NCBI GenBank assembly: GCA_947499555.1 | Contig: CANMOU010000002.1 | Span: forward strand, 135,001 to 199,000 | Length of the DNA stretch: 64,000 nucleotides | Source of the DNA: an uncultured Roseovarius sp. | GTDB lineage: Bacteria; Pseudomonadota; Alphaproteobacteria; Rhodobacterales; Rhodobacteraceae | Direction of reading: 5' to 3' | Shown here: positions 1 through 64,000 of the stretch, piece by piece | Position numbering within the stretch: the first letter of the stretch is position 1 | Layout: every line of letters begins with the position of its first letter | The notes under the pieces: model-generated | Told to the model about the DNA's origin: nothing | Seen by the model: the letters and a program-made list of their open reading frames with translations, nothing else | Databases searched by the model: none | Translations under genes and position numbers: made by a program

Positions 1-905
1 CAGTAGAACTTAGTCAGGTCCATGCCGTCGTAGAGCGACGCCACTTCGTCGGCATAACCATTGAACATAAGAGTGTCCTGTCGCCGCGCAAACAGGCCAG
101 TGCCCAGTACGCGTTCGCTGGCCTGACTCCAGCGGGGATGATCCACCGTCGGGTTCACGTTGCTATAAAACCCGTACTCCCGCGCATTGGCTTTGTTCCA
201 CGCGGTCGGTGGCTCCTTGTCGGTGAGTGTGATGCGGACAACCGATTTGATCGACTTGAACCCGTACTTCCACGGCACCACAAGCCGCAAAGGCGCGCCG
301 TTCTGGTTGGGGATGTCCTTGCCGTAGATACCCGTCGCCATAATGGTCAGCGGGTGCATTGCCTCATCCATGCGCAGCCCCTCAACATAGGGCCAGTCAA
401 TTACTGGGTACCGCACACCGGGCATTTCATCTGGCCGATAAGCGGTCTCAAAGGCCACGTATTTTGCTTCTGACTGAACGCCCGCCAGGTCCAGCAGATC
501 CGCCAGCTCAAAGCCATTCCAGGGCACCACCATCGACCAGGCTTCAACACAGCGGAACCGGTAGATCCGCTCCTCTACAGTCATTTTGGCCATGATGTCA
601 TCAAAGGCATAATCGCCCGAGTTGTCGACAAGCCCGTCGATTTTCACCGTCCAGGGCTTCGTCGTCAGCATATGGGCATATTTCGACGGATCATCCTTGC
701 GCGTGCCAAACTCATAATAGTTGCAATAGCTGGTGATATCCTCCCAGGCGGTCGCCTCCAGGTCTTCGGCATGCGCCTGCGTTGCAGCGATACCCGCCAG
801 CCCGAGGCCCGCCGCCGTTCCCGCAAGGATCTGGCGACGGTTGAGATAGGCGCTCTCATCCGTCACGTCACGATCGGTCAGGGTGTTCTTCCAGCGATTG
901 GCCAT
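1..905 (-). CDS. msrP: MsrP, protein-methionine-sulfoxide reductase catalytic subunit (C-terminus cut by window edge)
   Basis: Periplasmic molybdopterin enzyme that reduces methionine sulfoxide in envelope proteins, normally working with the haem membrane protein MsrQ. The reading frame starts at the ATG complementary to 903-905 and is open to base 1, so about 301 residues are visible and the end is missing. Residues 22-25 are the twin-arginine motif NRRQ followed by ILAG and an Ala/Gly/Leu-rich stretch, a Tat signal for export of the folded cofactor protein. The motif YRFRCVEAWSMVVPWNGF contains the cysteine that should ligate molybdenum. The partner msrQ would lie beyond the left edge and cannot be checked. 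Family assignment is firm from the signal peptide and this motif. Confidence 0.93.
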   Translation of the reverse strand, partial: MANRWKNTLTDRDVTDESAYLNRRQILAGTAAGLGLAGIAATQAHAEDLEATAWEDITSYCNYYEFGTRKDDPSKYAHMLTTKPWTVKIDGLVDNSGDYAFDDIMAKMTVEERIYRFRCVEAWSMVVPWNGFELADLLDLAGVQSEAKYVAFETAYRPDEMPGVRYPVIDWPYVEGLRMDEAMHPLTIMATGIYGKDIPNQNGAPLRLVVPWKYGFKSIKSVVRITLTDKEPPTAWNKANAREYGFYSNVNPTVDHPRWSQASERVLGTGLFARRQDTLMFNGYADEVASLYDGMDLTKFY

Positions 906-1014
906 GCGCAAGCCTCCGGTAAATTCGGTTTCATCGTCTTTGACCTAACAGGTGCGTGCCTGTCAGCACAAAACAAGTCCGCTCACAATGAGTTCGGTTC
1001 CTGTAACATTCGCC

Positions 1015-1668
1015 TCAAAGCCCCAGGATTCCGGGGATCTCCGTCATGTCCGTCACGACGTCGTCGCAAACCGGATTTAGCTTTGTGGCATCGGTCACCA
1101 GGGCAAAGCCGATACACCGCATGCCCGCAGCCCCGGCGGCAAGGGCACCGGATGCGCTGTCTTCCACAACAACGCAGTTCCGTGGTGCGACGCCAAGTTC
1201 AGTGGCCGCATGCAGATAGATATCAGGCGCTGGTTTGGGATTCGCGAGATCTCTGGCCGAGTAAACATGCGGGCGAAGCTGATCCAGCAGACCCACGGCA
1301 GCCAAGGTGATTTCCATTTTGGCGACAGGACCATTCGACCCCACCGCCATCTTGATGCCTGCATCGGCCAGTCGCCGGACAAGCGCACTTGCGCCCGGCA
1401 CGCTCTGGGTCTGCGTTTTCAGCGCCTCAAACATGACCTGGTAAAACTGGCCCACCCAATCCTCGGGCAGGTCAGCGCCGCGCGCAATCGCGCCTTGGGC
1501 CACCAACTCCATCGGCCCTGCGCCGTAGATATCCGCCGCCTCCTGCTCAGAGATATCCAGACCTCGGGTTTGCATGTCTTGCCAGAACAAGCGCGCGCAA
1601 ACCATTTCGCTTTCCACCAGCACACCATCGCAGTCGAACAGAACGGCCTCGATCATCGGTCGCGTCAC
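1015..1668 (-). CDS. HAD-superfamily hydrolase, subfamily IA (phosphoglycolate phosphatase / beta-phosphoglucomutase-like)
   Basis: A 217-residue haloacid dehalogenase-type phosphohydrolase. The nucleophile motif FDCDGVLVESE lies at residues 11-21, with the catalytic aspartates in DCD. A Thr/Ser-type motif II (VGSNGP), a lysine near NPKPAPD and the acidic motif VVEDSASG follow in the normal order. The Asn-Pro-Lys-Pro-Ala-Pro-Asp segment is typical of sugar-phosphate or phosphoglycolate phosphatases. The substrate cannot be read from sequence. The GTG at 1668 overlaps the stop of the upstream gene as GTGA, which suggests translational coupling. An internal ATG at 1656 (MIEAVLFDCDG) is an equally plausible start. 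It is probably cotranscribed with the glutamate-synthase-like gene. Confidence 0.88.
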   Translation of the reverse strand: MTRPMIEAVLFDCDGVLVESEMVCARLFWQDMQTRGLDISEQEAADIYGAGPMELVAQGAIARGADLPEDWVGQFYQVMFEALKTQTQSVPGASALVRRLADAGIKMAVGSNGPVAKMEITLAAVGLLDQLRPHVYSARDLANPKPAPDIYLHAATELGVAPRNCVVVEDSASGALAAGAAGMRCIGFALVTDATKLNPVCDDVVTDMTEIPGILGL

Positions 1669-3158
1669 GGGTGTTGCGCCGCATCATGGCTGGGCCGAAA
1701 CTTGTTCATTGCAACAGACGTGCCATCCGGCTGAACGATCCGCACATGCCGCCGCCGCATCAGGCGCGGCTCACCCACACCGACGGAATGCGCGATGGTT
1801 TCCACCTCTTTGATGATCTGCTTCGCGTAATTGGCCACCTTCTTGTACTTGTCCTCAACCACAAGACCGGCCTGAAGGTGTTTGTCATGCGTCGTGATCC
1901 CGGTCGGACAGGTGTTCTTGTTACATTTCAGGGCCTGGATGCAGCCTAGCGAGAACATGAAGCCGCGCGCCGACGTCACGAAATCCGCACCCGCACAAAT
2001 CGCCCAGGCCACGTCACCGGGGTTGACCAGCTTGCCCGCGGCAATGACGCGGATACGCTCCTTAAGCCCATACCGGTCTCGAATATCGACCATCCGGGGC
2101 AAGGCCTCGCGAATGGGCATTCCAACCAGATCCATAAGCGGCATGGGCGCGGCCCCCGTGCCGCCTTCTCCGCCATCAATCGTGATGAAGTCCGGCGCGC
2201 TTTCAATACCACGCTCGATAATGAGCTCAAACAGGCTGTCCCAGGCTTCGCTGGAACCGACCACTGTCTTGAACCCGACCGGGCGGCCCGTGACCTCGCG
2301 GATATGGCCGATAAAATCGAGCAGTTCGCCAAAATCATTCACCTCGCGATGCCGGTTTGGCGAGATACTGTCTTCACCTGCATGAATTCCACGGATCTCT
2401 GCAATTTCAGGCGTGATCTTCTTGCCGGGCAGGATACCGCCCTTGCCCGGTTTTGCACCTTGGGCCAACTTCAGTTCGAACATCTTGACCTGCGGGTTCT
2501 TTGATACCTCGCGCAGCTTCTCGTCGCTTAGCGCCCCGTCCTTGGTCCGCACGCCATACTTCGCCGTGCCGATCTGGTAGACGATGTCGCACCCACCAAG
2601 CAGGTGATAGGGGCTTAGACCCCCCTCGCCGGTGTTCAGCCAGATCCCCGCCTCTGCCGCCCCCCGGCTAAGCGCCTCGACAGCCGGACGCGAGATCGCG
2701 CCAAAACTCATGCCCGAGATATTGAAGATGGACCCAGCCTTGTAAGGGATCGCCGCGTAGGGGCCGATCTCCATCGGCTCGGTCTTGGCAAACTGATCTT
2801 CCAGTGGCGGAAAAGCAGCCGGCACAAAAATGGGCGTGCCCGGCACATTCAAATTCCGGGTCGACCCGAAGGCGATTGTATTTCCCTTTTCTGTCGACGC
2901 ATGCGCCACCCAGTCCCGCTGCGCCCGGTTGAACGGCATTTCTTCACGGTCCATGGCAAAGAAATACTGGCGAAAGAACTCCCCCAGCGTGGTGAACAAC
3001 CCCCGAAAACGCCCAATGACGGGATAGTTGCGTCGAATGGCATCGCCGGTTTGCGTCTTGTCGATGATGTAGAAAAGAAGGGCGGCCAAGAGCAAAGCAC
3101 CCACTACCAGTGCAAAAACAATTGCCAATATCGCGAGCACATCGAAGGCGTATGTCAT
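1665..3158 (-). CDS. FMN-binding glutamate synthase family protein, membrane-anchored
   Basis: A 497-residue protein equivalent to only the FMN/synthase domain of the glutamate synthase large subunit; true GltB is about 1,500 residues. A hydrophobic segment at about residues 5-30 is a probable membrane anchor. The core has the FMN-site glycine-rich segment GGEGGTGAAPMPLMD and the cysteine cluster LGCIQALKCNKNTCPTGI, which should carry a [3Fe-4S] centre. There is no glutamine amidotransferase domain, so it cannot use glutamine by itself. Such stand-alone proteins are widespread and their reaction is not settled. ATG at 3158 is chosen; a TTG directly before it is possible. It overlaps the HAD gene by 4 bp. 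Confidence 0.87.
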   Translation of the reverse strand: MTYAFDVLAILAIVFALVVGALLLAALLFYIIDKTQTGDAIRRNYPVIGRFRGLFTTLGEFFRQYFFAMDREEMPFNRAQRDWVAHASTEKGNTIAFGSTRNLNVPGTPIFVPAAFPPLEDQFAKTEPMEIGPYAAIPYKAGSIFNISGMSFGAISRPAVEALSRGAAEAGIWLNTGEGGLSPYHLLGGCDIVYQIGTAKYGVRTKDGALSDEKLREVSKNPQVKMFELKLAQGAKPGKGGILPGKKITPEIAEIRGIHAGEDSISPNRHREVNDFGELLDFIGHIREVTGRPVGFKTVVGSSEAWDSLFELIIERGIESAPDFITIDGGEGGTGAAPMPLMDLVGMPIREALPRMVDIRDRYGLKERIRVIAAGKLVNPGDVAWAICAGADFVTSARGFMFSLGCIQALKCNKNTCPTGITTHDKHLQAGLVVEDKYKKVANYAKQIIKEVETIAHSVGVGEPRLMRRRHVRIVQPDGTSVAMNKFRPSHDAAQHP

Positions 3159-3319
3159 CAAGACAACCCTTGGCTAGGAAGACCGTATATCTGTTATGCC
3201 ACAGTGAACTTTTGCCACAAGCCCATAGCCAACCCCAAACACCCCGACGACACGCACGCGTTGAGGCATCCAGCTGACAGAAGCCATGGCCAACTACGGC
3301 AAATTGCATCAGCAGTTGA

Positions 3320-3348
3320 TTGAGGGCATTCAGCCCGTGTGCTATTGT
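3320..3348 (+). promoter_or_regulatory. Candidate sigma70-type promoter for the asparagine-synthetase-like gene
   Basis: TTGAGG at 3320-3325 and TATTGT at 3343-3348 are separated by 17 bp. Transcription would begin near 3355, about 32 bases before the proposed GTG start at 3387 and downstream of the alternative ATG at 3339. This is pattern matching only. Confidence 0.35.
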
Positions 3349-3386
3349 CTCAGAAAATACAAAGTTGGCCGTCAGGAGCCGAGGCA

Positions 3387-4967
3387 GTGGCAGAACCCCA
3401 AGCGATTGAAGCGCGGCATGATTTGTCCCATCGACGTTATCTGGCAGAGCGCATGTGTGATCGGCTTTCGGTGGATTTCGCTAAGGTTTTCCGGCTTCAG
3501 TACGTTGTCTGCAAAGCGGCAGGAGAAGCTCCGGCCGGCTACCTGACATATCCGGTTGGATCGTGGTTCGTGCATTGCTGTCCCAACCTTCCGGTGACAG
3601 TTCTCGAAGATGCAAATGGCGCAGTGATCGGTTTATGTTTGGGATTGGCAGTCGATCAGAACGGCGAACTGTTGCAGGCGAGTTATCAGATACCGACGCC
3701 ACTAAGCAAAAAGCGGTTTCTGGATCATGCAGAAGATCACGTCACTTGGTTTGCCGGTCGATATGTCGTCTTTCTGTCCGATGGCTCTCAAACGCGAGCC
3801 TATTGCGATCCTGCGGGTTCACTTTCGCTCGTTTACAATGCCAAAGAAAAGCTCGTTGCAGCATCACTTCTCTTGGCTCTACAACGAGATCTGAAGCCCA
3901 ATCCCGACTACTCACTTGAAGCGATCTGTGGCCTCGCCGATCCTGGCAGCCTGAGCCTGAAGAGTGAACGGGCGTCGACCAAAGGTGGTTTCAGCTTTGG
4001 CGCGACTGCCGACCCTGACGTGCGACGGCTAACACCAAATTTCTCGCTGTCACTCGAAGATTTCAAAGAGACACGCTTCTGGCCAAAGCCGGATCATGAC
4101 TTTCGGATTGCCTCACGGCCCCCGAAAGACGTCGGAAAAGAGCTTACGGCGCGGTTGGGACGTGTTTGCAATAGCCTGGCATCCCATGGATCCGTTCAGT
4201 TCGCACTTTCCGGCGGTCTCGATTCCCGAATGTTGCTGGCGTCGGCCGTTGCAGACGGCTTGCACGAAAACATATCTCTGCACAGCCATGCTATGAGCTG
4301 GGCCTCGATGGTCGATACAAAGGCTGCGACGCTTTTGGCGCGTGACATCGGTCTTCCAATACATATCGAAGAACCCAAAGGTGGGTACCGCAAGGACATG
4401 AGTACTGGTGAAGAGCAAAGTCGCGCGGTCCTGGAACACGATCTTTCAAGCGGATTTGTTGGCGCCCTAAACAACCAAATTCGGCGTGGTGTCCTAAAGT
4501 GGATTCCCAATGATGACGTCTGGATGCGGGGCAATATGCTTGAGTTGGTCAGTGCAATCTGGTGGCCACGACCGGGCCAACTTGACCAAATCGACCAACT
4601 TCAGTTCGCCGTAGACAAATGCCAGGTGAATTTTGGCGACGATGCACAACTGGCACATCGACGTGCGCAAATGACCGATTGGATGACCAACCTTCCCTCA
4701 GCTGCGCAGGAAATTTTTCACGATTTCAACTATATCGAAAATACGCTGCCCTACACGCAATCGGGGCTCCTAAGCGTCAATCATTGTTTCTATGTGGCCC
4801 CAGCCTGCGACAGGCGCATTTTCGCACTGGCCATGGAAGTCGCTTTCTTGAAAAGACGTCGCAAGCGGCTCTACCGCCATGTCTTACTGCAGTCGGTCCC
4901 AAGTTTTTTTTCGGTGCCAGGACCCAAAGACGCCGCTGCGCAGCTCGAAAAGGAAAGCGCGCTTTAG
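3387..4967 (+). CDS. Asparagine-synthetase-like ATP-pyrophosphatase protein
   Basis: About 526 residues. The central motif FALSGGLDSRMLL (SGGLDS near residues 275-280) is the PP-loop of asparagine-synthase-type enzymes, which adenylate a carboxylate and then attach an amine. The N-terminal part keeps the look of the class II amidotransferase fold (GRYVVFLSDGSQTRAYCDPA) but has no cysteine next to the start, so glutaminase activity is unlikely and the amine source is probably different. The GTG at 3387 is preferred over an ATG at 3339 because AGGAG lies 8 bp before it and the candidate promoter overlaps the ATG. Three sampled 60-base lines give 48-52% GC, well below the flanks, suggesting transfer. 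The stop abuts the stop of the convergent operon. Probable role: amidation in surface-glycan synthesis (inference). Confidence 0.75.
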   Translation: MAEPQAIEARHDLSHRRYLAERMCDRLSVDFAKVFRLQYVVCKAAGEAPAGYLTYPVGSWFVHCCPNLPVTVLEDANGAVIGLCLGLAVDQNGELLQASYQIPTPLSKKRFLDHAEDHVTWFAGRYVVFLSDGSQTRAYCDPAGSLSLVYNAKEKLVAASLLLALQRDLKPNPDYSLEAICGLADPGSLSLKSERASTKGGFSFGATADPDVRRLTPNFSLSLEDFKETRFWPKPDHDFRIASRPPKDVGKELTARLGRVCNSLASHGSVQFALSGGLDSRMLLASAVADGLHENISLHSHAMSWASMVDTKAATLLARDIGLPIHIEEPKGGYRKDMSTGEEQSRAVLEHDLSSGFVGALNNQIRRGVLKWIPNDDVWMRGNMLELVSAIWWPRPGQLDQIDQLQFAVDKCQVNFGDDAQLAHRRAQMTDWMTNLPSAAQEIFHDFNYIENTLPYTQSGLLSVNHCFYVAPACDRRIFALAMEVAFLKRRRKRLYRHVLLQSVPSFFSVPGPKDAAAQLEKESAL

Positions 4968-6542
4968 TTACTTCTTGTGGATCACAGCAACTTGGTCTCG
5001 GCGGTTCTTCTGATACCGAACGGTCTCAACAATGCAGCCAGAAATATCCTCGGAAAGCACGTTAAATTCCGCCGCTATCTTTGGGTCGGAATGCTGAAAC
5101 TCTCTGTGGTCCAGCCAGCTCCGGAAAAGCGCCGCGGTTTTCGTGATGCCCGGCTTTTCGTAGGTATCGGGCTGCCACCGCAAATCCTCGATCACGTAAA
5201 GCCCGCCTGACTCCAGTTGCGGGAAGATCTCCAGGAAAGCGTTCTGCTGATGGTGGCTGGCGTGGCTGGCATCATCAATCACAATCGTGGGCGCTGGATC
5301 GATCTCGTCAATCGCATCGGCGATCTGATCGCGATCATCCATATCGCACCGGTGAAACTCGAACCGTTCATGTTCGAACCAGGAAAAATCCGACACGTCG
5401 AGGCCATGGATCTTTGCCTTGGTGAAATACTCAAGCCACATGCGAATTGACGGCAGGTCGGTGGTCACGCGATCAGCGCTCTTGCCATGTTCCGGTCCGC
5501 CGATCAGCAACCCCATTTCCAGGAAAACGATGTCCTGGTCCCGATAAGGATGAAAGAGCATATGATAAAGCTCGGTATACCGATGCTTGGTCGATCCTTT
5601 GTCCGAGCCATAACGATCCGCCAGATCGGTCAGGTTTTCGCCACCTTTACCGGTTTTGATTTTCGGCTTTGCCTTGGCAACCTTCTCAGCGGCTTTCAAA
5701 GCTTCTTTCTCTTCTCTCGACATAACTGGTGCTGCCTCGCAATCAATCTTGTGTTTGGTCAATGCCGCATCCATCCAGCTGCCAGGTTCGGGCATGCCGC
5801 CATGTTTCGACAGAAACTCGCGCACGCGCCGCCCATAGAAGTGAACGGAGTAGGTCTCATCGGTGATAAGGCCTTCGACCTTTTCCTTGGCCCAGCCGCG
5901 CATCAGAATGCGACGTTCCCGAAACCCGACGGGGTAAAGGCCCGGTATCTGGAACGCATATTTGCTCTCGCCGGTCTTGTGCAAATAGTGGGTCACAGCC
6001 TGCGGTCCCCAAACACCCCAGCGCATCTCGCCCACATGCACCGGCGTGCCGTCATCTTTCAGCGTCTGAAGCCGGGTCTTCTCTTCCTCGGGGTACCATT
6101 CGGGAATGCCGTATTCATCCTCGGTCATGTCCAGAAGCTGGCCAAGCGCCTCGCTGTCCGGGGGCAGGCCAAGAACGCCACCATTGATGTGATGTTTCGA
6201 CTCCCAGCCAAAGAAGTGCCCCGTCTCGGTTTCAAAGGGCTTGACGCAATAGGCATCCAGATCGGCCCAGATCATCCGGTCATTCTGCTGCAACAGGTGA
6301 TAGCGGAAGACATCCGAGAAGAGCGCCAGGCTCCCGGTGCGACCGTGCTGAATGAAATTGTCAATCTTCAAAACCGCATCACCATGCACAAGCTCTACGC
6401 CTTCGGGCACGTTCTGCACGTCCTTGTAGTGGTAGAGTTTGACATGATGGCCCGCGTCCAAGAAGGATTGTGCGCACAGCACTTCGACATAGCTCAGCGC
6501 CCCTTCGACCCAGAGCATTCCAATTTCATAGTCGCGGCTCAT
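4968..6542 (-). CDS. Two-domain protein: DXD glycosyltransferase fused to SAM-dependent methyltransferase
   Basis: 524 residues with two enzymatic halves. Residues 1-260 resemble capsular/sugar-binding glycosyltransferases: MIWADLDAYCVKPFE carries the metal-binding DLD at 94-96, and HINGGVLGL follows at about 118-125. A Lys/Glu-rich linker spans about 275-300. Residues 303-524 resemble class I methyltransferases of the type found in macrolide/sugar O-methyltransferases: YGSDKGSTKHRYTELY, VFLEMGLLIGG at about 339-349 and IVIDDASHASHHQ at about 420-432. It may add a sugar and then cap it by methylation. It overlaps the sulfotransferase-like gene by ATGA and is last of three genes. The acceptor and sugar are unknown. 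Confidence 0.78.
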   Translation of the reverse strand: MSRDYEIGMLWVEGALSYVEVLCAQSFLDAGHHVKLYHYKDVQNVPEGVELVHGDAVLKIDNFIQHGRTGSLALFSDVFRYHLLQQNDRMIWADLDAYCVKPFETETGHFFGWESKHHINGGVLGLPPDSEALGQLLDMTEDEYGIPEWYPEEEKTRLQTLKDDGTPVHVGEMRWGVWGPQAVTHYLHKTGESKYAFQIPGLYPVGFRERRILMRGWAKEKVEGLITDETYSVHFYGRRVREFLSKHGGMPEPGSWMDAALTKHKIDCEAAPVMSREEKEALKAAEKVAKAKPKIKTGKGGENLTDLADRYGSDKGSTKHRYTELYHMLFHPYRDQDIVFLEMGLLIGGPEHGKSADRVTTDLPSIRMWLEYFTKAKIHGLDVSDFSWFEHERFEFHRCDMDDRDQIADAIDEIDPAPTIVIDDASHASHHQQNAFLEIFPQLESGGLYVIEDLRWQPDTYEKPGITKTAALFRSWLDHREFQHSDPKIAAEFNVLSEDISGCIVETVRYQKNRRDQVAVIHKK

Positions 6543-7480
6543 GCGTGTTCCACTTCGATCAGTTTGACATCCGAGGTGCCTCGTATCTCGGCCACATCGC
6601 GATCATACATGCGCAGCAGATGTGTCCGTTCAGACGCTGTCCAGGGATCGTAACCGCCATACTCCGAACCACGCGGATACTTCTCCTGCAACGCGACGCG
6701 TTGTGCCAATGCCGTCTCGGCCCCGTCGCGATAAATAGCTGCAATCAGCTCTTCAATTGCGCGTCCGCTGGCCGTGGGACGCTTATTCTTGTTCTTGGGT
6801 TGCTTGAATTTCCCGATATCAACCGTGTCACCACAAAGATTTGCCAGTATGTCCTGACTGATCTCCTGAAAATCCTCATACCGCCAGACATAAATCTGCG
6901 CCTCGGGGAAAAACCGCGTCACTGTACTGAGAACTTTCGACCAGTTAGGCATGTGCTCCATCACGCGCTTTCGCATAATGCTTTCATCCACGAAATTCGC
7001 GCTTGTGACAGATCTGAGATACTCCACATAAGCCGATGCAAAAAAATCAGCGTAGTTTCGAATCCCCAGATGCACTTCGCGCACCGGCCACGGGAACTGT
7101 TCTGAAATCTTACCGATCAACTGCTCACGCCAGAGGTACAAAAGCCCGCGTTTCACGCAGTGCCCGCAATGCCCTGCAAGATTTTCATCTGAAAATATAA
7201 CGCGTTTTATCTTGCCCTTTGGCTCCCAAACGCTGTCAAAAAAAGCCCCGGTTTTCTCCAACAATGCAGTGTCGGTGTATTTCGTGCGGTAGTTTAAGCC
7301 CTGGTCTTCATAGACCTTAAGCTGGCACGGTACCGTCAATTCCTTCCGCGTCTCCCGATGATGCACATAACGCACACCCTGACGCTCCAGATAGCCCGCA
7401 TTGCGACTGAGTACCGACTGAATATGGCTGGTCGCGGTTTTGTGGAACCCACCATGCAGGATGACATATGGCTCGGTCAT
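6539..7480 (-). CDS. Sulfotransferase-like family protein
   Basis: 313 residues. The N-terminus reads VILHGGFHKTATSHIQ (residues 6-21), matching the 5'-phosphosulfate-binding loop of PAPS-dependent sulfotransferases, whose usual pattern is G-x-x-K-T-x-T/S. The downstream part is charged and lacks strong motifs, as is usual for the bacterial members acting on polysaccharides. It overlaps both neighbours by 4 bp (ATGA at each junction), so the three genes are translated as a unit. A sampled line at 6961-7020 is about 47% GC and one at 7201-7260 about 52%, lower than the housekeeping genes here. Sulfation of a surface glycan is the likely role, by inference from the neighbours. Confidence 0.72.
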   Translation of the reverse strand: MTEPYVILHGGFHKTATSHIQSVLSRNAGYLERQGVRYVHHRETRKELTVPCQLKVYEDQGLNYRTKYTDTALLEKTGAFFDSVWEPKGKIKRVIFSDENLAGHCGHCVKRGLLYLWREQLIGKISEQFPWPVREVHLGIRNYADFFASAYVEYLRSVTSANFVDESIMRKRVMEHMPNWSKVLSTVTRFFPEAQIYVWRYEDFQEISQDILANLCGDTVDIGKFKQPKNKNKRPTASGRAIEELIAAIYRDGAETALAQRVALQEKYPRGSEYGGYDPWTASERTHLLRMYDRDVAEIRGTSDVKLIEVEHA

Positions 7481-9504
7481 CCCGCCATCTGCTCCTTGAT
7501 CAGCGCAGCGCTTTCTTCCGGGGTCGTGCCGGGTGGATTTATCCTTTGCAACAACTCATGAAACGCGGCCCAGTCGGGCATGGATTTAAGGGTCGCGATC
7601 TTGGCGCGATGCCAGGCGCAGGCCTCCGCGTGCAGCCGGGCCAAGGCCTTATCCTGCAAAAGACCGTCAAACTCCGCCTGGCTTTGCTCAATCATTGGCA
7701 AGAGGGAGGTATCCTCAACCATATTGAGGTTCATATCCGCCCAGTATGCCACGCCCTGATCACGGTCCACATGGTTGGTGCGTCCGCGATCCCGCTTGAC
7801 CAGGAAACTGTCGACCGACCGCACCGAATAGTGGTGCAGTCTTGCGAAATCATGTTTGAAGCCGCCCCAGGCCGACCAACCGGTCTGAAAATAGGCCTCT
7901 GGCATGTCCTGCCCACCTGCGTCTTTCCAGATAAAACCGTCCGGCCGCCCATGGTCGAACTTCGGGCGATGCACTCCAAAGCGGTTTGACCCCCGCCCGG
8001 GACGAAACAGCGTCTTAAGACCCAGCGCGCGATACTTGCCGCGATAGTCTTCCGGCGCGCTCCAGGTGAATTGTTCAAGCACCGGACGGTCCTCGTACCG
8101 GACCTGCTCACCGCAGCCGAAGATCTTCCAGCACAGCGAAATCGCGTCCGACGCGCCGGTCGCTTCAAAGAGATCGGGCAGGCGCCGATCACCCACGCGC
8201 ACGTTGAGAAACTCGTCGCAATCGGCGCAGATCACCCAGTCGCATTCCTTGTAGAGGTCATCCTTCAAGGTCTTGCGCAGGGCCGATCGTTGCGGGCTCA
8301 GACCCTTCTTGAACTTGTTCTCCACATGCTTGGCCAGCCCAAGTTCCTCAAGGCGTATTGCAATCTTGTCCGTGCCATCGTCGCAATCATTGGTGAAGAT
8401 CAGGAAGTCGGTAAATCCAATCGACCGGTGATAGGCCACCCATTCAAGCATGAACGGCCCCTCGTTCTTCATCGTCGTGACGATGCCACACCGGTCGTTT
8501 CTGCGGGGGCGCAGGTTTTCGGGGGCCGCCACGGTTTTGACCTTGGTCGCGGCGCTTGGCACCGGCGTCTCGGCCTTTTCATTAGGCTCACTGCCTTGCT
8601 CAACCGCAACCGCGCGCTCGGCACGCCGCGATTTCGCCCGAAGCCGCTTGCGAAAAACCTGGGTAAAGCGTTCGGAAACCTCGTTACGGCCCTTTTCGTT
8701 GAAATACCCCACGACCGCGCCACGATACCAGCGCAGATCCCTGCGCCCGCGGTAGAGGCGATAAAATTCCACCTCCTCCACTTCGTCAAAAATGGCCGCC
8801 TGCATCACCGGTTTCAGCGCATCGATCTTGCGCAGGAAAACGGCCGTCTTGTGGCTGGAATGGCGGCAGTTGAAGATCCGAATATTGTCGCCTTCAAAAC
8901 GGCTGACATGCAGTTTGTCGAGCCCGTGATAAGGATCATAGAAGATATTCACCCGGCCCAGACCCGCCGTCAGCTTTGCCGCATCCGAAAGCGGCAGGGT
9001 CCAGTCCTGCCGCCGCCCGCCTTCATAGCGCGTCTCCCAAGGCACGATCTCGGTATCAAGCGTGCTTTGCGGATTGATCGAAATGACATGCGCGCCAGGC
9101 ACCAGAGAACCAAAGGCGATGGCGGCGAAACCGCCCATGGACACACCTGTGAAAATGACTCGCTCGTAGCCGTCGAAAAATCCCTCATCCGCCAGCTTCT
9201 GAAACCGCTCGATCAGATCGGCGTCGCGGTACCAATCGGCCACATGCGCCATTACGCCCAGATGTGAGATGTTGATTTCCTTGGCAAATTTGAAAGCCCA
9301 GGGCGCGCGGCCCGGGCTCTTGTCACCGACATTCGAAAGGTTATCAAAAGTGACGAGAAGCCGTTTCACAGGCCTGCGGACGAACAAAAGGGAATGCCGA
9401 AGCCGACGCTCCAGAAATCCGTCGCCGTCCCCGCCGGGACGCAACTCGTCAAACCAGAGAGGTATCTCCGGCGCGTCTGATGTCTCGGTGTCCTGCTCCG
9501 CCAT
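7477..9504 (-). CDS. Two-domain protein: alpha/beta-hydrolase-like domain fused to family 2/92-type glycosyltransferase
   Basis: 675 residues, first gene of the three-gene operon. Residues 45-240 look like an alpha/beta hydrolase: the nucleophile elbow FTGVSMGGFAAIAFG has its serine at about residue 122, with candidate Asp and His partners in FYDPYHGLD and CRHSSHKT. After a Glu/Ala/Pro-rich linker at about 293-335 comes a glycosyltransferase A-type domain: CGIVTTMKNEGPFMLEWVAY at about 339-358, and VICADCDEFLNV with the metal-binding DCD at 428-430. This domain resembles the GT2/GT92-like proteins of roseobacter surface-polysaccharide clusters. No signal peptide is visible, so action is cytoplasmic or at the inner membrane face. 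The hydrolase could trim or transfer an acyl group before glycosylation (speculative). Confidence 0.75.
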   Translation of the reverse strand: MAEQDTETSDAPEIPLWFDELRPGGDGDGFLERRLRHSLLFVRRPVKRLLVTFDNLSNVGDKSPGRAPWAFKFAKEINISHLGVMAHVADWYRDADLIERFQKLADEGFFDGYERVIFTGVSMGGFAAIAFGSLVPGAHVISINPQSTLDTEIVPWETRYEGGRRQDWTLPLSDAAKLTAGLGRVNIFYDPYHGLDKLHVSRFEGDNIRIFNCRHSSHKTAVFLRKIDALKPVMQAAIFDEVEEVEFYRLYRGRRDLRWYRGAVVGYFNEKGRNEVSERFTQVFRKRLRAKSRRAERAVAVEQGSEPNEKAETPVPSAATKVKTVAAPENLRPRRNDRCGIVTTMKNEGPFMLEWVAYHRSIGFTDFLIFTNDCDDGTDKIAIRLEELGLAKHVENKFKKGLSPQRSALRKTLKDDLYKECDWVICADCDEFLNVRVGDRRLPDLFEATGASDAISLCWKIFGCGEQVRYEDRPVLEQFTWSAPEDYRGKYRALGLKTLFRPGRGSNRFGVHRPKFDHGRPDGFIWKDAGGQDMPEAYFQTGWSAWGGFKHDFARLHHYSVRSVDSFLVKRDRGRTNHVDRDQGVAYWADMNLNMVEDTSLLPMIEQSQAEFDGLLQDKALARLHAEACAWHRAKIATLKSMPDWAAFHELLQRINPPGTTPEESAALIKEQMAG

Positions 9505-9579
9505 GACCCGGTCTGTTATCAGCTACGTTCCAAAGCCCGGTAAACAAAGACGCAAACCCGGCCAAACTGCCTTTTTCAC

Positions 9580-9609
9580 ACTATAGGCCTGCGGGGCAAA
9601 CCGGTGCAA
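9580..9609 (-). promoter_or_regulatory. Candidate promoter for the glycan-modification operon
   Basis: On the minus strand TTGCAC (9609-9604) and TATAGT (9585-9580) are 18 bp apart, giving a start near 9573 and a leader of about 69 nt before the ATG at 9504. It is the best sigma70-like match in this gap, with no experimental support. Confidence 0.35.
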
Positions 9610-9645
9610 CACTCGTGTTGAACCACAAAAACTGTTGCCATTAAA

Positions 9646-9669
9646 GAAACAATCCTTCTCGATTGTTTC
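9646..9669. repeat. Perfect 9-bp inverted repeat in the 317-bp intergenic gap
   Basis: GAAACAATC and GATTGTTTC are separated by 6 bases. The stem is AT-rich. Read on the minus strand it is followed by a short TTTAAT, so it could be a weak terminator or an operator upstream of the glycan operon. Together with the hairpin TTGGGGC/GCCCCAA at 9702-9718 and the clpB terminator, this is all the structure found in 9505-9821; no gene is visible there. Confidence 0.4.
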
Positions 9670-9770
9670 GCGTTTCTTTCTTGTCACAAATACCCCGGGG
9701 CTTGGGGCAGCGCCCCAAAGGCTGCGTGCCTTGAACGCAATCCTACCTGCGCGACGCAGGCGCTCCATAA

Positions 9771-9800
9771 GAAAACCCCCGCCAATCGCGTGGCAGGGGT
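9771..9800 (-). terminator. Rho-independent terminator of clpB
   Basis: On the minus strand, 22 bases after the clpB stop, a 10-position stem with one mismatch (outer part ACCCCTG, inner part CCA/TGG) and a 6-base loop is followed by TTTTC. This is classical terminator geometry at the expected place. Confidence 0.8.
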
Positions 9801-9821
9801 CTCTTGGTCTCGTAGGATGCG

Positions 9822-12440
9822 CTAGTGCACCACGGCATCATCGGGACGTTCGCGGTTGGTCGACCCGACCCTGTCGCCAATGATCAACCCGTCCGGTCCG
9901 GCGCTGACCGGCACGGTGCTGCCGTCAAGGATATCCCCGGCCAAAAGCGCCTCGGCCAGCGGATCCTGCAGCGCCTTCTGGATCACCCGCTTCAGCGGCC
10001 GTGCCCCATAGACCGGATCATAGCCCTCATCGGCCAGCCATTTCTTCGCCGCTTCATCCAACTCCAGCGTGATTTTCCGCGCCGCAAGCCGTTTGAGCAG
10101 ACGGGCCAACTGAATGTCGACAATCCCGTCCATCTGGCCACGGTTGAGCCGGTCAAAGACCACGATCTCATCCAGCCGGTTCAGGAACTCAGGCCGGAAA
10201 TGCGACCGCACCGCATCCATCACATCGCGCCGCGCATCGCTGGCATCCGCACCTTCGGGCAACTGGCTTAGTGCCTGGCTGCCAAGGTTCGATGTCAGAA
10301 TGATCAGCGTCTGCTTGAAATCGACCGTACGTCCCTGACCATCGGTCAGCACACCGTCGTCCAGCACCTGCAGAAGCACGTTGAAGACTTCCGGGTGCGC
10401 CTTTTCGACCTCGTCAAAAAGCACAACCTGGTAAGGCCTGCGCCGCACCGCCTCGGTGAGCACACCACCCTCATCATAGCCCACATATCCCGGAGGCGCA
10501 CCGATGAGACGGGCCACGCTGTGTTTCTCCATGAATTCCGACATATCGATGCGCACCATGGCGCTGTCATCGTCAAAAAGAAACTCGGCCACGGCCTTGG
10601 TCAGCTCGGTCTTGCCCACACCGGTCGGCCCCAGGAACAGGAAACTGCCCAGTGGACGGTTCTCGTCATTAAGCCCCGCCCGCGCCCTGCGCACTGCATT
10701 GGCCACCGCCTTCACGGCTGTGTCCTGACCAATCACCCGGCCATGCAGCTTGTCTTCCATACCCAGAAGCTTCTCGCGCTCGCCTTCCAGCATCTTCGCG
10801 GTGGGAATCCCGGTCCAGCGTTCGACGACCTGCGCAATCTGCTCAGGGCGCACGGCCTCTTCCACCATCATGCCGGTTTCCTCGGCTTGCTCAGCCTGGG
10901 CCAGTTGCTTCTCAAGCCCCGGGATCACGCCATAAGACAGCTCGCCCGCCTTGGCGAGATTGCCCTCGCGCTTGGCATGGTCAAGTTCGATCCGGGCACG
11001 ATCCAGCTGCTCCTTGATGTCGCGCGCACCGGCAAGCTTGTCCCGCTCCGCCTGCCACTGGGCTGTCATCTGCGATGACCGCTCCTGCATATCGGCCAGC
11101 TCTTTTTCAAGCTTCTCCAGGCGGTCCTTGCTTGCGGCGTCGTCTTCTTTCTTCAAAGCCTCAGCCTCGATCTGCTTCTGCAGGATCTCGCGATCCAGCG
11201 CATCCAGCTCCTCGGGCTTGGAATCCACCTCCATGCGCAGGCGCGATGCCGCTTCATCGACAAGGTCAATCGCCTTGTCCGGCAGGAACCGGTCAGTGAT
11301 GTAGCGATGGCTCAGCGTCGCGGCTGACACCAGCGCACTGTCCGAGATCCGCACCCCGTGGTGCAGCTCGTACTTTTCCTTGATGCCGCGCAGGATGGAA
11401 ATCGTATCCTCGACGGTCGGCTCCTCGACCACCAAAGGCTGGAACCGCCGCGCAAGGGCCGCATCCTTCTCCACATGCTTGCGATATTCATCGAGCGTCG
11501 TGGCGCCAATACAGTGCAGCTCACCGCGCGCCAAAGCAGGCTTGATCAGGTTGGCGGCATCCATTGCGCCTTCGGATTTGCCCGCACCCACAAGCGTGTG
11601 CATCTCATCAATGAAAAGGATGATCTCGCCCGCCGCTGCCGTGACCTCATTGAGAACCGCCTTGAGCCGCTCTTCGAACTCTCCGCGATACTTCGCCCCG
11701 GCAATCAACGCACCCATATCCAGCGCCAGCAGCTTCTTGTTCTGCAGACTTTCGGGCACGTCGCCATTCACGATCCGCAAGGCAAGACCTTCGGCAATCG
11801 CCGTCTTGCCCACACCTGGTTCACCAATCAGAACCGGGTTGTTCTTCGTTCTCCGGCTCAGCACCTGCATGGAACGGCGAATTTCATCATCTCGGCCGAT
11901 AATCGGGTCAATCTTGCCCTCTTCGGCCCGTTTGGTCAGGTCCGTCGCGTATTTCTCCAGTGCCTCATAGGTGTCTTCGGCACTGGCCGTGTCCGCCGTA
12001 CGCCCCTTGCGCACATCATTGATCGCCGCGTTCAGCTCCTGCGCACTCACGCCGCCCTGCTCAAGCGCATCGCGCGCCGGGCTTTTGACAACAGCCAGTG
12101 CGGTCAGAAGCCGCTCAACCGGAACGAAGCTGTCACCGGCTTTCTTGGCAACCTTCTCGGCTTCGTCCAGAACCTTGGCGGTTTGACTGTCCATATAGAC
12201 CTGTCCGGCATCACCGGTGACTTGTGGTATCTTTCCAAGTGACAATTCCAACGCCTGGAGCACGCCTTGCGGTTGACCGCCGGCGCGACGGATCAGGTTG
12301 CTGGCCAACCCTTCTTCGTCATCCATCAAAGCTTTCAGAATATGTTCGGGCGCCAGCTTCTGATGGCTTTCCCGCATTGCGATCATTTGCGCGGCCTGAA
12401 TGAAGCCACGTGACCGCTCGGTGAACTTGTTCAAGTCCAT
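9822..12440 (-). CDS. clpB: ClpB, ATP-dependent disaggregase (Hsp100)
   Basis: 872 residues. ClpB pulls proteins out of aggregates together with DnaK. Domains in order: Clp N-domain ([16 protein letters not shown] near residue 10); first AAA+ module with Walker [16 protein letters not shown] and Walker [16 protein letters not shown]; a long coiled-coil middle domain rich in Glu/Lys/Gln; second AAA+ module with Walker [16 protein letters not shown]; and the C-terminal small domain. There is no ClpX/P-type IGL loop, fitting a disaggregase rather than a protease partner. ATG at 12440 is chosen over an upstream in-frame start because AAGGAG lies 7 bp before it and [10 protein letters not shown] is the family's N-terminus. 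A heat-shock-type promoter lies upstream and a terminator downstream, so it is monocistronic. Confidence 0.97.
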
Positions 12441-12520
12441 CCTCGATCTCCTTCTCTTAAGCGTATCCCCCTTGGCGCACCCAGCATTAGGCATGCGCCG
12501 GTCGGGACCCTCAGGGAATA

Positions 12521-12549
12521 AAATGGGAACTTCATGCGTTCACATCAAG
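12521..12549 (-). promoter_or_regulatory. Sigma32 (RpoH)-type heat-shock promoter of clpB
   Basis: On the minus strand CTTGATG (12549-12543) is followed after 15 bp by CCCATTT (12527-12521). This is close to the RpoH consensus CTTGAAA/CCCCATNT. Transcription would start near 12514, about 74 nt before the clpB ATG, which fits clpB being a core RpoH target in proteobacteria. Confidence 0.65.
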
Positions 12550-12714
12550 ACCTACGGCAGATGTGAGGGAAAGGTCATGATGGGGCCAGTCATTTATCGC
12601 TCTTCAATAGGCGCGCACAAAGGCGTGACTCTCTATTGCAATAGAACCGAACCGGTCCCATTTCCCACAGAGTTATCCACAGGCAGCCAAGCCTGAATAA
12701 TAAGGAGCAGTACC

Positions 12715-12969
12715 ATGATCATCGAAGCCCTGGCCTACGACACGATCCGCTATAATCCAGAAATTGAAGGCTTTGAGGCCTCCGTTCGCATCCGCGACGC
12801 GCTGTGGGTGTATAACTACCCCGTGCATATCAAAGCACCCCTGCACGCAGATTATGCACTGGTCGCCCGCAGCCTGATACAAAAGGCCCGCGCCGAGCAC
12901 CGCGCGCAATCCCGCAAGCTGCGCTCGCAAACCCTCAGAGCCGCCCAACCGACAGCCCTCGCCGCCTGA
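12715..12969 (+). CDS. Small conserved-looking protein of unknown function
   Basis: 84 residues, no recognised domain, no signal peptide and no membrane segment. The first 55 residues are mixed alpha/beta in character (aromatic-rich MIIEALAYDTIRYN, then DALWVYNYPVHIKAPLH). The C-terminal third is Arg/Ala/Gln-rich (KARAEHRAQSRKLRSQTLRA), basic, and could bind nucleic acid. A very good ribosome site, AAGGAG, lies just before the ATG, which supports it being real. It sits 88 bp upstream of pyrF on the same strand, with two small hairpins in between. Function not assigned. Confidence 0.7.
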   Translation: MIIEALAYDTIRYNPEIEGFEASVRIRDALWVYNYPVHIKAPLHADYALVARSLIQKARAEHRAQSRKLRSQTLRAAQPTALAA

Positions 12970-12990
12970 TCTTCCGGCGCGATGACGATG

Positions 12991-13039
12991 GTGGGTTGAC
13001 CCACAGGCTGAAGGCCGCAAAAAGACGAAGACTTTTTGC
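12991..13039 (+). other. Two tandem hairpins between the small protein gene and pyrF
   Basis: GTGGG-TTGA-CCCAC at 12991-13004 and GCAAAAAG-(7)-CTTTTTGC at 13017-13039. The second ends about 19 bases before the pyrF ATG. In RNA it could act as an attenuator or processing site, or partly terminate the upstream message. No T-run follows it, so a standard terminator is unlikely. Confidence 0.35.
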
Positions 13040-13057
13040 CAGCCGGAGCCGCCTGTT

Positions 13058-13765
13058 ATGTCACCCACCTCGCCGTCCGATGACCGGCTGATCGTCGCTG
13101 CCGATCTGCCCAACGCCCTTGCCGGGCTGCAACTGGCCGAGCAGTTGGGCGACGCGGTGTCCTTCTACAAGATCGGGTTGGGGATGCTGACCGGCGGCGG
13201 CCTCGCGCTGGCCAATGAGCTCAAGCAGGATCACGGCAAACGCATTTTCCTCGACCTCAAGCTTTTCGACATCGGCGCGACAATCGAAAACGCCGTGCGG
13301 GGGCTGGCACAGTTCGACCTTGATTTCCTTACCGTCCACGGCGACCCGCATGTGGTTCGCGCCGCCCGTGAAGGTGTGGGGGGCAAGGAGATGAAAATTC
13401 TTGCTGTGACGGTCCTGACCTCGCTTGACCGCGCCGATCTTGACGCCGCTCTGATCACACCCGGCGACATTCCCGATCTCGTCACCACCCGCGCCGCCCG
13501 CGCGTTCGAGGCCGGGGCGGATGGCGTCATTGCCTCGCCACAAGAAGCGGCCATGATCCGTGCTCTGCCCGAAGCGCATGGCAAGCTCATCGTCACCCCC
13601 GGCGTGCGCCCGGCGGGCAGTGCCTTGGGCGATCAGAAACGCGTCGCCACGCCGGCACAGGCGCTCAAAGACGGGGCCGATCACATCGTGGTGGGCCGCC
13701 CCATCTGGGCCGCCCCAGATCCACGCGCCGCCGCTCAGGCCATCTTGCAGGACATGAACAGCTGA
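13058..13765 (+). CDS. pyrF: PyrF, orotidine 5'-phosphate decarboxylase
   Basis: 235 residues. It decarboxylates OMP to UMP, the last step of pyrimidine synthesis. The catalytic Asp-Lys-Asp cluster is visible in IFLDLKLFDIGATIENAV, the first substrate motif in DRLIVAADLP, and the phosphate-binding C-terminal motif in ITP-type VTPGVRPAGS and HIVVGRPI. Length is normal for the bacterial type I family. The ribosome site is modest (CCGGAG, about 9 bp upstream). It follows the 84-residue protein gene and precedes dinB on the same strand with a 109-bp gap. Confidence 0.96.
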   Translation: MSPTSPSDDRLIVAADLPNALAGLQLAEQLGDAVSFYKIGLGMLTGGGLALANELKQDHGKRIFLDLKLFDIGATIENAVRGLAQFDLDFLTVHGDPHVVRAAREGVGGKEMKILAVTVLTSLDRADLDAALITPGDIPDLVTTRAARAFEAGADGVIASPQEAAMIRALPEAHGKLIVTPGVRPAGSALGDQKRVATPAQALKDGADHIVVGRPIWAAPDPRAAAQAILQDMNS

Positions 13766-13874
13766 CTGCTTCTTTCAGTGTTCTCTAAATGCCCAAATCC
13801 CCGAACCGCACCCAGGCCCTTTCGCCCGAGGGTCCAGCGGCGTAGACTATCCGCACAACCGATCTGATGGTCCC

Positions 13875-15128
13875 ATGCCTGCCTTTTGCCGCGAATGTCT
13901 GCATGCTTTTGAAAGTGGTGCGCGCTGCCCCGCCTGCCGCAACCCCCGTGTGCTGTCCCATCCCGAACTTTTCGATCTGTCCATCGCGCATATGGATTGC
14001 GACGCGTTCTATGCCAGCGTGGAAAAACGCGACAATCCCGAACTTGAAACCAAGCCGTTGATTATCGGCGGTGGACGGCGCGGCGTGGTCTCGACCGCCT
14101 GCTATATCGCCCGGATCCGCGGCGTGCGCTCTGCCATGCCCATGTTCAAGGCGCTCAAGCTCTGCCCAGACGCGGTGGTGCTCAAGCCGCGGATGAGCGT
14201 CTATGCCGAGGTCTCAAAACAGATCCGGGAGATGATGAAAGAGCTCACGCCGGATATCGAGCCGCTGTCGCTCGATGAGGCGTTTCTCGATCTCTCCGGC
14301 ACCGTCCGCCTGCACGGGGCGCCGCCTGCCATTATGCTCGCCCGGCTCGTGCGGCGCATGAAGGACGAGCTGGGCCTCACCGGGTCCATCGGTCTCAGCC
14401 ACAACAAGTTCCTGGCGAAAATTGCCTCTGATCTCGACAAACCGCGCGGCTTTTCGGTGATCGGCAAGGCGGAAACAGCCGATTTCCTGCACGATCAGCC
14501 GGTGACACTCATCTGGGGCGTCGGGCAGGCCACGCGCGCCTCGCTGGAAAAGGCCGGTATCCGCCTTTTCAGCGATCTCTTGCGGTGGGAGAAAACCGAT
14601 CTCGTTGCCCGGTTCGGCGCCATGGGCGACCGGCTCTGGCATCTCGCTCGTGGACAGGATCGCCGCCGCGTCTCGGCCAATGCCCCGGTCAAGTCGATCT
14701 CAAACGAAACCACCTTTTCAGAAGATACAATCGACACCGACATCCTCGACGGCCATATCTGGCGGCTGGCCGAAAATGTCGCGGACCGGGCCAAGGCGCG
14801 CGCGCTCGCAGGACGGGTCGTCACGCTCAAGCTTAAAAAATCCGACCATTCGATCCTGACACGGCGGCTCGCCCTGCGCGATCCCACGCAACTGGCGGAC
14901 ACAATCTACCGCACCGCCCGCGCGCTTTACGATCAAGTCGATCCCAACCAGCCTTACCGGCTGATCGGCGTGGGCATCTCCGATCTCTTGCCCGAGACCG
15001 TCGCCGATACCTCAGGCGACCTGCTTGATCCCCAAGCCGTACAACGCAGCAAAGCCGAACGAGCCACAGATGAAATCCGCGCCCGTTTCGGCTCGGATGC
15101 CATCCTCAAGGGTCGCTCGCTAAGATAA
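13875..15128 (+). CDS. dinB: DNA polymerase IV (DinB, Y-family) with N-terminal zinc ribbon
   Basis: 417 residues; an error-prone translesion polymerase. The palm-domain metal ligands are in HMDCDAFYASVE and SLDEAFLDLSG, followed by the thumb helix-hairpin segment LIWGVGQATRASLEKAGI and the little-finger domain. Unlike E. coli DinB, about 35 residues precede the polymerase core and form a zinc-ribbon candidate: C5-x2-C8 and C18-x2-C21 (CRECLHAF...CPACRNP). No C-terminal beta-clamp motif is obvious. The gene directly follows pyrF and precedes the glyoxalase-like gene by 2 bp. No clear LexA box is visible upstream. Confidence 0.93.
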   Translation: MPAFCRECLHAFESGARCPACRNPRVLSHPELFDLSIAHMDCDAFYASVEKRDNPELETKPLIIGGGRRGVVSTACYIARIRGVRSAMPMFKALKLCPDAVVLKPRMSVYAEVSKQIREMMKELTPDIEPLSLDEAFLDLSGTVRLHGAPPAIMLARLVRRMKDELGLTGSIGLSHNKFLAKIASDLDKPRGFSVIGKAETADFLHDQPVTLIWGVGQATRASLEKAGIRLFSDLLRWEKTDLVARFGAMGDRLWHLARGQDRRRVSANAPVKSISNETTFSEDTIDTDILDGHIWRLAENVADRAKARALAGRVVTLKLKKSDHSILTRRLALRDPTQLADTIYRTARALYDQVDPNQPYRLIGVGISDLLPETVADTSGDLLDPQAVQRSKAERATDEIRARFGSDAILKGRSLR

Positions 15129-15130
15129 CG

Positions 15131-15769
15131 ATGCTGAAGCTCGATCACCTGACCGTTGTCGCGCCAACCCTGACAGAAGGCGTCGCGCATGTCCGAAACT
15201 GCATCGACATCGATGTGCCTTTCGGAACGCGTCACCTCTATATGGGCACGCATAACCACCGGCTCCAACTGGGCAACAAAACCTATCTTGAAATCGTCGC
15301 CCTTGATCCTGCGGGGCGCTCCCCAGGGCGCGCCCGATGGTTCGGCGTTGATGACAAGGCGCAGGTCCGCCGCGACTGGGACGCGGGCCGCCGGCTGCGC
15401 GGGTGGGTGGCAAGCACGGTTGATATTGACCACTACGTTTCCCATGATCCCGCAATTTTTGGCGAGGTGATCGACCTGCCGTTAGACGCGCCCGCTTTCG
15501 CATTTTCGATCCCGCGCGACGGACATCTGCCCTTGGATGGCGCGGCGCCGTCGCTCATCGACCACAAGAACGATCCAACATCGATGGCAGAGATCCCGGA
15601 TCTGGGCGCGCGGCTCCGCAGCTTCTCCGTCTTCCATCCAGATCCGGAAGACCTCTGCGCGCTCTATCAAAGGCTTTCGGTCGAAACACCCCCAGCGGTC
15701 CGCAGCGGCGGGGAACTTCGTTATGAGGCGCAGATTGAAACGCCCTCGGGCATTAGAACGCTCACCTGA
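15131..15769 (+). CDS. Glyoxalase-like / VOC-superfamily protein
   Basis: 212 residues beginning MLKLDHLTVVAPTLTEGV, the first beta-strand and metal-ligand histidine pattern of vicinal-oxygen-chelate proteins annotated as glyoxalase-like. A second strand-rich half follows (LRSFSVFHPDPEDLCALY). Candidate metal ligands are His6 and residues in LYMGTHNHRLQLG. The start lies only 2 bp after the dinB stop, so it is probably cotranscribed. Substrate unknown; members include dioxygenases, isomerases and resistance proteins, and nothing here distinguishes them. Confidence 0.8.
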   Translation: MLKLDHLTVVAPTLTEGVAHVRNCIDIDVPFGTRHLYMGTHNHRLQLGNKTYLEIVALDPAGRSPGRARWFGVDDKAQVRRDWDAGRRLRGWVASTVDIDHYVSHDPAIFGEVIDLPLDAPAFAFSIPRDGHLPLDGAAPSLIDHKNDPTSMAEIPDLGARLRSFSVFHPDPEDLCALYQRLSVETPPAVRSGGELRYEAQIETPSGIRTLT

Positions 15770-15799
15770 ACGCCCTGCACCAAAGAGATGGGGATCGTC

Positions 15800-16663
15800 T
15801 TACTCCGCCGCCAGCGGCTGCGCCTCCGGGCGGCCAATCCGCGCGATATCGGCGATGATCGCCTGCAGTCTGCGCTTGAACGTGGCAAACTCGGCATGCG
15901 GGCGGATGGTTTTTTCATCCATGTAAAGCGCCCGATCAATCTCGATTTGGATCGCGTGCATGTTTTCCGCCGGGCGCCCGTAATGTTGCGTGATGAACGC
16001 ACCGGCAAAAGGCGTGTTGCGTGTCACGGCGAAACCCGCATGCACGAACGCGGCCTCGATCTGGTCCACCATCCGTTCACTGGCCGCCGCGCCGAACCTG
16101 TCGCCCAGAACCACCTGAGGCCGCTTGAGACCCGTGCGGACAACCGAGTCCATCGCCTCATGCGGCATCGAATGGCAGTCGATCAGGATAGCCTCGCCAA
16201 ACATCTCATGCGCCTGCGCCATCTCGGCCTTCAGCGCGGCATGATAGGGCATCCAGTACCGCTCAAGCCGCTGCTTGGCCTCGGCCAATGTCAGCTTTCC
16301 ACGGTAAATCGCCTGCCCATTGGCCACGACGCGCGGCACAACGCCAAGGCCTGAAGACACGCGCGGATTGTGACCGCCTTTGCGCACCCCTTCGATCAGG
16401 GCGGGGTCAAGCTCTTCCGCGCTGCGGTTAAGGTCAACATAGGCGCGCGGTGCGCCAGCGGTGATCAGAGACGCGCCAAACTGAGGGGCCACATCGAAAA
16501 GCTTGTCAACATAGGCATCTTCGGAACTGCGGATGGCCTGTTCGTTCAGCACCGAGCGGCGCAGAAACGACGCCGAATAGGCCCGCCCGCTATGAGGCGA
16601 GGCAAACACCACGGATGTGGTCCGACGATCCGGTCTGGTCAGCGTGTATGCAGCGTTGGTCAT
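15800..16663 (-). CDS. N-formylglutamate amidohydrolase family protein
   Basis: 287 residues. The family hydrolyses N-formylglutamate (histidine breakdown) or related N-formyl/N-acyl amino acids using zinc. Diagnostic segments are VVFASPHSGRAY near the start (SPHSG), RAYVDLNRSAEELDP, IDCHSMPHEA and ITQHYGRP. No hut genes are adjacent, so the physiological substrate is uncertain. Two ATGs are adjacent at 16666 and 16663; the second is chosen because AGGAG is 5 bp from it and only 2 bp from the first. It converges on the glyoxalase-like gene with a 30-bp gap. Confidence 0.85.
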   Translation of the reverse strand: MTNAAYTLTRPDRRTTSVVFASPHSGRAYSASFLRRSVLNEQAIRSSEDAYVDKLFDVAPQFGASLITAGAPRAYVDLNRSAEELDPALIEGVRKGGHNPRVSSGLGVVPRVVANGQAIYRGKLTLAEAKQRLERYWMPYHAALKAEMAQAHEMFGEAILIDCHSMPHEAMDSVVRTGLKRPQVVLGDRFGAAASERMVDQIEAAFVHAGFAVTRNTPFAGAFITQHYGRPAENMHAIQIEIDRALYMDEKTIRPHAEFATFKRRLQAIIADIARIGRPEAQPLAAE

Positions 16664-16712
16664 CATGTCTCCTACACGCCATAATAGTGCGAAAATGGCA
16701 ATCTAAAAGCCC

Positions 16713-16741
16713 TTGATCCAGCCTTCGACTCCTTTTATAGA
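16713..16741 (+). promoter_or_regulatory. Promoter of tRNA-Val
   Basis: TTGATC at 16713-16718 and TATAGA at 16736-16741 are separated by exactly 17 bp, a near-consensus sigma70-type pair. The start would be near 16748, about 60 bases before the tRNA. It could also drive rpmJ, which lies 72 bp beyond the tRNA with no terminator between them. Confidence 0.65.
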
Positions 16742-16807
16742 CACGGCTCACCGGCGCGGTTTCCCGCGCCCCTGTTTATTTGGGGCATGTGAAGCTGTGG
16801 CGTGAAC

Positions 16808-16882
16808 GGGCGATTAGCTCAGCGGTAGAGCACTTCGTTGACATCGAAGGGGTCACAAGTTCGATCCTTGTATCGCCCACCA
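16808..16882 (+). tRNA. tRNA-Val, anticodon GAC
   Basis: 75 nt. Acceptor stem GGGCGAT pairs with ATCGCCC, then discriminator A and an encoded CCA. The anticodon arm is CTTCG-TTGACAT-CGAAG, giving anticodon GAC, which reads GUC and GUU valine codons. The T loop TTCGATC and D loop AGCTCAGCGGTAGAGC are standard. Confidence 0.97.
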
Positions 16883-16954
16883 TATTCGCTGCTTCGGCTT
16901 GATCGAAGCACCCGTAACCCGGCGCCCCCCGCGCCACGACAAAGGAGACGACCG

Positions 16955-17080
16955 ATGAAGGTCAAGAACTCGCTGCGGTCTCTGAAGAACCGCCACCGCG
17001 ATTGCCGCGTCGTGCGCCGCAAAGGCCGCGTCTACGTGATCAACAAAACCCAGCGCCGGTTCAAAGCCCGCCAGGGCTAA
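16955..17080 (+). CDS. rpmJ: 50S ribosomal protein L36 (bL36), zinc-free form
   Basis: 41 residues beginning [17 protein letters not shown]. It matches the longer L36 variant common in alphaproteobacteria: the zinc-ligand cysteines of the 37-38-residue C+ form are absent except Cys17, and the tail [16 protein letters not shown] is conserved. It is a small, basic rRNA-binding protein of the large subunit. AAGGAG lies 8 bp upstream of the ATG. It follows tRNA-Val on the same strand and is closed by a strong terminator. Lack of the ribbon cysteines makes it independent of zinc supply. Confidence 0.96.
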
Positions 17081-17105
17081 ACCGTACCGTCGCTGACGTG
17101 ACAGA

Positions 17106-17129
17106 CCCCGCCGATCCGGCGGGGTTTTT
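17106..17129 (+). terminator. Rho-independent terminator of rpmJ
   Basis: Perfect 8-bp stem CCCCGCCG/CGGCGGGG with a 3-base loop, followed by TTTTTCTTTT, 25 bases after the rpmJ stop. Confidence 0.93.
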
Positions 17130-17278
17130 CTTTTGGGCACGGCAAGAACAACCCTCAAGCCGCCCTCCAACCTCATATCTGCAGAATTTCCGTTTTTGGC
17201 ACGCATACAAGATCTGCCCTGTTGCGCAGCGCACGCCACATTTACACATGCAGGTTTTGCCACCTTGGTCGACCCCGC

Positions 17279-17322
17279 ACCGACGCAATACCGATGTGAT
17301 ACCGACGTAATACCGACGTCGG
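17279..17322. repeat. Four 11-bp tandem repeats, locus A (consensus ACCGACGTRAT)
   Basis: Units: ACCGACGCAAT, ACCGATGTGAT, ACCGACGTAAT, ACCGACGTCGG. The last unit contains the perfect palindrome CCGACGTCGG. It lies between the rpmJ terminator and the end of the methyltransferase gene. An equivalent four-unit array is at 44324-44367. The 11-bp period is close to one DNA helical turn. Confidence 0.8.
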
Positions 17323-17343
17323 GATTCGAGCAAAATAAGGCCG

Positions 17344-18000
17344 TTAACCTTTTGGCGCCGCAGTCATGTCCATAACCCAGATTTCGCAGATGAAGTCAGG
17401 CTCGGTTGTGGGCATCATCTGAAACGGTGCACCACGCTCCAACACGGACAGCTGACCTGCTGCCTCCAGCTCGGCCAGAACGGCGGCATAGCCATTCTCA
17501 TCCCAAGTGCCCGTCACAACGGCAAAGACAATCTTGCCGTCCGGCCTTACCAGACGCGCATATTCCCGCAGGGCCGCACAGGGCACCTGCGTTGTCGTCC
17601 CGCAAGTCACCAGCGCATCTGCGCATCCAGCGCCAAGCTTTGTGGGTTTGGTCAGGTCGCATTGATACAGCTCGCGATAAACCCCTTTTCCGGCCGCTAC
17701 GGCCAGCATCTTTTCGGAAAAATCCAGTGCAATCAGGTTGTTGAACCCTTCGCGCATAAGGGCTTCACCGACAAGCCCGGTCCCCGCCCCGGCATCGACG
17801 AGACACATATCCGGCCGAAGATGCCGGGCCGCCGTCTTGGCCAGTTCAAGGGGTGCGAGATAATCGTCGACCGAACCGACATCGCCATCATAATGCGCCG
17901 CCCAGATATCGTAGCGTCGGCGCATCTCCTGATTGGTGGGTGCGCGGATCACCCAATCCACGCGCGCTGCCTGCGTTTCGGGTAGTTCATCCTCACTCAT
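17344..18000 (-). CDS. SAM-dependent class I methyltransferase
   Basis: 218 residues. Motif I is CLVDAGAGTGLVGEAL at about residues 66-81, followed by the acidic end of strand 2 in LIALDFSEKML and a motif VRPDGKIVFAVV typical of small-molecule methyltransferases of the Williams-Beuren/UbiE-like group. The N-terminus (RRRYDIWAAHYDGDVG) matches the same group. Substrate not predictable. It lies 17 bp after the DUF1989 gene on the same strand and may be the last gene of the ODC-DUF1989 run. The 11-bp repeat array lies immediately past its stop. Confidence 0.82.
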   Translation of the reverse strand: MSEDELPETQAARVDWVIRAPTNQEMRRRYDIWAAHYDGDVGSVDDYLAPLELAKTAARHLRPDMCLVDAGAGTGLVGEALMREGFNNLIALDFSEKMLAVAAGKGVYRELYQCDLTKPTKLGAGCADALVTCGTTTQVPCAALREYARLVRPDGKIVFAVVTGTWDENGYAAVLAELEAAGQLSVLERGAPFQMMPTTEPDFICEIWVMDMTAAPKG

Positions 18001-18017
18001 CTTCGCGCCCTCCGTCC

Positions 18018-18860
18018 TTAGCGCCCTTGGCTCCGGTCATATCCGTTCTCACCCGGGCTTTGCCAATCTCCCAAAGCACCTTCCAGCGGGGCGAATACCT
18101 CGATCTTGAGCGGAAAACAGGCCGCCGTATCACTGGAATGCTCAGATGAGCAATCCCCGCCCGGGCACGCACTCAGCGCGCCCAGAAGGTCAATTTCCGC
18201 AAAGAATTCAATGTGATCACCGGGGCGTACCGGACTGGCTTTCATGAAGTATTGCCCGGTGTCGCGGGTAAAACCTGTGCACATGAAGACGTTGAGCACA
18301 TCATGCACATGCGGCTCTGCCTCCTGAAGCGACAGGCCCAATTCATCGGCCAAAGCCCGCGTCAGATTGGAGTGGCAGCAATGGTGATACTGGCTGCCTG
18401 CCAGCAGGTTACCGGTATAGGGGTCACATCGGGTGCCGATCACATCATGAACCGACCCGCCATAGGCGTCGATCCCATACCAGCCCAGCGTATCCTCGGT
18501 GATCGTCGCCATCGGCCGAAGATAAGGAAAGCTCGACCACATGCGTTCCCCGGTGGTGAGATGCGTACCATGCAATGCCCGGCTCTTGCCCGAGTAGAAC
18601 CGTTCGGCCAAGTTATTGGCATTCCACAGATTCAGGTCCCCAACCTGCGGGCCTTCGACGCTGCTGATGCGGAAAAACTGCCCGGCAGCCACCCGGAAAC
18701 AGGCCGCATCGCGTGGCGCTGCAAGAACCTCTGCCACCTTCTCAGCACCAGACCGCGCTGTGCGGTAGCGTTCCATATCCGGTAGAGGCAGGGTCTCATT
18801 GGGATAGCAGATCACCGGCTTGACGGCCCGGCGGGCCCCGGCATCGGGTGGCGTGGTCAT
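18018..18860 (-). CDS. DUF1989 / urea carboxylase-associated family protein
   Basis: 280 residues of the DUF1989 family, whose members sit beside urea carboxylase or other nitrogen-compound genes and bind metal. Recognisable segments: FFRISSVEGPQVGDLNLWN, SRALHGTHLTTGERMWSSFP, and a Cys/His-rich stretch QYHHCCHSN. CTGFTRDTGQYFMKASPV and the Cys-containing C-terminal region follow. The biochemical role of the family is poorly defined. It lies just after a 67-residue membrane protein gene and a PLP enzyme gene, suggesting a shared role in breakdown of an amino-acid-like compound. Confidence 0.83.
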   Translation of the reverse strand: MTTPPDAGARRAVKPVICYPNETLPLPDMERYRTARSGAEKVAEVLAAPRDAACFRVAAGQFFRISSVEGPQVGDLNLWNANNLAERFYSGKSRALHGTHLTTGERMWSSFPYLRPMATITEDTLGWYGIDAYGGSVHDVIGTRCDPYTGNLLAGSQYHHCCHSNLTRALADELGLSLQEAEPHVHDVLNVFMCTGFTRDTGQYFMKASPVRPGDHIEFFAEIDLLGALSACPGGDCSSEHSSDTAACFPLKIEVFAPLEGALGDWQSPGENGYDRSQGR

Positions 18861-18866
18861 CGTCAG

Positions 18867-19070
18867 TTACCTCTTATGCGGCGCATGGCAATCTGAAGGC
18901 GCTTTGCCTTCAGATGTAAAGACCTCGGCGCCGCATGCCGCACACCGAAACATCACCTGCCCGTCCCTTTGCCCGGACCGCACCTCGCGCCAGCGACAGG
19001 ATCTTGTCCGACGATTGGCAAGGACAACGACCAGCACAAAGGCAATGACCAGCCCGACACCGACGATCAT
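18867..19070 (-). CDS. Small membrane protein with zinc-ribbon tail
   Basis: 67 residues. One hydrophobic helix at residues 1-19 (IVGVGLVIAFVLVVVLANR) is followed by a basic segment and a C-terminal CAAC-x(n)-C-x-AP-H pattern (FRCAACGAEVFTSEG, then DCHAPHKR), a likely metal knuckle. The ATG overlaps the stop of the upstream PLP-enzyme gene as ATGA, which argues it is a real coupled gene. It ends 6 bp before the DUF1989 gene. No known family recognised; it may tether or sense something for the adjoining enzymes (speculation). Confidence 0.68.
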   Translation of the reverse strand: MIVGVGLVIAFVLVVVLANRRTRSCRWREVRSGQRDGQVMFRCAACGAEVFTSEGKAPSDCHAPHKR

Positions 19071-20074
19071 GACAAGGCGTCGGCCAGAAGATCACCATAG
19101 GCGAAAACCGCAGGCTGCCCTCCGGTATGCCAAAAGAGCACACGCTTGCCAGACAGCCTTGGAGCTTGTGCCAAAAGGCCCGCCATCACCTTGCCGGTAT
19201 AAACAGGATCTAGGACCAGTCCTTCTGTTCGCGCGGTCATGCGAAGCGCCTGCAGCAATGGCTCGGAGAGCTGACCGTACCCCGGCGCAAAAGCGGTATC
19301 ATCGAGCCGGATATCATCTGGTTTCACGGGATTGGCCTGCCCCATAAGATCGGCCAGATCTTGTAACCGTTTCGTCACCCGCGCCGTTTGCAGCTTTGCA
19401 TCCCTTCGCACGCAGATACCCGTCACTGGGGTTTGATCCCCAGCGGCACGCAGTCCGTAAAGAACACCGCAATGCGTGATGGCCGATCCCGAGGCGAGGA
19501 AGATCTCATCGAAGCTTTCGCCTTGCCCAATCAGTTCGAGCGCTGCATCGACATAGCCCAATGATCCGGTCGGCGGCTGGTCTGCTGACAACGGCACGAT
19601 GAAGGGGACTTCACCTTCCGCGCTTAGATCATCCGCCAGTAGTCTGAGCTGCGCATCAGCACCTGCCTCGTCTTCCCCTTCGGAATAGGTGTGCAGTGTT
19701 GCGCCAAACAACCGGTCAAGCAGGACATTGCCATTCTCGCGGTAAAGCACGCCTTTGCCAGAGACGCGATCTTCAAGCTGGATATGACAGCCCATACCAA
19801 GCTTTGCCGCCATCGCCGCCGCGGTGCGGACGAAATTCGATTGCACCGCGCCTGTTATGAGAATCTGTGTCGCACCCTGCGCGCGTGCCTTGCCAAGGTA
19901 GAATTCCAGTTGCCGCACCTTGTTGCCACCAAGCCCAACGCCCGTGCAGTCATCCCGCTTGACCCAAATTTCAAGGCCAACTTCCTTGCTCAGGTTGGGC
20001 ATCTGCTCGAGCGGCGTTGGCAGATGGCCCATCCGGACCCGAGGAAATCTGGAAAGATCATCTTTCAGGAACAT
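19067..20074 (-). CDS. PLP-dependent D-cysteine desulfhydrase / L-cysteate sulfo-lyase family enzyme
   Basis: 335 residues, fold type II PLP enzyme of the ACC deaminase / D-cysteine desulfhydrase group. The N-terminal MGHLPTPLEQMPNLS and VKRDDCTGVGLGGNKVRQLE are diagnostic; the lysine in GGNK forms the Schiff base. The C-terminal LVLDPVYTGKVMAGL is also conserved. Possible activities are D-cysteine desulfhydrase, cysteate sulfo-lyase (CuyA, used by roseobacters on sulfonates) or ACC deaminase; sequence alone does not decide. The start at 20074 (MFLKDDLSRFPR) fits homologues better than an upstream in-frame start at 20173, although its ribosome site is weak. It overlaps the 67-residue gene by 4 bp. 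Confidence 0.82.
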   Translation of the reverse strand: MFLKDDLSRFPRVRMGHLPTPLEQMPNLSKEVGLEIWVKRDDCTGVGLGGNKVRQLEFYLGKARAQGATQILITGAVQSNFVRTAAAMAAKLGMGCHIQLEDRVSGKGVLYRENGNVLLDRLFGATLHTYSEGEDEAGADAQLRLLADDLSAEGEVPFIVPLSADQPPTGSLGYVDAALELIGQGESFDEIFLASGSAITHCGVLYGLRAAGDQTPVTGICVRRDAKLQTARVTKRLQDLADLMGQANPVKPDDIRLDDTAFAPGYGQLSEPLLQALRMTARTEGLVLDPVYTGKVMAGLLAQAPRLSGKRVLFWHTGGQPAVFAYGDLLADALS

Positions 20075-20122
20075 GTCCCATGTTCGACATGGCAATAGTC
20101 GGCTTGTCAACCGTGGCGCTTG

Positions 20123-20156
20123 GCTGCGCGGGTCGCTCCCCCAGGATCCGCGCAGC
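20123..20156 (-). other. Strong hairpin between the decarboxylase and PLP-lyase genes
   Basis: Perfect 9-bp arms GCTGCGCGG and CCGCGCAGC separated by 16 bases, with no T-run, in the 102-bp gap. It may be an RNA processing or partial termination site within an operon. Confidence 0.45.
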
Positions 20157-20176
20157 ACGCCCCCTCGCCACAAACC

Positions 20177-21349
20177 TCAGATGACCAACACATCGAGCGG
20201 CGGGAACCCGTTGAAGCCGATACTTGAATAAGAAGAGGTATAGGCTCCGCAATTTCGAATGAAGACACGTTCACCTGCTTGCATGCCCAAAGGCAGGTCC
20301 ATCATGCGTTTTTCATAGAGCACATCCGCACTGTCGCAGCTTGGTCCCGCAACGATACACGGCCCAAGACGCTCATGATCACGTGCGGTGACGAACTGGT
20401 ATCGGACCGCCTCTTCCGCCGTCTCCGCAAGGCCCGAGAATTTGCCGATATCAAGGTAAACCCAGCGATGAAGATCATCGGGCGATTTGCGTGACACCAG
20501 CAAGACTTCCGCAGCAATCATGCCCGCCTCCGCAACAAGGCCTCGACCGGGCTCTGCCATGATCCTTGGAACGTCGCCAAACCGCTGTGTTACCTGCGCC
20601 ATGACCTTGGAGGCATAGGTGGCGGGATCGTCGATGTGGTCGCCATAGTAGGCCGGAAACCCGCCGCCAATATTGAGAAGATCAAGCGCATGGCCAGCGG
20701 CATTGGCCCTTTTCCAGATACCGGCAACCGCATCGAGTGTTGCCGCCCACATTTCAGCCTTGCGGGTTTGGCTGCCGACATGAAATGACAGGCCAGCGGC
20801 GCGCAAGCCAAGGGCCTTGGCATAGTCCATAAGCGTAATCGCATGTGATTGCGCGCAGCCGAATTTCCGGGTCAATGGCCAGTCCGCACCTGATGGCTCG
20901 ACGATCAGGCGAATATAGACTTCGGCACCAGGCGCATGAGCGGCAATCTTATCGAGTTCTTCCTCGGCATCCGCGGCAAATAGCGTGACACCGACTTGAT
21001 GGGCAAATGCGATATCCGATGCGCGTTTGACAGTGTTGCCAAACGAGATTGCGCGCGGCGCGGCGCCTTGCGACAAACAGAGTTCGATTTCGCCTCGGCT
21101 GGCCGCATCGAAATGTGCCCCGGCCTTTACCAGCTTTGCGACAATCTCGGGCGCGGGGTTGGCTTTGACGGCGTAATGGATATGCGCCCGACCCAGGCCG
21201 CGCTTGAGCGCTCGGAAATTCTGCAGAACGATCTCGGTGTCGATCACCAATGTCGGACGATCAAAAAGATGCGTGCGCAAGAAGGTTTCAATATGGTGGC
21301 TATTCGCGTGACGGATTTCCCCCGTCACATCGGTTACAAGAGCAGTCAT
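20177..21349 (-). CDS. Ornithine/lysine decarboxylase-type PLP enzyme (group IV)
   Basis: 390 residues, fold type III (alanine-racemase-like) decarboxylase. The PLP lysine is in HYAVKANPAPEI, the phosphate-binding glycines in LLNIGGGFP and AEPGRGLVAEAG, and the active-site cysteine segment in VAGPSCDSADVLYE, matching eukaryotic-type ornithine decarboxylases and bifunctional Lys/Orn decarboxylases. The product would be putrescine and/or cadaverine. ATG at 21349 is chosen because GGAG is 6 bp upstream; two earlier in-frame ATGs would place the site at or within the start. It is probably first in a run continuing with the PLP lyase, the small membrane protein and DUF1989. Confidence 0.88.
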   Translation of the reverse strand: MTALVTDVTGEIRHANSHHIETFLRTHLFDRPTLVIDTEIVLQNFRALKRGLGRAHIHYAVKANPAPEIVAKLVKAGAHFDAASRGEIELCLSQGAAPRAISFGNTVKRASDIAFAHQVGVTLFAADAEEELDKIAAHAPGAEVYIRLIVEPSGADWPLTRKFGCAQSHAITLMDYAKALGLRAAGLSFHVGSQTRKAEMWAATLDAVAGIWKRANAAGHALDLLNIGGGFPAYYGDHIDDPATYASKVMAQVTQRFGDVPRIMAEPGRGLVAEAGMIAAEVLLVSRKSPDDLHRWVYLDIGKFSGLAETAEEAVRYQFVTARDHERLGPCIVAGPSCDSADVLYEKRMMDLPLGMQAGERVFIRNCGAYTSSYSSIGFNGFPPLDVLVI

Positions 21350-21566
21350 GGCCATCTCCAAATGACACAAATCGGCAGGAAGCCGTAAGTTTCAGTTCAG
21401 AGACGTTACCGTCGCTACGTAACCTGTGGGGGTGCACCTTTGGGACAGAGGCGCGTGCGTTGGCGTCTTGAGCGGGCATGTGTACCTAAACGCTGAGTCG
21501 TTCAAGAAGGACGTCACAATATTTTTTCGACATTGGCTTTTGTGATAAAAAGAGCGCTGCCCGCGC

Positions 21567-23213
21567 TTAAGCATTTTGCCCTGCGACGCGCCCCGAAAAG
21601 ATGCAACCGCCCAGGAATGTGCCTTCAAGAGCGTTGTAGCCGTGGTACCCGCCACCGCCAAACCCCGCGACCTCCCCAGCGGCGAAAAGCCCGTCAAATA
21701 CAGATCCACCAGGTTGTAGCACGTGACCCTGCAAATCGGTGTGCAAACCGCCAAGCGACTTCCGCGTCAGGATGTTGAGCCGCACCGCGATGAGCGGGCC
21801 ATTCTCGGGGTCGAGGATCGCATGAGGTTTCGCCGTGCGAATAAGCCTGTCACCGCGATAGGCCCGCGCCTGGCGTATGGCGATAATCTGAGCGTCTTTG
21901 GCGAAGGGATTGTCCAACTGAGCATCGCGCGCAGCGATTTGCGCGTGCAGATGTGCGCCGTCCAGCGGTGTCTCAGGCGTGATCTGGTTCATGCCATCGA
22001 CCAGTGCCTCCAATGTCTGCGCCACGACAAAATCCTCGCCGTTTTCCTTGAACGCCTCCACCGCGCGGGTCGCACCTTTGCCCAAACGCTCCTTCAATAC
22101 AGCGCTCCATTTCCCGGATGTCAGATCGGGATTCTGTTCGCTGCCTGAAAGCGCGAATTCCTTTTCGATGATCTTCTGGGTCAGGATGAACCACGAATGT
22201 GCATGCCCGGTGGACAGGATACGACGCAGCGTGGACAGGGTGTCAAAGCCGGGCAGACAGGGTGCCTCCATCCGGTCGCCCAGGGCGTCAAACCACATCG
22301 AAGACGGTCCCGGCAGAATTCGGATGCCGTGGTTCGGCCATATCGGGTTCCAGTTCTGCAATCCTTCGCAATAATGCCACATCCGATCCTCGTTGATCGC
22401 TTGCGCACCAGCGGATTTCGCAATCTCTTGCATCTGGCCGTCCACGTAGTCCGGCACGCCCGAAACCATGCGAGATGGGGGAGGCCCAAGCCTGTCGGTG
22501 GGCCAGACCGCACGGACTTTGCCGTGATCCCCTCCGATCCCACCAGACGCCACAATCACGTTTTCGGCCTCAATCTCGAACGTGGCTTTGGTTTCACGAT
22601 TGGTCGAGGCACCGCGCACCGCCGGATCCTCTGCCAACACGCCCCCCTGCAAGCCAGTCACTTTGCCATCGGTCATCACCAGGCCCGTCACCCGGTGCCG
22701 AAAGGCAAACTGCAACTGGCCTGCCGCTTCTGCCTCTCGGGCAAGTTGGACGAAAGGCCCGATGATTCCTTCTCCGGTGCCCCAGGTGATGTGGAAACGC
22801 GGCACCGAATTGCCATGTCCGTCTGCGGCGCTGCCGCCTCTCTCGGCCCAACCCACAACCGGAAACCAGCGCAGCCCAATGTCGTGCAGATAGCTGCGCA
22901 TCGGACCAGCGGCAAAATCGAGATAGGCGTTGGCCCAGGCCTTGGGGTTGGTATCTTCGGCGCGGTCAAACGCGGCACTGCCCAACCAATCCCTTTCGGC
23001 CAGATCGCGACTGTCGCGAATGCCCATGCGCCGCTGTTCGGGTGTGTCGATCATGAATAGCCCGCCAAGCGACCAGAAGGCTTGACCGCCAAGAGATTGC
23101 GGGCCTTCCTGATCAATCACCATAACCTTGCGTCCCCGCTTGGTGGCTTCAAACGCAGCAACGAGGCCGGACAGGCCGCCCCCGATGATCGCTACATCCG
23201 TCTTGTCTGGCAT
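21567..23213 (-). CDS. FAD-binding dehydrogenase (KstD/fumarate-reductase-like flavoprotein)
   Basis: 548 residues. The N-terminal dinucleotide-binding motif is VAIIGGGLSGLVAAFEA; the second FAD motif is ENVIVASGGIGGDHGKVRA; and the C-terminal GLFAAGEVAGFGGGGYHG completes the FAD site. This arrangement is that of the 3-ketosteroid dehydrogenase/fumarate reductase flavoprotein family annotated as FAD-binding dehydrogenase. The substrate is unknown. The start at 23213 (MPDKTDVAII) is supported by GGGAGG 7 bp upstream; a longer frame extends to 23369 but lacks a ribosome site. It is 65 bp downstream of creD on the same strand. Confidence 0.87.
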   Translation of the reverse strand: MPDKTDVAIIGGGLSGLVAAFEATKRGRKVMVIDQEGPQSLGGQAFWSLGGLFMIDTPEQRRMGIRDSRDLAERDWLGSAAFDRAEDTNPKAWANAYLDFAAGPMRSYLHDIGLRWFPVVGWAERGGSAADGHGNSVPRFHITWGTGEGIIGPFVQLAREAEAAGQLQFAFRHRVTGLVMTDGKVTGLQGGVLAEDPAVRGASTNRETKATFEIEAENVIVASGGIGGDHGKVRAVWPTDRLGPPPSRMVSGVPDYVDGQMQEIAKSAGAQAINEDRMWHYCEGLQNWNPIWPNHGIRILPGPSSMWFDALGDRMEAPCLPGFDTLSTLRRILSTGHAHSWFILTQKIIEKEFALSGSEQNPDLTSGKWSAVLKERLGKGATRAVEAFKENGEDFVVAQTLEALVDGMNQITPETPLDGAHLHAQIAARDAQLDNPFAKDAQIIAIRQARAYRGDRLIRTAKPHAILDPENGPLIAVRLNILTRKSLGGLHTDLQGHVLQPGGSVFDGLFAAGEVAGFGGGGYHGYNALEGTFLGGCIFSGRVAGQNA

Positions 23214-23278
23214 GTCGTTGCCTCCCGTTGCGGGCCAGACTATCAGGCCCGGCCCGCCTTTGGGAACAAGACGTTGCG

Positions 23279-24706
23279 TTACCCTGCCGGGGCCGGAGCC
23301 TCTGGCGTTCTTGGCTCTGCCCGGCGGAACCAGCCCCGACGCGGATTCTGACGCGGCTCGCCATACCAATTCTCATTGCGTGTCGCGAACATCGTGCCAG
23401 CTATAGCTGCAAAGAGCAGAATCGATCCGGCCAGAAGCGCGTAATCGGCGCTGCGCAGGATGAGATAGAGCACGCCGTAAAGCACGCCCAGCAGGACCGC
23501 GACAACCAGTGTTCTCTTTCCCAGTTTCAGAGCCGTCGCGGCGAAGGCTGTGACAAGTCCAACGGTCGCGCCACCTGCAATGAGATAGGCCATCGCAAAC
23601 CCGACCTGCTCTGAAAGCGCGAGCATGAGCAGAAAGAAGGTCGATTGCGCCAAGCCGATCAGGATGTATTGCACCGGATGCGTGGGGCGTTTGGTTTGCC
23701 CTTCGACAAGAAAGATCGTCAGGAACGTCAGCCCAATGAAAAGCACACCGTAGCGCGCCGCACGATAGGCCTTCTGGTAGAAATCATTGGGACGGTAAAG
23801 CCCAACCCCAAAGCTTGTCTCGTTGCGCGCCAGTTCATCCTGATCTTCGCGGCTGATCTGCGGCAGGGCGCGGGCGAGATGCGGGATGACCCATTCAGCG
23901 GTAAAGCCACTGTCAGTGATCTCGCGCGTATCGGGCAGGAACGCGCCCTGAAACTCGGGATGTGGCCAGTCCGAGCGCAGGACGACCCTCGTTTCCCGGC
24001 CCACCGGCGTAAAAGACACCGCCTCGGCCCCGTTAAAGCCCAGCTTGAGCGTGTAGCCGGTAATCGACCTTGGATCGCCAGTGGCCGCCCGCACGCCACC
24101 AACCCAGCGATTGTCGCTTGCGGCGGGTTCCATCGCCAGACTGCGCCCATCGGCCAGAAGTCGCGTCTCGCCACGCAGGGCCCGGTTGGAACTTACATTG
24201 ATGCGCAGTTCTGCCTTGTCCCAAAGCAGAACCTCTTCACCTCTCAGAACTGTCTCGGCGGCCTCGGCGGGAAAGTCAAAACTCATGTCAGACTTTGACG
24301 TATAGACCGGCACGGCAAAGATACCCCGGCTGCGTTCTTGCGTGGTCTTCTCAACCTCTATGTCAAGCTGGTCCGGCAAGATGTAGACAGGCGCGCGGCG
24401 CAGGGACTTTGTAACGGTCTTGAACTGGAAAACAGGGCGGTCCTTGGCGTCCAGTTTCTGCTCTCCGGTCAGCGGATCAATAACCTCGCTTTTTTCGCGG
24501 ACCGTCACGGTTTCTTCAACCGGGATGATCAACACCGGGCCTGAAAGCTTTTGCGCCCCGCCCCATTCATGGCCGACCGAACTTATGGTCTGGCGATTGT
24601 AGTCGGCACGGCTGTCGATGATAGCGCCAACAAAGAACACGGGAATGGTCATCAGCAAGACCAATAGCCCCACGATGATAAAGCGAAGCCCGGCGGATCG
24701 GTGCAT
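23279..24706 (-). CDS. creD: CreD-like inner membrane protein
   Basis: 475 residues (E. coli CreD is about 450). An N-terminal membrane helix (FIIVGLLVLLMTIPVFFVGA) leads into a large periplasmic domain with GPVLIIPVEETV and RRAPVYILPDQLDIE. The C-terminal third has about five hydrophobic helices beginning GVLFIGLTFLTIFLVEG and ends in a basic, proline-rich tail. CreD belongs to the Cre regulon in enterobacteria and affects envelope integrity and colicin tolerance; its activity is unknown. AGGAG lies 6 bp upstream of the ATG. It is divergent from a MarR regulator, with two palindromes in the shared 135-bp region, so MarR control is likely. Confidence 0.88.
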   Translation of the reverse strand: MHRSAGLRFIIVGLLVLLMTIPVFFVGAIIDSRADYNRQTISSVGHEWGGAQKLSGPVLIIPVEETVTVREKSEVIDPLTGEQKLDAKDRPVFQFKTVTKSLRRAPVYILPDQLDIEVEKTTQERSRGIFAVPVYTSKSDMSFDFPAEAAETVLRGEEVLLWDKAELRINVSSNRALRGETRLLADGRSLAMEPAASDNRWVGGVRAATGDPRSITGYTLKLGFNGAEAVSFTPVGRETRVVLRSDWPHPEFQGAFLPDTREITDSGFTAEWVIPHLARALPQISREDQDELARNETSFGVGLYRPNDFYQKAYRAARYGVLFIGLTFLTIFLVEGQTKRPTHPVQYILIGLAQSTFFLLMLALSEQVGFAMAYLIAGGATVGLVTAFAATALKLGKRTLVVAVLLGVLYGVLYLILRSADYALLAGSILLFAAIAGTMFATRNENWYGEPRQNPRRGWFRRAEPRTPEAPAPAG

Positions 24707-24758
24707 GGAAATCTCCTGTCATGGCTGTTCCGATAGCACTGATTTGCCCAATTCGCGT

Positions 24759-24829
24759 GCAGTGCACTGCTATGATTTTGCGCAGTTTTCGCGCAGTTCA
24801 GGGGTCTTGTGCGACCATGCAACTGCATG
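24759..24829. promoter_or_regulatory. Two palindromes in the creD-marR divergent region (candidate MarR operators)
   Basis: GCAGTGCACTGC at 24759-24770 is a perfect 12-bp palindrome. CATGCA-AC-TGCATG at 24816-24829 is a second inverted repeat 12 bp before the marR ATG. MarR proteins usually bind palindromes in their own promoter. Between them is a direct repeat of GCGCAGTT. Confidence 0.45.
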
Positions 24830-24841
24830 TAGGCTCGGACC

Positions 24842-25285
24842 ATGAGCAACCTGCCCCAACAACAAGCCATGTGGCACGCCCTTTCGCGGGGCTACACGCA
24901 CACACGCGGGGCACTTGAGGCCGCGCTCAAGTCAGAAGACCTGCCGAGTCTTGAGGTTCTGGATGCGCTATCGGCCCTTGTCGCGAGCGATCAGGCAATG
25001 ACGGCCAAGGACCTCGAAACTGCGCTTCTGATGCCGCAATATGGCGTCTCCCGACTGCTTGACCGGATGGAAAAGGATAAGCTGGTCAAACGGGTGGCCA
25101 ACCCAGGTGATCAACGATCAAAGCTCTTGAAAGTCACCGAAGCAGGAATCGCCGCGCAAAGCCGAATGGAGACGCTGCGCGATACGGCCCTTGCCGAGTT
25201 TCTCGAAACGCGCGCGCGCCCAGGGCAACTCAACCGAATGATCCGCCTGCTTGGTCTGCTTGATGGGGCGGAAGACGCGGACTAA
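24842..25285 (+). CDS. MarR-family transcriptional regulator
   Basis: 147 residues. The winged helix-turn-helix is visible in [20 protein letters not shown] (recognition helix) and the wing in [22 protein letters not shown], with flanking N- and C-terminal dimerisation helices. The Asp-x-Arg of the wing (DQRSK) is the usual DNA-contact site. The ligand is unknown. It is transcribed away from creD and probably controls it and itself. Its TAA overlaps the convergent sdhB stop by four bases, so transcription of one runs into the other. Confidence 0.9.
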
Positions 25286-26061
25286 ACCGCGCGCTCTAGC
25301 ATCATCTTCTTGATTTCCGCAATTGCCTTTGCCGGGTTCAACCCCTTGGGGCAGGTCTTGGCGCAATTCATGATCGTGTGGCAGCGATAAAGCTTGAAGG
25401 GATCTTCAAGATCATCCAAACGCTCGCCCGTCGCCTCATCGCGGCTGTCAATGATCCAGCGATAGGCATGCAAAAGAGCCGCCGGCCCCAGGTATTTGTC
25501 ACCGTTCCACCAGTAGCTCGGGCAGGATGTCGAACAGGACGCGCACATAACGCATTCATAAAGCCCATCCAGTTTCGAGCGATCTTCGATCGACTGCTTC
25601 CATTCCTTCGCCGGGCGGTTCGTCTTGGTCTCCAGCCACGGCATGATGGATGCATGCTGGGCATAGAAATGCGTCAGGTCCGGGATCAGATCCTTGATCA
25701 CCGGCATATGCGGCAGCGGATAGATCTTCACATCCCCCTTGATCTCATCAAGCCCGTAGATACAGGCAAGCGTGTTGATCCCGTCGATATTCATAGCACA
25801 GGAGCCACAAATGCCTTCACGGCACGAACGCCGGAAGGTCAGCGTCGGATCAATCTCATTCTTGATCTTAATGAGCGCGTCCAGAACCATCGGGCCGCAT
25901 TTGTCCATGTCGACGAAATACGTATCGACAGAGGGGTTCTTTCCGTCATCGGGGTTCCAGCGATAAATCTGGAACTTACGGACATTCGTGGCGCCCTCCG
26001 GCTTTGGCCAGGTCTTGCCCGTCGTGATCCGGGAATTCTTCGGCAGGGTCAGTTGAACCAT
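25282..26061 (-). CDS. sdhB: Succinate dehydrogenase iron-sulfur subunit SdhB
   Basis: 259 residues. It carries electrons from SdhA to ubiquinone in complex II. The [2Fe-2S] ligands are in [16 protein letters not shown] plus a later LACIYG; the [4Fe-4S] and [3Fe-4S] ligands are in [16 protein letters not shown] and [15 protein letters not shown]. The Trp and Tyr next to the second cluster fit quinone binding. The start at 26061 ([10 protein letters not shown]) is supported by GGAG 8 bp upstream; a longer in-frame extension is not. It is last in sdhC-sdhD-sdhA-lipoprotein-sdhB, separated from sdhA by the small lipoprotein gene. Confidence 0.97.
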
Positions 26062-26075
26062 GTCTCTTTCTCCGA

Positions 26076-26393
26076 TCAGCCGCCCAAAAGGGTCAAGCCA
26101 TTCTCTGCATAGCATTGTACCGCGTCAGGGCGGGTTGAAATCTCGAGCACCGTCTCAGCAGTTTCCGGCGTGATCTCGGTCACCGATGCCCGCGCGAGGC
26201 TTAGGATCTCTCCGGCAGATGCGGCGTCAATGACACAGTCAGTGACAGGTGCGATGTTGATGCCGGGAAACCGGGCCTGCATCACTTCGTTGACGACGGA
26301 TTTGGCCTGCTTTCGCGCAATGGAATCCGCAGCGTCATTGGCCGCCGTGCATCCCGCAATCGCGAGCGTCAAGATGGCAAGGATCACCCGCAT
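26076..26393 (-). CDS. Small lipoprotein encoded between sdhA and sdhB
   Basis: 105 residues. The N-terminus [15 protein letters not shown] is a lipoprotein signal with lipobox AIAG-C at Cys15. The mature part is about 90 residues, helical in character ([20 protein letters not shown]) with a further cysteine pair ([10 protein letters not shown] and AVQCYAENG) that could form a disulfide. No known domain. The ATG overlaps the sdhA stop by one base (TGATG), and the gene ends 15 bp before sdhB, so it is an integral part of the operon. An envelope-side role linked to complex II or its expression is possible but unproven. Confidence 0.82.
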
Positions 26394-28198
26394 CAGAATG
26401 TGCGCTCCTTGGGCGCGATCTTCTTGAGGCTGATGCCGCCTTCGGCCTCTGTTGTGAGCGGGTCCTCGATAATCGGGCGGTAGCTCAGCTCAACGTTGCG
26501 GCCATCCACCCGGGCCACTGTATGGACGCGCCAATTCTTGTCATCGCGCTTGGTGAAATCTTCATGCGCGTGCGCCCCGCGGCTTTCCTTGCGCGCCGCG
26601 GCCCCGGCGATTGTGGCAAGCGCATTGGGCATCAGGTTGGTTAATTCCAGCGTTTCCATCAGGTCGCTGTTCCAGACCAGCGAGCGATCGGTCACTTGAA
26701 GATCATCCATCTTCGCCGCAATCGCGTCCATCTTCTCGACGCCTTCGGCAAGCGTTTTCGACGTGCGGAACACGGCGGCATCGGCTTGCATCGTGCGCTG
26801 CATTTCCAGACGCAAATCGGCAGTTGGCGTCGCGCCATCCGCATGCCGCAGACCGTCAAAGCGATCCATTGCCTTGTCGACCTGGCTTGTGTTGGTCGCG
26901 GGCACCGCGCTGTCGCGATCCACAACCTTGCCGGCGCGAATGGCGGACGCGCGTCCAAAGACCACAAGGTCAATAAGCGAGTTTGATCCCAGACGGTTTG
27001 CCCCATGTACGCTGGCACAGCCGGCCTCTCCCACGGCCATCAGGCCCGGCACAACGGCGTTGGGATCCTTCTTGGCGGGGTTCAGAACCTCGCCCCAGTA
27101 GTTCGTCGGGATACCACCCATATTGTAATGCACCGTCGGCAGAACCGGGATCGGCTCTTTGGTGACATCCACGCCTGCGAAGATACGCGCGCTTTCCGAG
27201 ATGCCGGGCAGACGCAATTGCAGCGCCTCAGGCGGCAGGTGGCTCAGATTTAGGTGAATGTGATCACCCTCTGCACCAACGCCGCGCCCTTCGCGAATTT
27301 CCATCGTCATTGAGCGGCTGACATAGTCACGCGGTGCCAGATCCTTGTAGTTGGGCGCATAGCGTTCCATGAACCGCTCGCCTTCGCTGTTCGTCAGATA
27401 CCCGCCTTCGCCGCGCGCACCTTCCGTGATCAGACAGCCCGAGCCATAAATGCCAGTGGGGTGGAACTGCACGAACTCCATATCCTGCAAAGGCAGGCCC
27501 GCGCGCGCCACCATGCCCCCACCGTCACCGGTGCAGGTATGGGCCGAGGTGGCGCTGAAATAAGCCCGGCCATAGCCGCCTGTGGCCAGCACCACCATCT
27601 TGGAATTGAACACGTGGATGGTGCCATCGTCGAGCTTCCAGCAGACGACACCGGTGCAGATGCCATCATCGCTCATCATCAGGTCGATGGCGAAATACTC
27701 GATGTAGAACTCGGCATTGTTCTTCAGGGACTGGCCATAAAGCGTGTGCAGAATGGCATGGCCGGTCCGGTCCGCAGCTGCACAGGTGCGCTGCACGGCG
27801 GGGCCCTCGCCAAACTCCGTGGTGTGACCACCAAAGGGACGCTGATAAATCTTGCCTTCTTCGGTGCGCGAAAACGGCACACCGTAATGCTCTAGCTCGT
27901 AGACCGCTTTTGGCGCTTCACGGGCGAGATATTCCATCGCGTCCGTGTCGCCCAGCCAGTCACTGCCCTTGACCGTGTCATACATGTGCCACTGCCAGCT
28001 ATCGGGGCCCATATTGCCAAGGCTGGCAGCGATACCGCCTTGCGCCGCCACCGTGTGAGAGCGGGTCGGAAACACCTTCGTGATACAGGCCGTGCGCAAA
28101 CCCTGCTCTGCCATGCCGAGCGTTGCACGCAAGCCCGCACCGCCGGCTCCAACGACCACGACATCATATTCATGGGTTTCGTATTCGTAAGTTGCCAT
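26393..28198 (-). CDS. sdhA: Succinate dehydrogenase flavoprotein subunit SdhA
   Basis: 601 residues. It oxidises succinate to fumarate with covalently bound FAD. The FAD motif is [20 protein letters not shown]; the flavinylation histidine is in [16 protein letters not shown]. Substrate-site residues lie in [11 protein letters not shown] and in the [10 protein letters not shown] region, and the C-terminal [10 protein letters not shown] is typical. The start at 28198 ([10 protein letters not shown]) has GGAG 8 bp upstream; an upstream in-frame extension to 28240 would overlap sdhD and has no ribosome site. It lies 16 bp after sdhD. Confidence 0.98.
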
Positions 28199-28214
28199 GT
28201 CGTCTACTCCGGTC

Positions 28215-28586
28215 TCACAGCGCCAGCCGTGCGATGGCAAAAAGCCCTGTCGCCATGGCCCCGTAACTTAGGCAGGTGACCAGGATGATGGTGATTTTCT
28301 GCGCCGTGCCGTGCACGTAGTCCTCGATGAGAACCTGAGCGCCGTCCGAGAAATGCTTAAAGCCCACGATGATGGTCAGGGCCGCTACAATCGCCGGGAA
28401 AGGCCGGGCAAAATAGGCCGTCACGTCTTCGTAAGAACCGCCCAGCGTCGCGCCGAAGGTGAAGATAAAAAGCGGTATCAGAATAAGCAGTGCCACGCTT
28501 TGCACTTTCATCGACCAGAAGTGATGCACGCCCGATTTGGCCGATCCCATGCCGACGGCCCGTTTGCGATCTGTCAGATATCTCAT
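28215..28586 (-). CDS. sdhD: Succinate dehydrogenase membrane anchor subunit SdhD
   Basis: 123 residues with three membrane helices ([56 protein letters not shown]). With SdhC it anchors complex II and forms the quinone and haem b site. The segment [17 protein letters not shown] carries a haem-ligand-type His and the conserved Asp-Tyr of the family. The ATG has GAGG upstream. It follows sdhC by 10 bp. Confidence 0.95.
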
Positions 28587-28596
28587 GCCTCGACCC

Positions 28597-28980
28597 TCAA
28601 AGAATGAACGCTGTGACGAGTGTCAGAACGACAGAGCCGCCGATGACCACCCAGCCGAGTTTCTCGGCGGTTTCGATTTCGAGCATCATGGCGTTGTCCC
28701 AGATCAGATGCCGCACACCGGCTAGCGTGTGATACCAGAGCGCCCAGAGCGACAAGAACATGACAAGATCACCAAACCATCCCGTAACGACGGCGTCAGC
28801 CACCGCGAAATACTCAGGAGAGGTTGCTGCGGCCAGAAGCCACCAGACCGTCAGAAGTGCCGCGACAATCAACGCATTCCCGGTGATACGGGTCAGGATT
28901 GAGGTGATTGACGTAAGCTGCGGTCGGTAGATGGACAGGTGCGGCGACAGAGGACGGTTCCCGCGGTTAACGTCTGCCAT
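28597..28980 (-). CDS. sdhC: Succinate dehydrogenase cytochrome b556 subunit SdhC
   Basis: 127 residues and the first gene of the sdh operon. The family signature RPLSPHLSIYRPQLTSITSI at about residues 9-28 is intact, and the second conserved segment LWYHTLAGVRHLIWDNAM contains the haem-ligand histidine. Three hydrophobic helices are present. GGAAGGG lies upstream of the ATG. The 168-bp upstream region carries the paired GTGATCAC operator described separately. Confidence 0.96.
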   Translation of the reverse strand: MADVNRGNRPLSPHLSIYRPQLTSITSILTRITGNALIVAALLTVWWLLAAATSPEYFAVADAVVTGWFGDLVMFLSLWALWYHTLAGVRHLIWDNAMMLEIETAEKLGWVVIGGSVVLTLVTAFIL

Positions 28981-29119
28981 GAAGTTTCCCTTCCTTTACC
29001 GACACCAAGCGAGTCCCGTATGGAGACGCTAGGGCCGAATTTCTTTCTTGTAACCAACCTAATGCTGCCGGTGCAAACCCTCAATCCGACAAAACTGCTG
29101 GCATTTGGTCGCAATCAGG

Positions 29120-29157
29120 AATTTGTGATCACGTTATATTTTCAGTGATCACAAATT
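29120..29157. promoter_or_regulatory. Paired palindromic operator upstream of sdhC (predicted TCA-cycle regulator site)
   Basis: A 13-bp perfect inverted repeat, AATTTGTGATCAC at 29120-29132 and GTGATCACAAATT at 29145-29157. Each arm contains the self-complementary core GTGATCAC; core centres are 20 bp apart. The right arm overlaps the stop codon of the DUF1194 gene. The same arrangement occurs before sucC. Confidence 0.75.
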
Positions 29158-29850
29158 GGGGCTCTGAGAATCAGGCCGTTGACCGGATATCTGTTTTGTT
29201 ACCTCTCTCAAGAGCTTGCGCCGCATGCGCTCTGGATACTCATCGTAGGTATTCGATGTGATCACAAACGCGCCGTTGCCCAGGATGACATTCTCCCAAA
29301 AATACTCAGTTATCATCGGTTCGGCGCCTTCAATCACGAGCGCGTTCACGACGATGTTTGATGCCGCAAGCACGTCGTGAACCTCTTTTGGGGCGACGCC
29401 TTCGTTAGATGACCCATCTCCGGAAATATCGATCACCCATCGATTGCAATCCGGCACATTTGCGAACTGCGCAGCGGCAAAGCTCAGCGCCTCGCCAATG
29501 GCTGTCGAGAAATTCCGCCAAACGCGCGGCGTGGATTCAACGCGAACGGCGAACGCCTCCAGCACATCGAAGTCCGTCATCCGGGTCCACGGTGTCACGA
29601 CCCTCTGGCGAGAGGCACCCGTCCATTGCAACACCATGACCGCAGCCTCACCAGCGACCAGCGCTTCGGCAACTGTGCCGTCGCGCAATCCCTCGGCAAG
29701 GCCCTGCATTTGAATGCGGTATTCTTCATGATCAACCGAGCCTGACACATCAACCGCCAGAACCAGTGCAATTTCGCAGGCCCGCGTCGAGATGGCAGCG
29801 CAGCACAGGAAACAGACAAGAGACAGGCGAAAGATCATGACCGCAACCAT
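29149..29850 (-). CDS. DUF1194 domain-containing protein (von Willebrand A-like, exported)
   Basis: 233 residues. An N-terminal signal-like segment (FRLSLVCFLCCAAISTRA) precedes a vWA-like domain whose metal-site motif DVSGSVD is at about residues 34-40; NFSTAIGEAL and DISGDGSSNEG complete the MIDAS pattern. It would be periplasmic and bind a protein partner through a divalent metal. Function unknown. It lies 45 bp downstream of mch and ends 168 bp before sdhC, so it may be cotranscribed with the mcl2-mch group. ATG at 29850 is used; ATG at 29838 is also possible, and neither has a strong ribosome site. Confidence 0.82.
   Translation of the reverse strand: MVAVMIFRLSLVCFLCCAAISTRACEIALVLAVDVSGSVDHEEYRIQMQGLAEGLRDGTVAEALVAGEAAVMVLQWTGASRQRVVTPWTRMTDFDVLEAFAVRVESTPRVWRNFSTAIGEALSFAAAQFANVPDCNRWVIDISGDGSSNEGVAPKEVHDVLAASNIVVNALVIEGAEPMITEYFWENVILGNGAFVITSNTYDEYPERMRRKLLREVTKQISGQRPDSQSPNL
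29258..29268. promoter_or_regulatory. Additional GTGATCACAAA site inside the DUF1194 gene
   Basis: The 11-mer GTGATCACAAA at 29258-29268 matches the arms of the sdh and suc operators. It lies 113 bp centre-to-centre from the nearer sdh arm. It is in coding sequence and may be an auxiliary site or chance. Confidence 0.35.
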
Positions 29851-29895
29851 GGCAAGCTGGAGCGGACTTGACCAGCCGGGATCCCGACCGGTGCA

Positions 29896-30933
29896 TCACA
29901 TTGGCATGAGGGCCCAATAATCGAGATCAAGCAGGACATCGGGCGCATACCGGCCATCCTCGCCCTTCAGAGCGAAAGGCTCACCGCCCTTGCGCGCCAC
30001 AAGACGCAACCGCAGGGCACCAACACCCGGAACATGCGTCTCTGCTTTTTCTAGCACCTCGGACCAGGCCTTGATCGTATCGCCGCTATAGCAGGGGTTG
30101 GCGTGGGCGCCCGCATTAAGGCCGGCAACGATCTGAGCATTGGCCAAACCATTGAAGCTAAGTGTACGGGCCATTGAAATGACATGACCGCCATAAATCA
30201 AACGGTGTCCATCCTCGCGAACCGTTGCATCAAAATGCACCTTCGCGGTGTTTTGCCAAAGGCGCGTGGCCATCATGTGTTCGGCTTCTTCCACGGTCAC
30301 GCCATCGACATGGTCGATCTGCTCACCGACGTCATAATCCCCCCAGCGATGCGGTTCCCCCGCGAGGGCAAAATCATAATCGGCAAAGCTCAGGCCCTCG
30401 GGCACGATCAAGTCATCAACGCGCAAGGCCGGCTTCAGATCGGGAACAACTGTCTGCGGCGCGGGCGCATCCTCGTCCGCTTTGCGCACCATCACCCAGC
30501 GCACATAGTCGATCACGACCTCATCGCGTTGGTTCATACCCTTGGTGCGCACCCAGACGACACCCGACTTTCCATTGGAGTTTTGCTTCACGCCGATCAC
30601 TTCAGAGGTCGATCGCAGAGTGTCGCCGGGATAGACCGGCCTGAGCCACCGGCCCTCTGCGTAGCCAAGGTTGGCAATCGCATTGAGCGAGATATCCGGC
30701 ACCGTCTTGCCAAAGACCACATGGAACGCCGCGATATCATCAAGCGGACTTGCGCACAGGCCACAGGCGCGGGCGAACTCATCTGACGAATAAAGCGCGT
30801 GACGGGCAGGATAGAGCGCGTGATACAAGACCCGCTCGCCACCCGATACGGTCCGCGGCACAGCATGGTGAATCGTTTCGCCGACGCTGTAGTCTTCAAA
30901 AAACCGGCCCGGATTGGTCTTGACCATGCTCAT
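29896..30933 (-). CDS. mch: Mesaconyl-CoA hydratase (MaoC-like, two hot-dog domains)
   Basis: 345 residues. In the ethylmalonyl-CoA pathway it interconverts mesaconyl-C1-CoA and beta-methylmalyl-CoA. Two MaoC-like domains are visible: the first with RFFEDYSVGETIHHAVPRT and LDDIAAFHVVFGKTVPDISL, the second with WGDYDVGEQIDHVDGVTVEE and HFDATVREDGHRLIYGGHVI. The closing DLDYWALMPM is typical. The ATG at 30933 overlaps the upstream DUF1737 stop as ATGA, which fixes the start; an in-frame extension to 30999 is rejected. It lies in an operon with mcl2, which supports the pathway assignment. Confidence 0.9.
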   Translation of the reverse strand: MSMVKTNPGRFFEDYSVGETIHHAVPRTVSGGERVLYHALYPARHALYSSDEFARACGLCASPLDDIAAFHVVFGKTVPDISLNAIANLGYAEGRWLRPVYPGDTLRSTSEVIGVKQNSNGKSGVVWVRTKGMNQRDEVVIDYVRWVMVRKADEDAPAPQTVVPDLKPALRVDDLIVPEGLSFADYDFALAGEPHRWGDYDVGEQIDHVDGVTVEEAEHMMATRLWQNTAKVHFDATVREDGHRLIYGGHVISMARTLSFNGLANAQIVAGLNAGAHANPCYSGDTIKAWSEVLEKAETHVPGVGALRLRLVARKGGEPFALKGEDGRYAPDVLLDLDYWALMPM

Positions 30934-31133
30934 TGCTCTCCAAGTTTGATGTCTGGGCTGTAAGTGCCGTCGACCTCTTTCGTCACGGCCTGGCCGCACC
31001 GCATGACCCCGTTTGCTGCATCAAACGCGTAGGTCGGGTCGCCATGCAGGCTCCAGCCCGTGTTCAGGGCGGCCGTAACCTTATGGCAAAAGTCGGATGT
31101 GTCATCGGTGGACAGGAAGCGATAGAGTTTCAT
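30930..31133 (-). CDS. DUF1737 domain-containing small protein
   Basis: 67 residues, beginning MKLYRFLSTDDTSDFCHKV. The segment ALNTGWSLHGDPTYAFDA and MRCGQAVTKEVDG match the DUF1737 family, small soluble proteins of unknown function with a Gly-Trp-x-Leu-x-Gly motif. It sits between nnrU and mch with a 4-bp gap and a 4-bp overlap, so it is expressed with the ethylmalonyl-CoA genes. ATG at 31133 is preferred to an in-frame start at 31160, which would overlap nnrU. Confidence 0.83.
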   Translation of the reverse strand: MKLYRFLSTDDTSDFCHKVTAALNTGWSLHGDPTYAFDAANGVMRCGQAVTKEVDGTYSPDIKLGEQ

Positions 31134-31137
31134 GTTT

Positions 31138-31686
31138 TTATCCAAAGACAGGGTAGCCAAGCCACATATGGATCCCAGCGATCACGGCGAATACGACCAC
31201 TGTACCGACGAGCGCCATAACCTCTTTCGATTTCGGGGCGGGCTCGGGCGGTGTCCAGTCCGGGACGGCCTTGTTGATCAGGATCATCTGAACCACGGCC
31301 CAGGCCAAGAGCCCACCAAACAGGATGAAAGACGGCACATCGCCGTTCACGAGAAGATGGGCCAGCGCCCATACCTTCACTGCGCCCAGCATCGGGTGGC
31401 GCATCCGGCGCGCCAGAGCAGTTTTCATGCCCGAAGCCGCAAACATATAGACAGAGACCAGCATCAAGAGATTGTTGATGCCCACAAGTGCAGGGCTGCG
31501 GCCCCAAAACACGGCACCGTCGGCCATCCCGTAGCCCTTGCTCATAAGCCAGATACTCAGCACCAACAAAACGGCGATAACGGCTTTTCCCGGAACCTCG
31601 CCAAGCGCCGTGCGCAAGCTGGGCGCTAGCCGCCTCATCAGATGCGCCCCACTCCAAAGAAGAAGCCCAAGTATCAGGTAAAGCAT
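31138..31686 (-). CDS. NnrU-family membrane protein
   Basis: 182 residues with about five membrane helices (LYLILGLLLWSGAHLMRRL, AVIAVLLVLSIWLMSKG and others). Family features include SGAHLM near the start and RRMRHPMLGAVKVWALAHLL in the middle. NnrU was named from denitrification loci but is widespread, and its function is unclear; it is related to isoprenylcysteine-methyltransferase-like membrane proteins. No denitrification genes are present here. GGAG lies 8 bp before the ATG, and it is 5 bp downstream of mcl2. Confidence 0.87.
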   Translation of the reverse strand: MLYLILGLLLWSGAHLMRRLAPSLRTALGEVPGKAVIAVLLVLSIWLMSKGYGMADGAVFWGRSPALVGINNLLMLVSVYMFAASGMKTALARRMRHPMLGAVKVWALAHLLVNGDVPSFILFGGLLAWAVVQMILINKAVPDWTPPEPAPKSKEVMALVGTVVVFAVIAGIHMWLGYPVFG

Positions 31687-31691
31687 AACGT

Positions 31692-32555
31692 CTACTCCGC
31701 TGCCATTTCCGCAATCGCCTGCGATTTCGCAAGAATGCGCTGCGCGGCGACGACGTGAAGGTTCTCGACGATCTGCCCATCAACCACGGCGACGCCAAGA
31801 CCTTGTTTCTGGCTTTCCTCAAAGGCTTCGATCTGACGTTTGGCCAGATCAATTTCGGACTGGGTCGGCGCAAAGGCCGTGTTGGTCACGTCGATCTGTG
31901 CCGGATGGATAAGGGTCTTGCCGTCAAAGCCCAGATCGCGGCCCTGCTCGCATTCCACCTTAAGGCCGTCGCCATCCCGAAAACGGTTATAGACACCGTC
32001 GATCGCGACAACGCCGCGCGCCGCCCGTGCCGCCATGACGATCATCTGCAAAGACGCCTGAAGCGGCATCCGGTCCGGGCGGTAGCGGCATCCAAGTTCT
32101 TTTGTCAGATCGTTTGTGCCGGTGATAAGCCCTGTCACCTGCCGGTGCGCCGCAATCTCTCGTGCGTTGAAAACACTCGCGGGCGTCTCCATCATGGTCC
32201 AGATCGGCATGTCAGGCCCGACCATATCGGCAAGGCTATCCACATCTGAATAATTGTTGACCTTGGGCAGAAGAATGATGTCAGCCCCGGCATTGCCTAG
32301 AACACGCACATCCTCGAAACCCCATTCGGTGGTCAGCGCGTTGATCCGAACCACCTTCACACGGTTTCCGTAGCCGCCATCACCAAGAGCCTGCGCAAGC
32401 GTTTGTCGTGCTTCCGCCTTCGCATCAGGGGCGACCGCATCTTCGAGATCAAAGATGATCGCGTCTGTTGGCAGGCTTCTTGCCTTCTCAAGCGCCCGTT
32501 CCTTTGAGCCGGGAATATACAAGACTGAACGATAAGGGTGCGTCTCAAGGTCCAT
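31692..32555 (-). CDS. mcl2: (3S)-malyl-CoA thioesterase / CitE-like lyase family (Mcl2 type)
   Basis: 287 residues of the HpcH/HpaI-CitE superfamily. YRSVLYIPGSKERALEKA and IIFDLEDAVAPDAK contain the CoA-site lysine and the catalytic Glu-Asp; VVRINALTTEWGFED, ETPASVFNAREIA and GFDGKTLIHPAQI follow. The length and the RSVLYIPG start resemble Rhodobacter Mcl2, which hydrolyses (S)-malyl-CoA to malate, more than the longer Mcl1 lyase. With Mch it serves glyoxylate/acetate assimilation. GGAG lies 8 bp before the ATG. It is first of mcl2-nnrU-DUF1737-mch. Confidence 0.86.
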   Translation of the reverse strand: MDLETHPYRSVLYIPGSKERALEKARSLPTDAIIFDLEDAVAPDAKAEARQTLAQALGDGGYGNRVKVVRINALTTEWGFEDVRVLGNAGADIILLPKVNNYSDVDSLADMVGPDMPIWTMMETPASVFNAREIAAHRQVTGLITGTNDLTKELGCRYRPDRMPLQASLQMIVMAARAARGVVAIDGVYNRFRDGDGLKVECEQGRDLGFDGKTLIHPAQIDVTNTAFAPTQSEIDLAKRQIEAFEESQKQGLGVAVVDGQIVENLHVVAAQRILAKSQAIAEMAAE

Positions 32556-32607
32556 CGCGACGTCTCCTTTTCCATGACGGCGGAAATTTTCTTGCGCAGC
32601 ATTGCCA

Positions 32608-32623
32608 CTTTTTGCGCGAAAAG
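32608..32623. promoter_or_regulatory. Near-perfect 16-bp palindrome upstream of mcl2
   Basis: CTTTTTGCGCGAAAAG: seven of eight base pairs match across the dyad, 53-68 bp before the mcl2 ATG, with a related half TTGCGC further downstream near 32592. It is a candidate operator of unknown cognate regulator. No other gene or clear structure was seen in 32556-32762. Confidence 0.35.
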
Positions 32624-32762
32624 TTCAAGGATTTTCCCGCCGCGACGCAGAAAGACGGAAACGAAACACAGGCGAACGTCGCGTTAACCTTGTTTTGGTA
32701 GCCATGGGATCACGCTTTGAGACAACCAAAAGGCAGGGACACAGCTCAGAAAGGCAAGAACG

Positions 32763-33065
32763 ATGAAGTTGAATGCAATCATGACGAGCGCCGCCGTCGC
32801 GGTCTGCCTGGCAAGCCCATCCGCTGCGTCAAATTGTGCCCCGCGCGAGATGGTCGTGGAAAAACTGGCCTCCAAATATGGCGAATCCCGTCAATCCATG
32901 GGCCTTGGTGCAAACAATGCGGTGGTCGAGGTTTTCGCCTCGGAAGAAACCGGCACATGGACAATTACCGTCACCTCGGTGCACGGCATGACCTGCCTGG
33001 TTGCCAGTGGTCAGGCCTATGAGGCGCTGGCCGATGTGCTTCCGACGGAGGGCAACGACGCGTGA
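32763..33065 (+). CDS. Small exported protein of unknown function
   Basis: 100 residues. MKLNAIMTSAAVAVCLASPSAAS is a Sec signal peptide with a cleavage site near residue 23. The mature part is about 77 residues: NCAPREMVVEKLASKYGESR, then an acidic beta-rich segment, and a second cysteine in GMTCLVASGQAYEAL. The two cysteines may form a disulfide. No domain recognised. Divergent from mcl2 and 220 bp upstream of mdh on the same strand. The ribosome site is weak, but the signal peptide and cysteine pattern support a real gene. Confidence 0.75.
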   Translation: MKLNAIMTSAAVAVCLASPSAASNCAPREMVVEKLASKYGESRQSMGLGANNAVVEVFASEETGTWTITVTSVHGMTCLVASGQAYEALADVLPTEGNDA

Positions 33066-33171
33066 CTAGCCGATTTCATGCATACATTCCGCATCGGCTG
33101 CACGAAACACCGCTGATCCAGCGAATTCTTTTTGGCCCCTAGAGAGGTTTGGCGGACAACAATACTGATCT

Positions 33172-33195
33172 TTTGTTATCGTGTCGGATCACAAA
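33172..33195. promoter_or_regulatory. Degenerate TCA-type operator upstream of mdh
   Basis: TTTGTTATC at 33172-33180 and GATCACAAA at 33187-33195 form an inverted repeat with one mismatch. The arms are those of the sdh and suc operators, spaced about one helical turn closer (15 instead of 25-26 bp between arm centres). It lies about 91-114 bp before the mdh ATG, similar to the suc site. Confidence 0.5.
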
Positions 33196-33246
33196 TGCGC
33201 TCTGCTGCGGCGCAGCGGACTTGCGCCAAGGGCCGTTTAGGACTAG

Positions 33247-34248
<1,002 letters not shown>

Positions 34249-34275
34249 TCCTGATAAAGGCACATGTCTAAGCTG

Positions 34276-34311
34276 AAACGCACAGGCCTCCGGGTCTGTG
34301 CGTTTCTTTTT
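34276..34311 (+). terminator. Rho-independent terminator of mdh
   Basis: Ten perfectly paired bases, AAACGCACAG/CTGTGCGTTT, extended inward by GCC/GGT to a short loop, followed by CTTTTTT, 28 bp after the mdh stop. Confidence 0.92.
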
Positions 34312-34327
34312 TGCTTTGGAGATTGAT

Positions 34328-35851
34328 TTGATCCGTTTTTTCAAACTTGGCATAGCCGCAACGTTCGCTCTCGCCACGACCGTCGCGCCTGATGGCGCAA
34401 AGGCACAAACCCTAGCCGATAACGGGCTTGCACCGACGATTGAGCGCCTCGCCTCTGACGCCGATGGTAATCCATTCCTGCTTGGCATGTTGCAAACACT
34501 TCGGGCCGTAGAGAAGACAGTGCAATCGCAATATGAATATGGTCTGGGTCAGCGTATTCCGCTTCTGCCTGTCTTGCGCGCGGCTACGGGCGTCGCCCCA
34601 AACCCGAACGCCAAACCGTCGACCCCCGGCACATTGTCCCAAATCATGCGCCAATTCTCAGATGACATGGAGACAGCACGTGCCACGCTCCTTTCGGCGA
34701 AGAATGACGATATCGCCGCTTTTGAGCTCAATTTGCAGGATTTATGGTTCGATGTGGATCAAAACGGCCAACGCGCTGACCAGGAAAGAGTTGTCGACAT
34801 TCTCGGTGCCTTGGTGATCGGTGGACGCGCCTATGCGCAGTTTCGCCAATCCGAGGCAAAGGACGAGGCTTTGGAAGTTCGCTTTGACACCGCTGATCAT
34901 GCCTGGCTGGTGGCCTATACCCATATGCTTTCGGGCTTTGCGCATCTCTATCTGGCATTTGACCCTGAGCCGGTTTTTCAAAGACTGGAAGACGAACGCG
35001 CGGCACTTGGGAACGCACCGGAAATCCCCAATATCTACGATCAGGCAGAATTGGCGAAAGAGTTGTCTGAGCTTGAGGCGGAAGAGGCACAGATCAAGGC
35101 TGATACAGATGCCCTGCAACAAAGCCTCAACGCAAAGAATGACGAATACCGCGCGCGTCTGAACGAATTGCGGGAAATGCCCGATGGTGCAGAAAAAGAC
35201 GCGCTCCAAGAGACTGTTGATGCCATGCAGGAAGAAAACAGGGCGCTGGGAAGAGAGCTCAGCGATCTGCGCCGCAGTCTTCAGTTCATCCGCAACGAGA
35301 AACGCTCTATTGAAGCCAAACAACCCGGAGCGGTTGGCGGTTTGCAGGCATTGGCACAATCCCAAACCGAGACCTATGATCTTATCTATGTCGTGATCCG
35401 CTCGCTCGACCAGGAGCCTGATCCGGGTCATATCCGCGCGGTGCGCGACAACTGGATGGGCATGATCGAACAAAATCGCATGTTCTGGGCGCGCCTTGCA
35501 GACGAGACAGACAATGATCGCGAATGGATCCCCAATGCACAGCAGACCTCTGCTCTTCCCATTGAGATCCCCGAAGGCGCACCAGAAGCCTGGCAGGCGA
35601 TCCTGTCGGATGTTGAAGCTGTTCTGCAGGGGAAGCTGTTGATCACGCACCCTCTTTTGCCGGCCGGTTACGGGATCAGTCTTCCGGCCTATGTCGAAGA
35701 TCCCGGGCCGTTTTCGCCGGTTGACTGGATTCATGGCATCGGGGCCTACCGCTATGCTGCAAAGGGGCCGCGTCTTACGGCGCAAAGCTGGAATGCCTTT
35801 CAAAGGTTGACTAATGGAAACCCCGGTGGTTTCGCGATCTTCTTCAACTAA
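34328..35851 (+). CDS. Exported coiled-coil protein of unknown function
   Basis: 507 residues. The TTG at 34328 is taken as start because GGAG lies 6 bp before it and the result begins with a clean Sec signal (IRFFKLGIAATFALATTVAP, cleavage after AKA). The ATG at 34298 sits inside the mdh terminator and has no ribosome site. Residues about 239-328 are heptad-like and Glu/Lys/Leu-rich (KELSELEAEEAQIKAD, EENRALGRELSDLRRSLQ), a long coiled coil. The flanking regions are globular, with no recognised motif. It lies between mdh and sucC on the same strand; whether it relates to metabolism is unknown. Confidence 0.75.
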   Translation: MIRFFKLGIAATFALATTVAPDGAKAQTLADNGLAPTIERLASDADGNPFLLGMLQTLRAVEKTVQSQYEYGLGQRIPLLPVLRAATGVAPNPNAKPSTPGTLSQIMRQFSDDMETARATLLSAKNDDIAAFELNLQDLWFDVDQNGQRADQERVVDILGALVIGGRAYAQFRQSEAKDEALEVRFDTADHAWLVAYTHMLSGFAHLYLAFDPEPVFQRLEDERAALGNAPEIPNIYDQAELAKELSELEAEEAQIKADTDALQQSLNAKNDEYRARLNELREMPDGAEKDALQETVDAMQEENRALGRELSDLRRSLQFIRNEKRSIEAKQPGAVGGLQALAQSQTETYDLIYVVIRSLDQEPDPGHIRAVRDNWMGMIEQNRMFWARLADETDNDREWIPNAQQTSALPIEIPEGAPEAWQAILSDVEAVLQGKLLITHPLLPAGYGISLPAYVEDPGPFSPVDWIHGIGAYRYAAKGPRLTAQSWNAFQRLTNGNPGGFAIFFN

Positions 35852-35930
35852 ATCGCGATTGGCGCTGTACACTCAGGTAGGGCGCAGAACCTTGAAACTA
35901 CGCTTCGATTCGGTTTTGGGCCATCGATAC

Positions 35931-35967
35931 AATTTGTGATCACACGTCTTAAAAGTGTGATCACAAA
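35931..35967. promoter_or_regulatory. Paired palindromic operator upstream of sucC (predicted TCA-cycle regulator site)
   Basis: AATTTGTGATCACAC starts at 35931 and its mirror GTGTGATCACAAAA starts at 35955. The two GTGATCAC cores (35936-35943 and 35957-35964) are 21 bp apart centre to centre. It lies just upstream of a good promoter and about 95-130 bp before sucC, and is nearly identical to the sdh site. Confidence 0.75.
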
Positions 35968-35977
35968 AACTAGTTTT

Positions 35978-36007
35978 TTGTCTGAATTTCCGTCAAACCC
36001 CTTATAA
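35978..36007 (+). promoter_or_regulatory. Candidate promoter of the suc operon
   Basis: TTGTCT at 35978-35983 and TTATAA at 36002-36007 with 18 bp between, start near 36014. The paired operator lies immediately upstream of the -35 element, at about -50 to -80, a position more typical of activation than of simple blocking. Confidence 0.45.
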
Positions 36008-36061
36008 CGCGCAACCGCCCTGTCTATACCCAAAAGAGACTTATCAAGACGGGATTGTGCG

Positions 36062-37255
36062 ATGAACATTCACGAATATCAGGCGAAATCCTTGCTCCGC
36101 TCTTATGGCGCGCCGGTCTCTGACGGCCGTGTCGTGCTGCGGGCGGAGGAAGCCAAAACCGCTGCGGGCGAACTCGACGGTCCGGTCTGGGTCGTCAAGG
36201 CGCAGATCCACGCCGGCGGCCGCGGCAAGGGCACGTTCAAAGAGGCCGAGGCCGGAGATGGCGGCGGCGTGCGCATCGCCAAATCCGTGAGTGAGGCCGC
36301 CGAAGAGGCCAAGCACATGCTCGGCCGCACGCTTGTCACCAAGCAAACCGGCCCGGCGGGCAAACAGGTCAACCGCGTCTATATAGAAGACGGCGCAGGC
36401 ATTGAGAAAGAGTTCTACCTCGCTCTTCTTGTTGATCGCGGCACCTCGCGCATCAGCTTCGTCTGCTCCACCGAGGGCGGCATGGATATCGAGGAAGTGG
36501 CCGAAAGCACGCCAGAAAAAATCCTCAGCTTTAGCGTTGATCCCGCCACGGGCTACCAGGCCTTTCACGGTCGCCGCATCGCCTTCATGCTCGAACTCAC
36601 CGGCGGCGCGGTCAAGCAATGCGTCAAGCTGATGGGCACGCTCTACAAGATGTTCCTCGAAAAAGACATGGAGATGCTCGAGATCAACCCACTGATCCTG
36701 ACCACGAGCGGCGATCTGAAATGCCTCGATGCGAAGATGGGGTTTGATTCCAACGCAGTCTACCGCCATGCCGACATCGCCGAACTGCGCGACGTGACCG
36801 AGGAAGACCCCAAGGAGTTGGAAGCCTCCAAGTATGATCTCAACTATATCGCGCTTGATGGCGAAATCGGTTGCATGGTCAACGGCGCGGGTCTTGCCAT
36901 GGCGACAATGGACATCATCAAGCTTTACGGTTCGGAGCCTGCCAACTTCCTCGACGTTGGTGGGGGTGCCACTAAGGACAAGGTGACCGAAGCGTTCAAG
37001 ATCATCACCTCCGACCCACAGGTCAAAGGCATCCTGGTGAACATCTTCGGCGGTATCATGCGCTGTGACGTGATCGCCGAGGGCGTGGTGGCGGCGGTGA
37101 AAGAGGTGGGCCTCAAGGTCCCGCTCGTCGTCCGGCTTGAGGGCACGAATGTCGAGAAGGGCAAAGAGATCATCAACACTTCAGGCCTGGATGTGATTGC
37201 GGCAGACAATCTGAAAGATGGCGCCGAGAAGATCGTGAAGGCGGTTAAGGGGTGA
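36062..37255 (+). CDS. sucC: Succinyl-CoA synthetase beta subunit (ADP-forming)
   Basis: 397 residues. It provides the nucleotide-binding ATP-grasp domain ([39 protein letters not shown]) and the C-terminal ligase domain ([37 protein letters not shown]). With SucD it makes ATP or GTP from succinyl-CoA. Metal-site residues lie in LEINPLILT. The length is the family norm. First of the run sucC-sucD-X-sucA-sucB-Y-MAPEG-lpdA. Its ribosome site is weak. Confidence 0.98.
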
Positions 37256-37279
37256 GGACCGGTCCGGCGCAGCCGGTGG

Positions 37280-37321
37280 AACGTCCAGCGGACGTTTCAA
37301 GGTCTGAAGGGGCGGAGCCCC
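37280..37321 (+). other. Hairpins in the sucC-sucD spacer
   Basis: AACGTCC-AGC-GGACGTT at 37280-37296 and GGGGC-GGA-GCCCC at 37309-37321 within a 124-bp gap. No T-run follows. They may stabilise or process the transcript between two genes whose products are needed in equal amounts. Confidence 0.45.
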
Positions 37322-37379
37322 GGAAACCCCTCGAAGAGACAACGCGGGCATACCGCAAATAAACTAAGGAGCCACCACT

Positions 37380-38261
37380 ATGGCAGTCCTCGTAGACGAA
37401 AACACCAAAGTCATCTGTCAGGGTCTCACCGGCTCACAGGGCACATTCCACTCTGAACAGGCCATCGCCTATGGCACCAAGATGGTTGGCGGGGTGACCC
37501 CCGGAAAGGGCGGGCAGACACATCTGGATCTGCCAGTCTTCAACTCTGTGCATGAAGCGATGCATGAAACCGGCGCCAATGCATCCGTTATCTATGTCCC
37601 TCCCCCCTTTGCGGCGGATTCCATCCTTGAGGCCATTGATGCCGAGATGCCGCTTATTGTGTGCATCACCGAAGGTATCCCTGTCCTCGACATGCTGCGC
37701 GTCAAACGCGCGCTGATGGACAGCACGTCCAAGCTCATCGGCCCCAACTGCCCCGGCATCATCACGCCCGATGCCTGCAAGATCGGTATCATGCCGGGCC
37801 ATATCCACAAGCGCGGCTCCTGCGGTGTGGTTTCGCGCTCTGGCACACTCACATACGAGGCGGTGAAGCAAACCTCCGATGTGGGTCTTGGCCAGTCCAC
37901 TTGTGTGGGCATTGGCGGCGACCCCATCAAGGGCACCGAGCACATCGATGTGCTGGAATGGTTCCTTGCCGATGATGAGACCGAAAGCATCATCATGATC
38001 GGCGAAATCGGCGGGTCTGCTGAGGAAGAGGCCGCACAGTTCCTGATCGACGAGAAAAAGAAAGGCCGCTGGAAGCCCACCGCTGGTTTCATTGCTGGGC
38101 GCACCGCCCCTCCCGGCCGCCGCATGGGCCACGCCGGTGCCATTGTCGCGGGCGGCAAAGGCGGTGCCGATGACAAGATCGAAGCCATGCGTGCGGCTGG
38201 GATTGTTGTAAGCGAGTCCCCGGCCGGTCTGGGCGAAGCTGTGCTGGAGGCGATTGGGTAA
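37380..38261 (+). CDS. sucD: Succinyl-CoA synthetase alpha subunit
   Basis: 293 residues. It carries the phosphohistidine and CoA site: CoA-binding motif [17 protein letters not shown] near the start, Rossmann segment [18 protein letters not shown], and active-site histidine in [26 protein letters not shown] lies 8 bp before the ATG. Its TAA overlaps the next gene's ATG by one base. Confidence 0.98.
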
Positions 38262-38935
38262 TGTTCCCGGTCAAAGCCGTAGGCCGGGCATTCGCTTGGC
38301 ACGCAACCCTGATAGTTTCGGGTGCGGCGTTCCTTTTGGTGGCCGCACCCGCCGAGGCGGGCGAATGGGGTAAAATCGCCAAAAAGGCCATCGCGGCTTG
38401 CACGGAGGCCGCGCCGGAAGAGTTCGACGCCAATCTGGCATCTGCCGGGTTCGAGCCGCTGACCGAGGCGCAGGTGAACCGCGTCGGCGCACAGCTGACA
38501 TATGCCGAACGCCTCACCGCCTATTCCCAGACAGGCCAGGCGCCCAACCCGGCCCTGCACGCCAATGCGGCTGAGATTTTCACCGGCATCGTCGCGGCCA
38601 TCGCCGAGAGCACCGATGACGGGCAGCGGATCTATGTCTATCCCGAGGACAACACGTTCTTCATCATGACGTCTTCGGTCGAACCGGCGCATTGCGGCTT
38701 TACCCACGTGGCCACACCCGATCACGGGGCCCTTCGCGCCGATGCGTTTGATCCCAACGCGGGCCTCAAGGATCCCGATCAGACCATCGAGCAGGATTTT
38801 CTAACCGATCTCATCTCCGTGCCAAATGGGGAAGATCAACCCTTTATCTTCTTCCGGCAGTTTCGCCCCAAAGACGGCGCCAAAGAGGCTCTGGGCGACG
38901 ATGCCATCGTATCACAATGGGGCATCAGGCCCTGA
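38261..38935 (+). CDS. Exported protein of unknown function in the suc operon
   Basis: 224 residues. A signal peptide (HATLIVSGAAFLLVAAPAEA, cleavage near residue 33) leads a mature periplasmic protein with cysteines in KAIAACTEAAP and PAHCGFTHVATP that may pair. The acidic C-terminal half ends DDAIVSQWGIRP. No family recognised. The ATG overlaps the sucD stop (TAATG), and sucA starts 33 bp after its stop, so it is translated from the suc transcript. Its presence among cytoplasmic TCA enzymes is unexplained. Confidence 0.8.
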   Translation: MFPVKAVGRAFAWHATLIVSGAAFLLVAAPAEAGEWGKIAKKAIAACTEAAPEEFDANLASAGFEPLTEAQVNRVGAQLTYAERLTAYSQTGQAPNPALHANAAEIFTGIVAAIAESTDDGQRIYVYPEDNTFFIMTSSVEPAHCGFTHVATPDHGALRADAFDPNAGLKDPDQTIEQDFLTDLISVPNGEDQPFIFFRQFRPKDGAKEALGDDAIVSQWGIRP

Positions 38936-38968
38936 CGCAATGCGCGTCTGTCACCAGGGGAAAGACAC

Positions 38969-41926
38969 ATGACCGACCAATCTCCAAATGACCAGTTCCA
39001 CGCCTCCTCCTTCATGCAGGGGCACAATGCGGAATATCTGGAACAGCTCTATGCGCGTTATGCCAATGACCCAAACGCCGTCGATGAGGCTTGGCAGGCG
39101 TTTTTCCGGGCCATGGGCGATGATGAGGTGTCGGTCAAGCGAGAGGCCGCCGGGCCATCCTGGGCCCGCCCCGACTGGCCACCGCAACCCAATGACGACC
39201 TGACCGGCGCCCTGACCGGCGAATACCCGCCCGAGGTTGAAGCCAAGAAGGCCGGTGACAAGATCAAGGCCAAGGCCGCCGAAACCGGCGTCGAGGTGTC
39301 AGACGAGGCCATCAAGCGCGCCGTTCTGGACAGCGTTCGCGCCCTCATGCTCATTCGCGCCTACCGTATCCGGGGCCATCTGGCAGCCGATCTTGACCCT
39401 CTGGGTCTGCGCGAAACGCCCGTCCGGCCCGAGCTTGACCCGCGCTCCTACGGGTTCACCGAAGCGGATCTGGACCGGCCTATATTCATCGACAATGTTC
39501 TGGGCCTGCAGGTCGCCTCGATCCGCGAAATACTCGCCATCGTGAAGCGCACCTATTGTGGCACCTTCGCGCTTCAATACATGCATATCTCAGACCCCGA
39601 GCAATCCGCCTGGCTCAAGGAGCGGATCGAGGGCTATGACAAGGAAATCAGCTTTACCCGCGAAGGGCGGAAGGCGATCCTCAATAAGCTGGTTGAGGCG
39701 GAAGGCTTCGAGAAATACCTGCATGTCAAATACATGGGCACCAAGCGGTTTGGTCTTGATGGCGGCGAAAGCCTTATCCCGGCGATGGAGCAAATAATCA
39801 AACGCGGCGGGCAGTTGGGTGTCACCGAGATTGTGATCGGCATGCCCCACCGTGGCCGCCTTTCGCTTCTGGCCAATGTGATGGGCAAGCCCTATCGCGC
39901 GATCTTCAACGAGTTTCAGGGCGGCAGTTTCAAACCCGAAGATGTCGATGGATCGGGCGATGTGAAATATCACCTCGGCGCGTCCTCAGACCGCGAATTT
40001 GACGGCAACACCGTGCACCTGTCGCTCACCGCAAACCCAAGTCACCTTGAAGCGGTAAATCCGGTTGTCCTTGGCAAGGTCCGCGCCAAGCAGGACCAGA
40101 TCAACGATGCGGATCGCACAGCCGTGATGGGCATCCTGTTGCATGGCGACGCGGCCTTTGCAGGACAGGGTGTAGTTGCCGAGGGCTTTGGTCTTTCCGG
40201 TCTCAAAGGCCACAAGACCGGCGGTACGATGCATGTCGTTGTGAACAACCAGATCGGCTTTACCACGGCACCGCATTTCTCGCGCTCCTCGCCCTATCCG
40301 ACGGACATCGCACTGATGGTTGAAGCGCCGATTTTCCACGTGAATGGCGACGATCCCGAGGCGGTTGTTCATGCCGCGCGCGTGGCCACCGAGTTTCGCC
40401 AGAAGTTCCACAAAGACGTTGTTATCGACATGATCTGTTATCGCCGGTTCGGCCATAACGAGGGGGATGAACCGATGTTCACCAACCCCGTCATGTACAA
40501 GAAGATCAAGACGCAAAAAACCACGCTCGCGCTTTACACCGAAAGGCTGGTCAAGGATGGTCTGATCCCCGAAGGTGAGATCGAGGATATGAAGGCCGCG
40601 TTCCAATCCTACCTGGCAGATGAGTTTGAGGCCGGGAAGGAATACCGCCCCAACAAGGCAGACTGGCTTGATGGCAAGTGGTCACATCTCGACCGCAAGG
40701 ACGAAGACTACCAGCGCGGCGCCACCTCGATCAAGAAAAAGACCTTCACCGAAATTGGCAAGGCGCTGACAACCGCACCGGCTGATTTTCCGCTGCATAA
40801 GACCGTCTCGCGCCTGCTGGAAACCAAAGCGGCGATGTTCAAAAGCGGCGAAGGGTTTGACTGGGCCACGGCAGAGGCGCTTGCCTTCGGCTCGCTCCTG
40901 CTCGAAGGCTATCCGGTGCGTCTGGCGGGCCAGGACTGTACGCGCGGCACGTTCAGCCAGCGCCATTCAGGCCTGATCAATCAGGACACCGAAGAGCGCT
41001 ATTACCCACTCAACAACATTCGCCAGGGCCAGGCGCAGTACGACGTTATCGACTCGATGCTCTCGGAATACGCGGTTTTGGGATTTGAGTATGGGTATAC
41101 CCTGTCGGAGCCAAACGCGCTGGTCATGTGGGAGGCGCAGTTTGGTGATTTCGCCAACGGGGCGCAGATTATGTTTGATCAGTTCATCAGTTCCGGCGAA
41201 AGCAAATGGCTGCGCATGTCGGGCCTTGTCTGCCTCCTGCCGCATGGGTTTGAAGGACAGGGGCCAGAACACAGCTCGGCCCGGCTTGAACGGTTCCTGC
41301 AGATGTGCGGACAGGACAACTGGATCGTGGCGAATTGCACGACACCGGCGAACTATTTCCACATTCTGCGCCGCCAGTTGCACCGCACCTTCCGCAAACC
41401 GCTCATCCTGATGACGCCGAAATCGCTTCTGCGCCACAAGATGTGTATCTCCAGGACTGAGGATTTCGTCACCGGGTCAAGCTTCCACCGTGTGCTGTGG
41501 GATGATGCGCAGCACGGCAATTCCGACACGAAACTGAAGCCTGACAACAAGATCCGCCGCGTGGTAATGTGTTCAGGCAAGGTCTATTTCGACCTTCTGG
41601 AAGAACGCGACAAGCGCGGTCTGGATGACGTCTATCTGATGCGGGTTGAGCAGTTCTATCCCTTCCCGGCCATCTCGATGGTCAAGGAATTGGAACGCTT
41701 CAAAGGGGCAGAGATGGTCTGGTGCCAGGAAGAACCCAAGAACCAGGGTGCATGGACCTTCATCGAACCCAACATCGAATGGGTGCTGCAGCGCATCAAG
41801 GCCAAGCACACCCGCCCTGTATATGCCGGTCGCCCGGCCTCGGCCTCGCCTGCGACCGGTCTTGCCAGCCAACACAAAGCTCAACAAGAAGCGCTGGTCA
41901 ACGCCGCGCTGACGATCGAAGGATAA
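38969..41926 (+). CDS. sucA: 2-Oxoglutarate dehydrogenase E1 component
   Basis: 985 residues. Thiamine-diphosphate enzyme that decarboxylates 2-oxoglutarate and passes the succinyl group to lipoyl-SucB. The N-terminal SFMQGHNAEYLEQLYARYAN is the E2-interaction segment. The core contains GMPHRGRLSLLANVMGKP, GDAAFAGQGVVAEGF (ThDP/Mg site) and NNQIGFTT; the C-terminal domain has GTFSQRHSGLINQD and LLPHGFEGQGPEHSSARLE. Length matches the family. AGGGG lies 8 bp before the ATG. Next gene sucB starts 6 bp after the stop. Confidence 0.98.
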   Translation: MTDQSPNDQFHASSFMQGHNAEYLEQLYARYANDPNAVDEAWQAFFRAMGDDEVSVKREAAGPSWARPDWPPQPNDDLTGALTGEYPPEVEAKKAGDKIKAKAAETGVEVSDEAIKRAVLDSVRALMLIRAYRIRGHLAADLDPLGLRETPVRPELDPRSYGFTEADLDRPIFIDNVLGLQVASIREILAIVKRTYCGTFALQYMHISDPEQSAWLKERIEGYDKEISFTREGRKAILNKLVEAEGFEKYLHVKYMGTKRFGLDGGESLIPAMEQIIKRGGQLGVTEIVIGMPHRGRLSLLANVMGKPYRAIFNEFQGGSFKPEDVDGSGDVKYHLGASSDREFDGNTVHLSLTANPSHLEAVNPVVLGKVRAKQDQINDADRTAVMGILLHGDAAFAGQGVVAEGFGLSGLKGHKTGGTMHVVVNNQIGFTTAPHFSRSSPYPTDIALMVEAPIFHVNGDDPEAVVHAARVATEFRQKFHKDVVIDMICYRRFGHNEGDEPMFTNPVMYKKIKTQKTTLALYTERLVKDGLIPEGEIEDMKAAFQSYLADEFEAGKEYRPNKADWLDGKWSHLDRKDEDYQRGATSIKKKTFTEIGKALTTAPADFPLHKTVSRLLETKAAMFKSGEGFDWATAEALAFGSLLLEGYPVRLAGQDCTRGTFSQRHSGLINQDTEERYYPLNNIRQGQAQYDVIDSMLSEYAVLGFEYGYTLSEPNALVMWEAQFGDFANGAQIMFDQFISSGESKWLRMSGLVCLLPHGFEGQGPEHSSARLERFLQMCGQDNWIVANCTTPANYFHILRRQLHRTFRKPLILMTPKSLLRHKMCISRTEDFVTGSSFHRVLWDDAQHGNSDTKLKPDNKIRRVVMCSGKVYFDLLEERDKRGLDDVYLMRVEQFYPFPAISMVKELERFKGAEMVWCQEEPKNQGAWTFIEPNIEWVLQRIKAKHTRPVYAGRPASASPATGLASQHKAQQEALVNAALTIEG

Positions 41927-41932
41927 GACCCC

Positions 41933-43456
41933 ATGACCACCGAAGTCCGCGTCCCGACCCTGGGCGAATCCGTCACCGAGGCCACCGTCGCAACCTGGTT
42001 CAAAAAGCCCGGCGATGCCGTGGCAGCCGATGAGATGCTGTGCGAGCTGGAAACCGACAAGGTCACCGTCGAAGTGCCCGCGCCCGCTTCTGGCACGATG
42101 GCAGAGATTGTCGCCAAGGAAGGGGAAACCGTTGGCGTTGACGCGCTTCTGGCCACGATAAATGAAGGGGCGAGCGCAGGCGACACCCCGGCCCCCAAAA
42201 CTGCGCCCGAAGCGAAACCCGACAAGCCTGCCGCGCCCGCCTCAGGTGGCGGCAGCAGCATCGATGTGATGGTGCCCACCTTGGGCGAATCCGTGACTGA
42301 GGCGACCGTGTCGGCCTGGTTCAAATCCGTTGGCGACAGTGTGTCCGCCGATGAAATGCTCTGCGAGCTGGAAACCGACAAGGTCTCGGTCGAAGTGCCC
42401 GCGCCCGCCTCGGGCACCCTGACAGAAATCCTCGCGAAAGAAGGTGACACCGTGGCCGCTGGTGGCAAGCTTGCTGTCATATTCGGCAGTGGTGGCGCTG
42501 CAGCCCCCGCGCCCGCACCAGCTGAGGCGACCCCGGCGCCTGCAGCGGCCACGGGCAAAGATGTCGAAGACGCACCATCCGCCAAAAAGGCCATGGCCGA
42601 AGCCGGTCTTTCGGCAGATCAGGTTCAGGGCACAGGCCGCGATGGCCGCGTGATGAAGGATGACGTGGCCCGCGCCGCTGCCGCTGCCTCTGCAGCACCA
42701 GCCCCGGCCGCCGCCCCTGCTACCGCGCCGCGCGCGCCAGTCTCTGCCGATGATGCCGCGCGCGAAGAACGGGTCAAGATGACCCGGCTCAGACAGACCA
42801 TCGCCAAGCGTCTCAAGGACAGCCAGAACACGGCGGCCATGCTCACCACCTATAACGAGGTGGACATGACCGAGGTCATGGCGCTGCGCTCTGAGTACAA
42901 AGACGAGTTCCTGAAGAAACATGGCGTCAAGCTGGGCTTCATGTCTTTCTTCACCAAGGCCTGCTGTCACGCGCTCAAGGAAGTGCCCGAGGTCAATGCC
43001 GAGATCGACGGCACGGATATCGTCTACAAGAACTTTGTGCATATGGGCATCGCCGCCGGCACGCCCACGGGCCTTGTGGTGCCCGTGATCCGCGACGCAG
43101 ACCAGATGAGTTTTGCCGCCATCGAGAAAGCCATCGCCGAAAAAGGCGCCCGCGCGCGGGATGGCAAGCTCTCCATGGCCGAAATGCAGGGCGGCACGTT
43201 CACCATCTCCAACGGCGGAGTCTATGGCTCGCTGATGTCGAGCCCCATCCTCAACCCGCCGCAATCCGGCATCCTCGGCATGCACAAGATCCAGCAACGC
43301 CCGATGGTGGTGAATGGAGAGATTGTCGCCCGACCCATGATGTATCTTGCGCTCAGCTACGACCACCGGATCGTCGACGGCAAAGGAGCGGTGACGTTCC
43401 TTGTGCGGGTGAAAGATGCGCTGGAGGATCCACGGCGTTTGTTGATGGATTTGTGA
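41933..43456 (+). CDS. sucB: 2-Oxoglutarate dehydrogenase E2 with two lipoyl domains
   Basis: 507 residues. It moves succinyl groups from E1 to CoA. Unlike E. coli SucB (one lipoyl domain, about 405 residues) it has two, at about 2-76 and 104-180, each with the lipoyl lysine in ELETDKV. Ala/Pro-rich linkers separate them from a peripheral-subunit-binding domain ([29 protein letters not shown]) and the catalytic core, ending in [15 protein letters not shown] with the active-site His-x3-Asp-Gly. The two lipoyl domains are very similar at DNA level, suggesting recent duplication or gene conversion. It lies between sucA and a small ORF. Confidence 0.97.
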
Positions 43457-43461
43457 GGCAG

Positions 43462-43480
43462 AGGTGGGGTGAAACCCCAC
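43462..43480 (+). other. Hairpin directly after sucB
   Basis: GGTGGGGT-GAA-ACCCCACC, 8-bp stem with a 3-base loop, 6 bases past the stop. No T-run follows. A related GC-rich stretch (GTAGGGCGGCG...CCCCGCC) is near 43505-43530. It could protect the 3' end of the upstream message before the less-expressed genes. Confidence 0.5.
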
Positions 43481-43597
43481 CCTACATCGCCGCTCGAATG
43501 TTCCGTAGGGCGGCGTTCCACCCCGCCAAAACACGAGTGGCGAAAGCTCTTCGAAGCGGAAGGTTGGATTGGCTCGACAAGGCCGAAGGGGTGATTG

Positions 43598-43843
43598 ATG
43601 GACTTGGATGAAGCCACAGACCGAATGACATATTTATTGAAAGATCATACCGTCGAACATGTGTCGCAAGACAGCTCAACGCATATGACCACAAAGTTCA
43701 AGAAAGGCCCTGTTTTGCGGATTGGACTAATTCAGGATCAGGAACTGGAGTTAGACTGTACGGTAACGGCGGACGTTGATACCGATGAAAGTTGGATCGA
43801 ACTGGCCGAGGATCCATCAGGGCCAAGGCCAATTCGCAGATGA
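43598..43843 (+). CDS. Small protein of unknown function upstream of the MAPEG gene
   Basis: 81 residues, acidic and soluble, no signal peptide (MDLDEATDRMTYLLKD; HMTTKFKKGPVLRIGLIQD; WIELAEDPSGPRP). No known domain. AAGGGG lies 6 bp before the ATG, and its TGA overlaps the MAPEG ATG (ATGA), both arguing for a genuine, coupled gene. A TTG directly before the ATG is an alternative start. Composition is less GC-rich than sucB. Confidence 0.6.
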   Translation: MDLDEATDRMTYLLKDHTVEHVSQDSSTHMTTKFKKGPVLRIGLIQDQELELDCTVTADVDTDESWIELAEDPSGPRPIRR

Positions 43844-44250
43844 CCCCTGAACTCACCGTTCTCACCCTCGCGGCCCTCCTGCAGGTCCTGCAATTCGTGC
43901 TGATGTCCATCCCAGCCAATCTGGAACTTGGCCCCGGCAAGACCACCTCGGCACGGGATCGCACCAAACTGGGCGGTTCGCTGGAAGACCAGCTCAGCGA
44001 AAAAACCGCCCGCCTTTACCGCGCGCTCAATAATCATTTTGAAGGGCTGATCCTCTTCACCATCGCCTGTGCGGTCATCACCCTGTCGGATCAATCCACC
44101 GGCTTCACCGCCGCCTGCGCCTGGACCTATCTCATTGCACGCGTGTTCTACATCCCGGCCTACTATCTTGGACTGCGACCCTGGCGGTCGCTCATTTGGA
44201 TGGTGGGGTTTGGTGCAACAACCCTCATGCTTCTGGCGGCGCTGTTTTGA
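43840..44250 (+). CDS. MAPEG-family membrane protein
   Basis: 136 residues with four membrane helices (TVLTLAALLQVLQFVLMSI and others). The region LYRALNNHFEGLILFTIACA and the segment ARVFYIPAYYLGLRPWRS match MAPEG proteins (membrane-associated eicosanoid/glutathione metabolism family), whose bacterial members are mostly uncharacterised and may bind glutathione. The start at 43840 is set by the ATGA overlap with the preceding gene and by homology; an in-frame frame opens earlier. It separates sucB from lpdA. Confidence 0.85.
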   Translation: MTPELTVLTLAALLQVLQFVLMSIPANLELGPGKTTSARDRTKLGGSLEDQLSEKTARLYRALNNHFEGLILFTIACAVITLSDQSTGFTAACAWTYLIARVFYIPAYYLGLRPWRSLIWMVGFGATTLMLLAALF

Positions 44251-44323
44251 TCTTTCTTTTTGCCAAAAATATCCACGCGCAACCTTTACGCCGGGCGTTG
44301 CACTCGACATGCTCACCAAAAGC

Positions 44324-44367
44324 ACCGACGTGATACCGACACAATACCGACGCGATACCGACGTCGA
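44324..44367. repeat. Four 11-bp tandem repeats, locus B (same family as 17279-17322)
   Basis: Units: ACCGACGTGAT, ACCGACACAAT, ACCGACGCGAT, ACCGACGTCGA. Like locus A there are exactly four units, and the last ends in CGACGTCG instead of continuing GAT/AAT. It lies in the lpdA leader, ending 21 bp before the ATG and 7 bp before the ribosome site. Confidence 0.8.
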
Positions 44368-44388
44368 ACATCCCAAGGAGAACACCCA

Positions 44389-45783
44389 ATGGCAGCCTAT
44401 GATGTGATCGTAATCGGTTCGGGTCCGGGCGGCTATGTGGCGGCCATCCGCTGTGCGCAGTTGGGCCTGAAAACCGCCTGCGTCGAGGGGCGCGAAACAC
44501 TTGGCGGCACCTGCCTGAATGTCGGGTGTATTCCGTCCAAAGCGCTGCTGCATGCCTCACATATGCTTCATGAAGCGGAGCATAATTTCAGCACCATGGG
44601 TCTTAAGGGCAAAGCACCCTCTGTCGACTGGAAACAGATGTTGACCTACAAGGATGACGTCATCGGCCAGAACACCAAGGGCATCGAATTTCTCTTTAAG
44701 AAGAACAAGATAGACTGGCACAGAGGCTGGGGCTCTATTCCCGATGTTGGCAAGGTCAAAGTGGGCGACGAGGTGCATGAGGCCAAGAACATCATCATCG
44801 CCAGCGGGTCAGAGGCGTCGCCCGTCCCCGGGGCCGATGTGGTGGTGGACGAAAAAGTCATCGTGACCTCCACCGGGGCACTGGAACTGGCCAAGATCCC
44901 CAAGAAATTGGTGGTGATCGGTGCCGGCGTCATCGGGCTTGAAATGGGCAGCGTCTACGCCCGTCTTGGCACGGAGGTCACTGTCGTGGAATTCCTCGAC
45001 GCGATCACGCCCGGTATGGACGGCGAGGTGCAGAAAACCTTTCAACGCATGCTCAAGAAACAGGGGATCACCTTCATCATGGGGGCTGCCGTGCAGAAAA
45101 CCGAGGCCACGAAGACCAAGGCCAAGGTGCATTACAAGCTGCACAAGGATGACAGCGACCAAGTGCTTGACGCCGATGTGGTCCTCGTGGCCACTGGCAG
45201 GCGTCCCTATACCGAGGGTCTCGGGCTAGAGGGTTTGGGCATTGAGACCAGCAAGGGCGGCCAGATCAAAACCGATGATCATTGGCAGACTAACGTCAAA
45301 GGCATCTATGCCATCGGCGATGCGATTGACGGCCCGATGCTTGCGCACAAGGCCGAGGATGAGGGCATGGCCGCCGCAGAGGTCATTGCGGGCAAACATG
45401 GCCATGTGAATTACGGCGTCATTCCGGGCGTGATTTACACCCATCCCGAAGTGGCCAGCGTCGGCAAGACCGAAGAACAGCTCAAGGATGAAGGTCGCGC
45501 CTATAAGGTCGGCAAGTTCTCCTTCATGGGCAATGGCCGCGCCAAAGCTGTGTTCGCGGGCGACGGGTTTGTGAAACTTCTGGCCGACAAAACCACCGAC
45601 CGTATTCTCGGTGCACACATTATCGGCCCCGCAGCGGGGGATCTCATTCACGAGGTTTGTGTTGCGATGGAATTTGGAGCCTCAGCCGAAGACCTGGCGC
45701 TGACCTGTCACGCGCACCCGACCTACTCAGAAGCAGTCCGCGAAGCAGCGCTGGCCTGTGGGGACGGCGCGATCCACGCCTGA
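44389..45783 (+). CDS. lpdA: Dihydrolipoyl dehydrogenase (E3)
   Basis: 464 residues. It re-oxidises dihydrolipoamide of the 2-oxoacid dehydrogenase complexes with NAD. FAD motif [20 protein letters not shown]; redox disulfide [22 protein letters not shown] motif [20 protein letters not shown]; and C-terminal His-x4-Glu in [18 protein letters not shown] at 44389 is set by AAGGAG 8 bp upstream; a longer frame from 44260 reads through the tandem repeat and is rejected. Located after MAPEG, it probably serves the SucAB complex. The four-unit repeat lies in its leader. Confidence 0.97.
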
Positions 45784-45921
45784 TCTGACGTGACCTGACC
45801 CGACTTGGCTTGCGGCGCAGAGTCTGTGCAACAGCCTGAATTTTAGGGTATTTCCGTCAATCTTTGGCCACAAAACAAAGCCTGAATGCGCATCGAAAAT
45901 TTGGATAGGAGTTCATTTTCG

Positions 45922-46773
45922 ATGCGTAATTTTATGATGGCTCTCCTGGCCACCACCTGTCTTGTCGCCTTCCCCGACCCGGCCGAAGCCCGGCGCGGCG
46001 GGTCCGAGCACCAGGAGCTGTTATTTGTCGCCGACACCAAGATTGTCGAACAGGGCGTGCCTTATTCCTTGTGCATTCTTGTGAATGAACGCTCGGCTTT
46101 TGGCATCAACCTCTTTCGTAGCGTTGAGACATATGCCCTGGCCGAAAACAAGTGTGATACGAAGTCCTACTATCCAATGTCGGTCGAAGATATCGCTGAG
46201 GCCAAAGAGGCGGGTATGATTGATAACGTGATCCCCAACGAGCCTAGGCTGTCTACGTCAAACCTGATTATGGGCCACATAGGCTGGCTATTGGTGGCGG
46301 GTGTTCTGGCATTTGCAGCCTATGGTGCGCTGAAAGCCCGCAAACGCCGCCAGGAACGTCAGGGTATGATGGGCGAGGCCTCTCCCGCTGCTGTAGCGAT
46401 CCTGGATGCCATGTGTCATGCGGCCAAGACGGACGGGCATATTGATGCCTCTGAGGTCGCCGCCATTGCCGATGCGGCAGAGCGGATGACCGGCGAGAGC
46501 TTTGATCCGGCAGAGGTCGCTAAAATGGCCGAACTTGCCGAGGGCAAACCCACGGACAAAGACTTCAAACGTCTCGTCAAGGGGCGCACAGCGCCAGAGT
46601 TTGAAGTCATGATGCGTGGTGTTCTCATGGTTGTTGCCGCCGATGGCCGGTTGGCGGACAGCGAACAGCAGTTTGTCGGTAAACTGGCAAAAGCTATGCG
46701 GATGTCTGGCGAGCAAGTGCAGAATATCCTGCGTGACGTGGTTGGCTCGGCGCAGGGACGGCCAGCGGAATAA
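45922..46773 (+). CDS. Exported/membrane protein with TerB-like C-terminal domain
   Basis: 283 residues. Signal-like N-terminus (FMMALLATTCLVAFPDPAEA), an exported domain of about 100 residues with two cysteines (YSLCILVNERSAFG, ENKCDTKSYYP), one membrane helix at about 112-133 (IGWLLVAGVLAFAAYGALKA), then a basic stop-transfer KARKRRQERQ and a cytoplasmic helical domain (LDAMCHAAKTDGHIDASEV; VVAADGRLADSEQQFV) with the Asp-Gly repeats of TerB/DjlA-type domains. It may link an envelope signal to the cytoplasm. AGGAG lies 10 bp upstream. Function unknown; no tellurite genes nearby. Confidence 0.78.
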   Translation: MRNFMMALLATTCLVAFPDPAEARRGGSEHQELLFVADTKIVEQGVPYSLCILVNERSAFGINLFRSVETYALAENKCDTKSYYPMSVEDIAEAKEAGMIDNVIPNEPRLSTSNLIMGHIGWLLVAGVLAFAAYGALKARKRRQERQGMMGEASPAAVAILDAMCHAAKTDGHIDASEVAAIADAAERMTGESFDPAEVAKMAELAEGKPTDKDFKRLVKGRTAPEFEVMMRGVLMVVAADGRLADSEQQFVGKLAKAMRMSGEQVQNILRDVVGSAQGRPAE

Positions 46774-46806
46774 CAGGTGAACCTGTGGCTTCGCCTCAGG
46801 GCGGGG

Positions 46807-47409
46807 TCACCACATGGTTTTAGCTGCGCGTGCCCGCCAGGCTGCGTCATATTCGGCGCCGCCCTCTTCGCCGTCCGAAGCCTCAGCTAACATTTCACCC
46901 ACTGTGGGCAGGTCAGCACTGTCATCGCGTAACCAGATCTCCGCGCGCATCGGCGCGCGGGCGCATTGGGTGTAAATCTCGGCGATCTTGATCACGATCA
47001 CCGTGGCAGGCTGGCGTCCCTTGCGCTCGAACCGGGCGCGCAGGCCCGCATCAGCGGTCAGCCGCGCTTGACCATTAACCCGCACCACCGTGTTCGATCC
47101 CGGCACCATGAACATCAGCGACACGCGCCCGTCCTCGACGATGTTGCGCAGGGAATCGAGCCGGTTGTTGCCGCGCCAGTCGGGCATGGCCAGCGTCTTT
47201 TCATCAAGCTCGGTTACCACCGGGCCGTCATCGCCGCGCGGGCTGCCATCGGTGCCATTCGGTCCCACTGTACTCAGCAGGCAAAACCGGGATGTCATAA
47301 TCCATTTTCGGTAAAGCGGCGTCAGGCGATGCACGACCTTCCGCAAAGACGCGGCCCCGGGCTGCCCGTAAAGCGCCTCGAGCGAGGCTATGTCTTCAAG
47401 ATACTCCAT
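46807..47409 (-). CDS. Pyridoxamine 5'-phosphate oxidase-family (FMN) protein
   Basis: 200 residues, split-barrel flavin-binding fold of the MSMEG_1061-like PPOX group: FCLLSTVGPNGTDGSPRGD, LAMPDWRGNNRLDSLRNI and VSLMFMVPGSNTVVRVNGQA. It probably binds FMN or F420 and reduces a small molecule; it is not the vitamin B6 enzyme PdxH. ATG at 47409 is used; a TTG 9 bp earlier is also possible. It overlaps the plsC end by 14 bp and is last of the ftsE-ftsX-plsC run. Confidence 0.85.
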   Translation of the reverse strand: MEYLEDIASLEALYGQPGAASLRKVVHRLTPLYRKWIMTSRFCLLSTVGPNGTDGSPRGDDGPVVTELDEKTLAMPDWRGNNRLDSLRNIVEDGRVSLMFMVPGSNTVVRVNGQARLTADAGLRARFERKGRQPATVIVIKIAEIYTQCARAPMRAEIWLRDDSADLPTVGEMLAEASDGEEGGAEYDAAWRARAAKTMW

Positions 47410-48136
47410 CCAGATCAAATCCCGCCTCGCGCATCAGCCGGTTGGAATTGGTCTCAATCACCTCTTCCAGCTCGGCCATGAACACCTCTTTTTCCTTGCC
47501 CGCCGGAATGCGGGGCAGAAATTCGACAACCGCCAGGCCGGGTTTGCGCATGATGCCCTTGCGCGGCCAGAAGACGCCGACATTCGTGGCCACCGGCACG
47601 CAATCTTGCCCGGTTTCCTCGTAAAGAATGCTAGAGCCGATCTTGTAGGGCGCCCTCACGCCCGGTGCGATGCGCGTGCCTTGAGGGTAGATGATCAGTT
47701 GTCCGGGCGTTTGGTGACCGTTCGCCACATCCTCGACCATTTTCTTGATGGCCTGGCTGCGCTTACCACGATCCACTGGCACACAACCCAGACGCAAACC
47801 GTATTGACCCAGAATGGGCGCATACATCAACTCGCGCTTCATGATGAACTTGCCCGCAGGGACCGCGTTGAAGATCAGGATGATATCAAGGAAGGACTGG
47901 TGCTTGGCCACGATCAATACTTCGTCCGCGGGCGGCGTCCCGCGCACTTCCGTGCGCAGACCCACCATCCAGCGCGCAGTCCAGCGCACCCAGACACACC
48001 ATGTTTTACACGCAACATTGGCCCCACGGCGGCTAAACAGGGCCCAGGGCAGAAAGAGAATACCGAATGGCAGCATCATGAAATAGATCTGCGCGACAAA
48101 GACCGCCGAGCGAAGCCACTGGACTGCGTCCCTCAT
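47396..48136 (-). CDS. plsC: 1-acyl-sn-glycerol-3-phosphate acyltransferase
   Basis: 246 residues. It converts lysophosphatidate to phosphatidate. An N-terminal membrane helix (SAVFVAQIYFMMLPFGILFL) precedes the catalytic His-x4-Asp in VAKHQSFLDIILIF; YPQGTR corresponds to the substrate-binding FPEGTR motif and PVATNVGVFW to motif IV. The start at 48136 (MRDAVQWLRSA) overlaps the ftsX stop as ATGA; an in-frame extension to 48229 lies inside ftsX and is rejected. Pairing with ftsEX links membrane lipid synthesis to division. Confidence 0.93.
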   Translation of the reverse strand: MRDAVQWLRSAVFVAQIYFMMLPFGILFLPWALFSRRGANVACKTWCVWVRWTARWMVGLRTEVRGTPPADEVLIVAKHQSFLDIILIFNAVPAGKFIMKRELMYAPILGQYGLRLGCVPVDRGKRSQAIKKMVEDVANGHQTPGQLIIYPQGTRIAPGVRAPYKIGSSILYEETGQDCVPVATNVGVFWPRKGIMRKPGLAVVEFLPRIPAGKEKEVFMAELEEVIETNSNRLMREAGFDLDGVS

Positions 48137-49038
48137 GACAAATCCTTCAACGTCTTGCGGGCCGCCGCACGTGTTGCGGCAAAAGACACCGCTGCGGCCA
48201 GAGGGGGGATCACGATCAGCCATAGCCACTGCCAGCCTTGAAACCCGAGGCCGGTCAGGAACCCACCTTCTTCCTGCGCGGCAGGCAAGAAGAAAACAGC
48301 CAACCCCCCCAGAAAAACGCCAGCGGCGGCCCCGAGCAGGGCTCGCAAGGTAAACCGGCGAACGAAGGCGCGGGCAATATAGCTGTCACGCGCGCCGACA
48401 AGGCGGAGGACGGTGATCACCTGCGTGTTGGCCGCCAGGGCCGAATTTGCCGCAAGCGTGATCATCGCCGCTGTGGTGCCCGCGATCAGAAGAAGCGACA
48501 CAAGACCTAAGGTTCGCAGCCGAGAGGCCGCATCGACAAGCGGCCTGCGCCAGCGGGTATGATCATCCAGAACCGCACCGGGCACTTCGGCAGCAAGCCG
48601 CAGGCGCAAGCCCTCGGCATCAAATCCGGCGCCCTCTTCGATCACCTCGATAAGCTGCGGGATGGGCAGGGTCTCGACCGGCAAATCCGGGCCGAACCAC
48701 GGCTCCAGAAGGGCACGCTGCTCTGCCTCGTCCAAAGCGCGAGCTGATGCGACACCGGACGTGGTGCCAAGGACACGCAGGGCCGCCTCTGTCTGCGCTT
48801 GAACCTGTCCATCGGGCGCGGAAATGCGGATCGTCGAGCTTTGTGCAAGCTCCGAGCCCCAGCGATCCGCCAACCGCCCGGTTGCCATGGAGAGCGCGAC
48901 GGCAAAAACGGCAAGAAACGCCATCGCCGCCGCGCTGAAAAGCGTGAGCGAAGCGGTGTAGCCCGTTGGTGGAACGACGCGGTCGGCCTGAGTATCACCG
49001 GCCACGAAATCCATGATCTTGGACACGTCCATCTTCAC
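48133..49038 (-). CDS. ftsX: FtsX, cell-division ABC transporter permease
   Basis: 301 residues with four membrane helices: one N-terminal (LFSAAAMAFLAVFAVALSMA), a periplasmic loop of about 120 residues, and three C-terminal helices. The C-terminal FtsX core reads LRLVGARDSYIARAFVRRF. With FtsE it controls peptidoglycan hydrolases at the septum. The GTG at 49038 overlaps the ftsE stop (GTGA); the ATG at 49032 is an alternative. Sequence divergence from enterobacterial FtsX is usual for the class. Confidence 0.88.
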   Translation of the reverse strand: MKMDVSKIMDFVAGDTQADRVVPPTGYTASLTLFSAAAMAFLAVFAVALSMATGRLADRWGSELAQSSTIRISAPDGQVQAQTEAALRVLGTTSGVASARALDEAEQRALLEPWFGPDLPVETLPIPQLIEVIEEGAGFDAEGLRLRLAAEVPGAVLDDHTRWRRPLVDAASRLRTLGLVSLLLIAGTTAAMITLAANSALAANTQVITVLRLVGARDSYIARAFVRRFTLRALLGAAAGVFLGGLAVFFLPAAQEEGGFLTGLGFQGWQWLWLIVIPPLAAAVSFAATRAAARKTLKDLS

Positions 49039-49712
49039 AGATCGGCCCCCGCAAGCTGGAGGCGCTGATTGGAGATGCGCAAAACACGCGCCTGAACATG
49101 TGTTTTCGCGGCCCGGATCAGGGCAAGATCATGCGTGGCCACCATGATCGTTTTACCCATCCGATTCAGTTCAATGAGCAATCGCAGAAGGCGTTGGGAC
49201 ATTTCCCAATCGACATTGCCGGTTGGCTCGTCGGCGAGAATGGCATCGGGTGACATGATCACCGCGCGTGCCAGTGCCGCGCGTTGCCGCTCGCCGCCCG
49301 ACAACTCCGGCGGCAGGGCGTTCGCGCGGCTCTTGAGGCCAACCCAGGTCATCAATTCGCTCAGATTGGCCGACTGGCTTAGCAGATCACGCCCCGAAAC
49401 CACCAAAGGCAGCGCAATGTTGTCCGAAACATTCATGTGATCCAGAAACTGGCAATCCTGATGCACAACTCCGATCCTTCGACGCGCCATGGCGATGTCA
49501 TCGCGTTCCATCGCATGCACATCCTGGCCAAAAAGGCTGACCTGACCGCCGGTTGGGAAGAGCGCGCCGTAACACAATTTTAAGAGCGTTGTCTTACCAG
49601 ATCCGGATGGTCCGGTGAGAAAGTGAAACGAACCGGGCTGCAGCTTGAGCGAGATATCACTCAGCAGTTCACCGCCACCATAGCTGTAGGCCACATTGTC
49701 CAGCTCGATCAA
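49035..49712 (-). CDS. ftsE: FtsE, cell-division ATP-binding protein
   Basis: 225 residues. Walker A is TGPSGSGKTTLLKLCYG, the Q-loop HQDCQFLDHMNV, the signature LSGGERQRAALARA, Walker B AILADEPTGN and the H-loop VATHD. IELDNVAYSYGGG begins the family core. A TTG at 49712 (GGGGG 8 bp upstream) is proposed as start; this gives the usual length, whereas the frame open to 49784 would add 24 atypical residues. Some doubt about the start remains. It heads the operon ftsE-ftsX-plsC-PPOX, divergent from the zinc-ribbon gene. Confidence 0.9.
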   Translation of the reverse strand: MIELDNVAYSYGGGELLSDISLKLQPGSFHFLTGPSGSGKTTLLKLCYGALFPTGGQVSLFGQDVHAMERDDIAMARRRIGVVHQDCQFLDHMNVSDNIALPLVVSGRDLLSQSANLSELMTWVGLKSRANALPPELSGGERQRAALARAVIMSPDAILADEPTGNVDWEMSQRLLRLLIELNRMGKTIMVATHDLALIRAAKTHVQARVLRISNQRLQLAGADL

Positions 49713-49881
49713 AGTCTGTGCCCCCGTTTCATTTGTCCCTACATGCCCCACGAGACACAGTTGTGCAACGATCACGAAGACCAAACCTTTGCTCTTTTCG
49801 GCTGACGCGTTTGCCCCTATGGTCTGAATATTCCCTAGACGCGCACGGGCCGTGCCGTAGCGCCAAGCAAAGGTTGGTCAT

Positions 49882-50838
49882 ATGCGGCTGATTTGCCCGA
49901 ACTGCGGGGCACAATATGAAGTACCGGACGAGGTGATCCCGACGTCCGGGCGCGACGTGCAGTGTTCGGATTGCGGCACAACATGGTTTCAGAACCATCC
50001 CGATCACGTCCCCGAACCGGAAGAAGAAGCTGTCGATGACTGGCAGGAAGAATTTTCCGAAGAGGAGGAGCCCGATAGCCCTGAGCCCGATGACACGCCC
50101 TCTGTCGACGAGATTGCGGCGTCTGAGGTAGCTGAGGAAACCACCGACGAGGACGGCCCATCGGACGTAGAGCGGATGGTCGAAGCGCATGCGGATACGA
50201 CCGAAGAGTTCGAAGAAGACTACGAAGATGACGAGGCGGATGAGGACCCATCGACGCCTGAGGAAACAACCGCATTTTCCCGGCAGCTCGATCCGTCTGT
50301 CGCTGAAGTTCTCCGTGAGGAGGCCGCTTTAGAGGCCAGCGCACGCGCAACGGAGCAACATGGAAGCCTTGAGACCCAGCAGGACCTCGGGCTTGAAAGC
50401 CATGAAAGTGCCGCGCAACAAAGATCAGAAGAGGCGCGCAGCCGTATGGCGCGCCTACGAGGAGATGAGGCCGCCGAAGATCTGGATACGATGGCCGAGT
50501 CAGAGCTGGATGATCAGGCCTCGCGCCGCAATCTGCTCCCGGATATTGACGAAATCAATTCGTCGCTTGGCCCCGACCAAGCGCAAGAGACCGCGGCGGC
50601 CTCTGCCGATCCTTCGGCTGTGGCCACACATCAGAAAAGTGGGTTCCGCACCGGGTTCCGGCTTGCAATCGTCTTGGCAGTCTTGGCGCTGCTGCTTTAC
50701 ATCTTCGCCCCGCAGCTGGGGAATGCCGTGCCACCATTGGCCGAGCCGATGGCGCAGTATCAAGGCATGGTCGATGGCTGGCGGGCCGCGCTTGATGGCG
50801 TCATCAACAACTTCGCATCGTCTTTGTCAGAGGAGTAA
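49882..50838 (+). CDS. Zinc-ribbon (MJ0042-type) protein with acidic linker and one membrane helix
   Basis: 318 residues. Residues 1-37 are a two-knuckle zinc ribbon (MRLICPNCGAQYEVPDEVIP, then CSDCGTTWF), the MJ0042 family motif. Residues about 45-235 are extremely acidic and low in complexity, with runs of Glu/Asp. A single membrane helix (FRLAIVLAVLALLLYIFA) is at about 258-275, and a 40-residue tail ends ASSLSEE. Topology suggests a cytoplasmic ribbon and acidic arm tethered to the membrane. It is divergent from ftsE, with 170 bp shared upstream, and convergent with the DUF4175 gene. Role unknown; a scaffold or sensor is possible. Confidence 0.82.
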   Translation: MRLICPNCGAQYEVPDEVIPTSGRDVQCSDCGTTWFQNHPDHVPEPEEEAVDDWQEEFSEEEEPDSPEPDDTPSVDEIAASEVAEETTDEDGPSDVERMVEAHADTTEEFEEDYEDDEADEDPSTPEETTAFSRQLDPSVAEVLREEAALEASARATEQHGSLETQQDLGLESHESAAQQRSEEARSRMARLRGDEAAEDLDTMAESELDDQASRRNLLPDIDEINSSLGPDQAQETAAASADPSAVATHQKSGFRTGFRLAIVLAVLALLLYIFAPQLGNAVPPLAEPMAQYQGMVDGWRAALDGVINNFASSLSEE

Positions 50839-50859
50839 CGGCTAGCCGTCTGGCCCACT

Positions 50860-53463
50860 CTAGAAGCGGTCCAGAAGCCTGCGCAGATAGTCCAGCTCGA
50901 TCTCCGGGCGTCCGGTTTCGCCCGAGCGGCGTCTGATCTCGTCCAGCAATTCTCCTGCACGGCGATAGACATCATCCCGCGCCGTGAATTCACCCTGATC
51001 TCCGGCCAGACCGCGCTGTGAGCGGCCCAGCGGGTCGCGCTCGCCGAACTGCCCGAGGCTCTGGCTCTGTGCCTGACCTTGTCCCGGCTGACCCTCATTA
51101 TTCTCGGCCATGGCTTCGCCGAGGTTTCGCATACCCTCGCGCAGGGCCTCCATTGCCTCGGCCTGACGGTCGATGGCCTCGGGAAGGTTCTCGCCCCGCA
51201 GCGCGTCTTCCGCCCCGTCCATGGCGCGTCCCGCCCGATCAAGAGACTCCCGCGCCGAATCTCCGGCTTCTCCGCCTAGGCCTGGCAGGCCGTCTTGCTG
51301 GCGCTGAAGCTCTTGTCGCAAAGCGCGCTGACGATCTGCAAGGCTCTCGGCCAGTCCGCCGCCCTGCTGGCCTTCTGCGGTCTGGCTATCGCCTTCTCCG
51401 GACCCCGGCTGCTGGCCTTCACCCTGACCTTGGGTGCCTTCATGGCTTTGACCCTGTCCCTGACCGCCATTCCGGCCTTCATTGCCTTCCGCCTCGCCAG
51501 CCTGAGCACCGGGGTTGAATTGCTCCTGAAGATCGCGGAAGGCTTCATCCGAGAGGCCCTGCTGATTGCGCAACGTTTCCGCCAGCCCTTCCATGGCCTG
51601 CTGGCCGGGACTGTCGCCATTCTGACCTTGCCCTTCCGTGACCTGCAGGTTCTCCATCATCTGCTGGAATTCTTCGAGCGCCTGCTGCGCCTCGGCAAAG
51701 CGGCCCTGCTCCATCAATTCCTGGATCCGGTCCATCATGTCCTGCAGATCCTGCTGGTTGAGCGTCTGCATGTTTTCCGAAGATTGCTGTTCGCCACCTT
51801 GCTGGCCTTCGCGCTGCGCCTGCTGGCTGCGCTGGCGCAGGTAATCCTGCGTCGCGTCGCGCAACTCCTGCATCAGCCGGGCGATTTCCTCATCACTCGC
51901 CCCGTTGCGCATCGCCTCGCTCAAACGCTCTTGTGCCGCGCGCATACGTTCTAGCGCATCACCTATGTCACCGTCTTCAAGCAAAACCGCGAGATCCCAA
52001 AGCGCCTCTGCGATCTCGGCCTGGCTTTCATCGGTCAAGCCGTTATGACGCACAAGCGTCTCAAGCCGCCGCAGGATGACCCGCATCCGCAGATAGGCGG
52101 TGTCACTGCGGAACAATCCATCTTCCGGGGCATAGGACACCGCGCGCAGAATTTGAATGACGCGCTTTCCATTGCTCTTGGCCCAAAGCAAATCACGTCG
52201 CTGTTCGATGACAGACGCAGCGACCGGATCGAAAAAGCGCCGCGCGGGCAGGTCCATCAGCAAAACGTCACTCACACCCCTCTGCGCGGATGCGTCGCTC
52301 ACTTCCAATCGCAGCGTGACAGGCAAATGCGCCCAGGGATGCTGTGAGAGGTTTTCGATCAGCGCCTCGGCAAAATCATCCCGCCCGCCGGTGATCGGCA
52401 TCGGCAGATCAAGCACGATCGGCTCTCGCGGATCGGGGTCTGCGACAAGCCCATGGCGCCGGTCCACCGCTGCCAGATCAAGCTCAAAGGTCGCCGTGCC
52501 GCTTTCGACGCCATAGTCATCGCTGGCCTCGAAGGCCTGGCTCATCTGGCCATCGAACGTCACGTCAAGCTCTGCGACATTCGCCGTTACGCTTGGCGGC
52601 GTGTCCGGGGTCGCGGTGACCGCCCATTCGCGCCCACCGGGGCCATCAATGCGCAACGTGCCATCGGTTGTGATTTCAAATTCCTGTTCGGTATCGGTGG
52701 CGGCCCCCACATCATCGGTCCGGCCCGATACCGTCTCGGCCACGCTCAGATCACCAAGCTCGGTGTAAAGCCGGATCGTGACCCGGCTGCCTTGCGGCAC
52801 GCGAAAGCTCTCTTTCTGATCGTTCAGATAGAGGCTGGGCAGATTGGTGTAGGCCGGCGGCTCTATCCAGCCTTCCCAGGTTGGGCCGGTGACAACCTCG
52901 GCGCCTGTACCAGCGGCAAGTTGCGTCACCGATCCTGCGCGCCAGACCGATCCGAACAGCATCGCGACAACAAGACCCAAAAGCGCCACGTAGCGCAGCC
53001 CAAACGGATCGCGACGGGACAGTTTCAGATCAGGCTCAACCGCTTTTGCCTGTGCCGCGCGGTCTTCCATCCGCTTGAGATGCGCGCGCCACAGCTGCTC
53101 AGAGCCAAGATCGCCTTCGCCGATTGCCTGCTGGTCCGCCAGCGCCGACAACGGATGCCCCGGCAGCGCACCATCCATGCGGTCAATCGCCTGCTGACGA
53201 TCAGGCCAGCGGAACCGTCTTGCGCCCATGAGGACAAAGACAAGCGCCGCCAGGGAGGCAAGCAGGCCAATGATCCAGACAGCTTCGACCGGGGCAAGCT
53301 CATGCAGTCCAAGCATCAGCGCCGCAGCAACCGCTATAACAACACTCCAAAGAGGCCAGAAAGCATGCACGATACGCTCGGCAATCAGCCCCGCCCATGT
53401 CAGCGACAGCGGTCTGCGTAACCGTTTCAAGACTGGCGTCAGACGTCTCTGACTTTGTGCCAT
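50860..53463 (-). CDS. TIGR02302 / DUF4175 family membrane protein
   Basis: 867 residues. Three N-terminal membrane helices occur at about 37-165 (FWPLWSVVIAVAAALMLGL, WIIGLLASLAALVFVLMG, YVALLGLVVAMLFGSVW). A large middle region follows with immunoglobulin-like beta segments (WEGWIEPPAYTNLPSLYL; PPSVTANVAELDVTF). The C-terminal 300 residues are Gln/Gly/Glu-rich and of low complexity (GQQGGEQQSSENMQTLNQQD). The family is specific to alphaproteobacteria and unassigned, commonly placed next to lysA as here. AAGGG lies 8 bp upstream of the ATG. Confidence 0.88.
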   Translation of the reverse strand: MAQSQRRLTPVLKRLRRPLSLTWAGLIAERIVHAFWPLWSVVIAVAAALMLGLHELAPVEAVWIIGLLASLAALVFVLMGARRFRWPDRQQAIDRMDGALPGHPLSALADQQAIGEGDLGSEQLWRAHLKRMEDRAAQAKAVEPDLKLSRRDPFGLRYVALLGLVVAMLFGSVWRAGSVTQLAAGTGAEVVTGPTWEGWIEPPAYTNLPSLYLNDQKESFRVPQGSRVTIRLYTELGDLSVAETVSGRTDDVGAATDTEQEFEITTDGTLRIDGPGGREWAVTATPDTPPSVTANVAELDVTFDGQMSQAFEASDDYGVESGTATFELDLAAVDRRHGLVADPDPREPIVLDLPMPITGGRDDFAEALIENLSQHPWAHLPVTLRLEVSDASAQRGVSDVLLMDLPARRFFDPVAASVIEQRRDLLWAKSNGKRVIQILRAVSYAPEDGLFRSDTAYLRMRVILRRLETLVRHNGLTDESQAEIAEALWDLAVLLEDGDIGDALERMRAAQERLSEAMRNGASDEEIARLMQELRDATQDYLRQRSQQAQREGQQGGEQQSSENMQTLNQQDLQDMMDRIQELMEQGRFAEAQQALEEFQQMMENLQVTEGQGQNGDSPGQQAMEGLAETLRNQQGLSDEAFRDLQEQFNPGAQAGEAEGNEGRNGGQGQGQSHEGTQGQGEGQQPGSGEGDSQTAEGQQGGGLAESLADRQRALRQELQRQQDGLPGLGGEAGDSARESLDRAGRAMDGAEDALRGENLPEAIDRQAEAMEALREGMRNLGEAMAENNEGQPGQGQAQSQSLGQFGERDPLGRSQRGLAGDQGEFTARDDVYRRAGELLDEIRRRSGETGRPEIELDYLRRLLDRF

Positions 53464-53499
53464 AGGCGTATCCCTTATTGGCCCAGCGCAGGCATTGCG

Positions 53500-54765
53500 C
53501 TACAGCCACTCAGGGATGGTATCGCGATTTATCATCTCGTCAAAGGTCGGACGGGGCCGAATGACGGCAAATTGATGCTCATTCACCAGAACTTCCGGCA
53601 CGAGAGGCCGGGTATTGTATTCGCTGGCCATCACAGCGCCATAAGCGCCTGCACTGCGAAATGCCACCAAATCACCCGCTGCCACAGGTGGCATTACCCG
53701 TTCTTTGGCAAAGGTATCGCCAGATTCGCAGACCGGGCCGACTATATCGAACTTGGCCTGCTCAACACCCGGGCTGGGCTCCAGAACGGGGATAATATCG
53801 TGATAGGCATCATACATGGCCGGTCGGATCAGGTCATTCATCGCGCCATCGAGAATCAGAAAATCGCGGCCTTCGCCTGATTTTACGTAGATGACCCTGG
53901 TCACAAGAATGCCGGCATTGCCGGCCACAAGCCGCCCTGGTTCGATTTCGACCTCACATCCCAGATGTCCAACCGTTTCCTTGATCAGCGCGCCGTACTC
54001 CACCGGAAGCGGCGGGGCTTCGTTTGACCGCGTATAGGGAATGCCCAAGCCCCCGCCCAGATCAAGACGGCTGATCTCATGCCCGTCGGCGCGCAGCATC
54101 TCGGTCAGTTCCGCCACCTTTTCATAGGCCAGCCGGAACGGCGCCAGATCGGTCAACTGGCTGCCGATGTGAACATCGATGCCAATAACCTTCAGACCGG
54201 GAAGCGCCGCCGCCAGGGCATAGACCTCTCTGGCGCGCGCAATCGGGATGCCGAACTTGTTTTCGCTTTTCCCCGTGGCAATCTTGGCGTGGGTCTTGGC
54301 GTCGACATCGGGATTGACACGTACCGTGATCGGGGCCTCGACCCCCATTGCGGTTGCAACTTCGCTAAGCGCCTGCATCTCCGGTTCGCTCTCGACGTTG
54401 AACTGACGGATGCCGCCCTCAAGCGCCAGCCGCATTTCGTCCCGTGTCTTGCCGACGCCTGAAAAGACGATCCGCTCCCCCGGTACGCCAGCCGCCTTGG
54501 CGCGCAGGTATTCACCACCAGAGACCACATCCATCCCGGCACCGACATTGGCCAGCGTCTTCAGGATTGCCAGATTGCTCGCGGCCTTCATCGCGTAACA
54601 CACAAGATGCGGCAGCCCGTCGAGCGCTTCGTCGAAAAGCCGGAAATGACGGGTCAGGGTTGCCGTGGAATAGCAATAGAACGGCGTGCCTACCTGGGCC
54701 GCAATCTCTGCCACAGGCACGTCTTCGGCATGCAAAGCCCCGTCATTATAAAGAAAGTGATCCAT
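53500..54765 (-). CDS. lysA: Diaminopimelate decarboxylase
   Basis: 421 residues, fold type III PLP enzyme that makes lysine from meso-diaminopimelate. PLP lysine in VCYAMKAASNLAIL; phosphate-binding glycines in DLGGGLGIPY and EPGRLVAGNAG; the active-site cysteine in VGPVCESGDTFAKER. The start MDHFLYNDGALHAEDVPV is typical of the family. Part of argH-lipoprotein-DUF2834-lysA-DUF4175 on one strand. It should be distinguished from the decarboxylase at 20177-21349, which carries the ODC-type GPSCDSAD motif. Confidence 0.96.
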   Translation of the reverse strand: MDHFLYNDGALHAEDVPVAEIAAQVGTPFYCYSTATLTRHFRLFDEALDGLPHLVCYAMKAASNLAILKTLANVGAGMDVVSGGEYLRAKAAGVPGERIVFSGVGKTRDEMRLALEGGIRQFNVESEPEMQALSEVATAMGVEAPITVRVNPDVDAKTHAKIATGKSENKFGIPIARAREVYALAAALPGLKVIGIDVHIGSQLTDLAPFRLAYEKVAELTEMLRADGHEISRLDLGGGLGIPYTRSNEAPPLPVEYGALIKETVGHLGCEVEIEPGRLVAGNAGILVTRVIYVKSGEGRDFLILDGAMNDLIRPAMYDAYHDIIPVLEPSPGVEQAKFDIVGPVCESGDTFAKERVMPPVAAGDLVAFRSAGAYGAVMASEYNTRPLVPEVLVNEHQFAVIRPRPTFDEMINRDTIPEWL

Positions 54766-54789
54766 GCCGCTTCTTCTTGGCCAAAATGC

Positions 54790-55110
54790 TCAGTCGCCCG
54801 CCGCGCTGCGGTGGCGCATTCTCAAAAACAGATAGAGCGGCAATCCGCAACTGACGCCGATGCAAAAGGTCGCCGGAATGGCCACACATCCCAGCCAATC
54901 GCGCCGTCGCCCGGCTTCCCAGATGATCCAGAGCGTGAGGGCCACCGCCGCGATGGTGAGGTCCCAGACCAGACCGCTGGTGGCGGGATTGACGTGCCAG
55001 GCATCCACCATGGCCATGATGTCATAGCCGTTTTCGTCAAACCATTGCAGGAAATAGGCCATCGGGTGGATTGCGCCCCAAATGGCCAGCGCCAAGAAGA
55101 GATATTTCAA
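54790..55110 (-). CDS. DUF2834 family membrane protein
   Basis: 106 residues with three hydrophobic helices (YLFLALAIWGAIHPMAYFL, WDLTIAAVALTLWIIWEA, FCIGVSCGLPLYLFLRM), matching DUF2834. The TTG start at 55110 overlaps the upstream lipoprotein stop as TTGA. Starting later, at ATG 55062, would delete the family's N-terminal helix. The middle carries the conserved WFDENGYD. Function unknown. Located between the small lipoprotein gene and lysA. Confidence 0.82.
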   Translation of the reverse strand: MKYLFLALAIWGAIHPMAYFLQWFDENGYDIMAMVDAWHVNPATSGLVWDLTIAAVALTLWIIWEAGRRRDWLGCVAIPATFCIGVSCGLPLYLFLRMRHRSAAGD

Positions 55111-55364
55111 AAGAAGGTTCCCAGTGTCAGGCTGACATTGCCGCGATGAAGTGTCGTGGCCACGCCCCCGCCCACGCCGCGTGATCCGCCGGACAGGACA
55201 ACAGAGGTTGACGTGGTTGTTTGCGGGGCGTTCTGGGACACGGTCTCATCGGTTTCGGCCTCATCAACCGCCGGCGCTTCCGCCTGACCCGGTGGAATAG
55301 GCTCTCCGTCCACGCCGCAGGCCACGAGTGCCAGCAAACTCACAGAAGCAAACCATGTTCTCAT
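55107..55364 (-). CDS. Small lipoprotein between argH and DUF2834
   Basis: 85 residues. [17 protein letters not shown] is a lipoprotein signal with the lipobox cysteine at 16. The mature part is Pro/Ala/Glu/Thr-rich and ends in a Gly/Ser segment ([17 protein letters not shown]) with no known domain. The ATG overlaps the argH stop (ATGA), and its stop overlaps the next start, so it is translated in a tight run. Homologous small lipoproteins behind argH are common in Rhodobacteraceae; function unknown. Confidence 0.8.
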
Positions 55365-56752
55365 TTCAGCGCCTCCTTCCAGCGCGCGACCTGTTCACGC
55401 ACACGGACTGGTGCGGTGCCACCATAGCTTTGGCGTGAAGCAACAGAATTGTGCACGCCAAGCACATCATAGACCGTTTCGTTGATTTCGCCATGCACGG
55501 TTTGCATGTCGGCAAGGCTTAGCTCTGGCAGGTCGCAGCCTTGCGCCTCGGCCTTGGCCACCAAAGCGCCGGTGATATGATGCGCCTCGCGGAACGGCAG
55601 GCCCAACACGCGCACCAGCCAGTCGGCCAGATCGGTGGCCGTGGAAAAGCCTGATCCGGCCGCCGCCTCAAGGCTTTCTCGATTGGCGCTCATGTCGCGC
55701 ACCATACCGTTCATCGCCGCCAGCGCCAGCATCAGATTGTCAGCGGCATCAAAGACCTGTTCCTTGTCTTCCTGCATGTCTTTTGAGTAGGTCAGCGGCA
55801 GGCCCTTCATCACTGTCATAAGCGCCACGTTGGCCCCGAAAATCCGGCCAATCTTGGCCCGGATGAGTTCCGCGGCATCTGGATTTTTCTTCTGCGGCAT
55901 AATCGAGGACCCAGTCGAGAACCGGTCAGACAAGGCCACGAAGCGAAACTGCGCCGAGGACCAGATCACCAGTTCCTCGGCCAGACGGCTCAGATGCATG
56001 GCACAGATGCTCGCCGTGCTGAGAAATTCGAGCGCAAAGTCCCGGTCGCTCACCGCATCAAGGCTGTTGGCGGCGGGCCGGTCAAAGCCCAGCGCCTCTG
56101 CCGTCATTTCCCGGTCAATCGGAAAGGATGTGCCGGCCAGTGCGGCGGCACCCAGCGGACTTTCGTTCATCCGCGCGCGCCCGTCCCGCACCCGGCTCAG
56201 ATCGCGGCCAAACATCTCGACATAGGCCATCATGTGATGGCCCCATGTCACGGGCTGGGCGGTCTGAAGATGGGTGAAACCCGGCATGACCCAGCCGGCA
56301 CCAGCCTCGGCCTGGTCCAAGAACGCCTCAATGAGCGTGATCAGCCCTGTTTCAAAAGCGTCAAACTGATCGCGCACCCACAGCTTAAAGTCGGTGGCGA
56401 CCTGATCATTACGGCTGCGCCCCGTATGCAAGCGCCCAGCAGGCTCGCCAATCACCTCTTTCAGGCGGGCTTCGACATTCATGTGGATGTCTTCCAGCGC
56501 CGTGGAAAACTCAAACGATCCGCTTTCAATTTCTGACAAGACCGTGAGCAGGCCTTCCCGAATGGCCTCGGCATCCTTATCAGTCACTATGCCTGTGCTC
56601 GCCAACATGGCGGCATGGGCCCTTGAACCTGCGATGTCCTGAGCCGCCATACGCTTGTCGAATCCGATTGAGGCATTAATTGCCTCCATAATCGCATCCG
56701 GCCCAGCGGCAAAACGGCCGCCCCACATCTGGTTTGAGGTCTTTTTTGTCAT
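55361..56752 (-). CDS. argH: Argininosuccinate lyase
   Basis: 463 residues. Last step of arginine synthesis, releasing fumarate. The signature [20 protein letters not shown] is intact and carries the catalytic serine of the fumarase superfamily; [19 protein letters not shown] and [15 protein letters not shown] are the other conserved regions. GAGGGG lies 8 bp before the ATG. It is first of the five-gene run ending in the DUF4175 gene and is divergent from the TlpA-like gene, with only 22 bp between starts. Confidence 0.97.
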
Positions 56753-56774
56753 GTCCCAGCCCCTCGGAGGCCCT

Positions 56775-57332
56775 ATGAATGTAAAGTCCTTGGTCCTTTA
56801 TATGGCCCTTGCCTTCGGTGCAAACGCCGCGCTTGCGGATTCTGCGTCGATTGCCGATTTGCGCGACGGGGACATGAGAAAGCTGGTCGTGCATTCCGAA
56901 CCACGGGCAGTGTCGGACACACCGTTCAATGCCGAGGATGGCGGCCAGATGTCGCTCAGGGACTTTGAGGGCAAGGTTGTCGCGGTGAACTTCTGGGCCG
57001 TCTGGTGCGCGCCGTGCCGACATGAGATGCCGATGCTTTCGGACTTGCAGACCGAATTGGGCGGCGATGATTTTGAAGTTGTCACCATCGCCATGGGTCG
57101 TAACGCGCCGCAAGCCATGGTGCAGTTCTTTGGCGAGATCGGCGTAGAGAACCTTCCACTGCACGCCGACCCGCGCATGGGTCTCTCGCGCGAGATGGGT
57201 GTTTTTGGCCTGCCCGTCACGATACTTCTGGATCGCAACGGACAGGAAGTGGCGCGGCTGCAGGGGGATGCAGAGTGGAACTCGGAAAGTTCCAAGACCA
57301 TCATCCGCGCGATGATTGACGCAGGTGCTTAA
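56775..57332 (+). CDS. TlpA/ResA-like exported thioredoxin-family protein
   Basis: 185 residues. A signal peptide ([21 protein letters not shown]) precedes a thioredoxin fold with the redox motif [16 protein letters not shown] and the cis-proline region [18 protein letters not shown]. TlpA proteins reduce periplasmic disulfides, often for cytochrome maturation. The start at 56775 is taken because GGAGG is 4 bp upstream and the signal peptide then begins at once; an in-frame ATG at 56751 would overlap argH. Its stop overlaps that of the convergent small exported protein gene by four bases. Confidence 0.9.
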
Positions 57333-57571
57333 CGGCTCTGCGCTTCGTCCCCGAGCTTCGGAGCAGTGGCCTCTGATACGGGGCTCGTGAGCGGTGTTGT
57401 GCGGCCTTGTGTGACCTCGGCGTCAGGCTTGGGTGACGTCTTGTCACCAAAGGCCCCGTCTGCGGGCCAGGTTCCCGGGACATCAAAGGATGATGTGGTG
57501 GCCATGACGGCGGCGGGGCCTGCGCCGATTGCGATTGCAATGACACCTGCGGTCATAAACTGTTTCAACAT
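57329..57571 (-). CDS. Small exported protein of unknown function
   Basis: 80 residues. MLKQFMTAGVIAIAIGAGPA is a signal peptide (cleavage likely after AVMA). The mature region is short, Pro/Thr/Asp-rich and apparently disordered (WPADGAFGDKTSPKPDAE). AAGGAG is 7 bp upstream of the ATG, a strong ribosome site. Located downstream of an AraC regulator and convergent with the TlpA gene. No family recognised. Confidence 0.7.
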   Translation of the reverse strand: MLKQFMTAGVIAIAIGAGPAAVMATTSSFDVPGTWPADGAFGDKTSPKPDAEVTQGRTTPLTSPVSEATAPKLGDEAQSR

Positions 57572-57675
57572 GTAGAGACTCCTTTTCGGACTGTGTGAGG
57601 CTCAACATGTGATGGGCGGGGGCGGTCTTCCCTTCGGTTTCGAAATCGCGCGGTATTTTTTGGAATTGAGGCGCT

Positions 57676-58731
57676 TTATGCAGAAATCGAGGCGTATCCG
57701 TCGAGCTGCTGACGTCTGAAATCCGTGGGCGTTTGACCTGTCATTGCGCGAAACGCCTTGTTGAAGGGCGCAAGAGAGGCAAAGCCGCATTCATAGGCGA
57801 TCTCAAGGATCGTCTGATGCGCACGGTCAGGGGCGGCCAGAACGTCTTTGGCGGCATCAATACGATAGCCATTGACGAAAGTCGCGAAGTTCCGAAAGCC
57901 GAGATCCTGGTTGATGGCCTTGCGCAGACGGTGTTCCGGCAGGGCGAGGTGTTCGGCCATGGCCCCGATGGTAAGCCCTTCGCGCCGCCAGAGCTCTTCC
58001 TGCATGGCCAGTTCGATCCGGTCCAGGGTCTGTTTGTCCACCAAACGAATGCTGGCGGCGACCGGTTTGGCGCGGAGTGCTTCATGGGTCCAGATATCGC
58101 TGCCTGGGCGCAAGGCCCAATGGGCAAACACCACGGCAAAAGCCAGAAGCGCCATGGCATGAGCGGTGCCGTACCATTCCGGGCGCGCCGCGGCGTCGAT
58201 TGACAGGTCAAGAATGGACTTCGACACTCCGAAAAGGGCGACCGCACTAACAAACACCACCCGAAAAGAGCGCCGCGCCTCGACCAGATCGCAGGCGGCG
58301 GTTCGGATCACCACAACCAGCAGGCCTAGGTAAAGCGCAAGATCGAGAGCGACCTGAAGCAGGCCCAGTGAGAGCGGCGAAAAAGCGAGCGCGGTGATCG
58401 AGGCCGCAAGCGCGAAAAGGCCAAGCCACGCAACACGCTGTTCCTTGGGTTCGAGGAAAATATCCAGCACGAACCATGTCAGGGCAAGCGGCATGAATTC
58501 CTTGAACACCAGCGCGATGTTTTGTGCCTGCGGCGACCAGACGGTTCCCATCCCCTGCTCAACCGCCATAGCAGCAGAGAGCGATACGGCGATGGCCCCA
58601 AGCGAGTAGGATTTCAGCCGTGTCTCGCGGCCAAACCACAGGATGATGAAGCACAGCATGCAGACCCCAATCAGGGCACCGCGGATAAGAAGATCAATTT
58701 CGGCCAGCACGAGCGGATCCTTCTGTGACAC
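57676..58731 (-). CDS. AraC-family regulator with N-terminal membrane domain
   Basis: 351 residues. The first 220 form about six membrane helices (LIRGALIGVCMLCFIILWFG, LGAIAVSLSAAMAVEQG and others). The C-terminal about 100 residues are an AraC HTH domain: LTIGAMAEHLALPEHRLRKA is the first HTH, and ILEIAYECGFASLAPFNKAF then MTGQTPTDFRR the second. A membrane-embedded sensor fused to a DNA-binding domain is implied; the signal is unknown. The start is GTG. The gene is divergent from ttcA, and the shared region contains an 11-bp inverted repeat. Downstream is the small exported protein gene. Confidence 0.86.
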   Translation of the reverse strand: MSQKDPLVLAEIDLLIRGALIGVCMLCFIILWFGRETRLKSYSLGAIAVSLSAAMAVEQGMGTVWSPQAQNIALVFKEFMPLALTWFVLDIFLEPKEQRVAWLGLFALAASITALAFSPLSLGLLQVALDLALYLGLLVVVIRTAACDLVEARRSFRVVFVSAVALFGVSKSILDLSIDAAARPEWYGTAHAMALLAFAVVFAHWALRPGSDIWTHEALRAKPVAASIRLVDKQTLDRIELAMQEELWRREGLTIGAMAEHLALPEHRLRKAINQDLGFRNFATFVNGYRIDAAKDVLAAPDRAHQTILEIAYECGFASLAPFNKAFRAMTGQTPTDFRRQQLDGYASISA

Positions 58732-58766
58732 CTGCCCTATATATGAAGGCTAAGTGGTGTTGGCTT

Positions 58767-58805
58767 ATCGATTTCTCAAAAACGGTCACTTTTCGAGGAA
58801 TCGAT
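58767..58805. promoter_or_regulatory. Inverted repeat in the araC-ttcA divergent region
   Basis: ATCGATTTCTC and GAGGAATCGAT, 10 of 11 pairs, separated by 17 bases. It lies 36 bp from the AraC GTG start and 62 bp from the ttcA ATG. It is a candidate operator of the adjacent regulator. Confidence 0.4.
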
Positions 58806-58866
58806 GACCTACGATCCTCCTCGGGCCGCTTGCCGCAGAGCGTGAAACTGGCTAAAGCCTCGGCTC

Positions 58867-59736
58867 ATGTTAGATGAGGCCGACGATATCCATCCGCTGT
58901 TTTCCGGCGCGCCCAAAACCACCGAGTTCCGCAAGCTGCGCAAGCGGCTTGTGCGCAATGCGCGCGAGGCCATCGAGGCCTACAGGATGGTGGAAAAGGA
59001 TGCGCGCTGGCTTGTGTGTCTGTCGGGAGGCAAGGACAGCTATACCCTTCTGGCCATTCTCCATGAGCTGAAATGGCGGGGGCTTTTGCCAGTCGATCTT
59101 CTGGCCTGCAATCTTGATCAGGGGCAGCCGGGCTTTCCGGCGACTGTGTTGCCGAAGTTCCTTGAAGACATGGGCGTGCCGCATCGGATTGAGTATCAGG
59201 ACACCTATTCCGTGGTGGTCGACAAGGTGCCGCAGGGGCGAACCTACTGCGCACTCTGCTCGCGACTGCGCCGGGGGCATCTTTACCGGATCGCGCGCGA
59301 AGAGGGTTGTTCGGCGGTGGTGCTGGGCCATCATCGAGATGATATTCTTGAGACTTTTTTCATGAACCTCTTTCACGGCGGGCGGCTTGCCACGATGCCA
59401 CCGAAGCTTGTCAATGAAGAAGGGGATCTGTTCGTTTACCGACCGCTGGCCCATGTGGCCGAGGAAGATTGCGAGCGCTTTGCCAATGCGATGAATTACC
59501 CGATCATTCCCTGTGACCTCTGCGGGTCGCAAGACGGGCTGCAGCGCCAGCAGGTCAAGCAGATCCTCGATGGCTGGGAGGCGCGCAGTCCAGGGCGGAG
59601 GCAGGTGATGTTCCGCGCATTGATGAATGCCCGTCCCTCGCATCTGCTTGACCCCAAACTCTTCGATTTTGCCGGACTTGAGCGTCGATCGGTCAAATTT
59701 GATGCAAATGACGCAGGTCTGCCGCGTCTGCGTTAA
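58867..59736 (+). CDS. ttcA: TtcA, tRNA 2-thiocytidine(32) synthetase
   Basis: 289 residues. It adds sulfur to C32 of certain tRNAs using ATP and a [4Fe-4S] cluster. The PP-loop is [20 protein letters not shown]; cluster cysteines lie in [13 protein letters not shown] and a later [30 protein letters not shown] matches the family. Length fits TtcA. It is divergent from the AraC gene. The GGDEF-EAL gene starts immediately after its TAA. Confidence 0.95.
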
Positions 59737-60555
59737 ATGCATGTTGAGACTAGCCAATTAGCTTTCGGTCCAAATGCAGGGCGGAAACGGATGCATCGTC
59801 GCAACTTCAATCTGGGTAATCGCTGGAAAGTACCATCTGTGCTGGCAAGCCCGCAAGCTCTGGCACTCTGGCCTGCCGCGACCTTGGCCCTTGTCTGGTT
59901 TGGTGGTCAGCCGGTTCTTCTGATCATACTCGTCATTCTGCCATTGTTGCTCGCGCCTCCGAAATTTTTCGAACAAAACAAGAACAATTCTAGAAAAACC
60001 GATGGCTTTGAAAATGCGGTCGAAGACGCGCTTTCACAGGCGGCGCGCCGATTCAGGAAAACCGCCTGCATGATCGCGGAAATCGACAGTTTTGAGCAAC
60101 TTCGCGATCGCTTCGGATTGTCGGACACAGAAGATATTCAAGTAAAGCTGGCAACCCGCCTCGTTCTTGCCATCAGAGATTGCGATCAGGTGTATCCTCT
60201 GGCACCGGGTCAGTTCGGATTTGTGATTGACCCCGTGCGCCAGTTTGATGCCGACATCGCCTTGCAAATGGCCAAACGTGTCCAGGATGCTTTGCAGGAA
60301 CCCATCTCGGTTGGGTCTGCGACGGCACATGTTTCGGTTTCAATAGGTGTCTGTCTGGAAGGTTCGATTCGCAGTCGGACGAGCCTGGAGCTGATCGACG
60401 CGACTTTTGCCGCGCTCATGGACGCGCGCCGAAACGCGCCGTCGGCGATCCGGATGTACAGCCCCGGCCTGCTTCATGCCACAGCAGATGAAACAGACGG
60501 GGAAGAAGAGGTGCTTCATGCGCTGAAGATGGGTCAGATCTGCGCCTGGTTTTAA
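59737..60555 (+). CDS. Degenerate GGDEF-domain protein; N-terminal half of an interrupted GGDEF-EAL gene
   Basis: 272 residues up to a TAA at 60553-60555. Two adjacent hydrophobic segments at about 40-68 (ALWPAATLALVWFGG, LLIILVILPLLLAP) are followed by a diguanylate-cyclase-like domain. The GGDEF signature is replaced by YPLAPGQFGFVI, so cyclase activity is unlikely. The frame continues in the EAL half: the codons around the stop read Trp-Phe-stop-Pro-Gln-Val, and EAL proteins usually have Phe-Gln-Pro-Gln-Val here, so a CAA-to-TAA change is likely. It would be one protein of about 519 residues. Either this is a pseudogene, or the stop separates two working parts. ATG 59737 abuts the ttcA stop; ATG 59791 is an alternative. 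Confidence 0.75.
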   Translation: MHVETSQLAFGPNAGRKRMHRRNFNLGNRWKVPSVLASPQALALWPAATLALVWFGGQPVLLIILVILPLLLAPPKFFEQNKNNSRKTDGFENAVEDALSQAARRFRKTACMIAEIDSFEQLRDRFGLSDTEDIQVKLATRLVLAIRDCDQVYPLAPGQFGFVIDPVRQFDADIALQMAKRVQDALQEPISVGSATAHVSVSIGVCLEGSIRSRTSLELIDATFAALMDARRNAPSAIRMYSPGLLHATADETDGEEEVLHALKMGQICAWF

Positions 60556-60561
60556 CCGCAA

Positions 60562-61296
60562 GTGTCCACAGACACCGGAGAAATTAGCGGATTTGAGGCG
60601 CTCGCACGGTGGGAGCATCCAGAGCGCGGCGTTATCCCGCCCTCGGAGTTCCTGCCGATCATTGACCGGCTTGGAAAGGCCCATCCGCTGGCCGACAAGA
60701 TTCTCTCCGACGCGTTTCAGGCCTTGCAGAAATGGGAGTCGATGGGCGTATTCATCGCGCAGGTGGGCGTGAATTTCTCGCAAGAGGTTTTGCGTGATCC
60801 GAAGCTTGTGGATCGCATTGCTTTTCAGCTCGACGCGTTTGACCTTGAACCGGACCGTCTTGCCGTGGAGATTTTGGAAAGCGTCTTCTCGTCGTCCGAG
60901 GATGACACGATTACCACAAACCTCCGACGACTGGCCGCGATGGGATGCCAGATTGATCTCGATGATTTCGGAACGGCCAATGCCTCTATCTCCACCATCC
61001 GGCGGTTCGCCGTCAAACGGCTGAAAATTGACCGGTCTTTCATTTCCAAGGTGGATTGCGATCCGGAGCAACAGCGCATGGTGAACGCGATACAGCTCAT
61101 GGCCGAACAGCTTTCCGTCGAAACGCTGGCGGAAGGCGTGGAAACAGCAGGCGAGCATGCCATGCTGGCGCAGCTTGGCTGCCAATATGTGCAAGGATAT
61201 GGCCTTGGCCGCCCGATGCCGTTTGAGGCAACGTTTGACTGGATCAAGACCCATCAGGCGCGCCAGCAGAAACCGCCGAAGATCGGGCAGGCATAA
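60562..61296 (+). CDS. EAL-domain phosphodiesterase; C-terminal half of an interrupted GGDEF-EAL gene
   Basis: 244 residues in the same frame as the preceding gene. From a GTG six bases after the TAA it reads an EAL domain: FEALARW (EAL), VNFSQ, LAVEILES, DLDDFGTANASIS, LKIDRSF, AEGVET and QGYGLGRP. All metal- and substrate-site residues of the phosphodiesterase appear present, so hydrolysis of cyclic-di-GMP is chemically possible if it is expressed. No clear ribosome site precedes the GTG, so expression probably depends on readthrough or reinitiation. In close relatives it is expected to be joined to the upstream half. Confidence 0.72.
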   Translation: MSTDTGEISGFEALARWEHPERGVIPPSEFLPIIDRLGKAHPLADKILSDAFQALQKWESMGVFIAQVGVNFSQEVLRDPKLVDRIAFQLDAFDLEPDRLAVEILESVFSSSEDDTITTNLRRLAAMGCQIDLDDFGTANASISTIRRFAVKRLKIDRSFISKVDCDPEQQRMVNAIQLMAEQLSVETLAEGVETAGEHAMLAQLGCQYVQGYGLGRPMPFEATFDWIKTHQARQQKPPKIGQA

Positions 61297-61415
61297 CCCT
61301 TTGGCGCATCCGAAGCCGATCAAGCCACAAGGAATCTGCGCATACCCCTTGACCTTTGGCCTCGCACTCTGTTGAACCCCCGGGGTGACAAACAGCGATT
61401 AGGTGGTCATCTGCG

Positions 61416-63230
61416 ATGGATGAACAGAACAAGAATCTTCTGATGGCAACAGGTTTGAGCCTGCTTGTCATTGTAATTTGGTTCGCACTATTCCCGCCGC
61501 CCGAGCCGCCGGAAAACACAACACAGACCGGCGAAACGACGACCGAGAGCGAAACCGTCCCGGCCGGGGACACCGCCCTCGTTCCGCAATCGGCCGGAAC
61601 GACGACCGGGGAAGAGACTGCTACCGCGCCCGAGGCCGAACCAGATGCAGACGAAGCGCCACGTGTGGATATCGACACGCCAACGCTGCAAGGGTCTGTC
61701 TCCCTGCGCGGCGGACGGATCGATGACCTGCTTCTCAAGAAGTACCGCGAGACCTTAGAGCCGGACGCGCCAATCGTCACTCTTTTGTCGCCTATTGGCA
61801 GTGATCACGCCTATTACGCGCTTTTTGGCTGGGCACCGGGCAGCGGGTTGAGCCCCGATCTGGTGCCGGGGGCAAATACCATCTGGTCGGCGGTACCCGA
61901 TGCAACGCTGACGCCGGAGACACCTCTTGTCCTGACATGGGACAACGGGGCGGGCCTGACCTTCCGGCGTGAGATGCAGGTTGATGACCGGTCCATGTTC
62001 ACCATCACGCAATCGGTTCAGAACACCGGTGGTACGGCTGCGACGGTTGCGCCTTATGGCATTCTGGCGCGACATGGCGAGCCCGGTGACCTGAAGAATT
62101 TCTTTATTCTGCATGAAGGCGCAATCAGCATCACCGACGGTGAGCTTGTCGAGACCGACTATGACGACTTTGAAGCCTTCGGCGCGCAGCAAGACGTCAC
62201 GCTGGCCGAAAGTGGCTGGACCGGATTCACAGACCACTACTGGATGACGGCCCTGATCCCCGGACAAGCCGAGGGCGCGCAGTTCAGCACATTTCAGGAT
62301 CCTGCGCGAAACATCTATCAGACCAATATCAAGCAGCGCACCGCAACGGTCGAACCCGGACAGGAACTGGCCGTGACAACCCGGCTTTTCGCCGGCGCCA
62401 AGGAATGGGACACGATCCGCAGTTACCAGAACGAAGAAGGCGTCGAGAAGTTTCTCGACTCCATCGACTGGGGCTGGTTCTTCTTCCTGACCAAGCCGAT
62501 CTTTGCGGTGCTGCACTGGCTCAACGTGCTGATCGGCAATATGGGCTGGGCGATCATCGCGCTTACCTTCATCATCAAGCTCGTGCTCTTGCCGCTGGCC
62601 TATAAATCCTATGTCTCGATGGCGAAGATGAAAGAGCTTCAGCCCGAGATGGAGAAGATCAAGGAGCGCGCCGGAGACGACCGTCAGAAGCTGCAGCAAG
62701 AGGTGATGGCGCTTTACAAGAAGGAAAAGGTCAACCCGGCCTCGGGGTGTTTGCCGATCCTCTTGCAGATCCCGATTTTCTTCTCGCTCTATAAGGTGAT
62801 CTTCGTCACCCTTGAGTTGCGCCACGCGCCCTGGATCGGCTGGATCAAGGATCTGTCCGCGCCCGATCCATCTTCAATCTACAACCTCTGGGGCCTGCTG
62901 CCCTGGACCGGGCCGGAACCGGGCTCGCTTCTTGCGCTCATCTTCATAGGAATCCTGCCGCTGCTGCTGGGTATTTCCATGTGGCTACAGCAGAAACTCA
63001 ATCCGGCGCCAACCGATCCGACACAAAAGATGATCTTTGCCTGGATGCCTTGGGTCTTCATGTTTATGCTGGGCAGCTTTGCCTCGGGTCTGGTGGTCTA
63101 CTGGATCGCCAACAACGTGATCACCTTTTCGCAGCAATACCTTATTATGCGCAGTCAGGGCTACAAGCCGGACGTCTTTGGCAACATTTTGGAAAGCTTC
63201 AAGAAAAAACCCAAGCCGGAGGATAAATGA
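61416..63230 (+). CDS. yidC: YidC, membrane protein insertase
   Basis: 604 residues. An N-terminal helix (LLMATGLSLLVIVIWFALF) is followed by an acidic/Thr-rich stretch and a large periplasmic beta domain. The conserved membrane core contains GWAIIALTFIIKLVLLPLA, a cytoplasmic positively charged hairpin (KMKELQPEMEKIKERAGDDR), and the helix group with NPASGCLPILLQIPIFFSLY. It inserts inner membrane proteins with or without SecYEG. The length fits alphaproteobacteria. Its TGA overlaps the MOSC ATG. Confidence 0.97.
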   Translation: MDEQNKNLLMATGLSLLVIVIWFALFPPPEPPENTTQTGETTTESETVPAGDTALVPQSAGTTTGEETATAPEAEPDADEAPRVDIDTPTLQGSVSLRGGRIDDLLLKKYRETLEPDAPIVTLLSPIGSDHAYYALFGWAPGSGLSPDLVPGANTIWSAVPDATLTPETPLVLTWDNGAGLTFRREMQVDDRSMFTITQSVQNTGGTAATVAPYGILARHGEPGDLKNFFILHEGAISITDGELVETDYDDFEAFGAQQDVTLAESGWTGFTDHYWMTALIPGQAEGAQFSTFQDPARNIYQTNIKQRTATVEPGQELAVTTRLFAGAKEWDTIRSYQNEEGVEKFLDSIDWGWFFFLTKPIFAVLHWLNVLIGNMGWAIIALTFIIKLVLLPLAYKSYVSMAKMKELQPEMEKIKERAGDDRQKLQQEVMALYKKEKVNPASGCLPILLQIPIFFSLYKVIFVTLELRHAPWIGWIKDLSAPDPSSIYNLWGLLPWTGPEPGSLLALIFIGILPLLLGISMWLQQKLNPAPTDPTQKMIFAWMPWVFMFMLGSFASGLVVYWIANNVITFSQQYLIMRSQGYKPDVFGNILESFKKKPKPEDK

Positions 63231-63973
63231 TGGCCATGGTGGCGGCTCTTTGGCGCCACCCCATCAAGGCGCATGGGCGAGAGGCGGTTGACCGGATCAC
63301 CTTGCGTGAGGGCGAGACGATGCCGGGCGACCGGCAATGGGCGGTGGCGCATGAATTGTCCGAGGCGGATGGAGCGGAATGGGCGCCTTGCGCCTCGTTC
63401 ACCCGTGCGGCCAAAGTGCCGGCCTTGATGGCCATCACATGCCAATCACATGCCAATGGCCAGAATCTGACGCTGTCCCATCCCGAGCTGGACGATCTGG
63501 TGTTCGACCCCGACCGCGACGGATCGGCGTTTCTGGCGTGGGTTCGACCGCTGATGCCCGCCAACCGGGCGCAGGCCGCGCGTCTGGTGCGCAGCCAGAG
63601 CCAGGGGATGACGGACAGCGACTATCCCACGCTCAGCCTCTTTGGTCTTGCCGCGCATGACGCCGTCGCTGAGGTCCTGCAACAGGATATCTCGGTTCAT
63701 CGCTGGCGCGGCAATCTGCACTTGTCAGGCCTGCAGCCCTGGGAAGAGTTCGAGTGGATCGGCAAGACCGTTCGGATCGGAGCGGCGGAGCTAAAGGTCG
63801 AGGAACGTATCGAGCGCTGCATGGCAACGGCGGCCAACCCCGAGACGGGTATTCGGGATGCGGATACGTTGGGCGTGCTGAACGGCACGTTCGGCCATCA
63901 GAATTTCGGCGTCTATGCTGTTGTGACCAAGACGGGCGAGATCAGCGTCGGCGATGCGGTCGAGGTGATCTGA
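63227..63973 (+). CDS. MOSC-domain protein
   Basis: 248 residues. The N-terminal beta-barrel part (ALWRHPIKAHGREAVDRITL, GDRQWAVAHE) and the C-terminal segment WRGNLHLSGLQPWEEFEW are MOSC. ERIERCMATAANPETGIRD contains the conserved cysteine followed by Ala-x-x-Pro-x-Thr, the sulfur or molybdenum-cofactor-binding site of the family. The ATG overlaps the yidC stop (ATGATG). In this bacterial family MOSC commonly sits between yidC and engB; the substrate is unknown. Confidence 0.86.
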   Translation: MMAMVAALWRHPIKAHGREAVDRITLREGETMPGDRQWAVAHELSEADGAEWAPCASFTRAAKVPALMAITCQSHANGQNLTLSHPELDDLVFDPDRDGSAFLAWVRPLMPANRAQAARLVRSQSQGMTDSDYPTLSLFGLAAHDAVAEVLQQDISVHRWRGNLHLSGLQPWEEFEWIGKTVRIGAAELKVEERIERCMATAANPETGIRDADTLGVLNGTFGHQNFGVYAVVTKTGEISVGDAVEVI

Positions 63974-64000
63974 TGGCCTTGCCATTTCCGATCACGGAAC
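63973..64000 (+). CDS. Start of the next gene, probably ribosome-biogenesis GTPase EngB (YihA)
   Basis: Only nine codons are visible: MALPFPITE, with the ATG overlapping the MOSC stop (TGATG). EngB in Rhodobacteraceae follows yidC and MOSC and begins similarly, but nine residues do not prove it. Identity rests on gene order. Confidence 0.45.

Follow-up and report, generated by a model that had tools for sequence, protein, structure and literature searches.

The stretch of DNA analysed here, a 64-kb window, carries the sdhCDAB genes on the reverse strand (25282..28980, with sdhB at 25282-26115, sdhA at 26393-28240, sdhD at 28215-28586 and sdhC at 28597-28980; NCBIfam) and the suc genes on the forward strand (36062..45783, with sucC at 36062-37255, sucD at 37380-38261, sucA at 38969-41926 and sucB at 41933-43456; NCBIfam), followed by a gene for an lpd-like pyridine nucleotide-disulphide oxidoreductase (44260-45783, forward strand; Pfam). 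From the gene layout we infer that sdhCDAB and the series running from sucC to the lpd-like gene each form an operon. The malate dehydrogenase gene mdh (33286..34248, forward strand; NCBIfam) is separated from sucC by an ORF of 517 residues (34298-35851) with no Pfam match. A gene for a MarR-family regulator (24842-25285) adjoins sdhB, and no link between it and the motif described below was seen.

Two palindrome pairs of a common layout, TTTGTGATCAC-N12/13-GTGATCACAAA, precede sdhC and sucC. The putative sdh operator pair (29122..29155, reverse strand) comprises TTTGTGATCAC at 29122-29132 and GTGATCACAAA at 29145-29155, separated by a gap of 12 bp; its two GTGATCAC palindromes (29125-29132 and 29145-29152) start 20 bp apart and are extended by the outer flanks TTT/AAA, and its inner edge lies 142 bp upstream of the sdhC start (28980). 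The putative suc operator pair (35933..35967, forward strand) comprises TTTGTGATCAC at 35933-35943 and GTGATCACAAA at 35957-35967 with a gap of 13 bp, its GTGATCAC palindromes (35936-35943 and 35957-35964) starting 21 bp apart. On recheck, the core positions and spacings reported in the initial annotation proved exact, and the outer flank extension that it described is shared by both pairs. It had also counted five copies of the 11-mer GTGATCACAAA in the window on either strand, two per operon and one at 29258, and all five are present.

The exact 11-mer occurs only eight times in the whole 3.73 Mb genome, as against none for the reversed-pattern control: four copies at sdh and suc, the one at 29258, one before a GntR-family gene, and two within other ORFs, whose translations read as a BenE-like permease and an iron alcohol dehydrogenase. 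The shorter GTGATCAC is found 10 times in the window, whereas 100 dinucleotide shuffles average 1.04 and never reach 10. Five further GTGATCAC words lacking the TTT/AAA flank (18213, 27260, 48413, 61801 and 63117) fall inside predicted ORFs (DUF1989, sdhA, FtsX-like and, for two of them, yidC), and are probably due to chance. A looser search of the own genome with the sdh spacing and up to 3 mismatches returned 12 places versus 2 for the reversed control, namely sdh itself with 0 mismatches and, at 3 mismatches each, the region upstream of mdh plus ten other places. As a separate observation, two GTGATCAC words lie 12 bp apart within a permease-like coding sequence at G000:C1:1521658-1521681 (locus L064).

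An alignment of the suc upstream region from the window and 23 congeners places the pair at one position throughout, followed by a conserved extended -10 element of the form TG-NN-TATAC (36021..36029, forward strand). This element, conserved in the 23 congeners, displaces the sigma70-like promoter ending in TTATAA (36002-36007) that had been proposed earlier, which is not the conserved one. If the start site is taken to lie about 7 bp after the -10 element, the suc palindromes would be centred near positions -75 and -96. A consensus promoter scan of the three promoter regions (sdh, suc and mdh) found no promoter-like site; it returned one terminator-like match at sdh and two near mdh.

Conservation and targets of the palindrome pair

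Conservation of the pair was assessed within the genus by means of samples gathered independently of the motif. Among 30 genus genomes fetched by SdhC, with the own genome included, the sdh pair is present in all 30 with at most 3 mismatches over 18 positions (12 being exact), and the suc pair is likewise present in all 23 of those genomes, from another 30 fetched by Mdh, that include the sucC start (19 without any mismatch and none with more than 2 over the 18 positions; the own genome is not among them). The reversed-arm control gave 5-7 mismatches in both cases. The spacing between palindrome starts is similarly constant, being 20 bp in 28/30 genomes at sdh and 21 bp in 22/23 at suc. The initial annotation had named absence of the pair from close relatives as the observation that would speak against its proposal; the opposite is seen.

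At the level of the family, a scan for the 9-mers TTTGTGATC...GATCACAAA with 12 to 19 bases between them covered 394 genomes from 393 genera, including the own genome, and recovered the pair in 212 of them, all of the matches listed being 34 or 35 bp long. In 209 genomes of the class that belong to other families, a search with TTTGTGATC and GATCACAAA separated by 16 or 17 bases found no pair. Among named contigs, at least 119 stretches contain the pair, and their titles mostly name genera of the same family. Half of the sampled family genomes keep the operator layout in its strict form.

Fetching by motif alone gave 149 loci (119 from named contigs and 30 others, with some species possibly in both) containing 153 pair sites, and the target of each was called as the nearest gene starting no more than 600 bp away, among 13 window proteins tested. 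Such a survey of relatives with a list of downstream genes had been proposed in the initial annotation, and its outcome is not a scatter: 119 sites precede sucC, 28 sdhC and 1 sucA, together 148/153. The pair is specific enough to flag its main targets from sequence alone. Discarding identical rows and short stretches leaves 118 sites at sucC and 28 at sdhC, with both GTGATCAC palindromes intact in 116 and 28 of these, respectively. Five sites have no called target. L080 and L128 have theirs beside mdh, and L170 beside DUF1194, in each case near the locus edge. In L137 (Chloroflexi) the pair forms a perfect hairpin in a locus with none of the tested genes and is read as chance. In the fifth, L159:1010-1043, from a record titled Rhizobiaceae bacterium, the same pair of 34 bp lies before a gene for an aldehyde dehydrogenase (Pfam Aldedh), which perhaps reflects a related regulator with another target.

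The case of mdh is different. The arms that had been described upstream of this gene are indeed present as TTTGTTATC-N6-GATCACAAA on the forward strand (33172..33195, with TTTGTTATC at 33172-33180 and GATCACAAA at 33187-33195), and match at 17/18 positions, as compared with at most 14/18 for reversed arms in the same 80 regions; as an operator they are doubtful. They were found in 1/80 family mdh upstream regions, that one being the window itself and the other 79 coming from motif-fetched loci, and in 0/28 of the other genus genomes in which the 300 bp before mdh were complete, a 29th being truncated. The best matches elsewhere, in L084 (family) and L236 (genus), reach only 14/18, each at another spacing, across the 79 family and 28 genus regions; mdh is therefore not a conserved target, and its membership in the regulon proposed below is not supported by conservation. 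The arms might conceivably represent a site gained in this species.

AkgR as the probable regulator

The own genome contains 21 GntR matches, 18 of them above the curated cut-off. One of these genes (C2:916257-916928) encodes a protein of 223 residues with GntR and FCD domains, whose best match among solved structures is McbR (4p9f), and carries GTGATCACAAA 8 bp before its predicted ATG. It is located on the same contig as the window, about 750 kb away; neither the window nor any of the 149 loci fetched by the motif, each spanning 2-8 kb, contains it. Of the 30 closest family orthologues (own genome included), 29 have the palindrome between -40 and +11 relative to the projected start, and among orthologues from named genomes it occurs at the start in 12/15, the remaining 1/30 and 3/15 being without it. 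By comparison, the palindrome is absent from the 300 bp upstream of all 13 genes fetched for the nearest GntR paralogue, which is 37 to 41% identical; the own genome contributes one of the 13.

AkgR of Rhodobacter sphaeroides was reportedly described by Imam, Noguera and Donohue (2015, mBio) as a GntR-family activator of TCA-cycle genes, and we take it to be the protein RSP_0981. In PMC4344238, the GntR protein RSP_0981 is predicted to control sdh, sucCD and 2-oxoglutarate dehydrogenase, and PMC6365646 calls AkgR an activator and gives GTGATCAC among its sites. The system studied here shares these properties with AkgR as far as those texts describe it: GTGATCAC lies at the sdh and suc promoters, the targets are the sdh, sucCD and 2-oxoglutarate dehydrogenase genes, and the own genome has a GntR-family candidate that itself carries the motif. 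The gene also lies near the TCA cluster in relatives, namely 2.3 kb from sucB within a suc-mdh-sdh cluster in G278 of the same genus, and 2.6 kb from sucB within a suc-mdh cluster in G333, an arrangement which fits the RSP_ numbering in PMC4344238. The putative orthology of the candidate with RSP_0981 is judged by motif, targets, family and neighbourhood, R. sphaeroides having been compared through publications and not by sequence.

To judge from these correspondences at the sequence level, the pairs before sdh and suc are very probably operators of AkgR, a GntR-family protein with an FCD ligand-binding domain. That one regulator is shared by sdh and suc is strongly supported by the conservation of the pair, by the list of its targets and by the palindrome at the regulator's own promoter; the initial annotation had included mdh under the same regulator, and that part falls on the counts given above. 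It had further held that no certain regulator was known for the motif, whereas motif, targets, family and neighbourhood point to AkgR, on which published work exists. The AkgR operator pairs are accordingly a switch already described and not a new one, and what stands out is the striking conservation of the two-site layout (three sites at sdh). The strict 20/21 bp pair, the single palindrome at the start of akgR and the third operator at sdh do not appear in the accessible parts of the AkgR literature, and the primary paper may have them. A strong and unexplained motif of a Rhodobacteraceae genome is in this way predicted to be bound by a TCA-cycle activator that has been described but little studied.

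The distribution of the pair was compared with that of akgR by matching the genome tables by hand, a close orthologue being regarded as absent where there was no match or the best E was above 1e-45. The pair occurs in 207/360 genomes with a close orthologue versus 5/34 without (Fisher p 1e-6), and in 192/324 versus 2/23 (p 2e-6) when completeness of 90% or more and contamination of no more than 5% are required, although the rows are related species and the p-values overstate their independence. With exact pairs alone counted, the pair is missing in 153/360 orthologue-bearing genomes. This co-occurrence bears on the idea that the palindrome belongs to a different regulator, for instance the second GntR paralogue, which has about 38% identity, or one not yet named, with AkgR acting only at its own promoter. 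Such a regulator could be sought in the second GntR match (37-40% identity, E about 1e-35 to 1e-45) found in 12/15 named genomes, and is favoured by the five genomes that have the pair and no close akgR orthologue in the assembly (G096, G114, G256, G264 and G319, of which G114 is rated 100% complete). Against these points stand the association of the pair with akgR, the absence of the palindrome upstream of all 13 paralogue genes, and the match of published targets and motif to AkgR in PMC4344238 and PMC6365646, which together make a different regulator highly improbable. A comparable protein, PS417_07240 of Pseudomonas simiae, is 32% identical to AkgR and is proposed in PMC6365646 to bind GTGATCAC; it differs in that one palindrome is described there and in that its proposed target is a deoxyribonate catabolic cluster and not the TCA cycle. 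In locus L140, from a record titled Nocardioides marinus, the pair accompanies genes for mdh and sucC, and the genome to which it belongs, G643, has an akgR 81% identical; L140/G643 is probably a mislabelled or mixed assembly.

If AkgR is the protein that acts here, each GTGATCAC palindrome would bind one AkgR dimer, and the spacing of 20 or 21 bp, corresponding to two helical turns, would let two dimers sit on the same face of the helix, upstream of the core promoter. The paired dimers would help RNA polymerase, and transcription of sdh and suc would be raised together; at the akgR start codon, binding to the single palindrome would block transcription, resulting in autorepression. The position of the suc pair appears suited to activation and that of the akgR site to repression, and activation of sdh and suc by AkgR would agree both with the suc pair lying upstream and with the term "activator" used in print. 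The converse arrangement would make the pair mainly a repressor operator, at which bound AkgR holds sdh and suc down until released by an inducer; many GntR/FCD proteins are repressors, and akgR's own site is placed for repression. This arrangement seems highly improbable in view of the suc pair lying upstream of the conserved -10 element, with palindromes near -75/-96 of the likely start site, and of the designation of AkgR as an activator in PMC6365646.

The outer words of the pair also invite comparison with regulators outside the GntR family. TGTGA and TCACA resemble CRP and Rex half-sites, which would speak for a CRP/FNR or Rex site. The outer TTGTGA and TCACAA are, however, separated by 20 or 21 bp, as against 6 bp between the half-sites of CRP and Rex. 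CceR, presumably RSP_1663, belongs to the LacI and not the GntR family and has a different motif. PMC4344238 predicts that RSP_1663 controls mdh and sdh in R. sphaeroides, a likeness that favours it, but gives its motif as [A/G/T]GTT N6-8 AAC, whereas the paired sites read GTGATCAC; this comparison covers the paired sites, and CceR may have others in these promoters. The chance that the palindrome is a CRP/FNR, Rex or CceR site of similar appearance is accordingly negligible, and AkgR is retained as the probable regulator in what follows.

A third palindrome upstream of sdh

A putative third, distal sdh operator, TTTGTGATCACA on the reverse strand (29257..29268, with GTGATCACAAA at 29258-29268), falls within a DUF1194 ORF, in its 3' part, and its palindrome is separated by 113 bp from the closer of the two that form the sdh pair. 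A counterpart is found 98-113 bp upstream of the sdh pair in 17/30 genus genomes, own included, with differing upstream genes, at distances of 110 bp in 8, 113 bp in 6 and 98, 109 and 111 bp in one each; in the other 13/30 the best match has 3 to 6 mismatches out of 12, like a control stretch (3 to 7). A palindrome at 90-120 bp occurs in 17 of 59 distinct sdh loci, every one of them in the genus sample, as compared with 1/136 at suc. No description of this site was found in the literature on the motif or on AkgR, and the primary AkgR paper may contain it.

Since the site overlaps a gene in the window, its conservation could have reflected the encoded protein. DUF1194 was found at this location in 12 loci, five of which, including the own genome, read F-V-I-T at the site, with the codons TTT GTG ATC ACA identical in all five and the adjacent codons varying. 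No DUF1194 match exists there in 12 of the 17 genomes with the site, and in 11 of those 12 the long ORF preceding sdhC stops before it, with mechanically called ORFs of the other strand or frame overlapping the site in some of the genomes lacking DUF1194. Because 12/17 genomes with the site show no DUF1194 match, protein constraint alone is unlikely to explain it.

The third palindrome represents a concrete difference between two operons under one regulator. Lying about 110 bp further upstream, it would probably add AkgR dimers or allow DNA looping. As the distances of 98 and 109-113 bp do not keep to one phase, they weakly argue against a tight loop. A more elaborate and tentative possibility, which we consider less than even, is that AkgR functions as a higher-order assembly, in which two dimers on the pair would constitute the activation unit throughout the family and the third sdh operator would join them in a looped or spread complex, such that sdh would respond differently from suc to the same signal.

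In eight genus genomes (L290-L297), the gene upstream of sdhC appears by eye to be ATP synthase B-like and not DUF1194, with Pfam support coming from weak matches of two L291 fragments; in the other genomes with no DUF1194 match, different upstream genes were recognised by eye only. Comparison of these loci with the window suggests that the sdh operon moved together with its operators.
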